Below are positions 1-64,000 of a DNA stretch of 64,000 nt, in pieces. The translations under genes were made by a program, and so were the position numbers. Under the pieces are notes generated by a model. The model worked only from the letters and a program-made list of their open reading frames with translations, was not told where the DNA came from and ran no database searches. Positions within the stretch are counted from its first letter, which is position 1, and every line of letters begins with the position of its first letter. The DNA comes from Neelides folsomi (taxonomy: Eukaryota; Arthropoda; Collembola; Neelipleona; Neelidae): contig JAQGBZ010000187.1 of assembly GCA_034687125.1 (NCBI GenBank), forward strand, positions 57,987 to 121,986. The letters run 5' to 3'.

Positions 1-3000
1 AATTTAGTATATTGACTGAAACATGCTCATTTCCTGATGAGTGAGTTTTGGAATCACGAGATAATTCATCCTCGACTCAAAACTCTCCCCATCATGCAAT
101 TTTATGAATGGTTATTTGTGTGATTGAGTTTCCGCTCTCTTGTTCCTCCTCGTCCTCCTGGAGCTCTTACAAGTGGGATGAAGCCGCGCCGAGATGCGGC
201 AGATAACAACGTCTCTTCCTCGCCGCGGCAGGTAAAGCCTTGAGAGGGGAATCGGAGATGCGAATTCGTGACTCCTGAGAGTCACATATTAATGAGGCGA
301 GGGTGAGTTGGTAAACTCCGCTTTCCTCTCCAATCCTTCTTGATTATTTGTCCAAGGAGGCATCCCCTCTTGATGTGTCATTCCGCCGCGTTTGGCGAAA
401 GTGTGCAAAAATAGGCGGCGGGCCGGAAGAAGCCGAATCGGGCATCTAATTCGGGCATCCCTGTCGGCATGTGAGAGGAAAAGGGGGAGGGTTCGGCTAC
501 AACTCAAAGGTGCCGACGTGGCGGAGGATCGTCAAAGGAGATCCCTTTGTCGGCTCCTCCGCCTCAGTTCCTCCACCTTCTCCGCCTCTCCCGTCAATCT
601 CCCAACTCCCCAATTAACACGTTAACAGCCACTTTCTCTTCCGCTTTCAACTCTCTCCATCGAGGAGGCTGCGTAATCCGACACCTCTGAAGATCCCTCC
701 TACAATCCATCCCTCAACTTTCATCCTTCGCCCATCTAAGGCTCTTTCAGCTCTTCAGCCCGCATGAAAGAGATCCGACCAGACACGAGTGAATTATGCC
801 ACTTCCAATTTACATATTCTTTCAAAACCAAAAGTTCCGCTCGGTTTTTAAAGCCTTTTCAAAACGAATCTTTTAAAGATTTGAACCAACGAGAAACTTT
901 TGTCGACAGATTTAAATGAAATTTCTCAGGCGTTTGCATTACTTTCCATTATATTTTAACAATTTTATGTCGTCTTTATCAAATTAAATGATTGTGAATC
1001 AAATTGGCCATTTCAGTTATTTATTTTACATTAAATTGTTTTACAAATGAATGAAAAATTCTATTAGAAATGAGTAATTAAAATTCATAATTGATTGAAA
1101 ATAGAAAATAACAAGCAAAGTTTTAACTCAAATTGTCATTTCGTACATACGCTGTTTTGCTGTAACATGAGCTTATTTACATCATGGTCTTACAAAGTGA
1201 AGACTGACAGAGATATGTAATATGGGAATGATCGTACATGTTGCTCATTTGTAAGAAATGAAGGTTCATTGAAGCGGAGAAATAAATGTGGGTGAGGGTT
1301 CCTCATGGGGGATTCGGAGTAATTTGAGGAGGGTTCGGGACATTTGTTTCCCTGCGATAATATTTATGTATTTGTGGGGCCAATAAATCGTGGGCGATAG
1401 AAATCTGCGGGAAGACCCCGGCTCATTAGCAAGAGGGCCAATTAAACCCGAGAGTCGGTGAAAAGTCTGATTTATGTCAAGTGAGATAGCTCTGGTCGTA
1501 TTAATAATTCCCCTCATACACACTTCCTCGTACCGGGAGCGGCGGGGAGAACAAACGTTAATTGCGACAAATTCCACGGGTAAATTACTCGGAACTCAAC
1601 ACAGATGATGAAGATGATGAAGAAGATCGCCGCCGGAGAAACCCTTTTTGCATCTGTACATCGAGACATCTTTTTAAACAGCTGTCTCCGAAACTCCCAA
1701 CCAGAATCATTACAAGTTGGTTTTTACGTTTGCTTTATATAATCTATTATTTGGACATAGATGAAGTGAAGACGGGACCTTAATTTACTATTCCACTCGA
1801 CCGAGGAATCCTCATTTATGAAATCAATCTCTTTTGAACAAACTCGAAAATCACTGCAATCACATCTTTCCCTCATTTACCACTCGAGGATCTCAATATG
1901 AGAACTAGGTATACAAGTTATAATTTAATCATTTATTCAACTCTCTAAACTCATATACACAAGAAACTTAAGGTAGGGCGTGCAAAGGACGTATAAAATA
2001 GATTAATAATACGAGTACATAATATTACATGATACATTACTTAAGTTCGAGTATGTAGCGTACATAATCTACTATACTAGTAATATTGTAGTTATGTATT
2101 TAAGTAGGTAATTCGATTGTAATTATTTAGAATGGTAAATACTGATAGTTCAAGAATGGTAATAGGTAAGGTACATTTTAATACTACTAACTTAATATAA
2201 TACAGGAATATCAATAACTACATAGGTATGCAATATAATATATGTATAAGTATTAGTAAAATAGTAATCATTAATTTAATTGGATGTGTATTGTCCACAC
2301 TTAGGTATGTATATAAACATATATATATACTTATTATTACCATATAAGATTTACTTACATTTAGTACAGAAGATTATAATGTTAGTATTATGGTCACAAT
2401 TCACAATTTAAAATGTGCTTAATTGTGACACCATTTAGGTACCAATAAATACTGATATGCTATGGATAAATAATATATAAAAATTCATATATAAAATTTG
2501 TAGTAAAGTACAGCTCTAATGTATGAATATGAGAGCATTGGCGATAACTTAATATATTTTAATTCATAATGAGAAATATCTAAAAGAGAAATGTTGGTCA
2601 AAGTTAATCTATGAGTTTGTGGACATTATGGAGAATGTAAACTGTGTTGGAAAGAAGATGTACCCCAAGATGTAAAGATACATTCAAGCATTATTTGCTT
2701 GTAGTAAATATAAAAACGTAAGTAGTAAGAGAGGAAATGGATCTCGATCAAATGGTGTAGTTGATTTTCCCCCTTCTGTTGATTCTTGGATGTGAACCTG
2801 AGAGAGATAGTGGGGAGATCCTTGTTATCTCCATCCGCCGGGCGGAGAGAAATAAGGCTACAAAGGCCAAAGGTCTCCTTCGTGGATAAGGCGCAAAACT
2901 GCAGCGTCACGGACAAATGCGTCGCTGGGTTTGAGAGGAACTCTTGGACATGTGACAACCGGAGGGGTCAGATGTCTCAAAGGAACAAACCGGCGAGGAA

Positions 3001-4404
3001 TCTCCGGAATCTCCCACTTCCACCCTTCTCCTAATGAACTACCCAAATGACGAGTAATGATGAGAACACCCACGAGGCCTCACCATAGGCCTTCTTACCT
3101 CATTCCCACCAATTGTCTCCCATGAGTCGCCGGTTTTCATTCACTCCATTACTCATCCTCGACACACGCCGAGACAATTGAATGCGAAATTACTTTTGCG
3201 CCCCTTTCACCTCTACATTTTTTGCCCATATATTTCTTCATCTTATTCCAACTCAATCAAAATGAATTTAATAACAAGTATGTAGATAGTATTATATTGC
3301 CAATGAAGTTATATCTAGTATTACATATGTGTAATCGAAAATTTTCTAAACCATGCGTGAGCAGGCGTGTACTTTTTCTAAGTTTTATTTTAAAATAATA
3401 TTTTAATATTTTAAAAGCAAAATTTTAATTTAAGGGACCTTTTGGCACTTGTTTGAAATTCAACTTGATTTACCAAATAAGATTGCTTTTACGACTATTT
3501 CAAACATGCTTTCACGAGACTGGATTTTATCAATTTTCCATTTAAAAATGATTTAAAAGTCAAAATCCATCATCGAAGGGAAAAATGAAAAAAGATTTTC
3601 TCGTTCTGTTTGGTTCTGTGCGGTTTTATCGGTGAGGAATGATTGATTGTAACCATCATCTCGACTTTCACGACCTCCGAGCCCAGGTCGAGGAAGCCAA
3701 AAGACAGAGGATTTCTCTGAGATGAGCTGAGGACTCGACTTCCCTCGTTTGTTTTCAAAGATGGGTTGAATTGTGTAATTTGGTGTAGAATGTGTGTATT
3801 CTGTCAACTTTACGACGGTAGAGATTTTCGTTTAGGGTGATCTGTGGGAGTGTTCATCTCCCGTCTCTGTTTCCTCCCGTAAGGGCATGCGAAGGGAGCG
3901 ACCCACCCAACTTCCTTACTCATTCATTGAGTCAAGGGATAAGATTCCTCATCAGACCCCACAGTTGCTTACGAACACTCAACCCAACAGCCGTCCCGTT
4001 TACAAACCCCCGATATCATCTTAACCTATGAGCTTATCCCTCCATCCAAATATCTTATTTAATTAATCAATTGACCAAACAAGTGGATTTATTAGTAAAA
4101 GGATATATCAAAAGTAATACAACTCTCACATGTGACCAAACCATAATTTTGTAAACAATGCACTCCTTGTACCATTTGAAATACTTATGCAGTGTCTAGT
4201 CCGTCAAATTTACTTTTACCGTTGATTCCATCAGCCTTATTGGTGTCTACATTATTATTAAAGAAGCATCCAAGTCCATCTGATTATAAAATTATTCAAT
4301 TATTACAAAATAAGTAAAAAATAAACATTTAGCGTTTGACGGAATCATCAAAAGAGAAAGTGAGGAAAGTTTAAAATCCGCGTGAATGAAAGCTTAAACC
4401 CGAA
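1..4404. other. Non-coding region upstream of SoxE
   Basis: No convincing coding exon was found. AT-rich sequence alternates with GC-richer blocks at about 120-780, 1260-1640, 2760-3180 and 3600-4030. The block at 1260-1570 contains several ATTA cores and a GGCCAATTAA-like stretch, which would suit a developmental enhancer. That reading is inference from composition and position only. Short open frames inside these blocks have no splice or family support. Any untranslated 5' exons of SoxE would lie here. Confidence 0.6.
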
Positions 4405-7400
4405 ATGGCTGAGTCAATTTCACTTTCTGGAGGTTTAGTTACAAATATTGATGCTGCGGCTGCAAAAGTTTTAGAAGGCTATGACTGGTCACTTGTTTCT
4501 AATTCTAAAAAGTGAGTTTATATTTTTTATATAATGACAAATTATATTTATTATCTGTTAAGATACAATCAGCTTAAGTAATGTATAACTGATGTCTTTC
4601 TTAAAAGTTAACAAATACCCTCTTCATCATTTCCATCATTCCATACTCTTTTTCAATTGAATCTTTTTCTTGATCTTTTTTATATGTTAAAACACATTTT
4701 GCTATAATAGCTTTTATTAACAAGATATTCAAGTAAAACATCACGTTCTTATAGCTAGATATAAGACTAACACGATGATGTTATAAGATGATCAAAAATT
4801 TAAAATATATGAGGCTGATTCATAGCATGCGACTTCTTTATATTTTACTACTATGATAATTGTTATAAAATATGACAAAAAGATGTTTTTAAAATGCAAT
4901 GTATAAACTTTGTTAAATATCTAGAGCCCCTGCAAATTTGGGTTACAAATCCGAACACGTCAAACGGCCCATGAATGCCTTCATGGTGTGGGCCAAAGCA
5001 GCCCGCCGCCGATTGGCGGAACAATACCCGCAACTCCACAACGCCGAGCTGAGCAAAAGTCTTGGGAAGCTCTGGAGGTACTTAAATAAATACCCATAAT
5101 TTCCTCATTTCTCACCCTCTCCCCCCATGTGTGTGTGGGAAGTGATCCATGTGTTGATCAAGGGATGGTCACTTCTCGGGAAAGGTCAAGTTTTATAGTA
5201 GGAGACAATGGGGGGGCGAAAGGTCCGAAGGTCCCGCGTGGTCATTGTCCTTGCCCTTTCCTCCCTTAAGACGTGTGGGGCTGAAGACATAAAATGTGGA
5301 GTCGTTTTTCGGTCCTTCCAAACTACCCCATTACTCACTTAACTGCTTCTCTCGGAAATGTAGGAGCAGTTTAGGACTCAGGAGTTTAAAGGATACTTTC
5401 CCATAACCACCGCGAACCGATCCTTGCTGAACCCCTGACAGATACTTTAAATGTTATTATTAAGGGCAGCATGTGCGAAGGTTTTAAACTCGTGTGGCCC
5501 CTTGGACTTTTCCCTTCGCCGAAGTTGTAAGCACTTACATACATAAATACATACAAATTCTGTATTTCTTAAGGCTCGAGGGCGAGGATTTTGTGAATGA
5601 GAGCGCACATATGTAAAGGATCCCTTTGGCCTATGCGGAGTTCACTCATCCCACTCGTCCCATTCAAACCTTTAAGTAAACGTTAATACAGATGTACAAG
5701 ATTTTATAACAGTTTACGAAGGCTTGAAAACCTTTTTGTTTCAAACCTTCCTTATCACTTCCTTCCCTTTCCAACACACATTGGGAAATTTTAAAAGACT
5801 TAAAGGTGTATTTTTACTTATATATTGTTGATGCGAGGCGTCTTGCCGTCTTAAACTTAATGTGACTAGAATATAAAAATGTCGAGGATAAATCAAAATT
5901 AAAGACTGGTAGTAACTTTTTTCTTAAATGTGGTCTCGTTTGAAATAAAGCAAATGAAAGTTCATGAGTCATTTTTTATTAGGATGAGGCAATAAGGTAA
6001 CTTACACGTATGGATAAGCCTTTAGCCAATACTAATTCTGATTAGTATGATTCATATGAATTTATCTATGTAATATGAAATATGTATGAGACGTATATGA
6101 GACGTCAGAAGATGGTTAACAGAAGCAGTAGATTTAGGAGGAATGAGAGATTCTGAGACGGAGATGAAAAAGTCGGGGAGTTTCATCGAGGTCGTTGAGG
6201 GTTGTGAAGCCCAGGCACCCCGTCGACTCATCAACTCCCAGACAAACAAAGTTTTATGATCCTCCAAGGAGGGCACCTTTTCCCCAATTATCAGCTCATT
6301 AAAGGAGCAGAGTCAGGGAGGGATGTGCGAATAATTTTCCTATTCTAACTTTCCATTCTTTCCAGACTCTTGTCGACAGAGGAGAAACGGCCGTTTATTG
6401 AGGAGGCGGAGAGACTCCGGTCCGAACACAAGCGCCAACACCCCGACTACAAATACCAACCAAGGAGGCGGAAAGTGAAGAGTCCTTCCACCCAGGGCGG
6501 AAACACAAATAATTCCCCGACTCCCCTCAAGGGACATCTCTTCACGTATGAACTCTTAAATAATCACCACTTTGCATCCTTTAATGGATCAGTTTGATGC
6601 ATAATGTATGAATTTATTGTAATAAGTGGCAAATATGAGATCATGATTCCAATCATTACACTCATAGTGTATGAATTATTTTGGTAGAAACAATTTACAT
6701 AATTTACATTATTACATGAAGCGTGATTTGCTCTTATAATGGTTTACTCTCGTTTAGCCTTATTTGGATTGTGAAGTGCGCTTCTGGAAGATGCCCTCAT
6801 TTTATTATTTTTTATCGAGTTCAAATATTCTTGGCAAATACAAATAAAACATTTTTCTTTGATTCTTACATTTCACTTTGAGCTAAATTAACTTGCGTAT
6901 AGGGAATGTAATTGATAATGAATAAGATTCAACATTTCACTTTTACTTTAGATATTGGATATTGCGTATTTAGTGGTTTCTTTGCTCTAAAAACGTCGTA
7001 GGAGACAAACTACAAATATTTATTAGAGGAATCGTCAATAAACATGAAACTTCCCCAATTGCCTCATCCAACTTTATTAGCCCATTTAAGAGCCCCAATT
7101 ACTCCTAAACTTGAACGAGTAATATAACTCTATTTCTCCATCTTGGATACTTTTAATACGCAGATGGAAACGATCATACAACGATCTGTATATACGAAGT
7201 TTACTATCTAACCACTAATAAATATTATGTAGAAATGTATTTACGTATGAATTTTAATATAAATATTTTATCGAGATAACCTTTAACATTTTGTTCATGC
7301 GGTTAGGCTTAAAAAGTTTTGATGACAAGATGATGAATACAATATTACAAAGTAGTGATGTAAATACGCGTCATATAAATAGAAACTAGGGCTTGGATTT

Positions 7401-7867
7401 GTTGGTGAAAGCCAACTTTTTTTCGTGTGACCTTTATGTAATAAATTAAAGTTCTGGTATTTATTATTAACGATAATTGTTTTTGGTATTTTAGTGAGAG
7501 TCCGGGCATGATGGTTCCAATGGTGGGAGGTGGCCCGGCCAGCAGCACCACGAGCTCTTCGCCTCCAACTCCGCCTTCGTCTCCTCCTTGTGTTAAGGGA
7601 AAGAAAGATTTGAACAAATACGGAGGCCAGGAGTTCATCCAAGGACACCATCACAATGTTCCGGAAGTCAATTACTATTATGACAATTACCCACCGGCCT
7701 TCTACCAAGGTTCATCAGCCGACCAAACGGCCGCCCAGTATTTCGGAGGCTTCGAACCTCATCACGGCCACCCACACACCGTCCATCACCAACAGTCAAA
7801 TGGGAATCTCCAGAACTCGAGCAGTTCAAGTGGATCCAATTGGTTCCAACATTGCCATTTCATTTAA
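4405..7867 (+). CDS. SoxE: SoxE-group HMG-box transcription factor (Sox8/9/10, Sox100B type)
   Basis: Four exons: 4405-4511, 4925-5077, 6366-6545 and 7495-7867, all joined in phase 2, giving 270 aa. Residues about 17-31 ([15 protein letters not shown]) match the SoxE dimerisation motif just before the HMG box. The box spans about residues 48-124, with [23 protein letters not shown] and [10 protein letters not shown]. The intron at Arg87, inside the box, sits where SoxE genes are normally interrupted. The PPTPPSSP segment (about 170-177) resembles the Pro-Thr stretch after the HMG box in Sox8/9/10. The tail is His/Ser/Asn-rich. The protein binds ATTGTT-like sites in the nucleus and, by family, acts in gonad and neural/glial development. 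It is short for the group: the Drosophila and vertebrate members are about 450-530 aa. The last donor (after 6545, GTATGA) is moderate. Reading through it gives a 22-residue alternative tail ending at 6597. A poly(A) signal lies at 8128. Confidence 0.93.
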
Positions 7868-8782
7868 ATCAACAACGAAGGTCGGCTGTGACAATCGAAC
7901 ACTCCCGTTGAGTTTTCATTTCATTGTAACTTCTGTATACGATAATTATTCCGACAAGTTCCACGAGAACAGCAATTTATATATATGAATCTTTTATATA
8001 AATTGCATTCAAAGACTCTCATTTTGTATCTTTGAAGAACTACGAACCTCACCATTTTTTAATTATAGATTAATATTATTATATTGGATATTACATAATT
8101 TTAAAATTAGTTTCTTGTTTATATCTAAATAAATAATGGAACTAACGATAAAGTATTATCTTTGTTTATAAATCGTGGCGTTCAAACCCGTCAAGACTCA
8201 TCTGAGTAATTGTAGTTACCAAATGTAATTAATGCAGGATATTTACCATATTTGAAGAGGTCTGCCATTTTAAGCATCTAATTTATGGTTGTTAATTTTT
8301 TTTTAAAATAAGTAGTTAATCTACACAACATTACCTCATAATTCTTTTAACTTACTTTTAGTACTTACACAATTCTTGATATTACTCGATTTGAATGATT
8401 AAGATCTTATTTATCATAAAATACTCTATATAATTATTGCTATTAAACATAAATAATGTATAATATACTTCATAAACATAAGATATGTAAATACTATATG
8501 TATGGTATATCATAATTCATAATGATAAGATAAATTTATTATTTATAAAAAAATACCTTGAATGACAATAAATACTGTTTTATCGTCTTTAATAAAAATA
8601 TAAGTAAATAAAAATGCAAGTGTTAACAATTATACATACAGCGATATTCGATATTAAACTTTTTTCAAATTATAAGTAAACGAAATTTTTATTCCGAGAT
8701 ACAAACCATAAGCATTTACGCATAAAATATTAAAAGGCTATGTTTTATTGTTAATAAGCATACTTTTACATAATTGTCAATT
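7868..8782. other. SoxE 3' UTR and convergent intergenic spacer
   Basis: AT-rich and without coding signal. An AATAAA at 8128-8133 is the likely SoxE polyadenylation signal, giving a 3' UTR of about 280 nt. The rest is the convergent spacer and 3' flank of the minus-strand Cys-rich gene that ends at 8783. Confidence 0.6.
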
Positions 8783-9909
8783 TTAGAAAAAAATATTTAT
8801 CGTAACAAACCAATAAAGAAAAATGAGCGAACTGCTCAAATAATTTCTTTGAGAAAAATTAAACTTATTTGTCCTTCTTGAGGATCTTTTCCTTCTTGGT
8901 CTTTTGCATTTGCCAGTAATATCTCCTTCAACGTCCATAATAATGGTCGGATCCTTACAGGTGCATCGCCACTCAAATGTCTCGTTATAAGTAATATGAG
9001 TAATTTGTTCAATTTTTTGGGTTTTTTCGTTGAATCGGGCAGTTGCTCCAATCCAATTCACTTCTATAATACGCTTACACCTTGCATGTCTTACGCATTT
9101 GGTTGTGTAAGTGTAATTTTCTAAATAGTAAAGATGGTAAAATATTTTAAGTGTGAATTAAAAGTTTTAGGAATTAAAAATTATTAGTCAATCGTACAAT
9201 AAACAGTATACTTACCCACATAACCATGAACCGATATTTTAATTTTGATTGTTGTACTATTTTCTTCACACTCGCTATAATCTTCTAAATTAGCAGGGAC
9301 CATACATTTCTGTTTTCCTTTATGGAATTTTAACAAAATTGTATAAATACCGTACCATATTTATTATCAAAATATGATTAAAATTGGTTGGATAAAATAC
9401 AACTTGACCCTAATTACATAAGTAAAAACAAATAAAATAGCTATACTTCTATCCCATGAGCCTTTTGCTTCTCCAGCATTGTCACTTGGATCAGCTTCGT
9501 CATCAATATCATTGAAACAATAGCATCTGGTTTTCGCTGCATCATTTATGATCCCTTGTCGTTCGTCCCAAGGAGTATTGTAACACACAAGTCCCATGAG
9601 TCTATTGCAAGTCGTATTGTCCAGATATTCCCATTTCTCTTCCATCGTCAAATTAGTCATTGTCACATTTTTAACAACGTTGATTATTTCATCTTTCAAA
9701 AGACAATCTGTTTCAAAGTACTTCAGATGCCCATGATATTTAAATTCTGGTGGATCTTCTTCAGCTAATGCTAAGCGTTTAGTCTTTTTCAAGACATTGG
9801 CGTCTTTAATTCCCTTTTTAGTAAACGATCTCAACACTCCGTTTGCTAAATGATTAGTTTCAAGAATGGTTAATATTGTAAAATATATGATGAGCATTTG
9901 AGTAATCAT
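8783..9909 (-). CDS. Secreted 12-cysteine protein with GPI-like tail (paralogue A)
   Basis: Exons on the minus strand are 9909-9447, 9317-9216 and 9120-8783, joined phase 1 then phase 1, giving 300 aa. Residues 1-23 form a signal peptide (MITQMLIIYFTILTIL...). Twelve cysteines follow at about 69, 101, 109, 129, 131, 159, 171, 197, 203, 241, 243 and 260, including C-x7-C (TCNRLMGLVC), C-x5-C (CVRHARC) and two C-x-C pairs. The C-terminus is basic, then small residues, then hydrophobic (SSSLIFLYWFVTINIFF), as in a GPI-anchor signal. N-glycosylation sequons include NVT, NLT, NTT and NET. The gene at 12230-13325 has the same cysteine order, so this is a local duplicate pair. The C-x7-C...C-x-C pattern resembles EB-like modules of arthropod and nematode secreted proteins. 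No function is claimed. The exon 2 acceptor (after 9318, AAAG|GA) was chosen because it alone keeps phase 1. Confidence 0.8.
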
Positions 9910-10238
9910 ATTTTTTAAGATTTTATGGTCCTTATAAATGTATTAATTAGTAAGATACACAGGTAGAAAGAATAAATTATCTTTTATCAACTTTGAAAAA
10001 TTATTATAGTTTTATTTAAATTTTGGTAGAATTGGTTTAATTTCTTTGAACAATTAGCAGCAAACATTAATATTTTACACATAAAAATAAACATTTCCTT
10101 GAGAATTTACTCACTACAATTAAGAAAATCTTAAGTAACATAATACAAATAATTTAATGGTTGTTATAAAATAACGCTATTTTAATTAAGATTGTGTTAA
10201 TATAAAAATATTATACATCAGCCTTATATGAACAATAT
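9910..10238. other. Spacer between membrane-protein gene and Cys-rich gene A
   Basis: AT-rich spacer with no coding signal. It must hold the 3' UTR of the membrane-protein gene (ends at 10239, minus) and the promoter of the Cys-rich gene (starts at 9909, minus). Confidence 0.5.
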
Positions 10239-11468
10239 TTAATAAAGTTCACTCAAATGCTGCATTTTTAAAAGGCTTTTCTCAGTTAATATTTGGGCAA
10301 TGGAGTAATGGAAGCAAAAGGTTGCTGCTGTAGTGGAGATTGTGAGAATCTCCCTGGGTGGAATAGGAGAATTATGTCGGTTGAGAGAAAGTCCAAGCAG
10401 AGCCAACAAAAAGAAGGCTCCTCCTGCAACTCCAAAATAATTCTCTTCCTGGGCGCAGATGAACACATTGGCAAAGAAGCTCACAAAAGAAGTGAGTTGA
10501 ACAGAAAGTAAAACCAGTTCAGTTTTGTTCAGGATCCAAGCTATCTAAATAAATATTTTTTAAATCAATTAATTTAATAACGTATTTTATTAAATTTCAT
10601 TGTTTTGAGAATGATTCAAAAATATTATCTTACGAGAGGAATCAAAGAAATAACGAGAAAAATCTAAAAAAGAGTTTTAAACATTAATCAATTTTCACTT
10701 ATCATATAAAAATATCTGTTATTGTAAAAGTACGAGCTCATACAAAAATCAAACTTCAAAATTCGTATTGAAAAATTTGAACTCACACTGCTAAATTCAC
10801 AAAATGTATACGTTTTCGTGTAGATTGAGACCATCTAAAATTGAACAATTAATGTCATTAAAAATAAATGTTCTGAAACAGTAAAAATTTAACTAAAATA
10901 GGGCATATTAAAGTTAAAAATCAACTCACAGATGGATATCCCAAAACTGCTGTAAACCAAAGGAAAGTGTAATAGAGATGTAAAGGATTAGAGATTTTTT
11001 TCTCGTCACTCGCTCTCATATTTCTAACTGAATACATAATACGCCAAACAATAATTAAGGAAATAATTTTAATTTTGTAAAACTTTATTTAACACCAATA
11101 GTTAGGAAAAAGAATTGTGAGCTGAAAATAAATTACTTATTGAGAGTATTTGAAAGCCAAAGGAGAAGATGTAAAAGATGAACCACAAAGACCTGTGAAT
11201 TGTTGGAAAGATCAAAACGGTGATTCCTTGCACTGATTGGGCTGGTATTGGCACTTGTTTTACATTTTTAATCCTCCATAGCGTTTGATTGTATTCCCAT
11301 ACATTGATAATGGCATGAACCGACGCAACTGCTGCCAAGAGCTAATAAAATTCAAACCATAATTAAATATAATTAACATTTATTCTAAATGGTTATAATT
11401 TTGCAAATTTTAACTTTTGTGGTGGCTGAACTTACCTGAAACAAAACTTTAAAGCACGTCCAAATCAT
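10239..11468 (-). CDS. Polytopic membrane protein, family not recognised
   Basis: Exons on the minus strand are 11468-11436, 11341-11137, 11027-10930 and 10544-10239. Junction phases are 0, 1 and 0, and all sites are GT-AG. The product is 213 aa. Hydrophobic segments lie at about residues 5-26, 48-80, 95-117, 121-143 and 148-166, so four or five membrane spans. The C-terminus (about 168-213) is polar. There is no signal peptide apart from the first span. A good acceptor (CTTTAG) lies 3 nt before the ATG, so an upstream, possibly non-coding, exon is likely. The gene lies between the two 12-Cys paralogues on the same strand, so it probably either predates the duplication or moved with it. I do not recognise the family; a MARVEL-like or tetraspan-like protein is possible but the diagnostic residues are not seen. 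Confidence 0.75.
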
Positions 11469-11697
11469 GTCCTAAAGATTGGAATGGAAATTGATTCAAT
11501 ATTTCAATCCAACTTTATTCCTTTTTATTTACTTTTTGTATCTGAATAATTTTGTTTAGTATTCGTAAAATAATTGCTTGGTCTTTGGTTACAAAATTTG
11601 TCTTTATGATTTTAACCACATGTTTAATTTATTAGCAGTGGTTAAAAATGTTCTGGGTGAAAGTTCTTAAAGACAACTCGATTATGTGCAAACAAAT

Positions 11698-11997
11698 GGC
11701 TGAGTTTTACTTTTCCCTCCAGATTTTTTGGCAAATTTTGAAAGTTGTCAAGTTGGCAATTGCCAATGCACGTAAATGATATGGATATTATTTGCCATCA
11801 TGGCAGTTGGCAATTACCATGATGCATTTTATTCAATTTATTACATGTTAGGTTAGGTTATTTGGCGAAAGACGTCATTCCCATTAATTCTAACCTAACC
11901 TAACATATCCAAAAACAATAGAATGCAATCAACTATGAGTCAGAAAGCAATTGCCAAAATTTGCCAAAAAAGCTAGAGGGAAAAGTAAAACTCAGCC
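11698..11997. mobile_element. 300-bp MITE with 9-bp target duplication and TTAGG-like internal arms
   Basis: The ends are inverted repeats of about 40 bp: left GGCTGAGTTTTACTTTTCCC, right its complement ending CTCAGCC. The 9-mer CAAACAAAT directly flanks both sides (11689-11697 and 11998-12006), which is a target site duplication. A 9-bp duplication suits the Mutator-like superfamily. The interior has two further palindromic zones: GGCAATTGCC-type repeats, and an inverted pair of (TTAGG)-like arms (GTTAGGTTAGGTTA and TAACCTAACCTAAC, about 11850-11904). It is non-coding. Confidence 0.88.
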
Positions 11998-12229
11998 CAA
12001 ACAAATATGTGTTATTATAATAAAATAATAACACATTATAAAAAGAAATAAGGCAATTGAACTTAGTAGGTATGTAAAGTAAAAGTATGATATGAGTCTG
12101 GTATGAGTCTTGTATTGTAAAATTTTTTATTAATAAGTTTCACATGTTTATTTTATATTTTTCACTACCAAAATTGTCGTTTATTATGTTGGTTAACAAT
12201 TTAAATAATATTGTCGATTTGCATACATT

Positions 12230-13325
12230 TTAATAATGAACTTCACAAAAGATAAAAATGAGTGATAATAAAATGAGCCATTTATAAACTTGAATCATTG
12301 TGGACGAATCGTCATCTTCATTGTAGCATGTTCCGGTGGGTTCTCTCTCATGGTCCAAAACTTCTGGTGGGAAATTGGATTTGATGTTCTTTTGGCAGAC
12401 ACATTGAGATGTGAATCTTGGCGTTCGAAATTTTTTCCAATAGGTTGTTTTATCAGAACGTCTAAAACCTTTCCACGAATATTGATAAAAGTCAACTTCC
12501 TCACACAGTGCATTTGGGACACATTGAATTGAATGCTTAATAAACATATCTTTGGTTCCTCCTGGGACCATCTGAGTGAAATTCTTTGTCCCATTGGAAG
12601 GTTTTTCAGAATTTCCTTTCCTGCATATGCTCTCATCGCCCAAACCAGCAGGGATAAAACATTTAGAAAATTCTAAAAAATTAAATTAATGGTTATTTTA
12701 TTCGCATTAAATTGCGCCGTGCACATTTCTACCTTAAATGTACCATGCTAATTTAAGCATAATTTTAATTGAAAAATATTTAATTTTAATTGAATTATGA
12801 TAATTATAAGAAACTGACAAAATATATAACAATATAGTAAACTTTAATTGAATCATACCGAACAAAAATATCCCTCTTTTGGTTCCTGATTGAAAAGAGC
12901 AAACGCATTTGTTGACTTCTACGTATTCAAATTCCGCATCTGGTGGATCGTCGCCTTCGAGTTCATCGTCATCTTCAAGAACGCGTACAAAATGACATTC
13001 AAGTCCAAGATTTCTGTCACAGGTAAAGGCGTTGAGATAAAATTGCTTCGAAATATCACTCGCCCAAGAAGAATCATTTTGTACACTTATCACATCAGTT
13101 GCGCTTCATGCAAAAATTAATGTTAAATAACATTATTACTGAAATATTATATTTAATCATATTCACATTTTCCACATTAAAATTTTCAAAATTGCTAATT
13201 AACTTTAAACAATTTTCTTCCCCATAAGTCAACGTTCCATTAAAATTCACTATAACTTGATGAGATTTCAAGAAACAAAAAGCCAGTAAAATGCCAATAT
13301 TTAGCTCTAGCACTTTTTTCATCAC
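12230..13325 (-). CDS. Secreted 12-cysteine protein with GPI-like tail (paralogue B); exon 1/2 join unresolved
   Basis: Exon 1 begins at 13325 (MMKKVLELNIGILLAFCFLK signal peptide) and runs to about 13145-13170. Exon 2 is about 13103-12859 and exon 3 is 12672-12230. The exon 2/3 join is clean (phase 1). Cysteines fall in the same order as in the gene at 8783-9909: one in exon 1, then C-x7-C (CDRNLGLEC), C-x-C, KC, C, C-x5-C (CVPNALC), C-x-C and C, twelve in all. The C-terminus (VYKWLILLSLIFIFCEVHY) is GPI-signal-like. All plausible exon 1 donors are phase 0, while both exon 2 acceptors require phase 2, so the assembled frame is off by one base. This is either a sequence error, a splice site I cannot see, or a recent frameshift. 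Between about 13095 and 13145 the exon 1 frame reads on to a stop. Confidence 0.65.
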
Positions 13326-13653
13326 TAATTTAAACTTCTTGAATTCATTTAACTATAATTACAACAGATTATGTTTTTCAATACTAATTTTACTGTTTAT
13401 AATTTATAATCGTTTATTACAAGGTTTGGAATTAATCATTGTTCAGACTCTAGGATTGGGAGCTTTTAATGAGTTTGCATAATAATTTAAGCGTTAAACT
13501 CTTCATTTAAACATAAATTACTATAGGCACTTATGTAGGTTCTAAATGAAAATCTAGAATGGCTGAACAAAATTTTTTTCAAATAATTAAAAAGTAAAAC
13601 ACTAAATAGCAAATATTATTGGATTTAAATTCAAAATTCCCAAGTTTTAATCA
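13326..13653. promoter_or_regulatory. Divergent promoter interval
   Basis: This 328-bp AT-rich gap separates the start codons of the minus-strand Cys-rich gene (13325) and the plus-strand gene at 13654, so it should hold both promoters and 5' UTRs. No clear TATA box was identified. Confidence 0.4.
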
Positions 13654-14845
13654 ATGGATCAAAAAAGAAAGTCAATGGCCAAGCTGACCAAAGAGCTCAA
13701 ATTGAAGGAAGAAAAATTAGCCAAAGAGTTTAAGATTTCCCCAATTTCTCCCACTCCCTGGAGCAAGAACAAAGAAAGGAGCTCCAAATTACAATCAAGT
13801 GATGGAGGAAACGGCTTTCGTCCCCGTTCAGCTCTAGTGCCAACAAAGTTTGATGACGAAGAAGATTTCATTCCACAGAGACCCAAAACCGCTTGTGTTT
13901 CTGATCGAAAGAAGAAGATCCGAAAAAGGACAAAGATGGAAATTCTTAAGGAAGACAAAGAGGGAAAACATTCTTTCACCTTTGTCCCATGTGGAGCTGA
14001 ACGAATATCAAAATTTGCTGAATATAGATTTTTTTGATCCAAATGACAAGAATTGGTCGAAAGAAGAAACACAAGGAGAAACTGACTCTAACACAGAAGT
14101 CCATTATACTCTCACAAATAAAGATCGTCTCAACAATACAACGCGGGTGTCCAGAAACGTCGTTTTTGATTCTGAGGATGAACGTGGAGAAACTCATATC
14201 GTAATTTTACATGATAGGCATTCGTATGAATTTCTTTCCTCAGCGTCTGAACTTTCCAGAATCTCTGTAAAAATCAGCTCTGAAAATTTGGGATTTTTTT
14301 CCAAAGCGTTCCAAATTGGAAACAAAGTAGTGAAAGCTGGAGTTGAGGCTGTGGCTGCTGCATTCATGCCGTAATTTATATTAAATAAAAGTCTTTAATT
14401 AATTTCTCATGAATTTTAAATTCAGCTTAGTTTAAGAGTTGAATCTTAAAAAATAAGTAAATTCCTTCCTATTTCTCTCTTTTTTCTAAGGAAAGTTGAT
14501 CCTTATTACCAAAAAAAAGAAGATGTGTTCAAATTCAACGGATATACAGTTAAAAGTTCAGGCCATGGTTTGTCTTTCAAGTCCATCAATTTTAACAATC
14601 CGGAGCTTAAGGTCACGATCGTATTAACCTTTGAGCTTTCGAGTGATTTGGTGAAAGTGCCATTTTCTCTAATAGACACTTCGCCCATAGTTGACAAATG
14701 GGCCATTGGCTTCGGAATTGAAACGACAAAAGGAGCAAATTCATCACAAGCCCAAATAGAAATCTTTGTTCCGCCTTCATGCTCAAAGAAAAAAATTAAC
14801 CACTTTTTCAACGAAGAAAAATGTATGGTGATTGCCGTTCCTTAA
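13654..14845 (+). CDS. Unrecognised 356-aa protein with apparent +1 frame break in a T7 run
   Basis: Exon 1 is 13654-14370 and exon 2 is 14491-14845 (intron donor CC|GTAATT, acceptor TTTTTCTAAG, phase 2). From ATG 13654 the frame runs to a TGA at 14035-14037, inside a run of seven T (14029-14035). The frame that continues the protein is offset by one base. Dropping one T restores a single frame through to the exon 2 splice, and only then do the intron phases agree. The N-terminus (about residues 1-100) is Lys-rich and charged, with a coiled-coil-like KELKLKEEKLAKEFK. The middle is acidic (about 128-165). The C-terminal 110 residues alternate short hydrophobic strands (VTIVLTFEL, VPFSLID, WAIGFGIET, QIEIFVPP) and could be a small beta-sandwich. 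There is no signal peptide and no known family. It is probably a working gene with an assembly or sequencing indel. Confidence 0.68.
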
Positions 14846-15969
14846 TTGTTTATTCGTATCATTTCTTATATGTTAATTCCCTAAAAGCCCTAAATTACGC
14901 ATTGTGAATTATTTATAGTTATTCTATAGACAAAATGTACTATTATTATTAAATTTGTAAAATTGTGAGTAGTATAACAATTATGTATAAATTGGGGCAT
15001 CTTCACCTCATGCATTATTTACATTACACAAAATGACATAATAATAAAGTTCCCATTATTTATAATACAGATTAAACACTCTGTTATCAATAAACACTAA
15101 TTTATTTGTATTTAATAACAAATTACTAAATAGCAATATTGCAATTCATACAATAAAATATAAATACCGAAGTACCTTCCTGCAAGCAAATAATGAGTTA
15201 TTGATTTGTAAGAATTTAAAGGATATAGATATTTAATTATATTGTTCTTGTCACTTTTAATTGCCAAATTTTTATCTCATAATATTAGTGTGTTACATAT
15301 TAGGATAACCAAATTGCTTTTTAGCAGCTCTTCGACGTCTGGCGAAGGGCATTTTCGAACACCCCAAATATTGTGTTAGAAAGAGCGTTATCATTAGCAA
15401 ATATTCAATCAAGGTGAATGGTATTCATACACTACTATGTAATACTACTATAAAGTATGATAGTTACCTTATTCATAATCACACTGTTCACTCTCTCACT
15501 TCTCTGACTCACTTTCGAGTGAGCTCTTGAAGATAACATTGTACACCCTATCTTCTATCCATTATCCATCTCATATTGTAATGCGAGTTGATAATGTTTT
15601 ATCAAACTTTGCAAACTCATTACAATATATACATACAATATTTCACTTTTACATACCTCCTTTACTTAAAGTGCTAATTGAAAAATTGAACGCAATTAAC
15701 AGAATTTTGATTGATTGTCAAAATATTTATTAATTAAAATTTTGTAAACCCGCTTTAAATAATTAATACAACTCTTGATATTTTAACAATGAAGAAATTT
15801 AAATTTTGTGTTCACGCCACAAAGTGTTTGGATTAATTGAAAATGCCTTCAATATTTATCCGAAAAAATATTAATTTTTTTATCCTGGTTGATAAAAACC
15901 TAAAGAAAATTATCAAAGTTTCATCATGTCAAGATTAAATTTCAAAATATATGGAATGTAATTAAAATT
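14846..15969. other. Spacer between the 356-aa gene and XKR gene
   Basis: AT-rich with no coding exon recognised. It holds the 3' UTR of the upstream gene (candidate AATAAA near 15041 and 15151) and the promoter of the XKR gene. A GC-richer patch at about 15310-15370 has no recognisable function. Confidence 0.5.
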
Positions 15970-18051
15970 ATGGAATATAGAGAATTATTCAATGAAGGTA
16001 TGTTATGATTAAGACAAATCAAATTATCATAAATCAATACTTTAATGATTTATATATAAAAAATAACTTTTAAGGAGGAGATGAATTTAATGCCGTTAAG
16101 GCTGCTATGAAAGCGGCCACGTTGGCCCATTATGAAGAAGATGGTTCTTATTTAATGATGAGACCCGTCCGGTCGTTCGTTTCAAATATCGCCGGAGCTT
16201 CTAGAGAAGATGTTGAAGAAATGTTAAGAATTGATAGATGGGCGATGGGCGGAGCGATTTTTGGAATGTTTTTTGCCGGTCTCGACGTCGTTTCCGACGT
16301 TGCGGCTTTGTACAATTGGGTTAGAAATGGGTCTCAAATGTGGGTGGCTGGATTTGCCATTTTAGCAGTCTCTTTCTTTGTGAATTCCATGAGGATTCTG
16401 ATGTGAGCAGTTTTCCAAACGACTCCCAAATGCATAAATACCAAATAGAAATAAAGTGGAATTGTGCGACTGAATAATTTACTTTGTTTGTAGGATCAGG
16501 AAGGAAGCGTCTACAGTACGGATATTCTATAGTAAAGTATTAAAGTTTAAAAGTAAAAGAAACAATTCAATACCAGAATTACGGATTGGGGACTCCATCC
16601 CACTTCTTGTAGAATCTCATTGTGGTAGAAATACAGATGGGAAGATGAAGAGACTTCCTAACCAACTCACCTCAAAACCTACATTATTAGAAGAAGCTAT
16701 TCCTAACACCGATTCAACAAAATTTATTGGACTTTTTCTCCTGTCGGCTATGGCCCCGTCCATTTTTATGTATTAAACCCATTTTATTTTAAATTTCATA
16801 TAATATAAAAGATTTCTTACCTTCAAGTACTAAATATTTAAAAAAAATTATAGAGATTTTGACGCGTGATTAATATGGTAATAAGTACTAATAAGTTTAA
16901 ATATTTGAAATATTAAAGATACTATATAATATTAGACTGTTGAAGTATCTTCGTAAACGTAACTTTTGTGCATTGTTTTATATATAAATTAACCCGGTTT
17001 GGTTTCAGGAATGCAATCTGGTTAATGGGAACAAAGAAAATAAATAGTTTGATCCAGAAGAAACAAACATTTGAAGACGAAGACGCTTTAGTTCAACTTT
17101 ACGCTCGAAGCTCATTTCTGTATTTTATACAGCTCCAAGCAGCTGACGCTTGTAAATTAGAATTACTAATGGAAGCAATTCCTCAATTACTTTTAAGAAT
17201 TTTACCAGTTTTGTCAATATTTCTCAAGTTGGGATTTTCGCTCGCAGTTGATAAAATAGGTTAAAAACATTAATTAAATGAGATAAAACAAAGAGCAAAT
17301 AAAGACTCAATTTGTTGATTTAATTAAAAGGTATTGAAGAAGTTCAGCAATTGACTGTGTCGTTTCTCTCAATCGGTTATTTAATGGCAGCTGCTATGCT
17401 CAAAAAGCAAGAGCTTGCCCATTACGAAGGGAAAAACAGAAGAACTAGTCAAAGTTATCCAAGAATATTAAAACTCCTTTGTATTATCGGGCATATTCTG
17501 ACAATAGGTGATTTGAAAATTATAAACTTTTGTAAAGTCATTTAAATAATTATATAAATTCAAAGTTATTTAATTAAACGTAAATCTTTTTAGATAGTTA
17601 TTGCACATCCGTTTTTGTTAATGATTTTATGTTTAATTATGTTTTAGGGACAATTATCATTGGAGCTGGACTCGTTTTCCTTAGTTCAATTCTCACGGGG
17701 CTTCTTGTGTTCTTAATTTGCAATTGTGTAGTGATGTCTTCTGGAAATGAGGGCTATTCTTGGGAATCTCGGCTTTTCCAAGGATGGACCACGGCCTTTT
17801 CTCCATTGGAATGGTGCAAGAGAAGAGAGCTTTGTTTGCGAATCATCATGCGGATGTTTTTTCTCCGAGGGCTGGGACTTTCACTTGTTCTTCTCACCGC
17901 CTCCCTTCAACTCCTCAAGATTTTCCCACTCGTCAACGTCGCCGCTGTGACTTTCGGCGTTCTTTCAGTTCACATCTTAGGGGATTCAATTCTCATTGCA
18001 GAAAGACTTATGAGTCCCAAAAAAATCAATTGGCTTGTTCAATACATATAA
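15970..18051 (+). CDS. XK-related (XKR family) membrane protein
   Basis: Six exons: 15970-15997, 16075-16402, 16494-16769, 17009-17259, 17331-17507 and 17648-18051, giving 487 aa. Junction phases are 1, 2, 2, 1 and 1, all GT-AG. The first exon is tiny (MEYRELFNE). Transmembrane segments include about residues 68-85 (GAIFGMFFAGLDVVSDVAA) and 97-118, then a hydrophilic loop (about 120-195), a span near 197-215, and several more to the end. Two features are characteristic of XK/XKR proteins: the Asp-Val-x-Ser-Asp pattern in the first span, and the helix LQAADACKLELLMEAIPQLL, where family members have a Glu-Ala-x-Pro-Gln-Leu-Leu core. The family includes plasma-membrane lipid scramblases and the XK blood-group protein. 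Whether this member scrambles lipid cannot be told from sequence, and no caspase site is evident. A poly(A) signal AATAAA lies at 18255-18260. Confidence 0.85.
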
Positions 18052-20534
18052 TTCCATTTTCTTATGTTACCATTTTTATTCAATTTGTTCGAATTTAATC
18101 ATTGTTACCTTCATGTTTGCTATATCTTACACCTTGAGTTATTAATGTAAATGATACATGAAATCAATTTGTTGAATTTAAACTTTGATTTAAAAGAGAA
18201 GGATTTTTTATCCACTACTACAATTCTCACTGTGTCGTATTATATAATTTAAACAATAAAAATATCAAGAATACAAAAGTACGTAAAGTAATTTATCATT
18301 TTTAATTGTTAATTATTTAACCTCAAAGGCAAAGGCCCTTTCTAAAACTTCCTGTTAGATAACCCATTAAAAGATTTGGGAGGAATTTAATATATTGTAT
18401 CACTTTGAACATTACTATTTTAAAATGTATCATAATTCATGTATCATAATCACGCAAAATATTCATCCCATGACCAAGCGCATTGTGTTTCTTTATCGAA
18501 AAGATAAAGCTAAGCCGAACAAATGATTCATATACAATCAGCTAATTGTTGTTAAATAACGAATACAAAAAATAGTAAATCACTCACAACTTAAATAACA
18601 ATACATAATGTCACAATTCACTAACTAGAAAAATAGCTCGAGCTTAAAGTTACAAATTATACAAGGGAGAGCTGATTATACGATTTAGGTAAATCACCTG
18701 CCGACCGCTTCAGTAAGGCCATTGGGGTTAATCACCATTTCCATTTCCTCTCAATATGCATTTATGAAAGGATGAAAAGAATTTAGATTCAAAATATGTA
18801 ATTTCAATTAACATTTTCTTTGATTAAGATTGTTAAGTTCATTTTTATTCAGGTTTATTTATCAAGGATCATGGAGTGTTAATTCCATTGCACGAGAATT
18901 TGGTCAAGTTAAGAAGAATGAAGACCTTCTTTGATATAATATTTATGTCTACATATATATTTAGTATATTTATACAATTAATTATTAAATTCCTTACTTA
19001 CATAAGATTCAATAGAAAATATACAAGTTCCGTACGAGACAACGACAAATATTCACAAGACACTGACCGACACTCAAAAAAGAATACATTTTAGAACACA
19101 GGGGTTGACATAATTGGTGTGTACATTAATTATTTGTAATTTAAGTATTTATAAATACAAATAGGATATTATATTACAAAAGTCGTGTGGGATTGTTTTA
19201 ACATGCTTGATGCATTAAAATCTTTGAATTTTAAATGATGAGATGAAAAGAGCGACTTTGGTTTATTTACTCTCAACCTAACTACCAGTCTGAAAATGGC
19301 ATTAAATACCAGTGTAAGTATGAAAGTTGTTTCCTTCATAAATCAATAGTTTTGATCTTTATAAAGACCTTTTACATGTGGAACTCTATAAGTCGTGAGA
19401 TTATGTCAGGATATAAATATTTATATTAAGAGTATATAGTACGAGTATGGTATTGCTATATTCTTATGTAACTTTATACATTGCAATGTACATGCCTTTA
19501 TTTCTTTTGTACTTAAACTCAATTCTACATTTTAGGTAAATGTCATTTAAGGTATGTAAAGGATAAAACTACTCTCTAGTAAGTATCTTTTACATATTAT
19601 GTTGGTAGGTAAGTACCATATTTATATGTAAGTGTAATACGAGTATAATAATATACAGAAATTGTTTATAAAAACGAGCATATTCTATTCATAATTTCTA
19701 TATTCAGTACGAGTATTATGTATGTTATACCATATTTTATAGATGCATTTCGTACATATCACTATATAAATACTTAAATTCGGGTATTGTCGCTTACGTG
19801 AAAGGTTTCATTAAAATTATTTTTAGTCATTCTTTCATTTGGTCTCCTATTTCTCCTCTGGTTAAGTCATAAGGCCCATGCGGTGCCTAGTTCCTACATC
19901 AGTAAATTCCTCACATTTTAGTAATCATTTCACAATGTGGATGATCAATCTCTTATCACCACTATTTTGATATATTGGATTTAATCGAAGTTTGCGCACT
20001 GGAATTCCTTCATTTGCTTCTACCCACTTTTAGGAATTTGACTTAAATAAGATCAAGGTAGTGGGTCAAGAATTTGAGATGTTTTGAAAGATATGCAAGA
20101 TACTATTACTACCTTTTATCCATACTTCATATTTCTATAATAGGATAAGAGATATTATCTTAAAGATGATGTTCTAGCTCATATTAAAAATCTTATACGT
20201 TAAAAACTTGTGGAATAATAAGTATGATGTGTGAATGAGTTTCTCCCTTTGTTTGAGTCTTGTAAATCCATACCCGAGGTCCGAGGAGCAGGTACGTTGA
20301 GGTACATACGTGCAGTGAATATTTAGAAAGATCTGAATTCCTCACATTCCTTACAAAGTATAGGGTTATGATTTTATATCTACCTTACAAGTTCAGTTTG
20401 CAAGTAACAAGATAGTTTCTATTAAGTAAGTGAAAGTTGAGTGGTTCACGCCTCATTTAAGAAAGTTGCCTGTAAAAGGATCACGGTGGAATGACGAGGA
20501 ATGCAAGGGAGAAAATAATGGGAAAGAATGAGCG
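18052..20534. other. Intergenic region 3' of XKR
   Basis: Begins with the XKR 3' UTR (AATAAA at 18255). The rest is AT-rich, with repeated short words such as TACGAGTA (about 19440, 19635, 19708), and has no coding exon I can support. The far end is the 3' flank of the minus-strand microprotein gene. Confidence 0.5.
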
Positions 20535-23009
20535 TCAGACAGCTTGCTCTTCCTCTACAGGATTTTCGGCTGCATACTTGGCGGCGGCTTCGGCGGCCAA
20601 TTTTTTCTCTGCCAGTTCAATCTTCATTGCAGCCTGCTCCACTTTCCACACTTCGCTCACCTTCAAAAACCCCAAAAAATTATGCTAACACGAGATTCAA
20701 CATTGGATTGAATTCAAATTGATTCACAGATACTTACATAAGAACTGACATTATTTAAGTATTATAAGTATAACTAAGTTCTTAGGTACCTTATTAAGTG
20801 TTACTGTGCTACACAAAATCTTACTGATGCCTGATACCTAACATTACCTATATGCGTTTCTCGACTTCAACATTCACACTTTTATCCATTAATCATTCAC
20901 ATTTATTCATTAATTTTCTTCAAATGTCAAAAAGAGCATTATAATAATAAGAGAACCTTCGATCAAACTTTGCCTCAATTAAACAGCAGTTAAATTAATG
21001 TTCATAATCAACATGACTCGCTCACATAAGAATTACCTAAGTCAGAGAAAAACAAATGCAAGGATTGTATGGTATATTATTAGTTCTTCCTTGTACAATT
21101 CTGCGAAAATATGGTTTAGTTGTTTGAATGAGTAAGTTCAAATTAATCGAGCTGAATTATCTTGTTCAATTCTGTATAGTAATTTGCACCTGTAAATTCA
21201 AGTCACGTTATAGCAATATCTTAAATGTACGTCTTGAGTTTGAATCAATTTCCTATACGGATATGGAAGCTCGAGAATTTCCACATAATTACTCCGTTTT
21301 GTTATACCTTCAAACTTCCTCAAGTTGTCCTTCATCTAAGTAATCGTAAGTATATCGCTAGCTCGCATGTCTATTTAGCATTACATTTATTTTCGAGTCC
21401 TGGCTGATATAAGCCCTATTAAGGAAATGGGTTCTTCATTTACTTAAACTTTGTAGAGTGTAGAGTACTTAATATCACTTTCCGCAACTAAATAGCCATA
21501 TTCATAAAATAGAATGTAAATGCATACGTAATATAATCGAATATAAACAATGTCTAAAATACTTATTTCCACTTTTAATGTTAAGTTTAGTACACGACTT
21601 AAAATAGACATTTATTATGTGATACATCACTGTAAATAGAGGTTTAACGATATGGTGTTTGCTCAAGGAATGTGATAAAGTAAATAAAGTCAGACATACG
21701 AACGATATGGTATAACTATTTGCGCTATTCCACAACCTACATACCTAGACATTTATTGTACTTTAAGAATGAAGTTCATGAGGAGGATGTGAGCAAAGTG
21801 TCAAGGTCTTCTTTCTTTTAATACTTTCTCAAGTTTTTCAAAAAGAGTCAACACACATTTAAGTAATATCTAAAAAATTTATGAAAAAGTTCAAGTAGTT
21901 TAGACATCTACCAGCATACTTACTTAAGCATAGAGATTAATTATTGTGCATCTACCAGCATAAAATCATAAATAACGTAAACATGCTTAAAATGTTTTAC
22001 TAATAGTATTTGAGTTATAGGTATAACTAAACCTAAGTATGTATACATAAATATATAATTTAAACACATAAATAATTAAAGAATCATCAAGCATAGAAGT
22101 TCTGAGAAGTTTGGAGTTATGCTTTTATAAGTTTTTCCTTTCTTCAAATTACTAAGAATGAAATGGTTTTTAATCGAAGGAAAAGAAGAAAGGATGAAGG
22201 ATTAATGGTTAAACTGTATAAGAAAGAAATGTTGGAATGGATATAGATTTCCAGTCAGCCCTAATGCCTAATATTTTTACCAAATGAGAATGCGCATTCA
22301 GATTCAATTGCTTGTTTGAGAAACTTTGGCTAATTTTTATTGTTCAATTTAAGACTTGATTTGATTAATTCCAATTATAAAGATAAAATCCAAATTTAGC
22401 AATTAAATCTTCAAAGTTTTTTTAAAATTACACAGACATTGACGCAAAGGAGTAATTAACATAAAATTGCATAAAATACAAAGTTAGTTCCATATTTAGT
22501 TATTCAAATAAGCACTGACAAACTCTTTTTGATTTAAACATGTGTGAAACTCATAGGGACCAAGGGTTGGAGGGAATGAATCTCATGCTTTATTCATTCA
22601 AAGCAAACCTAATGGAGGAAGTCTCGAAAATCTGGCAGATTCACAGAATTGAGTTCCTCTAATAAAAGGTCCATATAGGACCTGGGCCTTATAAATTATC
22701 TTTACTATATTATGTATTACATCTTCCAGTCTGGCATCCCGCAAGTGAGAATGTTAATAATCCAAGCATAAATTTTTATTCTATTAGCCATTTGCGGGAC
22801 AGTGAAATGTGAGAAGGAATTCATAAAAGAACCTATTGGAACCTCGGGAACAAACACATGGGTTTCTCCTATTGAACTATGAGGGTGTGAAGAGTGAAGG
22901 TGCGGCTTACCTTAATGCCAAAAATGAAGACACCGACGAGAATGGCAAAGAAAATGAGAGCAATGAAGGAAGCGAGGACAATTGGGCCCGCTTGGATGGG
23001 CTTACTCAT
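20535..23009 (-). CDS. 74-aa single-pass membrane microprotein
   Basis: Exon 1 is 23009-22911 and exon 2 is 20660-20535 on the minus strand. They are joined in phase 0 across a 2.25-kb intron (AAG|GTAAGC ... TTTTTGAAG|GTG). The product starts MSKPIQAG and has one strongly hydrophobic helix at about residues 9-32 (IVLASFIALIFFAILVGVFI). A charged amphipathic helix (about 34-64, with AAMKIELAEKKLAAEAAAKY) and an acidic end (NPVEEEQAV) follow. Both exons are much more GC-rich than the surrounding sequence, and third positions are mostly C or G. A TATAAAG sits about 137 bp upstream of the start codon. The architecture is that of a small integral membrane regulatory protein, such as the micropeptides that act on membrane pumps or channels, but no family was recognised. 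Both exons are too short to stand out in a conventional long-frame scan. Confidence 0.78.
20661..22910 (-). other. Intron of the microprotein gene
   Basis: A 2250-bp AT-rich intron. No nested gene was recognised. Short frames at 20491-21407 and 21502-21735 are judged to be chance or shadows. Confidence 0.55.
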
Positions 23010-23145
23010 CTTTGGACCCGCCGGAGAAGCATGCCGCAAGTAGTCGTCGGGACTCCCTCCTCTTTCCGCATATTTTGACGCAGTCTCTGCCTACACTCCT
23101 CGATTCCACAAAACTCCCGACTCTAAATAAAACAGAACGAAGGGG

Positions 23146-23152
23146 CTTTATA
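23146..23152 (-). promoter_or_regulatory. Putative TATA box of the microprotein gene
   Basis: On the minus strand the sequence CACTATAAAGCCCC occurs here. It would place a start site near 23115-23120 and give a 5' UTR of about 110 nt. The GC-rich stretch from 23010 to 23120 is then the 5' UTR. Confidence 0.5.
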
Positions 23153-24656
23153 GTGAGCCAAAATGCTTCACCTACTAAATACTATACAAAAGCCTGTATC
23201 CCTACGTAAATATTATGCACTGGATCTGGCTAGTAACAAAGGCTACCTTCTCTGTACGGGTATACCTTCTTCAATTTGAGTATTATTATCATAATTCAGC
23301 CTTTTCTATACATGGTCTGAATTGAAGTATCAAATGTACGAGATTTTCAACCTCGGATATCAGATACCTTTCCAGACATTGGCCTTCTTATAAGGCTTTT
23401 ATTCAAGTGCAAACTTCAAAGAGCCCATGAATAGAATTTCCTCTTTTCTTATCTCTTCGCTCTTCGCGAAATGTAGTTTGCTTTTTTAAGTATTTTAAAG
23501 GTGCCTGCAGCAGCATTTTGTTTATTACATAAAATACACTTTACATTGATAGTGAAATTGAGGATGGAACAAATGGAAATTTTGTATACGGTGAAAATGC
23601 TATTAAAAATGTTTAGGCATGTGCACAATGTATGAAAATACTTAATGTTAGTTAGATGGGAAAAAAACTTGTAAAGAGTGGATTTACTTGGGATCAGAAA
23701 ATGATTGAAAGATTCGAAATCATTCCTGATTCATTCAACCATTCAAGCATTCCATTTAGAAAAAAAAATAAAACACATTATAAGTTTATAACAGATCAAT
23801 ATTTGTAAGGAAATGGTTATGAAATGTTTTGAGCATGTATTTAAAAGGCATTACTTTAGGATCACAATGAAATAAAAATGGGATGAGTTGGAGTAAAATT
23901 TTATTGCTTTAACTTGTGACCATCTGTAGAAGAATTGGAAAGATGAAACAAAATGTTTTTCCGGTTGATCGCAAAGGTAAAGGCCTTATAAAATAACTTT
24001 CATCTTTGCTTTATATAGATATATTTATGTACCATATAGTGACGTTCCGGGAGATGAGTCTATGTATGTATGGAATGAATTTGTTGGCACATGGCTTGAC
24101 CCACGGCTCTCGCTTCACACGAATGAATAATTCATTGATCGCATATACGGGAATACCTTACTGCAGCTACCAGATTTCTTTTATGTCCCTTATGATCATT
24201 ATAACTGGGTTATAATAAGAGTAACATTGGAAGTATTTTTATCAATAGTTTAAAATAGCTTTATTCAATTAAATTCAATGTATGGTAATTGGTAATTGCA
24301 AATATCAGTAACTAATTGCAAGAACTTATACAATCTGTATTTAAATTCTACAATAATAATTTAGATAATATAATGAGTATCAAATATCTTTGGAAAACTT
24401 AGGAATGGATCGCGTTTAAGATAAAAATAATTATACTTAATTATTTATTGATTCTAATTGTAAGAGGTTTGAGTAATTAAAATTGTATACGACCTATCAA
24501 TATTAAAAGCTACCTTATAAAATTAAATTAACTCTTTGAATATTTGTACGGTAAGGTGAAATCTATAGCTGAAATTGAAACCATATGGTAAAGCGTAAAA
24601 AATAAATACTGAATTAAAGTGAAGCTGTGAAACAAACGTATTTGTATGCTTAATAG
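23153..24656. other. Spacer upstream of the microprotein gene
   Basis: AT-rich, with no coding exon or RNA gene recognised. It presumably contains upstream control elements of the minus-strand microprotein gene and the 3' flank of the CAP-G gene. Confidence 0.45.
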
Positions 24657-25116
24657 TAAGCTTCCGCATGGATTGAATTTTGGCGATCCAATCCGTATCC
24701 GTATCCAATCCATTTACATGGATTGGATATTGGTCTGATCCAATCCGCCAATATTTATATGGATTGGATGGATGGTCAATCCGTATCCGTTTATATGGAT
24801 TGGATCCATATCAAATCCAATCAGTATCCATTTCATCCATATACACTTATGAATACATTATTTTGTTTGGATTCCTTAATTAAATTAAAAAATACAGAAA
24901 ATAAAGTCATAATATTAGTCTTCTTCAGTAATATTAATTAAATATTCAATTAAAAACACAAAATGTTGTATATTTTTTGAGTTAATAATGATTTTCTTAT
25001 ATTATTTGCTCGGATTTTAATATTTAGTCAATCCATTTAATGCATATGGATATCCATATGGATCGACGCCCAATCCGCATCCATATCCAATCCGATCCAA
25101 TCCATGCGAAACCTTA
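24657..25116. mobile_element. hAT-like MITE, 460 bp, 8-bp target duplication
   Basis: The left end TAAGCTTCCGCATGGATTG is matched in inverse at the right end (complement TAAGGTTTCGCATGGATTG), a terminal inverted repeat of about 19 bp. The 8-mer CTTAATAG directly flanks both sides (24649-24656 and 25117-25124). An 8-bp duplication is diagnostic of the hAT superfamily group. Each end region is filled with many short copies of ATCCAATCC / GGATTGGAT in both orientations, which makes the ends highly self-complementary. The core (about 24850-25010) is AT-rich and non-coding. It lies just 3' of the CAP-G stop codon and may be inside its 3' UTR. Confidence 0.88.
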
Positions 25117-25183
25117 CTTAATAGGCAATTAATAAATACGTTGTACGTAGTACTTAAACAAATTAGACCGATAACGTGGGAAA

Positions 25184-28100
25184 TTAGACTTCTTGAAATT
25201 CGAGTAAGCTCTGCTCAAGCTCGCGATTATCCTGAAATACACAAACAAAACTGAGTACTCACACACTCTTTATAATTGTTTCAATAAATTCCTTACATTT
25301 TCTTCAAGTTGATTCGGAGTTGGTAGCTCCACGTTCGATTGGTTCTCTTCATCAGAAAGTAAATTCCCGTCTTGTGGAGGTTCTTCTGGAACAATATTTT
25401 CCAGACTCACTTGGTAAATTCTTGATGTATCAACAAGCACCATTGGCTTAAATCCGCTTTTGAAAAGACTTCTCTTGAATCTTGTAAACCTCTTCTGAAG
25501 TTCTTTCTTGCAGTTTCTGAGATGAATCTGTTACGAAAATTATACAATTTGTCAAAAAATTAATATTAATATATAATATACTTGTATTATTTAGTTAAAG
25601 ACAATGTTTATAGTATTTTCAATTTCACTTACTGTTCCACCATATGAGTCTTCAATAAGAGATTCAACTTTCTTGATGATAACCTGAGTCATACATTGGA
25701 ACTTTTGTATTTCTCCTGGTGATGTGAAGGTCAACATTTCGTAAATGCAAAAAAGCTCACAAACCCATTCATTTTCAATGTGAGTGAAAATGAGTTTAAG
25801 AACTTGATACATAATTTGAGGATGGAATGTCTATAAAGAGAATAAAACTTATGGTTAGAGTTTGTAAAATCTCTTGGGTAAGAATTTTTAACCAAAATTA
25901 ATTAGCCTGATAAATAACAATTAAAATATTTATTTAACCATGAAATTAGAAATTTTTAGTAAACTACCTCATAGTTCCCTGGATAAATCGTAACAAGGGC
26001 AGCTGGATGCAAAGCCCTTTCCACGATCATCAATAATTTCACGAAAAAAGTTGTTTTATAGAGCTCGTTCTTAAAGATTGCATTTTTTGCCCTCCACACA
26101 GATGCATCATCTTTCAGACTTTCAAGTAAAATTCTCAAGCTGTCAAATATTCGTCAAATAATTAGATAACAATTAACATTTTAAAAATAATATTGATAAT
26201 GTCAAACCTTTCAATAAGACCATTGATCATAATATTGGCATTTTCGGCGCTCTTCCGCACATAATGAGTAACAAAGTTTTCACACATGGATTTCACATTC
26301 GAGAATTCTAAAATTATCATATTATTATGATCATAATGTAGATTTACGTGATGTTATGTTGATGAAAATTACATAATAGCGTCAATAGCGATTTTACCAT
26401 TGTAGGGATCGGTCCAATAAAGGAGTACATCCGAAATTGTTTCTGGTTGGGTAAATCTGCCACACATGAGCAATTTCATGATTGTTTTGATGATCAACTC
26501 TTGACGTTGCTGTTTGTATAAATTCTGAAAAGTTTATAGATTTTACTATTTTAATCGATTGTTTTTAATGTATTATGGAAATAATAAAAATGACATATAC
26601 CACTGTGGACGCATCGTTGTTGATTTTGGCAATTTCATATTTTTTAAGTATCTCGACAACCGCATGTTCAATTTCTTTATCAGATTTGACTTCACCATTT
26701 GAAAGAGAATCAAAAGGAAGAATGCGTGCTAAGAATTAGAAAAATTAAATTAAAACAAAAAAACCAATTTGAAAAATTGAAAAACGACTGAGGCATGGGT
26801 AATAAAAAGCATGAAATAACCTCAGCAAATAATTAAATAATTGCCGAAGTCGTCGCAAATTCTTCAAGTATTTTACAACTAATATAGTTAAATTCAATCA
26901 TGGATAAGTTAAAATTTCTTATTTTATTAACCGGAGATTCTACTTTATAATTTCACCTAAGGACTGATGGTAATATCTGACATTCGAACCACACGCTTCC
27001 CTATGCTTCCCCATGTTACATAATAGAGAACACATACTTAAGCGTCAGACGCTTATATCATAACCCAGCCTAATGTGTCCTGGATGTTTTATGGTGACAT
27101 ACAAGTCCTTCAAATTCTCCATTAGAACATATCGTGTAAATTACCTTTGAGATGATTTACGCAGACGCTGAAGAGCGTTGATCATACTATAGTTAAACAT
27201 TAATCAGATATCAGAACACAAAACTCGCTTACCGAGGAGCTTATTACTGATACATAAAGATGTGTTTGCGAAATTTGATACAATTAAAATTTTATATATG
27301 TTCTAATTTGCGACGACCTCGGAAATTATTTAATCATTTGTTGAGGTTATTTCATGCTTTTTATTATCCATGCCTCAGTCGTTTTTCAATTTTTCAAGTT
27401 GGTTTTATTTCATCATTTTTAATCGAAAGGAGTAGATGCATTGTTTGACTTAATAAGTGATTTTTAAAATGGGATAATAATAGATATTAAAAAACAATTA
27501 GAAGATTGTATACATCTCGACAGTGACTGCAATTCACGTAGTTAAAGTTTCAAAGTTATCAAAATCATAAGTTAATCCTTTTAAAAAGTTTAACGCATTT
27601 GCCAATCGATTTAAAATTATTTAATATTCAAAAAAAGAAATTATTTTTTTAAAAAATAGGATATTTATTATTTATGTTTCTAATGGATTTTGAACTTTTT
27701 CTTTTATGGTTAATCATGGTTAATTAATTAACCATTATGAAATTTAAAATCTCTACCCCATTACGCACTGCACATTAAACTCCGTCGATTGATGTATTAT
27801 TTGGTCTGATCGGTTAAGGCGTTTAGAAGGAGATAGCTTCCAAAGAAAACGCAGACAGACAGACATACATACAGGTCAAACGCATACTCCTTTCGGTAAA
27901 ACCTAAGTCGTAAAAATCTCAAATTAAATTAAAAAAATTAAAACACGTTTACCATCTGTAACTTGTGGCACATTTGAACCAATTAAAATTAACTGGGAAA
28001 AGGGATATTGACAAAAAATGTCAGCAATCCCTTTGAAAGCGTAACATTTGACAGCCTCAACATCACTTTCAACAGCCTTTAAATAATAAAAAATAAAATG

Positions 28101-31100
28101 TAAATAAATAAAAGTAAAGCACAAATACAGCATTATAAAATTATAATCATTAATATGAATTAAGAGAAAGCTGTTAGAATAAAAAAATTAATCGTAACTG
28201 TTAATAGAACAAGAAGAACGTCTCGTGCATAACATCGATCCAATAACGCCATTAATGTTAAAAACTCAATGGTGTAACAACGAAACAAGTCTTCTCCTTT
28301 CTATGAAAGTTAATAGCAAATCAATTAAAATAAAACACCAAATTGGTATTATTATATTATTACTGTCAAATTATAAAATCCTTACAATTAAAAACTGCAT
28401 GGCGTATTTTTCATAAAAGTTTCTTATAATTGGTGGAATTCGCCTGCCATAGACAAGAAAGGCTTTCATAATCACGATGCAACGACAAATAACAGCATTG
28501 TCCATCTGCTCCAAATAATTTGTACTGTCGAATTCTGGAATTCTTTCATCAGAAATTCTCTTTTCTATCTGAGGGTTTATAATAAGCGATTCGAGCCTTT
28601 TGTGCATTAATTCATTCTGTTCCTTTGCTGGACTCTGAGAATTCTGAAGAGTATTATTATTTGGAGGAATGATAGGTTGACAATTTGCAATTTTCCAGTC
28701 GTTTAAGTTCAGGTCTTCCATCTTCGATGTACCGTCTCTAACGGATCGAAATTTGGTCAAAGTTTCTTTAAGAAGCAACAAGTGCTGGTGACGAGTGACA
28801 AATTCTTTTTCATCTTCAAACTCTTTTTCGGAGTCTACTTGTTGGAGTTTGTTAATTTCAAGCATAAGCTTGGCCATCTATAATAGTACAAACCAAAAAT
28901 AAGCAAAACTTTATTTAAGTATTAATTGAAAGATTATTTTAATTCTATTTAATGTATTAAAAGATTAAAACTAAATTACCGCTTCTTTAAACTGCGTTTC
29001 AGAATACGAAGGCTTTCTTGCAAAGCTTTGAGACATCACTGAAGAAGCTTGACTAAAAAGCGTTGTGTTCACTGACTGTTGGGTTGGTGGAATTTGAGTT
29101 TCAACTGTGGGTGGGACTTCTTCGTCCACCTCCATTACATCATCGACTTTTCGACCTGCTGGCGAAGGAGGATTTACCCTTGGACTCATTGGAAAATCAA
29201 AATATTCAAGATGACGAGGTTCGAGAAGTTCCTTGAGTACATCCGTTATGATGAGTTCGAAATTGATTGGATCAATCAACTGAAGTGCTTGGACAGCGGT
29301 TGCAAGAAGAGAAATCTCGTCCATAATCTCATTTTTCAATACCTCCACAATTACTTTCTTTATCTTCTTACTAAAGTATAAAGCATTGTTATAAATAAAG
29401 AGTTAGTAATAAATACAAAAGAATATAAATTTTATTAAGTAAAATAAATCGAAAACAGCAGATAATTAACTTGTATGATTTATACCTATTTCCTTCTTCA
29501 AAAGAATAAAATGGGATGAGCTGAAAAGCAATTGCAAGACATTCAACATTTGTTGCTAATTCTTCACGACCTTGAAAGGTAGCTTCTTTATTCTCGTTTA
29601 TTGCTCCTTCGGTAATCCTAAAATGACCACAACGTTAGACAAAGCCTATCTATCTACTTATTTGTAAAAGAGTATCTATTCACAAGAATTTATTACTTCA
29701 TAAAATATTCAGGAACTTTTTCTTGGGACGGAAGCATTAGACGAAGCGTCGTGTGCTGATTTTTAAACTTATTGAGCAAATACATCCAAATATAACATTG
29801 CTCAATATCCAACTTGTCCACTGGAATCAATCGATCTTCATTGAGGAATGAAATATCAACTTTGGCAAATGTCGCATCGCTATCATCACTAAATTGATAA
29901 ATTAAAATAAAATTATGTTGAAATGAAATGGAATTTAGCATTTTTAATTTAATTATTTGATAATATAATTAGCTAAAGTTAGTACAAACTTATAATTTAT
30001 AGTATATGTATTAGTATTACAGATAAAGCGAATCCAAAATCTTTTTGTACAGATTGTCCTCGTTTGTCATTTGTGCCATCAAAACGTCCAATTTTCCATC
30101 AAATTTTTGAATCCAACTTGGAAAGATTTCTTGACGAAAAATATCTAACATAAAAATATTGAAAATCACATAATATGACTAATATGCTAATTATATTACA
30201 AAATATTTGTTTTTTGCAAGATAATATCCCTACTTAATAAAATATCGGTCTCTGTCGGTAATCAGCTCACTTTCCCGTCACAATACTCCATTCGGGGGTT
30301 TCTGATTAATACCTAAATGTCCGGGCCTACCCGGGGACGAAACTAACGGCGAGATATTTTGGAAATGATGTTCGGTTAATTAATTAAGCACGAATAACCA
30401 CAAATTTAACCAACTTTCCAGCTAAGAAATTCAAAACTTTACCAAATATTTTGGAATTATATTTAAGAAACAGTCCAGTTTGTTTACTATTAATCCAGTT
30501 GCCAATGGAGGGGAAATTAAGCAATGTGATTCCGGATGATTTAATTTAATCTGCCCTCACTGTTTTAATAAGAACTATTAGTCGGCGGATTACGGAAATA
30601 GACTGATATTTTATTAAGGTTGATAAACCAGCAATGGACCCCTCTCCCGACGAATTGGTTATTTCTATCCATACTATTAAATGATAAATATATCTATTAA
30701 AGTGTATCATATTTTTATATTATTATTATTTTAATGTTGGAAATCCTAGATATATTTACCATTAATAGTATTGATAGAAATAACCAACCCGTCGGGAGAC
30801 GGGTCCATTGCTGGTAATAAATAAAATATTGATTTCAAAGTTACTATTTAAAAATAATTGTAATCTTTTAAATCATCAATTTTACCAGGATGAAGTAGAA
30901 ATTGCTTAAAAATGCTCTCCATTTTCTTCAATTCTAAAACTGCCACAATGTCTCTGTTTACCAATTCTTTGATGGCCAATGTTCTCACTGCGGGTGAGGG
31001 ATCAAAAGTTGCCCGAACGAAAAATTTAGTTTTCATTGTTGGTCTCAATGACAAAAAGGAAACAATTTGAGCTCGAATTTCAGAGTTTCGTTCGCATACC

Positions 31101-32136
31101 ATTACAGCTTTCAAGTACTTTAAAGCTAATGAAATTGGAATAAATAAATACGTTTTAAAAAAGGTATTATTTATGTAACGTTTAAAAAAATAAAGATTAC
31201 TTACTTTGAACAATATTTTCGTGATCTAAAAAGTACTTCAAGCATTTGATGGCAACAATTCGCACAGGCGGTGATTCATCCTGTAAGTTTCAGAGTTTTA
31301 GACTTACAGATTACATGCATTTATTGACAGGATTAGTAATTATGTTATATTTTAAAATGAAATTACGTAAATCATACACCGATGTAATTCCTAAGTAATT
31401 TTTATCTTACACTGATTCGAAAGTTTAAGGCAGAGAGTAATTTTTCTCTAACACCTCTGTGATCTCTCCATTTTAGATATGCAGGATCCTCGAACTTGTT
31501 TTCTAACACTTCAAGCAAGATCTGCAAAACATTTAGCCGAACTTCCGATCTGTTGTCTCTGATGACCTTTTAATACATAAAATACATGATGTAAAATATC
31601 GCATTATTATATTACATAAGATAATTTCATAATTAATTCCATATTGAAATTACAAGAGTGACAAGTTGAAGAACGCTCATAAAGAATGGTTGACAGCTGC
31701 CATTCTTAATATCCTCCGGAAGATCAGTGTGGGCCATGTCATCAATGGTTCCAAGGACCAAAGCCAGTTTTTTGAAGAATAAAATCATATTTTTGGAATA
31801 GATTGAAGGGCTTGTCAGCCTTTCATCGAGAGCTGTCAACATCAGTCGCCATAAGCAGGATCCAAATTGTGCACGGAATATCTTGGCTTGCTGCGTAAAA
31901 AGATTAAACAAAAGTTAAATAAAATGAACTTTTTAATCAATAATTTAAATTTTGGGATATTACAAACATACCTTAATAGTTCTGTTGTTATTCTGGTCAT
32001 AGTAGAGGAGCTTGACTTTTTGGATCAGTTTGCGATTTTTTGACGAATATTGACTTTTGAGTAAATATTCTCGCAATTTAATGAGGATTTCCCTATTTGA
32101 CAAAGTAAAAGCAGTAGCAGGTTCGTTATCGGCCAT
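25184..32136 (-). CDS. NCAPG: Condensin I subunit CAP-G (condensin complex subunit 3)
   Basis: Eighteen exons on the minus strand: 32136-31972, 31890-31654, 31566-31411, 31280-31205, 31125-30886, 30144-30021, 29888-29697, 29617-29486, 29370-28980, 28877-28386, 28076-27953, 26728-26601, 26524-26398, 26307-26208, 26139-25968, 25830-25633, 25527-25297 and 25231-25184. Every junction agrees in phase, and the sum is 1110 aa against about 1015 in human. It is HEAT-repeat-like throughout (for example PAVRTLAIKELV, near residues 260-270). The segment EDRLIPVDKLDIEQCYIW (about 350-367) followed by LPSQEKVPEYF matches a hallmark region of vertebrate CAP-G. ISDVLLYWTDPYN (about 850-861) matches the ILLWYNP motif of the C-terminal Cnd3 domain. 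Residues about 505-565 form a Pro/Ser/Thr linker. The acidic tail is short. CAP-G pairs with CAP-D2 and CAP-H in mitotic chromosome condensation. The start ATG gives a charged N-terminus with no upstream in-frame evidence. Confidence 0.93.
26757..27410. mobile_element. Foldback element with ~100-bp inverted arms in CAP-G intron
   Basis: The left arm, about 26759-26863, contains AAAAACGACTGAGGCATGGG. The right arm, about 27306-27407, is its inverted copy (ATCCATGCCTCAGTCGTTTT). Over about 100 bp the arms differ at only a handful of positions, so insertion is fairly recent. The core of about 440 bp is AT-rich and shows no transposase. Target duplications were not resolved. Confidence 0.75.
27740..27915. 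repeat. Possible retroelement tail with CAGA/CATA microsatellite
   Basis: GGTCTGATCGGTTAAGGCG (about 27802-27820) resembles a tRNA-like box A start as found in SINEs. It is followed by CAGACAGACAGACATACATA (about 27852-27871), a pattern common at the 3' ends of RTE-like non-LTR elements. It lies in CAP-G intron 11 beside the foldback element. Weak evidence; simple sequence could explain it. Confidence 0.3.
30232..30622. mobile_element. Inverted-repeat element in CAP-G intron
   Basis: ACTTAATAAAATATCGGTCT at 30232-30251 is inverted at 30600-30620 (AGACTGATATTTTATTAAGG), and the similarity extends inward (GGTAATC / GGATTAC). The segment is GC-richer than the surrounding intron and non-coding. 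Probably a MITE of about 390 bp; no duplication could be assigned because it abuts another foldback element. Confidence 0.6.
30628..30814. mobile_element. 187-bp foldback element
   Basis: Arms 30628-30683 and 30760-30814 are near-perfect inverted copies about 55 bp long, starting CCAGCAATGGACCC and ending GGGTCCATTGCTGG. A short AT-rich loop separates them. Transcribed RNA from this CAP-G intron would form a long hairpin. It adjoins the element at 30232-30622, so one may be nested in the other. Confidence 0.75.
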
Positions 32137-35100
32137 ATTTAGAACTAATTATGAATTTCAATTACGATATTGAATGAAAAGGACAAGAAGAAGATCCTAT
32201 CCGAATCCGAAGATTCCGATTTTGATCATTTCATTCTGCACCAATTTAACAATGAGCAAGAATCCGCGCCTTTCCTTTCTTTGACATTATTTTGCTTCTT
32301 GCGCACAACCATCCACTATGAACCTACTGAATACTGCATACTGGCAATTGGCAACGCAATGGCAATACATAAATACAATACAATAATTACATCTTTACAA
32401 AGGCGTTTATGATAAATAATTTAAATAAATAAAATGTTAATAAAATTACACCAATTACAACTTATTGTTAATTGCTACTTTTATTGATCATTTTTATTTT
32501 TTCAGTCCTTATCCTATCATTATCATGGAGTAGCATGTATTTATACGGGCACTTATTCTATTGGTGGTGATTATGATGAATAAATGAAATATTACTTTAT
32601 AAATAAATTATATATCATCTTCCCATTGGTACAATATTTTAAACCCATCATCTATTCTTTATTTGTGTCTTCTAAAACATTCACCTGTAATATTGCCTTG
32701 AATAATAAATATGTAGATACTTTTCAATTCGAAACATTTGAAATATTATCTGCATCTCAAGATATCAATGGAGATGATAGGAGATAAGCGAGAAGATAAT
32801 TAGAATTCGGCATTCGTAATTTAATTTGTAAAAATACTGAAGGAATGTGTGAATTTCCGAAAGTGAATGAGAATAAAGAAAGTGAGCAAACATGCAAATA
32901 TGATGATTCGATGAAAGAATAGACGTTTATTCAAATACTCATATCCATAAATGGAGTGCAAATGAACATGATCCATTAAGCTTCGTCTGGTGAGAATAGT
33001 CAATTTCTCCATCCTTTTATAGTTCTAATGTACTGATAATTGATTCAATGAATTAAATCTCTAAAATCGCAAAATCAAACTTTTCTTGATTTTTATTGTT
33101 ACTTTTATGCAATGTTTAATATAACATTTTAAACCTCACTTAAAGCACAAAAGTAGCATTTAAAGTTAGTCGCATCTTCGAACAAAACTGTCAATTTTTC
33201 ACACTTTTGATATCATAATTTCTTTTCTTTAATTAATGCTTAAAAGTTCGTTTACTCATGACGTGTTAATTCATCATCAATAATAGAATTAATTTGGTAT
33301 AAGATAGAATACCTTTATTGTATTACAGTATTGACACAAGAGAAATACATCTCATGCCAATATTAAATACTTGCTCATTTAAAATTTAAATGCATTGCCA
33401 ATGAAAGTAGGAGAAATATTATAAATAGGAGGGATTATATACTTAATAATATAAATGTAATGGATGTTATCGCTTTCTTCCAAAGCTATAAGAGGGATGA
33501 AAGTTGTGAGTTCGTGGGAGCACGTAGGGAATCAATTTCCATAAATTATAATTATGACCAATCTTATATCTATCAAAGGAGTATTAATATTTAGGGTCCT
33601 ATAATCCCATTCTCAATTTTCATCTCCTATCCTTGGTATATTGTTTATCACTCGCTCTTGTAGGAAGCGAAAAGTGAGACATGAGTTTAACAAAAAAACA
33701 ATTACCAACAATGGATCCACGGTTAAATCTTGGAGCTGATCTTCTCTCTTCCACAATGCAATCATCAACTTCACCCTCAACTCCTCACGAATGAAATAGA
33801 ATGGAGCGGTCAATACTCTTAACTTGCTTAATTATAATATTTTTTATAAGTAATACAAGCATATAAGTAATATAAAACTGACCTAATAACGATTTAAATT
33901 TTTAAATTTTTGAAGCGCTGAAACTTGAAACTATCAGTAAGTTAGCATATTTACAAAGTACATCTGTATTTATTTGCATACTCACACACTAACCTGTAAC
34001 TCCTTTACATGAATTTAACTAATATCTTGTAGTTATTACTCTGATGAGTAAATGCGCAAGCTTTTGTGCAGCAAGAGGAAAGTATTTACATATTTGATCT
34101 GTATTACATACACATCAAATATGTAAATATAAACGCTTAATACAAATTGTAGACTTTGACAGATAATTTGACAAATGCATTTTAAATGTGAGAGTACAAA
34201 TGCGCTTAAGGATAGTTTAAATGCCAATTAAGACTTCATGCTTGTATAAATAAAAGCGAGTTAAAAGTAATCAGTTGTATTGCCCCAGAGGAGATGTATA
34301 TTAAGAATATCAACAATGCTCTTGGGTTCGCCAGAGAGGCATTAAGCATTAATGCATCTCCCAAATTGCGGAGTGGAGATCCAAAACGATGTGGGAAAAT
34401 GTGATTGAATAAGACCAACGACTATATTTATATATGTTTATATTTGTGGGATCATTAATTTAAAGAGAAAGAAGATGGCCAGAAGTGGAATCCCCACTTT
34501 CACTTTCTCATCTCGGCTTTTATCACCGGCATTTTGACTAATGACATTCGAATGATAAATCTTAGCCACACAATGTCCCTTCAATTGACTATTTTAAACA
34601 ATGAGTATAAAATTTCATGTTTATTAACCCATCAAATTTGAAATCTATTGTTAAAGCTCGTTTAAACAGATAATGGAAAATATAAATGGTACTTGGTATA
34701 CTTATATAAATAATATATTGAATACCTACCTTAATATCATAATATTTAAATTTCTTTATGATTTACAAAATTGACTTAAATGTCTCTCATCAGTATCATC
34801 AGTACATTTTTATTAACCATTTATTGTAACAAACATGTAGAGTTTTTAGAGTTTTAATTCTTTATATTCCATAATCGAATGTCCTCTGACATTGAGAGGA
34901 TTCATGGCCTGTTTATAATACTTGTACATATATAATTTAATACAGTATACAATATGTGTGTAACAAACATGTAAAAATTTAATTAACATTATTTTGAGTA
35001 TAAAATTTTCCCAAAAAATTAACACGATAAATATTAATTATGTATTTGGCATTTTAATAATTCTATACGCTAATAAAGGAAGATTTATAATTTAATTAGA

Positions 35101-38100
35101 GAAAGGGATAAAAAGCCTTTTGCCTAATGAAACGCATTTCATTCATAAAGTTCTTTACAATACGCACTAACGAAAAGGAACGGAATCTCATTTTCATAAC
35201 AAGTCTTTACTGTTATATGATTGATTAGGTGTTTGGGTGTATCAATTGCCTGCATAACTTACATGTGTAGTTGAAGGATCCACCTTTATTCAAAATATTC
35301 AATGACTAATTTCCATTGAAAGCCTTTAAGAGAAATTTCGTTTTCTCATGATTCATGTGTAAGTGCTAAAATAAGTAATCATTGGTAGAGTAGTGGCTAG
35401 TGAGTAGCTTGTAATTTTCTTATTTGTATGAATAGGATGTGCAGTAAGAAATGTAACTGTCGCTTACAATAATAAAATTTTATTAAATAAAGGAATCATA
35501 AAAGTGAAATATTGTAGTTTATGATTTCTTCATAATTAAGTATTTGTTTGTTTTTGAATGAGAAATTCCCAATGGAGTCACATTGATTGGCGATGTTGAA
35601 TTGATATGAAAAAAGCAAATCGAAATGAAAGTATTGGAAATATATTTTTTTACTTTCTCACCTCCAGCTCATTCAAAGCTTTTTGTAATTGACAGGAATT
35701 TTAATTGTTTTATTATTTTGCACTTTTACAAATCAATTGTTAGACTGTTTGCATTGACCGTTAAATGGTGAGTAAAGGAAAATTTAAGTGCCAATTCGAG
35801 TCAATTATTGCATCATTTATTGCATTGGATTTCTCGTGTTAAATGTGTAATACATAGGTCATGCTGTATGGATTTTTTGAAAGGAGATTTGAGAGAGTGA
35901 TCCCTTGATGGGTGTGAGATAGAGGAAAGATTTGGGAGCCGCCGCCCGAAGCTCCCCGCTGGGCTGGGTGAAATCCTCTATTTTTAATCGTTTCCAATTC
36001 TGCGACTCGTAATTGGCGAGTGGTGAGGGCGAAGGAGACTCAGACTGTCTGATGTCTCATAAATATTGCCTTGGAGGAATGAGAGTGAAATCTCCTCTAT
36101 TTTTAGATCAAATACAACCTTTTCTCTAAACAGAGTCAAGTGGTTGATCGAGTGAGCAATGCAAATAGAAAATTTAATCCTCGTTTTTCTACCCCTAATC
36201 TTTTACTCGTATAAATACATATGTAGTATAGTATGTAAGATATACATAAATATAGTAAATATAAGTATATTAATTAATCAATATCATTTATGTAGGCAAT
36301 ATATACCTAATACAGTACATTTAAGGTTAAAATATTTAGGTGGCTTGTACATGTACCCATTAAATGAGTTAAGCAATCGATGAGGATATGATAATCAATT
36401 AAAGATTTATAATGCATAATATGTATAATCGTTCAAATCAAAATCTCGGTTACTTACCATAATTCCAAAAAAGTATTTAGCACAAGTCAATTGAGAAATA
36501 TATTTAAAAAATTAATTTTTGCGATTTCTTAAAAAGGAAAGCAAAATCTGATTGTTGCTTTATTCCAAAACAATATTACATAACAAATCAAATATTTCCC
36601 GTTAATATGGATCAAATGCATTGGATATTAATTGCAGTTTTTGTAATAATTAGTTACAATTATTGTATAAACATTCTAAAATATTTAAATATGAACGCGT
36701 GCCGATCGAGATTAATTGTATGTCGGAAAACCTACACTTCTGGTTTGAACCGCAAAGGCATTTAATAATTGTGACAGCGTGAAATTCTTCTTTATGTAAT
36801 ACATACATAAACAAATACGTGAATCAAAATGATACATGTTTGCATCATTTTGAATAAATGTGTACATTGTAATACATACAAAAAATACTAACAATAAATA
36901 ATATTTAACATAATATGATGTAATAATACAAACATTTTTTGACAATGTAAATCAGAACATATATTTAAATATTTAGGCATTTAACATTAGTACAATCTTT
37001 ATGTAAATTTTCCACACAATAGCAAATTGAACAAAAACACCCTTTAAAAGTTTCAATGAGTTAATTGTAAATTCAATCGAAAACCACTGCAAAGTTTAAT
37101 ATGCACACATTACATGAATGCACGGAGCTCTATCATATCTAGGTATGTAAAATAGTATCAGGGCAATAAAGCACTTTTATGCTCCTTTTGCAACACTCGA
37201 CAATTAACAACGAAATCAAGCATTGTTCTTGAAAGCCAGGAAGCCGCACATATCAACTCTTAAAGGCTATACTTACAAACAACAATTTAGTTTAACCTTC
37301 TTTCGTCAGTACATTGCGAGCCTTAATTCACATTTGATCAAAAAGGGAGTCAATATAGCAAAATGCCCATATTATAGGTGATACGAAAGTTGAAAACAAT
37401 GGGTATTGAGGTGTCGAAGTATTTCTCACTTTTCTAATTTCTTTTTTAAACTTGCATATATTAGTATAATAAATATTTATAATCATAAAGGAATATTTCA
37501 ATTTCAATGATCAATATTGTATTTGTCTGCAATAATTTTAATGGTAATTAATAAAGAGCTTCGTTGATTCATTTCTACACATATTATAATTAAATATTTA
37601 GGAGAATGAAGAGATCCGAATTTGAGTATTTGACAAAGCCTCGTTTTCTAATAACGAATGCCAAACGCGGTTTGGCTGATTAGCCTCAGCTCAGAGTTTC
37701 ACTTTCTTCGAGAGATGTGGAGAGAATGATTATTCTTTTAATTTTATTCTCTCCGTTTCTAACATAACTTTATAACTAATCAATCATATCGTGTATCATG
37801 ATTGAAGAAGAAGCAGGAATTTAAAATATTATTTAACGTTTAACGACTCAAAAAAGATAAAAAAGCATTTTATCAAGGCCAATAAAATTCATTACTGTTA
37901 GTGCAAGTAGCAATTCGAGTAGCAATCGACAGTTAAGAGTTAATAGTGATTGGAAAATTTAACGATAAAAATCAATTGAAACCATCATTTTCTCTTATTA
38001 ACAACTAACTGTTAAAGAAGGCAAATTCTATTTTTGCAAATAATAAAAGTACTATGCGAAGTTATTAAAGAAGAAAGAAGTACCTACATAAGAGGAAATA

Positions 38101-38295
38101 CTTAATCGATATTTTGTATTATCGTTATTTTATTTTGCCAAGAGTTTTTTTTTGCCTTTTTAAGTGTACCTACATTTACATTGTACGTTCATATTGAGAT
38201 ATTTGATACGTAGGTATATAAGTATGCATCATATTTTGTACAGAAGAATCTAACGATTTATGTATTGTGAAATGTGTAAAGATGTGTGTGTGCAG

Positions 38296-38477
38296 AAAAC
38301 ATAAAAAATAAAAATTTCGCACAGGTTCTACTAAATTTTAAACATGATAAAAATGAAAGTAAATTAGATGTGTTTAATTTAATCCCCAAGTCCTTATTGG
38401 GAACATCAGATGAAGAGATGGAGGAAACAATGAAAACCTTTAGTTTTGATCTCAACAACAATGTCTTCAAAGATTAA
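38296..38477 (+). CDS. Possible isolated terminal exon, unrecognised
   Basis: An open frame follows a plausible acceptor (TGTGTGTGTGCAG at 38283-38295) and ends in a stop at 38475-38477. It encodes a polar peptide including LIPKSLLGTSDEEMEETMKT, with coding-like amphipathic and acidic character in otherwise stop-rich DNA. No upstream exon could be linked, so it could be a 3' exon of an unseen gene, a decayed exon, or chance. Confidence 0.25.
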
Positions 38478-41400
38478 TAAAACTATCAGGTCAATCAAAT
38501 TTAAGCCGTAATTTATCCACGTAAATCTTATCTTCCCTCACATTCCTTCAATCTTTTGCCTCTATGTAAAGTAAATACCTACATGGTTTATTTAACCATA
38601 TTGTATTAATTCAGTAGATTTTCTACAGTATATCTTTATATGAATTTCGACAATTCTTCAAGTCTTAACTTTACCTTAAATGGCTAATTGTACAATTTTT
38701 AGTGCACTTGTATGTTACGAGTAATAATTTCAACTAAAATCGTTTGTTCGTTTATTCATTTCAATGATCAAATTTTGCATTCTATTGTATTTTTCATTGT
38801 TATATGCAATTAATTACACAATCATACCATAATGTGAATTTAAAGATGGAATTATTTAAAATAAAAGATTAAAATTCGCAATCCGGCTCTTATTTTAACT
38901 ATTTTTGGCTAACAAATCTTTGGGTACTTTCCAACATTATTCATATACAATACAATATATTCATAATACATATTGCCTATTGTTATAACTTAATTTTAAG
39001 ACCATAATTCAATATTGTTAAAGTTAAAATTGTTATCATTATTATAGTATGAATCGTCTCTCCACTGGAAACAAACATATCAATCTAATATTGATAATGT
39101 GTGCCATACGAAGTAAAGAAATGCTTGTAAATAGACTGAGATAGACTGCAATGGGCCTCTAGGCCTGCGCGGCTGTGATGGTAACATCACAATCTCCCAA
39201 TATACATACATAGTAGGAAATATAAAATTCAAACACTACATGGTGGAAATGGAAAACGATTTAAAATTCTTTGCACTTCTACAGAATGTACTACCTATAC
39301 ATATTGGATACATACTATAGGTAGGCATCTTACTTTGAATTTTATCTTTGTCCAGTATGTAACAAATGATGTTCACATTCAGTTTCCTTTTAAACCATCG
39401 TTTCAAAAAACAAGGTTTCCTTTGTCACGTCAAACAATTAAGTTTAAGCCTATAAGCTTTACTAATTAGATGCGATTATAATGACCATAATGAGCTTGCA
39501 TGTTGAATTTTCTTGAGCCCCAATAACTTATCTTTACTTCAGATTTAATTGTATTATTATTTTCTTTAAGGCTCTCGCACTTCCTCACTGTGAACCTAAC
39601 TATGTAAAGTAAACCCACGTTATATCAAACGCCATCCTAATTTGCAAGATTTTCTTATTATTTACTTATTATTGATGAAGTTTTGCTTTTACTTTTATCC
39701 TCTATTTGGATTTTTTGAATAATAATTGACATAAGCGTGCAACGTAATGTAATTGGCAGGTATAATTCAATCTTTTATGGTAAACGCAATTGTATCTTAA
39801 GCTTTGATATAGTAATTTATAAGTAAGTATAAGATGCGTAAAGGTGAAAGAAGAACATGCACAGGTAATTTGAGCCTAATAAGCAGTTATTTCATCCAAT
39901 GAGGTGCATCTGAAATTTAATAATTATTTTAGAAATTCTTCAATTCCAAAGGTCCATGTCCTTTTTAAAAGACATAATAAATATATGCAAATGTAAATGG
40001 GCCTTATTGGGACTCGAAAAGGAAGACTGATCATATAATGGTTCATAATAGAGAAAAAGAACTCGTGTGGGAGAATCCACATTATGTCCATTGTAAGTGG
40101 AGCCCATTGATCTTCACGGCGGAGAGTCGAGGCTCTTTATCATCCTTTGAGCCCGAGAGGCGACAAAGAAATTAGGAAGGGATGAATTACAATATATACA
40201 AGAAGTATACAGAAAGTTTCACTCGCTCGCTCAGCTTCACATAAAGCCATTCTGCAGACTGCAGAGGCATTTCACTCACCCAAACCATTTTTATTGAATA
40301 AATGATGCAAAATTACGACCTATTACATTCCCTCATTATTTCCATCATCTTCGAACATGAGATGAATCCTCCCTCACACGACTTCCTAAATTCATTTCCG
40401 CAATTCAGGCCTCAGGTAGACTTTTGAGTGTGAATTTCCAAAACATGAGAAATATGAGCTCACTAAATGATTCATATTTTAAGTGGAAATGTTGTTTGGG
40501 GTTAAAACTATGAAATTCATTATAAAAGATATTTGTTTACTAAAAAGTACGTGATAAGAATTTTTAAATAAATTTTCCGCATGAAAAATCGGTCAAAAAC
40601 CAAAAATCATAATCTGTTATAAAATACAATTAATGCTTCCAATTGAACAAATTTTCCATGTACTAACTAAATGTAAGTAAGTTATAATGTAAGTTATAAT
40701 TACTCTTATAATATAATAAATGAAAAAATGATCATTGAATAATTTCTCACGGATAGTTCAACATTTGAGCTTTAGCTCAAGAGCTATAGTGTTAAAATAC
40801 TTAAACCGTGAATTTTTAGTATGTACTGTGTTTTAAATTCGGATCATGGGAATAGGTATAGGGTAGTTTAATAGGAAAATTAGTTTAACCGTAATTATCT
40901 AATTATTTCATGGCCCAAAAGATACTTCATTCATTCTTTCGCTTTTGTATGGGAATGAGGAGAGTTCAACTCCCTCAAAGCACAACAATTCAATACAATA
41001 ACTAGTAACTTACATATAGTAAATAGAAACCTTGAAACTTATGAGCATTCAACTCTGTCAGTTAAATAACAACATAAGCATTTTTTTAGTTTAAGCGTGT
41101 ACTTCAAACAAGCTAATCATTTAATCATATTATCGTAATTTGTACAAAGTGTGCCTAGTTTAATTAAGAAACCATACAGTAATTAAAGATCGCGTTTAAT
41201 ATTCATTCGATTCACCATTTAATTATAAGGTTACAATTTGTACTAACTACCTAATGACTTTATTAATTGTTAGTTTGTCTATTACCTTACTATTAAGTGA
41301 AGAAACTAAAACTTGGTCCACATCGTTCTTTACAAATCACATTCAATTAATTGTAATTTTCATCAACAAAGTAATTTTAAGATGACACATATAAAGTTCA

Positions 41401-44400
41401 CATTGCTCAGAATTAAATATTTTACAATGTAAAACTTTTACTTGTTGATTAAAATACACCGAGCGTAAATATTGCTGCTTGAAATGCTTACATTTATATA
41501 CCTGTATTATATACGGGATACAAGATACTAACTTTAACTACGTTTAGGTAAATATCATATACATAAAAGTGGACACAACAACCTACATACTACAATATGT
41601 AGTACACATATGAAGACATTTAGGTATGCAGAACCATTATTTTAAATAGGGGTTTTCCAACTTGAGTAAACATGAATATTAAACTTGAAAATAAATGCAT
41701 TTTCGTTAGAATTACCGTGAATCCTGTCGATCTCGTAATATAGTCATCAAGATCAAGACGCCTTATAAGACTTTACCTTTAACTACTCTTTCAATTCTTT
41801 ATCTTAAACTATAGGTGTAAGAATTCTCCTTGTGAGAATATTGCCGGTAGCGGGTTAGATCTTAATAAACTTTGAGCTCACTTCTCATATCTACATGATC
41901 TGCGATCATATTTTGTTTTGGACGGCCCATGAACTCTCGCTTCATGTTTGGATATGACTTCATAACTTCATTGTTCAGGTCCTTTCTGCCCTCTTGCTCC
42001 CTCAAATGCATCTGTATAATAACAATGCACACACATGGTGCAAGAAGTTCTCAATTCCTCCCTATGAATCTCAATGTGAGCTTTTATTCTCTTCTCCATG
42101 GGTCGGCAGGGAAGATGAAGTAAGAGATCGAGAAGTTCATTTCTTTTTCATCTCAGGTGAAGTGATCCAGATCTCTGATGAAAAGATAAAACCATCTATG
42201 ACCATGTAATTAACCTTCCAAAAAATTCTAAATTTGTACCATATTATCTATTTCATTTTGCAATATCTTAATTGGTGAATTGTTCATTAAATAGCATATA
42301 ATTTAATTATTTTATTTATATAATATGTATTCATTTATTTAACTAGATAATCCAGGAAGGCTTTACTTAATGGCTGATCTGATTAGGTAAATTAAATTTA
42401 ATGGTCAATTTAACAAAAAAAATTAAAAAGAAATGATGAGCAATTTATGATTAATACCTGCGGTTGAGGAAGAGTTCCGCTGACAGATAAAAACCTTTTG
42501 AGTTAACGTGACGGGTGACAGTTGACTGACTTCCTTTGTCACCCCATCTTGGGCTACATGTTACGTACAATAACGAGGTGTAAGAAAATCCTTGCTCCAT
42601 ATTCAATATTCAAAAGACGGAAATGAAGCTGCATTAAGCTCATCATTAACATAGCCGTGTCATTTTGAACTATTTCCACAAGTCGGTTTGACTTCAGTTC
42701 TTTCGTGTTCAACAGTTTAGCGCAAAGAATGGAGAGGAAGTAAATGGAATAAAAATTGAAGATTAACATAACGAGAAGGAAATTTATGGTTGTTCGCTCA
42801 TGAGTCTCAATTAGCAAGCAAGTAAATAATTAAGATCTTTGCAGTGATAAAGGAAGAGTGAACGAATTGTTCAAAAGAAATTGGATAAAAAATAAGAAGA
42901 TTAAATAAATATGAGGTTGCAAGGATTTTTAAAGAAGGAATTGTTTCATGCGACTCGTGAATCGGTTTCTCTTTATTATGCATTCTATAGCATTGTATTA
43001 GAAAATATTCATTTGCTTATTACGATGACTTTCAAGAAGGCTCATGGTAAGAATGAACTCATGATTAAAATTATAAAATGAAATCACTAAATTGTAAATC
43101 GTCATAATTCTATTATATAGAATAGACCTGATCTATACACCTTAGACATATACTTATCACTGTGCTCTACCATTAAAGAATACAATTATTAACTACTTTT
43201 ACAGATTGCATCCAGTTATTTCACTACGCATTTTATGAGTTCGAATAATACCTTATAAGACTTATAACCTTTGTCATGGCAAAGAAAAGAATTGGATCAT
43301 TCGAAACATAATTTGTCGGATTCCTGTTATTAGAGAAGGATAATGGAGAGCACATACATAAGCCGGAATAGAGCTTCCTATAAAAAACGGATTAGAAAAG
43401 GAAAGTGTAGTGCATTGAAGAGGATAATTTAATTAATTGCTCCTTCTTTGAACTCTCGGAAGGAAGACAGGAACAAGACATAATCTCCCGTAATCATTTA
43501 TTATACATTCCAAACATTCTTTACAAATGATGTCAAAATTCCGTCAATTGTATAAATTGGAATAAAAGCAGAGAAGATGTTTAAAATATTTACAAGATCT
43601 TTGAAAAGTCTTTTTATATAAGTTTTTTATGTTTATACACAACTGCTATCAAATGCATTGATGCATTGAGTTTTGTTTTCGCATAATAATATTGTGGAAA
43701 TGAGAAAAGGGAAAAGAAGGACCTTATTTTGTATTTCCTTTCGAGAGCCAAGTGATGTGTAAAGAAGATAAACGAGCTTCACCTTCTTCATTCACACGCG
43801 ACAAAGAAGGTTTATTAATTCCGTTACGTACATACTGAGGGTTCAATAATTCCAGTACATATGAGTACATCGTATTAATATGCACGGATGTAAAATAAAT
43901 CCCCCTTGTTCCAAACTCCTAATTTTCTCGTTATAATAAATGATAATAATTTAAATGGGCCGTTTGACCAATTCTTAGGATCTTGTAAAAGGTGCAGAGA
44001 ACACACATGACCAGTCTCATTTCATTTCATTAAAGAGTCACTCACTTTGAGAAGGTTCATTAATTCAAAAGTCAACAGGGTTTAAGAAGGTGCTAATGAG
44101 AGGATAGGGAAATACTTATTGCTACCCAACCATTCAATCCCTGCAAATACCCTCAAACTCCAGTCGAGAAAGGGGAGAGATTGAGCTTATGTAAATAAAC
44201 ACAGTTGGTCAAAAGCATAAACGTTCTTTCAATGAAATGTGTAATGGATATATTAATTATATGAAGGCAATGTATAATTTTTCCCCGTGTGGTATGTGAG
44301 TTGGGTGAGTGGTGTAATTGGCGGTTAATTTAGGGAGTGGTTGGCGGAATGTGTTCGGCCGAAGGGATGATGATGAAGGTGGAGGGAGAAAGTCGGTGAA

Positions 44401-44514
44401 GCGAAGACCGTCGCATATTTTCATATCCATTATTAATATTACTAAAGAAGGTGCAGACTCTCTGTGTATGTGGAGGGGCTGTTGGGCAGCTTGGGACGTA
44501 TCCGGAAAGGTGGT

Positions 44515-44741
44515 GGGATAAAAGCATACATGGGAATCCACGGTGGGGCATTCATTCCTTCGACTCTCACCAAGAAGGTTCCCACGACGAGGAGTCAGCT
44601 CACTTCCAGTCACCCAACACTCCTCGAGCCCAACAGAAGGGCACCCAAGTGTGTTCGCCCTGTGTCAGACTCGATAAGCTCGCCTGACGACTGAGGAACT
44701 TTGGAGAGGAGAAGTGACTTCTCCTAATAATACATTCCATC
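44515..44741 (+). promoter_or_regulatory. Probable core promoter and 5' UTR of the matrix gene
   Basis: A GC-rich block from about 44290 to 44740 precedes the first coding exon. GGGATAAAAGCATAC at about 44516-44530 is TATA-like. A start site near 44545-44560 would give a 5' UTR of about 190 nt. Inference from position and composition. Confidence 0.4.
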
Positions 44742-47700
44742 ATGAGACGGAATCAATTACAGGTAAGAGTCTTTTACTCATTTATTATTTATAATTTATA
44801 TCTGTTCATATTCATCTTTGACAAGACCATGGGCATATTTTATTTGAAGGAAATCATAGAATAAAATCATTTTGTGCTAACATTAAGACTATAGCAAGCA
44901 GTTGGTAACGTCTTTTGAATTAACTGCGTATGATAAAGTTAGGAATTGAATGGGATTTATCTTTTTTTTCTTTTAGATTCCTTTTAAAAGTAATTGAGAA
45001 GGAAAAGTATTTTTTTGTATTTTGGAATTCAAAGAGGATTTTTATAGCTTTATAATTTAGTAAGTATATCGTAGTAAGACATTTTCCACTTTTACTCATT
45101 ACTCATTTTTTGAGTCGGTGAGCCGAATTTGGGGCCAAGTTGAAGGAGGGAGATTTTAACTCTCATCCTCAATTCTCCTTTCTGTACAAAAGAGATGTGA
45201 TGGAGAAATAGGCTGCTCTTCTTTTTCTCCTCAGAAGAGAAGAATGGAGGATTAAATTAATTTACGGAAATCTCTTTTCACTCATAATATCGAAGGATTT
45301 CGGTCGGCTGAACTTGACTATGTGGTATAGCTCACAAAGGGAGTATATGAGTGAGACATTATGAATGGAAATGTGAAGAGGATGAAAAGTTGATATTTGT
45401 AAGGGAAGGATTAATACTTACTTTGATATCCTTCTTCTGTGTACAAATTCTATCCGGGCCACGAAGATCCTCAATGAAGAGATTGAGAAGCGGAATGACA
45501 TTCAATTTTCATTTTCTCACTCCTTCAATTTTTAAACAACGTTCTTTCAATCAAGAAGTTGTTTTACCATGTTTGATTCAAAGGATTATCATTAAAGTAT
45601 AAACAATCCCTATTTAGCATAACTGTATGAAATTATTGAAATTACAAATTATACCTATAGTTAAATTGCTAACCTTTATTCAATCTTTATTATTCATAAA
45701 ATTTTAAGAGATATTTTTGACAGTAATATGGTATACATGGTATATGGTATACCGTATATGAAGATTATTTTGAGGGATATTTTGATTGAAAATTTTAATG
45801 GAATATTTTTGAACCGTGAGCAAAAAGAACTTTGGTTAACTCATTAATCTCTTAAATGAAATCATAAAACTAATTTTCATATTTATTGTTCAATTCATTT
45901 AACTGACTACTCTTTTATTTAACCAAGATGTGTATGGAACAATTTTCACTTTCGTCCACTCCTTTCATGGAGTTTAAATGGACGGCTCACTCTTACTCGA
46001 CGTTCACAATGAGAGAAATGATATGAGACGAATCTGTCGTTATGAAGCCCTTTTACAAAAGAACAATGGGCAAAAGTACGTATATAGTCCAATCACACAA
46101 TGCTAGTTCGACACATTGACATTCAGCTTAAAACGGTTAATAGGGGTTTCTCGCCCAATTTCCTTCACCGACTCTCATATGGTTTTCTATTCCACTCCGT
46201 AGTGCCAAAAGATCTCAAATTTATTTCGCTTTCCAACCAAGAAGGATTATGGGACATTTAAATGTTTGATTTATAAGGGAAACCGTGTCAAGCCCGCTTA
46301 GCCTCCCCAACATCCCACTCTGGTATAATAAATAGGCTCAGAATTGGGGATAATGATGAGGTGCGAGGGTATCAGAATGAAAGAGGGAGAATAATAGGAT
46401 CAATGGAGAATAGAATAAATAACCTACCGAGGGTGATTAACATCTCCCATCTAAATGAATGAAGTGAGTGAAACTGGGAGTTGAAGATGTGTACTCAACC
46501 TACAAAATCCCTTCAGCAATTCAACCATTACATTCCAAATTGCTGATGTTTACCTTCACATTTAATTACCCTACATTTTGAACGGTTAATCCATCCATCT
46601 TTCCATTTCATTTACCAATTCATATCCATAATTAAATTTTGCTTGTGCAAAAACCAGGTTAAATTATTTAGCTAACGGGGCTTAATTTAGCAATAAGTAT
46701 GATATTAAATAATTAATTTTTAACTATACTAAATAGTTAAATTCAAGTAAGGAAATCTTGAAACAAAAAATATAATTTTCATCATTTTATATCATTTTTT
46801 TTATTTATTGAGTAATTATTTTATGTGATTTGAATTTTAATGGAATTTTTAACTTGAATTAAATTTTTTTATTGTGGATGAGGAGAAAATTGTTTACAAA
46901 TGTTTTGCAAATTTTTTGCACGGTTGAGTGCATGTGCGTTAGTATGCTAATGCACTTTTAGTTATATTGTTTGTGTAACAAAAGGACCCATGATGCAAGA
47001 TGAATCTTTTGTAACCGGTAACTTTTTATATTTTAATTTGATTGATCGTAATGATAAACTCGTTGAGCGAGAGCGAAAAGAGTTAATGACAAGATGCAAT
47101 TTTGTGTCTTAAAAACAAGTCCAGTTCTTCCTGCAAGTTTCAATCAATCTTCATGGGTTTTTCCTTCCATGAGTAACCGAGTGGTTAAAGTTCCTTTCCT
47201 CTTCCTCATCTGAACCCTTTGAAAGGAATCTAAATGTTTTTACATGACAAAAGACTCGATGAAGCTCAGAGTTTGAGGATAATTAAGTCGCTAAACATTT
47301 AAAACATAAGTTAGCTAACATGGAAAACTGAGGAGTTTTAAGAAGATTCGAGAGAAAGTTTTTCACAAAACTTTGCCATGTAAGAACAATTTCAATTAAC
47401 ACAATTAACACGTCTCGTATGCAGTCCTCGAGGGCGAGGAGATCATCAAATGATTTTGCACAAAGTAATGAGGAAACGTAATGTGATACACAGACAAAGA
47501 CCCACAGGCATTTAACATATAAAGAATGTAAACTTACAATACGCTTTTGTAAATCTAAACAGAAAACTTGTTTTGTTTTATAATTTTGGTTTTCATTATT
47601 TATTTTTAATAGACCATTAACACGGAACATACAGAAATATGTCCAACATTGAGTCATGTTCATCAGTAGACAAAGATGCGTCAAGTTATACAATGTTTTT

Positions 47701-50700
47701 GAAATCTTAATAAACTGATGACAGTTGGATACTTGAAAAATATCTTTATAATCCAAATTTTGCATAAGGTGTTAAATAAAATTGATATGTTTTATTATGC
47801 AAATATACAAAATTCCTCGATATTTTCTTTTGTATAAGTTTTGTACTATATTGGTATATGGCTTATTTTACTTTTAACTTGACTGAAATTAAAAAGCATG
47901 ATGTTTTTTCCTAATTATAAAATTTAAATTATTCATAGAAGAATGAGAAATCGAAAGTGAGATAAGGGAGGATTGGGATCAACGGATGGCGGTGTGGCTA
48001 ATGAGGAAAGTTATGTGAGACGCCACTTGTGTCTCTCCAATGATAAGACCGAGTTTCGTGGTCAGGGCAAGGACCTACTACACATCTCTCCAAATGTATT
48101 CCTCGAGGAGACTCTCATTGTCTCTCCCATTTTGATTGATCATTAATAAGGAGCTCATTGAGCATCGCGGAGTATTTACCCCTTTCTCTCCCCATTCACT
48201 TCCCTTCGTCCTCATTCGGCCGCTGGTCAACGAGCCCGCACACAGCAGATAGGGAATCCCCTCGATATTAATTCATTAAATGAGTGACTGATCCACGGGA
48301 GGAGATAGGAACAGATAGGGAACCAAATTGGACACAGTGCTTTGGGCCAATTGAAATCCAAATGATACTTTCAAATCTTCAGTATGTGTTCGATTTGGAA
48401 CATTGGAATTGGAAGAAAGAGAGAGATAGATACCAATTGATAGAGAGGAATCAAAGTGCGTGTGTGGGGGAGAATCGGAAGCCTGATTGAGAGTCACGCT
48501 CCTCTCCCTTTCTACGAATTCTTTCTTTCGATGGCCCATTCTTATCTTATGATTCATCTTGTCCGGGTGATCTTTTGAGACAAAGAAGCCGCCACGCGAT
48601 TCACTCGCTTCTCATTCTTAATTCCAATTTGTTTACGGATCTTCTTTTCATCTTTCCTTCCTTATTGAGATTCGTGGAATTAGTCGTTTTATTACTAACT
48701 GCCAAATTGTAAAACTGTTTATCTCACGCGTTTTTATTTAGACGCATTCATATTATTTTAATTAAAAGGTGTTTTGTGGTGTTTCTTAGAAAATTCCAAA
48801 GGATTTCTTCATACTCTAGGAATTCTAGAAAGATGCTCATCTGAATTGTTCATTTTAGCACAATTGCATTTTCTCGATCATATTGAAAACAGATTAAAAT
48901 AATTTCCCGATTCACTTTTTTTATAATAATTAAATTGTATAAATATCTCCAATATATCAAAACAGAAAAATCGTTCTCATATGCAATAATTTTGACCATG
49001 TACCATATAAATTTATCATTCTGCCATCAATCACCTTATGCTAAAATTATTAATTACTTACCCATAAATTCTACATTCAAAAAGGCCGAATAATTGGAGA
49101 ATGCATAATGTAAATAATGTAAAATTTTGTCATTGTGAGGTTCAAAAACGTGAGAGATGGTTGAGGGTACTCCACGTATTGACTTTTGAGGGCTCCTGTG
49201 AGTTCATTGACATTCCGAATGAACTTTCCCAAATCACTTGTGCGAATGTTGGTCAGGTACGGCCGGCTCATTCCTCCGGTGGAAATATTATTCATACACG
49301 GTGTATTTGCCTTCTCTTGAGAGAGGCACGTCGGCCGGGGGCCTTTTTAATGCCTCAAGTAAAGGAGGAGGATCTTGAAAAGTCTAAACTTAACTCTCGA
49401 CAACCAAGTGACCTTATTTCCATTCTTATCATTTCTCTTCCCCATCTGTCTCCATTCAAACTTTCATCTTCATTCCCCCTTCTCTATTAGAGCTTCTTCT
49501 CATTAAAATCCCATTATCTCACCATCTCACCCCTTTCTTTTTATTTGCATACAACTTCATTAAAATACGCTTTATTTACATACATGTAAATTCTTATTTA
49601 ATAACAAATGGTCCCATATGTAAGTACATACCAACCGCCATACACGTACTTTACATATACAAGTACATACAAAACTTATTGTTAGACTACATATGGCCGT
49701 GCGTATAAGTACTTAAAAAATGAAATTCACAAAGAGATTTTTTATAATGAATTTCATTCCATAATGATTGAAATTCAAGTACAATTTAATGATGTTCAAT
49801 AGCGAGTGCCGCCAAGTTAAAATATGGTGTTAATATAAGCCTAAACAAGCCCTTGTTACATTATTATGGACAATGATATAAAAAAGAAAAAATTGGCTAA
49901 AGTGAGGAATGTCAAAATACATAGAATCTTGAACTTGTCAAATACAAATATAAAAAAATGAAGGAGTTGACGTGTGGACGAAGATGGTAACGGGTTGATG
50001 AAGCTGTTGAATGAGAGGGAGATTGGCATGACGAGAGAGACGCGCTGTTTGAGGAGAGCCACATATGCATTTTTAATGAGCCATCTCGGGATGAAGACAA
50101 TGAGGAGTTTGGGCCGCAGTGTTTTTAATGCTATGCAGGTGCGACGTCTCGTATTTAACCGTCACAATTTCCACGGCGTCAATACTTTACTCCGCTCTTC
50201 TATCTATGTCACTGCCCATAATTATGACCCACACAATCAGACTCCCTTTCAATAATAATATTTCCATATGGGCCACATCCAACTTTCTTCTATCGGTCCC
50301 AATGAAAATCATTCAACCGGAGTATTATTATTACCCATCTCACTATCAATCACTTTCCACATTATTTATTCATTTCTCCTGTCAATATGCACATCAATTA
50401 TCAATTTCACTCTCTTCAATGTGAAGGAAATGATGATCAGGATCGTCATTAAAATGGGGAATTACCATTTTTAAAATTCTCTTTGTATGCTAAGTAGTTT
50501 TGAAGATGATTTAAAGAGTGTTGTTTTATTTCAGAAATGGTCGGCTGGCCTGATCGTCACCTTGTCCCTCATAGCTTCCGGTTCCAGTACGGGTTTAAGA
50601 AGATGGAGGAGAGATGCTCCATTGACGGGATATTCTGCCCCACAACCCTCTAATTCTTACGGCGCTCCAGCTCCTTCTTATGGACCTCCTCCTGCAGCGT

Positions 50701-53700
50701 CCTATGGACCGCCACCAACATCTTATGGACCCCCTCCACCCAAATATGCTCCACCAACTGGTGGATATGATTATACTCCACCCAAGTCTTCTTACGGCCC
50801 ACCAAAGGCTTCTTATGGACCACCAAAATCAACTTATGGACCACCAAAGGTAATTTATTGAAGATTTATTAATTCTACATTAGTTATTTATTATTTGTTA
50901 AGACCCCAAAATATTAATGAAATTAAAATTAAATAACTTCATAACCAAAAGGAAATCTTTGGATGAATACATATAAATTATACTAATATTAAAATACTGC
51001 AATAATTTATTTTATAAATATAAAATAGTTAATTAAACGGCTTTGGTTTAAACGAGCATAAATTATTTAAAAATTAGGGAGGTGGCGGTGGCGGCAAAGG
51101 TGGTGGCGGCGGCGGATTCGGACTCGGAGGTCTCAACGACATCATCAGCGCAAAGGCCGCAATCAAAGGAGCGATCGTCGGAGCGATTAAAGCCATAAAA
51201 GGAGGAATCATTGCCATAAAGGGGAAGATCATTAAGACGAAAGGAAACCTCATCGTCGCCAAGGGTGGCATCATTGAAGGCTTTGGAAAGGGAATTGTAG
51301 AGAAAGGAAAGACGCTGAAAAATGGTCTTCAGAACCTCAACATTGGATCTCTCACCGGACAATTGACCGGAGGGCTTGGTGGACTTGCTGGCGGACTTGG
51401 CGGCGGCGGCGGAGGAGGAGGAAAAGGTAAACTTTTTGCATATAAAGACCCAACATTTGACATTTTTAAAAATAAGTAATTTTCATCTTTGAGGATAATT
51501 GGAATTTAACAATAGATAAACAATCATAAAGAACATTCACCTACTTAAGTCATTATCTAGTTATTCCAAATGTCTACTTTTATTATTGGTTTATATCATT
51601 AATTTAATTCATAATGTTTTATAAATGGTCTGAATTGTTTTGAGTCTCAATTATGACGTATTTAATGAAGCGAATGAGAAATAGAAAAGGAGCTGTCGGG
51701 TAAAACTGACATAAAATGCATAAAGGTAGATTTAGCCGTCTAACAGACCGACATTTGCCGTATAGAATGATAATTATCCCAATGAGGGAGATGAATGAGA
51801 ATTAGACGAAGAGGGACGAGGAAGTGAAACTTGTGGAGTCGACAGGGGGTTCATTTCTCTGCCTTCGAAAATGGCTCCTTATCCTGAGATAATCTTCCCA
51901 ACTCCTCTCACTGTTTCTCCATTCAATCAACTTTCCCTCTTCTTCGCCACCTCCAACAGATCCGCTTCCCTCAGACACAATGGATTACGAATTGAATTGG
52001 AGATCCTCACGGCTCCTCAAATACCATTACCATACGCCATGCCCAAGTTCTCATTTCCCTCTACACGAACTTAATACGTCCTAATTGTACATTGTGACAA
52101 CCAACTCATCTCATGACTCATCTTCAACTCTACTTACCATTTGCTAAATTCCCAACATGCTTTCGTTTTTCCTATACAGCCGACATTTGCATATAATATA
52201 TATTTTTTTTATCTATAAACATATATTAAGTACGAGGGATAGACAAAGGAATTGGTGTCTAAATAGACACGTCGTGAACAAATACATTTTATACACATTG
52301 TGGTATATTTTTTTAAAATATGCATACCTACTCAAACGTGTGTAATTATTTATGAGTTTTTGCGAATCCGTGTAGAAGCGTAGTTAAAAATAGCGGACCT
52401 TAACGGTGGTTGGAATCAGTAGAATAATGTATTCCTGAGAAGAAGAATGAGTCGTTTAGCACTTGTATTAAAATGAGTAATTCAGAAATAAAGGTGGGAT
52501 TAGCCAGCGAGTCATTGGAATGCCTTAATTTATGTGTGGGTTATTAGTAGAACAAGTAGAAACTTTCCCTGTGATGGAACGTCGTTTGATTCAAAGCCGT
52601 GGGAAGGCGACGGCCAGAGGAACCTACACTTTTCCTTTCAGTTCCCATAGGATGTCCGATGATGTGATACGACCATAGTGTCTTTTACATTCTTCCACCG
52701 TTCTCTCTTACATTTATATTCAATGAGTTCCGGAAGATGAGAATAATAGAAAAGAATAACACTTACCTTACATATACATAAATACCTGTATAAGTAATAG
52801 TAATTCCCTGCTAGCACCTCTCAGTTCTTAAGCATTGGATTGTAAGTGGATAGAAAAATGAAGTAAGTGGTGGGATGACAATGAAAGACATATAGCCACC
52901 ACCATTTGTTTTTATTACAACCGCCTGCCTCAATCATTTTCCTAACCTGCTAACTATGTAATGAGGATTTAATCTCGATTGTCCTTATCGTGAAGTTCAG
53001 GGTTCACTTTCATATTTTAATTTGTCATTTCCATTCCCTTCCATTTCCGCTAACGCGGGTGAGGTGTGAGTGTGGGATGATAAAAACAAAGGGGGGCTTC
53101 TTCATTCAGACTCATTGAGAGTAATAGCCTTACGCCAGAGGTGAGGTTTGGTTGTAAGTTGTAATCATTTACTTCCGAATTACTCTACTCGATGAGAGTT
53201 TCCGAAACTTTCTTAAAAGAGTGAGAGAGCCACTGCGGTTAATTGGGACGAACCAATGACCTTTCCATTGTTGAGCTAATATTTAATACCCACCCAGACT
53301 CTGTGATAATTATAATGGAAAAAGGGAAAATTTAAGTAATAATGGAAATTGGAAATTGAACATCAATTGGATAAGCAAATACAGTAAAAAGGAGAAAAAC
53401 AAATATTTAATAATGCATTTGTAAGAGATAATAGCCGGAATTGGCAAATCTTGTAATACCATCATAAAGGAAAAATACTAATATTTGTATAAGGCTTAAA
53501 AGGATAAGATGGTCAATTGTAAGTTTATTCAAGGCACCCCTGAGATCTTAGTGATGCTTCTCGACATGGTACAAAAAATCACGGATTTGAAGAAAATGAT
53601 CATCAGAGCTCTTCATCCTGAACCGACCACAACTCCCGCCCCAACGACCATTCCGACTTTTGCCCCCATCCCTTGGAACAATGGATACACTGGATGGGGA

Positions 53701-56700
53701 GCTTCCCCTTGGCCAACTACAGCCACTGGGTCGACTGGCTATTCACCGTATCCTTCATATCAAATGGCATCTTCGGAGACACCAACAATTAAACCTGTCG
53801 AGAACGGGGATTTGATGCATTGGCTCCGCAACTTAATGGGGTTGATGAACAACATGGAGTCTGAAGTGAAACACCCTTCGGATCCAAATAACTTAAAGAT
53901 CTCTGAAGAGAATGTTTCCAACTTGAATCAATTCATTCAGTTCATTCCCTTCCCTGTGAATGAATATCAAAATGTGATGGGCGGGGCAAATAACGCAACT
54001 TTCCAAACTTCTGCTCTTCCTCTCAATTCCCCAACGGCGGGTACAAATGAGGTTTTTCCGACAGTAGCTTTCAACAATAATCCCTCGACTGTCCCAACAC
54101 CTTTGCAATTTGATCGATTTAATCCTAATAGCAATTTTAGGAACCCTTATCGCCAATTTAATGCTCAGAAAAGTAACGCTTTTGCTCAACCAACCACAGG
54201 GAGTTTTTACAATCATAAACAAGGGCCTTTGAGTGTAAAGGAATCCACTCCAGCCGCCTTGACCCAAAATGAAATGAGTAATGAAATTGGCGAAGGAATT
54301 ACTGAACAACCAACCCAACCACCCCAAGTTAATTTCCAATTAGATTTCCAATCTTTCCAATCCCAAAGAATGAAGATGCCAAATATGCCACCAATGATGA
54401 GACAAAGGGGTAAAAACACGGTGTTCATGCCGAATGCAAATCAACAAATGAATTCAAATCTCACACTTATGGAACAGATGGAAAAACCTAGACAAATTTT
54501 GCAAACTGAAAAACCTAGAGTTGAACAGCAAACGACCCCAACTACTGCAAAACCCCAAGGGAGACGAAGAAGGCCAACTCAGAGATTTAACCCAGAAGGA
54601 AGACCAATGAGGCTTAGAACAAGTCAAAGAATGAGAGAAAGACCAAGAACAACAACCCAAGCACCTGAAAATAATGAAAACAATAACAGCATAATTTTAG
54701 AAGCTCCTCAGCTTAACACGGCAGAGGAGATTTCTAAAGAAGAAGAACCCCCAAGAGAAAATAATGTGACGATGAGAGCGAAACGACCGAGGTTTATGAG
54801 TCGTCAAAAATTCCAAAGAATCAATGAAATTGTGAATGAAATTAAGGAACGAGAAGAAACTGTCCCAACGCAATTCCCTAATTATGACTATTACAACTTT
54901 CCTTACGACCCTCGTCCCATGACTTACGATTACAACCAAGGTATTTTTTAATCTTTGACAAAAAATAGACCTGCACTTTTGACCGACTGACTCTTGCACC
55001 AATCAAGTAACGTTTTTTTACATTTATCAATCCTATACATTCGTCACCACTTTGGGTGTAGATTTGGGTCTGTAGATTTATACTTCAATAATTTCTCTTT
55101 CAAATTCCAGAGTTGTTTGGAATGGAATGTAAATGATCTCATAATAACATGCCATGACTGACGATGGCGTGCCCATGTGCCACTTTTCTCTCTTTGCAAT
55201 AATACTTTTATCACCGATTTGCAAATGAGGGATGCATTTATAAGGGAGCGTAGAAGTGCAAATTTATCATCAACATCCGCCTTCCTTCTTCCTATATGTG
55301 TATTTATGCATTCTAATTAGGAGATAAGATACGGCCAAAGATTTCTTACAATGAAAATACAGGTGGGCATTGTATGCATATTTCTTTACAAGACCCATAT
55401 ACCAATAAAGGCTCATTATTAGACAATTTTCTATGGGTGCATGATAGAATTGCAAAATTCCTCCTTCCTCATTTATAAGATCTTTTATTAAATGATCTGC
55501 AATTTATTTATATAAACATGATTTTTATTCCTTATCAATTCTTGAATGTAACGAAGCCTTTTGATTTTCTTTTTAATTCATATTTAAATTCATGCAAATA
55601 AAATGAGATATCTTAATGTAAAAGCAAGGTACAATTATCAGTATATTACAATGTTAAATCGTCGAATTTAATGTTCCCTTATGTAAAGAAACAGTTAGGG
55701 AAATTTAAATTTTAGCAAGATGTTTGATGTAAGTCAAGATTTAAGTTGACAACTCGTGTCCTGACAATAAATGGGAATGGCTATACATTTGCAGCATGCA
55801 ACGCCAAGGTACAATCTCATGAATAGCTAATACGGCTAATATGTGTCAGATGAAAACAAATGTGTGAAAAGAGACAATAGGTAAGAATGAGATAATCAGC
55901 TTCATCTCCCTTCATGAAAAAATGAGCGAATGACATGGACTGTATTTTGAGGAAGAAAGTACAATAAGAGGGATTTAATGAACAGACCGATTATCACTTT
56001 ATGACTCTGTGGCGAAATATAATGGGATTTTCCGTCCAACTCCATGTGTCGCTCCCTCCACTCATTTCCCTACCACACGAACCAAGACGAATGACGAGGA
56101 GGAGGACGAAAATCTCTTCACTCCATTTCCCAAAAATGTTCATTACAGAGATCCACTTGCACGAAGGGGCTTCAACTCTTTTGCCACCACATTACGCATT
56201 CAACTTTTACTTTTTCCTTTGAAACCCTAAATGTGTCTTTTGCTACTTCAAACGACATCTAAACACTTCACTCCCACCGTACCAAAATTTCCACATTCAC
56301 CTTTTTATAAATCTTAATTTTACAAAAGTATGTAGTGATTAGGAAGAAAATAAAGATATGCCGAAAGAAAGTGTAAATGTTCATTTAAATAAGTAGGTAT
56401 AATAACTAACAATAAGTAAGTTGTTGTAATCAAATAAAAAGTTCTGGTTGTAAATTTACAATGTAAAAATTTAAATCATCGTATCGTTTGTAAATCATCT
56501 TTACAATTATGCATCATTATAATACAAAAATGTGCATTTTTGGTATTTTGTATAAAAAGTAAGAGTGCACTTTTGTCACAAACACACGAAAAGTTTTGTG
56601 TTAATGTGTGAAAATACAAATGCACTTTTGACTCATGATGACAAAGAGTTGAATGAACTCATGAAGTTTTTATAAATTCAGGAGGACGACCAAGCAGCGG

Positions 56701-59700
56701 CTATGGAGCTCCAAGCGGAGGTTACGGCGGAGGATCCTCAGGAGGCAAAGGTGGCGGCGGCGGTGGTTTCGGAGGATTCGGAGGTGGACTTGATGGCCTT
56801 ACTGGAGGATTCGGAGGAAAAGGAGGCGGCGGTGGACTCTTCGGTGGATTGAAGGGAGGCGGTGGTGCTGGTGGTCTTTTCGGCGGCGGTGGCGGTGGTG
56901 GAAAGGGAGGCGGCGGTGGAGGAAAGAAACCAAGTTCGAGTTATGGAGCCCCAAGTAGCAGTTACGGAACACCAAGCTCAAGTTACGGAGCACCAACGGG
57001 AGGTTATTCAGGTGGAGGCGGAAACGTTGGCCCTTCACAGTCAGGGTTTGTTATTCAATAAAATTTTATAATTTAATACATTTTAATTTTACCGAATTTC
57101 GTTTTAAATATAATAAAATAATTTTAATTGCAATATAAACACCATTACAAATAAAATACACATGAAATTAAACTAAATGTTTTATAGATTTATTGTGATT
57201 CAACCAGTGAGCAGCATTGCGGGTAAAATTCGAAACAGAGAAGACAAAATCAATTTATTATACATTTTCACATTTAAACTCATTATAAACTATTTAAATT
57301 CAATTAATTAAAAATTGCATTAGGACCAACGAGCTCATACTCAGCTCCAAGGCCAAATTACGGAACCCCAACAAACGGACCAACTGGGGGATATTCAGGC
57401 GGTCAAGCTCCATCGTCTAACTATGGCTCTCCGGCTCCTTCATACGGCCCACCAGCAACGGCTTACGGAGTCCCGACAGGACCAGGAAGTCTAACTGGCG
57501 GCTCCAAAGGTTCCTCTTCATCCTTTTCTGCGCCTATTCTGCCGAATCCCTCAAGCGGCGGGGGCGGAGCAGAATCGCTGAGCTCAGGTGGGAGCGGCGG
57601 GTATTCTTTCTCTTCAACGGCTGCACAATACCAGCCTTCATCCGGCACTGCCTCTTCACCTTCCTCCTCCACTGGCTCGGGCGGGTATTCAGGGTCAGGC
57701 GGATATTCAGGGGGATCTTCAGGGGGTTACTCAGGCGGGTCTTCAGGGGGTTATTCAGGCGGGGATTCAGCAGTTTCCCATCAGCAAATATTCGCACAGG
57801 AGTTCCCAAGGGTGACGCCTTCACAGCAAGCTTATTCCTCACTCCCCACAGGGCTAGGAGATAATTTCAATGTGCCTCAGGCCGCCGCTTTTGTCGCAGG
57901 GCATCATCATCAGCAGCAACAGCAACAGCTGCAACAGCAACCTGTAGAATACACCAACAACCAAAACACGATTAACTCCTTTGACGAATCCAATCCTGAC
58001 CATCAAAATTCATATACAGCTCCCAAAGGTCAGAGCCAGTCTCAGGGATATGACAATAATAATAACAACAATGGCTTGTCGCAAAACCAGCAAAGCTTTT
58101 CCCAGAAACAGCAAGCGTATACAAATGATGGCAATAGTCAAAGCCAAGATTATTCCCAATATAGTCAAAACGACCAAACGCAAAATTCGGTCGAGTATCA
58201 AAACGGGGATTACAATCAGGACCAAAATTCCAATTCAGGTAGTGCAGAGTATCCCCAAGAGCAGAAACAACAATTACAGCAGGGCTTTAATAACAATGGT
58301 CAGAACCAAGGGTTTAGTCAGCAACAAGGGTATAACAATCAGCAACAGCAGGATTATCAAACTGAGGCGGGCTACAATTCAGGAGGGAGCCAAGGAGAAA
58401 TTTATTCCGCACCCCAAGCGTCCATCGAGATCTCCTCCAGCTATCACGCTCCTGATGGTCAGATCTACGAGTCCTCTCCCTCGTCCAGCACGGGCGGGGG
58501 CTACGACCAAGGTGACTCTCCTCCAGACTCATCCAGTGCTGCTACTAACCCCCGTGACACTCAGACTAAACACATTAACAATTACAACGTTGAGGACCAC
58601 ACCAATGCTGAGCTCTTTTTCACCAATAAGAATAGGCAACCGTCCCAAAAATACTTGTTTGACGGAAGGCCAATTCTTCCGGTCCCCGTCAATAGCAATA
58701 GTCGTACCAAAGCTAACAACAATCGAGGGCAACATGGGCGAGGAACGAAGCAGAACCAAAATCCCCCTAGACAACAAGCCACGCAGGGATCGCACAATTA
58801 TCCTCAAGTGGCTCATAATAATGGCAATAATAATAATAATGGAAGGAATCAAAATCGATTCCAAAATGGGCAAAATGGAAATCGGCAAAATTTTAACAAT
58901 AATAATAATAATGGCTTCAATAACAAAGCTTCTCACAATTCGAACAACAACAATCATCAAAATAGACCCAACACTCATCACCAACAAACACACCAAAAAC
59001 CTCAATTCTCCCGACAAATTAACAACCAAAAGTTCCAGAATAATCACAATAACCAACCAAATGTCAACCGCATCCCAAACACCAACAAGCACAACACACA
59101 AAACAATTTCAATAACCAAAATAACAATCGTAGACCAAATAACCACGCTACACACAATACTAACCAACACAGCCAAAATGCCAATAATAATCAGAATAAT
59201 TACAATCAGAATAATCATCAAAATAATCACCAAAATAATTATCAAAACAATCATCAAAATAATAACCAAAATAATAACAATCAGAATCATCAAAATTTTA
59301 ATAACCACCAAAATAATCAGCAGATTAATAATCAAAATAACCATCAGAATACCAATAACCAAAATAGTCAAAATAGTCATTATAACAAGGGCCAAAATTT
59401 TCAAACGAGCCATCAGTATTCCAATAGCCATGTCCAAACTCAGGTCACTCAAAAATCCCAAGTCTCCCAGCACTCCAATGCCAATCAGAATAGTTATCAA
59501 TACAATCAGCAGTTCAGTCAAGTGAACAATGATCCACCTCAGGTGACCCAAAGCCACAGCCAGCAATCTCAATCCCAATCTCACTCACACCAACCTCCTG
59601 CACAGCATTTCTCCCAAACTCACACGGTCTCATCGCAGAGCCACACTAATCAAAACACTCACAACAGCTTTCTTCCTCACCACGGCAGCGGTGGGGTTAA

Positions 59701-61942
59701 CTCTGCTGAGAAAATAACTCCAGATTTTGGTCAATCCGAAACTGTTCACTCACACTCACAGTCAGCTAACAAGCATAACACGGTTGGGGTGATCAGTAGT
59801 GGGTTGGGAATTAGTAGTGTTGACTCTAACGGTCCGACACCAACTCCAGACGTGGGGGCCGGGCCGGGACTCTCATCCTTCGAAGTGTACGAGGCGGTGA
59901 GCGGGAAGCGAGGACGCGGGCGAGACCCCAAGTACGTCCAACCGCTGCCGCAACCCGAGACTCTTCTCCAGCAGAACGCTCCTTCTCCTAACTATGAATT
60001 CTCTATCCAATCCGCCCCTATAGTCCATTCTCAGTCGACCGTCGAGCAACCTGGGCCTTTCAACTCCTATCAAACGAACAACCAAGTTGAGTACGGAGCT
60101 CCGGAACAACAACAACAGCAGTTCCAAACCCAACAGTATCAACAACCTCAACAACAGGCACAACAATACCAACAGCCGCAATATCAACAGCAAAATGTCC
60201 AAGCTCAAGTGATCGAGGCCCAACAATACAATGCTCCAATTCCAGAGACTCCACAATATGTTGCTCCGATTCATGTTGAGCAGCAGTTTGTTCAACAAGC
60301 CCAGGCTCAATATCAACCTGCCCAGTATGATGCACAACAGCAGCAAAGTTACCAAAGTCCACAAGGATATTCAGAGTCTCTGCCTCAACAAACTCAATTC
60401 CAAACCCAGCAGCAACAACAGCAACCGGAGGAAGTCCCTCAGGTTCATTACGAAGAAGCTGCTGGGCTTGAACAAGCCATGCCGACGTTCTCAGGCTCAT
60501 GTTGCTCAGGTCCACCACCGACGGTTCAAACTGAGTATGGTTCCCCTTCCCAGTCCCCTGACTCACACTCGCAGTCACAGAACGAACATGTACAAATTGA
60601 GACTCCGGGACAGAATTACGCTCCTGTGGAGCCCACACAAGGCAAGTACTTGAGCCTACCTCAGGCTTCTCCTCTTTCTCTTTCTCAAAGTCTCACTAGT
60701 TCGAGGCTTTCTAACCCACGGCACCGTCTGGATGGTTCTTCGGCAACCCGGCGGGTTGTCGGAGGCCATCGCCTCCTTTCCTCTACCTTTTCTGCCGGTC
60801 CTTTCAATCTCACCTTCCCAATGAAACTCGTCCCTTACAACGATTCTCATGAAGTTCTGACTCTAGATGTTAACCAATATTCTCCCACCATGATGAGGAT
60901 GAGGAATAGGAAAAGGGCCAGTTTGCGGGCCTTCCATAGGGATTCTTACGAGGCCACTCCAATCAGCACAACCAGACGTCCAAGTTTTGCAACGAGATCT
61001 CCAGGTCCAAGGGTGGTGAGGAAGAGCCAAATATTCCCATATAGGCCGATCCTCAGGAACGTATTAGGAAAAGAAGTAGGTGATTCGGAAAATGGAGAAT
61101 CAATTCATGTAACTTCTTCAGTCAGTCAATCCGTCACTGTTGGGAAAAATCAACTCCCGAAGGTGAATGTGAAGAGTCGCGGAAAGATTCCAGCTCAAAT
61201 TGAAAACGAAGATGTTGAAAATGAAAATTCCGCTAAGGAAGTCTCGAATGATTTTTCTAACATTTTCCCTCATGCGAAATTCGAAGATTCTCCTAAGGCA
61301 GTTGAGCATAGCGAATATTCCCTTGATTCAATCAACAGTAATTATTCCAACTCATCGTTGATTGAAGGAGGAAAGTCAGATTATGGAAGTGACAAGTCAT
61401 CTGATCAATTCTCTGACGATTCTGACTCTCCAAGCAAAGAGCTCAAAGACCCTGAAGGGAACGAAGAAAGAGAAAAGGAGAAAATCATTGAACAAACGTT
61501 GTTAGAAGCCAAGTCAAATGACACAGATTACTTTGAGTCTGTGGATCCTCCCTCTTCCACTCCAACACCGTCCAGGGACATGTCTTGGCTCAATCAAAAG
61601 CCCAAGACCAAACACCCGCTGCCCATTACATACAGGCAAACGAGAGAACATCACCACCATCAGCAACAGAGTACAAATGAGGGGGAGGAGAATTCCTCAC
61701 AATATGAGTCAGGATCTGAAGGGGATGAGAGGGATGATGAGCGATTTGTCGCTACCACAACACCCTCACCAGTATTCACAACCTCGACGATCTCGACCTC
61801 GACGACCGAGTCCCCTTTAGAGAAAATGCTCCGAAGGCAGAAAGGAACAGAAAGGAGATTTGTGAGGAGAGGAAGGAACCCAAATATCTCAAATTTTATT
61901 AGAAGGAGACTTAAAATTCCTCAAACCACGACAGCCTCTTAA
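44742..61942 (+). CDS. Giant SYGPP/Gly/Gln-Asn-rich secreted matrix (resilin/cuticle-like) protein
   Basis: Exons: 44742-44762, 50535-50849, 51078-51426, [53534-54940 cassette], 56682-57045, 57188-57222 and 57324-61942. Phases are 0, 0, 1, (1), 2 and 1; all fit. Without the cassette the product is 1900 aa, with it 2369 aa. Exon 1 encodes MRRNQLQ. Joined to [20 protein letters not shown] it makes a textbook signal peptide, then a dibasic RRWRR|DAP site. Exon 2 carries about seven SYGPP repeats. Exon 3 has a poly-Gly run, then a Lys/Ala/Ile helix ([17 protein letters not shown]). Exon 5 is Gly-rich with SSYGAP repeats. The terminal exon begins with GGYSGG repeats, then a long Gln/Asn/His tract (NNHQNN-type microrepeats, about 59190-59400). 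A Tyr/Gln/Pro region, a basic FNLTFPMKL region and an acidic Ser-rich segment follow, ending [12 protein letters not shown]. The SYGAP/GYSGG motifs are typical of pro-resilin and other elastic cuticle proteins. The Q/N-rich extension is unusual. Donor at 57046 (GTTTGT) is weak; see the alternative ends. Confidence 0.8.
44763..50534 (+). other. 5.8-kb first intron of the matrix gene
   Basis: Splits the signal peptide (GTAAGA donor, TTTATTTCAG acceptor, phase 0). GC-richer islands at about 45100-45300, 47940-48600, 49080-49560 and 49960-50170 may be intronic enhancers. A 160-codon antisense open frame (47283-47765) is discussed as a finding. No nested gene is supported. Confidence 0.6.
51427..53533 (+). 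other. Intron between Gly-rich exon 3 and cassette exon
   Basis: Non-coding, with a GTAAAC donor at 51427. GC-richer islands at about 51650-52080 and 52560-53330 contain no supported exon. Confidence 0.5.
53534..54940 (+). CDS. Phase-symmetric cassette exon of the matrix gene (469 codons)
   Basis: The frame is open for 480 codons (53509-54951). The acceptor TTTATTCAAG|GC and the donor CAAG|GTATTT are both phase 1, so the exon (1407 nt) can be included or skipped without shifting the frame between exons 51078-51426 and 56682-57045. It starts with a short hydrophobic heptad-like helix ([20 protein letters not shown]), then a Pro/Thr linker ([14 protein letters not shown]), a Tyr/Pro/Gly stretch, a Gln/Asn/Phe/Pro-rich body, basic RRRR clusters near residue 355 and a Tyr-rich end ([18 protein letters not shown] in spirit). 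Alternatively it is a nested single-exon gene starting at ATG 53509, but it lacks a signal peptide of its own, which favours the cassette model. Confidence 0.65.
54941..56681 (+). other. Intron between cassette exon and exon 56682
   Basis: Non-coding and AT-rich, with a GC-richer island at about 55990-56280. The acceptor before 56682 is AAATTCAG. Confidence 0.55.
57057..57062 (+). terminator. AATAAA overlapping an in-frame stop: short-isoform poly(A) signal
   Basis: If the intron at 57046 is retained, the frame reads GFVIQ then TAA at 57059-57061, and an AATAAA overlaps that stop. This would end a 354-aa secreted SYGPP/Gly/SYGAP protein, the usual size of a simple resilin-like cuticle protein. 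Cleavage would need a GU-rich element downstream, which is not obvious. Confidence 0.4.
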
Positions 61943-64000
61943 TTTAATAATAATTAATCCTTTCTCAAAAGCCAACAAATGAGCAATAAATTAAAATAAC
62001 AAATCAATACAATTTTACATTTAAGGTTCTCAAAGTCCCTTCAATTCCTCATTCCTTTAACAATTCCTTTTTAAGTCAAACTTCCTTCAAGAGACGGACG
62101 TCGAATGTTTGAATAACTTAACTTGATTAACTTGAACACGTTGTGACTCATATGCCTTTAAGCTTATTCATTACTTAATCGTATTTGTATTGTACTTTTA
62201 TTGTTATTTAGTGAATACTTTGCTATTTTGATGTTATTCCTTTGATTTTTGGAATATTTGTACTACGACTTGATCGTAAAAAGTAGCAATTAACAAGGTT
62301 TAAAGCATAACTTATATTTTTAACATTTTTTCTCATTGTTCAATATTTAAAATAACATTTGTATGAAAGTATGTAATTAACATTTAACTGGAACTCGCAA
62401 ACATAAATGAGTTTTCCATCAAGCTTGCGGAGATTTTCACGAAGCTCGTTGATTCCTGCGTGACCTAAACACTAACACCTAACACTTACAAACACAAGTA
62501 AATTCACGTAAAGCTCATTTTGTAATGAATTAATTTTAATTTGCTTTTGTTTGTCCACTGCTTTGCTTTTACTCATGTAAATTGTAAATATGAAAATAAC
62601 TTACATGCCTCGTCATATTAATTTATTATCATTATTGCATTTATTCATGTGCCATTTGTCTTCACTGTTGCATATTTTTAGAAATTAGAAAATAATTTCT
62701 ACAAGTTTTTTTGCAATTTTTGTGTGATTTTTTGAATGGACTTTTTATGAGTCACGATCTTGAGCTTAATGTTTTGACGCATTCAAAAAAATCTACCATG
62801 CAAAATTAAAAAGCTTTGTTTATTTTGTTAGGTATGTGTGAGATGAAATAAGTGCCTTGTTATGTTTGAGAATGTTTTGCTTTGTATTCAATGTCATCAA
62901 TAAGTCTCTTTACAAATCAATTGTTTAGGAATGAAAACTGATTGTGAGTTTCTTATTTCAGGATACAAATCAAGACGAAGTAATTAAAGAAGACGACCAA
63001 GTTCGAAATTAACTTCAGGACTCATTCACATTCAGAAGAGATTCATTATTTTTTGTCTAATCTCCCATAAAGATTTTAAATTTCCGATTTGGTGACTCAA
63101 GTTAACCATTTAGATAAATCGACTTTGAAAATATTATGTACTAACATTTATATACAACTTAATACAAGTGTTTGTTATTAACCTCATCGAAATGTGCTCA
63201 GATTTTCATTTAGAAATGTTAAGAGAAGAATGTCACCAAAAAATAAGCTTTCGTTCTTTGAGGCATATGAAATAAACCCCTATTTTCCCAATGTTTGTTA
63301 TTAGCTTCTTAAGGAATTTTATATGTATTGTAAAAAACAATGTTTATCATTTTAGTTGTAGTTAAAGATAGCGGATTTTTGTTTGTGTGAGGATGATAGG
63401 AATATCTTTTGAATGAGTGACAATGGGCAAGTTTAAAATTGCGTTACGTAGTTATTTGATTTGAACATAACTTTTTGTATTTTATGAATACAACCAGCTT
63501 ACTTTGTATACCTTGAAATGCAAATATTAACCGAGGTATTTTATCTAATTTATCTTCAAACTTATTTTCCAGAATGTATCAATTTATCTTCCATTAAAAC
63601 TAATGAAAAAATATATTAAAATAATATTTTAGTATTTCGAGATTATATTTTATTAAATAATTGTATTAGCTAATCTTTGCCTGTTCTGAATAACTCGAGT
63701 AATTTTAACATACACCGAACTTATGTCTTGTTTAAGCTTTTTTATATAGAAATTTATTGAAGTTGAATAAAACTTTATTTTTAAAATCACGTTATATGTT
63801 CTAATTTATACAAATATGCATATTATTATATTTTCATAAACATCATTTGCACCGAGTAATTTTTATAAATTATTTTGAATAATAAACAATGTTCAGTTTA
63901 ATTAATAAATACAATACTTAATTTAATACCATGTGACCCAAGTGTTACGCTTTCATAGGCCCATGAACGTTTCGTAATATTTCTATTCTATTTTAATTAT
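61943..64000 (+). other. 3' UTR and downstream region of the matrix gene
   Basis: AATAAA occurs at 61985-61990, shortly after the stop, and at 63766-63771. A good acceptor (TTCTTATTTCAG, ending 62961) starts a possible alternative terminal exon; see 62962-62987. The remaining sequence is AT-rich with no other gene. Confidence 0.5.
62962..62987 (+). CDS. Possible alternative terminal exon of the matrix gene
   Basis: After a strong acceptor the phase 1 reading gives YKSRRSN then a stop at 62985-62987. A perfect GC-type donor consensus AAG|GCAAGT, also phase 1, lies inside the large exon at 60641/60642. Joining them would replace the last 433 residues with a seven-residue basic tail. If instead the exon is used only in the 3' UTR, it would be non-coding. 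No transcript evidence is available here. Confidence 0.35.

Follow-up and report, generated by a model that had tools for sequence, protein, structure and literature searches.

On the minus strand of a 64,000-nucleotide stretch of Neelides folsomi DNA (the window), we found a two-exon gene for a membrane microprotein that is very likely to be real, because codon use is coding-like above chance in both exons, exon shuffles included. The whole reading, that this real gene gives a single-pass membrane microprotein, most likely a small accessory or adaptor subunit, is in our judgment evenly balanced between right and wrong. The original prediction of two minus-strand frames (33 and 41 codons) with a phase-0 junction was confirmed by translation across the 2,250-base intron. 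The split small ORF that it described, with MSKPIQAG followed by one membrane helix, was likewise recovered by translation, coding-like codons and hydropathy (maximum of 3.02 over 19 residues). Open frames, phase, splice dinucleotides, codon signal and hydropathy were read directly from the sequence, and we infer transcription, splicing and translation.

Exon 1 (99 bases) translates into 33 residues with the N-terminus MSKPIQAG, and exon 2 (126 bases) into 41 residues followed by a stop, so that the predicted joined product has 74 residues with a phase-0 junction (Table 1). The frames had been called GC-rich, which is true against their surroundings (G+C of 46% in exon 1 and 52% in exon 2, vs. 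31% in the intron and 34% in the window) and does not hold beyond that comparison. Upstream of its ATG, the frame of exon 1 meets a stop before any other in-frame ATG, and the start is therefore well defined if exon 1 is the first coding exon. The intron begins at the donor AAG/GTAAGC and ends at the acceptor TTTTTGGGGTTTTTGAAG/GTG. With generic splice matrices not built from this genome, the donor was near-consensus (11 of 6098 GT sites as good, its own site counted), and the acceptor was of a weak AAG type, equaled or bettered by 345 of the 6431 AG sites in the window. A second phase-0 acceptor (TTAG, at 20684) lies 24 bases upstream and scores 0.0 vs. 2.1; the exon 2 acceptor is thus weak and not unique, and use of the one at 20684 would give a product of 82 residues. 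No YTNAY-like branch site was found within 60 bases of the exon 2 acceptor, and no internal coding exon above the cut was found in the intron or in 23010-25200. Ten variants of the poly(A) signal were sought in the 335 bases downstream, where TATAAA was the only one present; the nearest downstream AATAAA is at 19502.

Table 1. Positions of the predicted microprotein gene and of its flanking elements in the window.
Feature	Position	Strand	Basis
Coding exon 1 (start codon, 8-residue N-terminus, membrane helix; residues 1-33)	22911..23009	minus	Translation, codon score, hydropathy
Coding exon 2 (charged Ala/Lys/Glu segment, acidic tail; residues 34-74 and stop)	20535..20660	minus	Translation, codon score
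Phase-0 GT-AG intron, 2,250 bases	20661..22910	minus	Donor 7.2, acceptor 2.1 (generic matrices)
Possible 8-codon in-frame extension of exon 2 (82-aa product)	20661..20684	minus	Alternative acceptor at 20684, open frame
TATAAAG, possible core promoter	23146..23152	minus	143 bases upstream of ATG
Pyrimidine-rich stretch ending in AG, possible acceptor of a 5′-UTR exon that would begin at 23122	23123..23140	minus	Acceptor score 2.96
Upstream ORF, 21 codons	23006..23071	minus	ATGs at 23071 and 23032, one frame

We measured coding potential with codon scores trained on 19 of 30 kinase loci fetched from the same genome; the 11 loci with in-frame stops in the match were dropped, and further kinase matches beyond these 30 were left out. 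The in-frame score was 13.8 bits for exon 1 and 27.5 bits for exon 2, and the other five frames ranged from -22.9 to 12.3 bits and from -11.3 to 9.4 bits, respectively. The 12.3 bits belong to the reverse strand of exon 1; this exon by itself would thus leave the strand undecided. The microprotein averages 0.56 bits per codon, vs. 0.32 in the kinase training set. Among stop-free nearby noncoding segments of equal length, which overlap one another and share regions with the background estimate, the score was reached by 11 of 3320 for exon 1 and by 0 of 2008 for exon 2. The codon score favors G+C-rich codons, and a dinucleotide shuffle of each exon in place is therefore the sharper control: shuffles that were open and scored as high numbered 2 of 5000 for exon 1 (without the ATG) and 0 of 5000 for exon 2. 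When the exons were shuffled in pairs, both were open in 392 of 5000 cases, and the joint score was reached by none of these.

The two-exon model as a whole scored 50.6 bits, and the best model among 180 dinucleotide-shuffled strands scored 15.7 (best of 120 from 18.5-25.2 kb, 13.8; best of 60 from 31.5-44 kb, 15.7), although shuffling a whole strand evens out G+C and is an easier test than the exon shuffles. The best two-exon model in the real 31.5-44 kb sequence scored 19.2. In a scan of the whole window for nonoverlapping models with a coding score of at least 25, the microprotein model was second of five on the minus strand, where the first is antisense to a long low-complexity ORF, and three of the seven plus-strand models outscored it; if the repeat-rich end of the window is set aside, no other two-exon model on the minus strand scores better. 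These results bear on the reading that there is no gene here, and that the two frames either stay open by chance in an AT-rich region or are left over from other genes. The weak acceptor, the upstream ATGs, the empty homologue searches described below and the nearly equal reverse strand of exon 1 all speak for it; however, neither the strand shuffles nor, with the two exceptions in exon 1, the exon shuffles reproduced the scores, and both exons show the codon signal in one joined frame, which leaves this reading unlikely.

The 5′ region is less tidy than the exons. A TATAAAG had been noted at the right distance upstream; the motif is present and its distance usable, but the expected transcription start coincides with an acceptor-like site, and two other ATGs come before that of the microprotein. 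Given the window's own frequencies, 0.024 copies of TATAAAG are expected in 140 bases (0.20 for TATAAA alone). The acceptor-like stretch at the expected start outscores the acceptor of exon 2 (2.96 vs. 2.1). The two upstream ATGs would need bypass or reinitiation, and they weaken the picture of a tidy gene. The stop of the upstream ORF overlaps the microprotein start codon as ATGA, an arrangement that might allow reinitiation. Upstream ORFs of this kind are common.

Several other features of the window can be described from their reading frames. On the plus strand, 57308-61942 holds an open frame of 1544 residues, Gly/Tyr/Pro-rich and then Asn/Gln/His-rich, of low complexity; together with 50475-50861 and 56657-57061, which carry repeats of the GYGAP/SYGPP type, it suggests a cluster of genes for structural proteins of the cuticle type. 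On the minus strand, short ORFs with scattered cysteines lie within 8783-13105 (8783-9157, 9367-9942, 12230-12685 and 12734-13105); they are perhaps a small secreted or membrane-anchored family, and the two that were tested had no Pfam match. A multi-exon membrane protein gene at 16074-18051 (plus), which resembles one for an XK-related protein, gave no Pfam match above the cut-off for four ORF pieces, and the same was true of eight ORF pieces from the multi-exon gene at 25270-31225 (minus), which resembles one for a HEAT protein of the condensin CAP-G type. Pfam scans of 20 neighboring ORF pieces gave four matches altogether, all under the curated cut-offs. The stretch 24520-25260 is repeat-like by eye and open on both strands (NPYPYPIHLHG/RIGSDQYPIH), and the one repeat that Tandem Repeats Finder reported within 24400-25400 is a short 17-base array at 25070-25104. 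Scanning the window for Rfam families and tRNAs found nothing.

The predicted protein has one strong membrane helix, at about residues 9-33 (roughly 24 residues). Residues 34-74 carry a net charge of -4, and the composition of the charged segment within them (roughly 33 residues) makes a helix probable. In this segment the hydrophobic moment (P = 0.39), the heptad pattern (P = 0.68) and the number of E-K pairs at i+3/i+4 (5 vs. a shuffle mean of 3.4, P = 0.22) were all within the range of shuffled sequences, and a coiled coil is therefore not supported. On an ideal helix the two small-xxx-small pairs of the membrane segment, A13/A17 and A22/G26, point in opposite directions, which ruled out a single face formed by the small residues.

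We searched for homologues in the 75.1-Mb assembly (840 contigs) and in several collections. The 74 residues matched no Pfam family at E up to 10, and a PDB search at E up to 10 gave a single match, ATP synthase subunit e (9b0x_T, E = 0.16); each exon alone matched nothing in the PDB. The original prediction recognized no family, and the Pfam and PDB searches likewise established none. In the protein search of its own genome the microprotein matched its own two exons only, and a 211-base stretch around exon 1 had a single match in the assembly. Pattern searches of viral and prokaryotic genome collections returned 59 and 405 matches, respectively, none of them confirmed. A full-text search with the N-terminal peptide and six other peptides found no paper, and since it covered open-access texts only, it does not show that the protein is unreported. 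Because no homologue was found, selection on the protein is unproven. As a side observation, TGA is read as Trp on the contig that carries mitochondrial COX1, where the match holds 11 TGA, 25 ATA and 0 ATG codons. The frames on this contig, as we read them, place ND2 before COX1, and COX2 and ATP6 after it, which is the ancestral arthropod order.

The PDB match raises the question of whether the microprotein could have arisen as a paralogue of mitochondrial ATP synthase subunit e and then diverged, with AxxxG replacing GxxxG in the contacts of ATP synthase dimers. GxxxG in the membrane helix is the motif of subunit e; it is absent from the 74 residues, which have AxxxG at 22-26. The alignment to 9b0x_T covers residues 3-65, with P4 and P9 meeting its two prolines and A22xxxG26 meeting its GxxxG, and its score was reached by 0 of 2000 segment-preserving shuffles (1 of 2000 in a second set); a profile of mammalian subunit e and 9b0x gave a score reached by 8 of 2000 shuffles. 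However, 9b0x_T is the top scorer selected from 177,635 sequences, which biases all values that involve it, and no test that leaves it out succeeds (mammalian subunit e: P = 0.087; subunit e exon of the same genome: P = 0.29; profile of the two: reached by 1216 of 2000 shuffles). With 9b0x and the genome's own exon both added to the mammalian sequence, the score was reached by 130 of 2000 shuffles, and on the mammal and 9b0x profile the held-out true subunit e of the genome scored 23.7 bits vs. 8.1 for the microprotein. That true subunit e exon was the only match in a genome-wide search with PF05680 (42.9 bits, on another contig, C424, 48922-49092, minus strand). Its best E value against PDB chains was only 0.027 (phmmer, single-sequence), so a distant relation is compatible with weak PDB values, and the family profile is the deciding test. 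The microprotein and subunit e share a length class, two prolines before the helix, an aligned small-xxx-small pair and a charged tail, but the microprotein lacks a Pfam match and GxxxG, and the genome has a separate true subunit e. We therefore dropped the identification with subunit e itself, and regard a diverged paralogue as very unlikely.

We also considered that the microprotein might be the genome's orthologue of Purriato/NDUFA3, a subunit of respiratory complex I. Drosophila Purriato (CG9034) is described in PMC10036370 as a protostome microprotein, of a family found across Protostomia, and CG9034 has been identified as the NDUFA3 subunit of complex I (PMC9977279, PMC10036122). The two proteins are alike in size class (77 residues in Purriato) and in having a single membrane helix, and searches of the genome with Purriato and PF14987 returned no matches and thus no other NDUFA3; these searches had no positive control in a related genome, so their emptiness does not show that NDUFA3 is absent. 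In sequence the two are unlike: alignment with the Drosophila chain 8esw_A3 scored 20 vs. a shuffle mean of 21.9 (P = 0.71), and the C-terminal stretch of the fly protein has no counterpart in the microprotein. On these two grounds the identity was rejected, and we consider it extremely improbable.

The combination of one membrane helix and a charged tail had been compared with micropeptides that regulate ion pumps and channels. Pfam includes an FXYD family. A SERCA regulin-like or FXYD-like regulator would fit the small size and the predicted single pass, but the microprotein has no Pfam family at E up to 10, and the comparison with FXYD-type regulators was made through this Pfam scan only. 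The comparison of layouts fails for the SERCA regulins (phospholamban, sarcolipin, myoregulin and their kin), which are likewise single-pass: as PMC8396278 describes them, they are tail-anchored, with an N-terminal cytoplasmic part before a membrane helix that lies at or toward the C-terminus, whereas the order of elements in the microprotein is reversed, its helix lying at about 9-33 of 74 residues. We therefore regard a pump or channel regulator as quite unlikely. Stannin/Hemotin (88 residues) has the order predicted for the microprotein, an N-terminal membrane helix and then a C-terminal helix, according to PMC4807881; the likeness is one of layout alone, and the 74 residues have no Pfam match.

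The closest class is a broad one. Short CDSs of about 70-80 residues often have one membrane helix (32% of the annotated ones, PMC11674832), and transmembrane and mitochondrial motifs are overrepresented among Drosophila microproteins (PMC11475943). With 74 coding-like codons (below 100) and a membrane helix by hydropathy, the microprotein resembles the Drosophila short-CDS (shCDS/sCDS) transmembrane microproteins in its length of 70-80 residues, its one membrane helix and its ordinary coding composition, and it is probably an ordinary member of this well-known class, a likeness in which its own transcription unit is given by the model only and no named member is matched in sequence. The gene had been described as overlooked; the count of 887 short CDSs in D. 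melanogaster (PMC11674832) means that a protein of 74 residues is not automatically missed.

Topology, tail helicity, location and partner are predictions drawn from these features. In the mechanism that we propose, eight N-terminal residues would precede the membrane helix, and the charged segment and acidic tail would be exposed on the opposite membrane side. The helix may use one of its small-residue pairs to pack against a larger membrane partner or to self-associate, and the charged part could then touch an extrinsic part of the partner. The role of accessory or adaptor subunit is the most likely one by analogy, an expectation drawn from the order of elements, which is like that of Stannin/Hemotin and the reverse of that of the SERCA regulins. 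Several small respiratory subunits likewise carry the membrane helix N-terminally and a second helix toward the C-terminus. The single likeliest location is the mitochondrial inner membrane, which we propose tentatively, and an endomembrane site of the Stannin/Hemotin type comes next and is somewhat more doubtful still. It is also conceivable, if quite improbable, that this gene is the first member of an undescribed arthropod family whose proteins act as membrane accessory subunits; in its boldest form this would be a second e-like subunit that packs at ATP synthase dimers via AxxxG and by which a tissue could alter the shape of its cristae.

On its own the microprotein gene changes no known principle. 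If it is expressed, it adds one more gene to a large and mostly uncharacterized class of membrane microproteins, and it offers a clean case for testing whether so small a family is traceable across arthropods.
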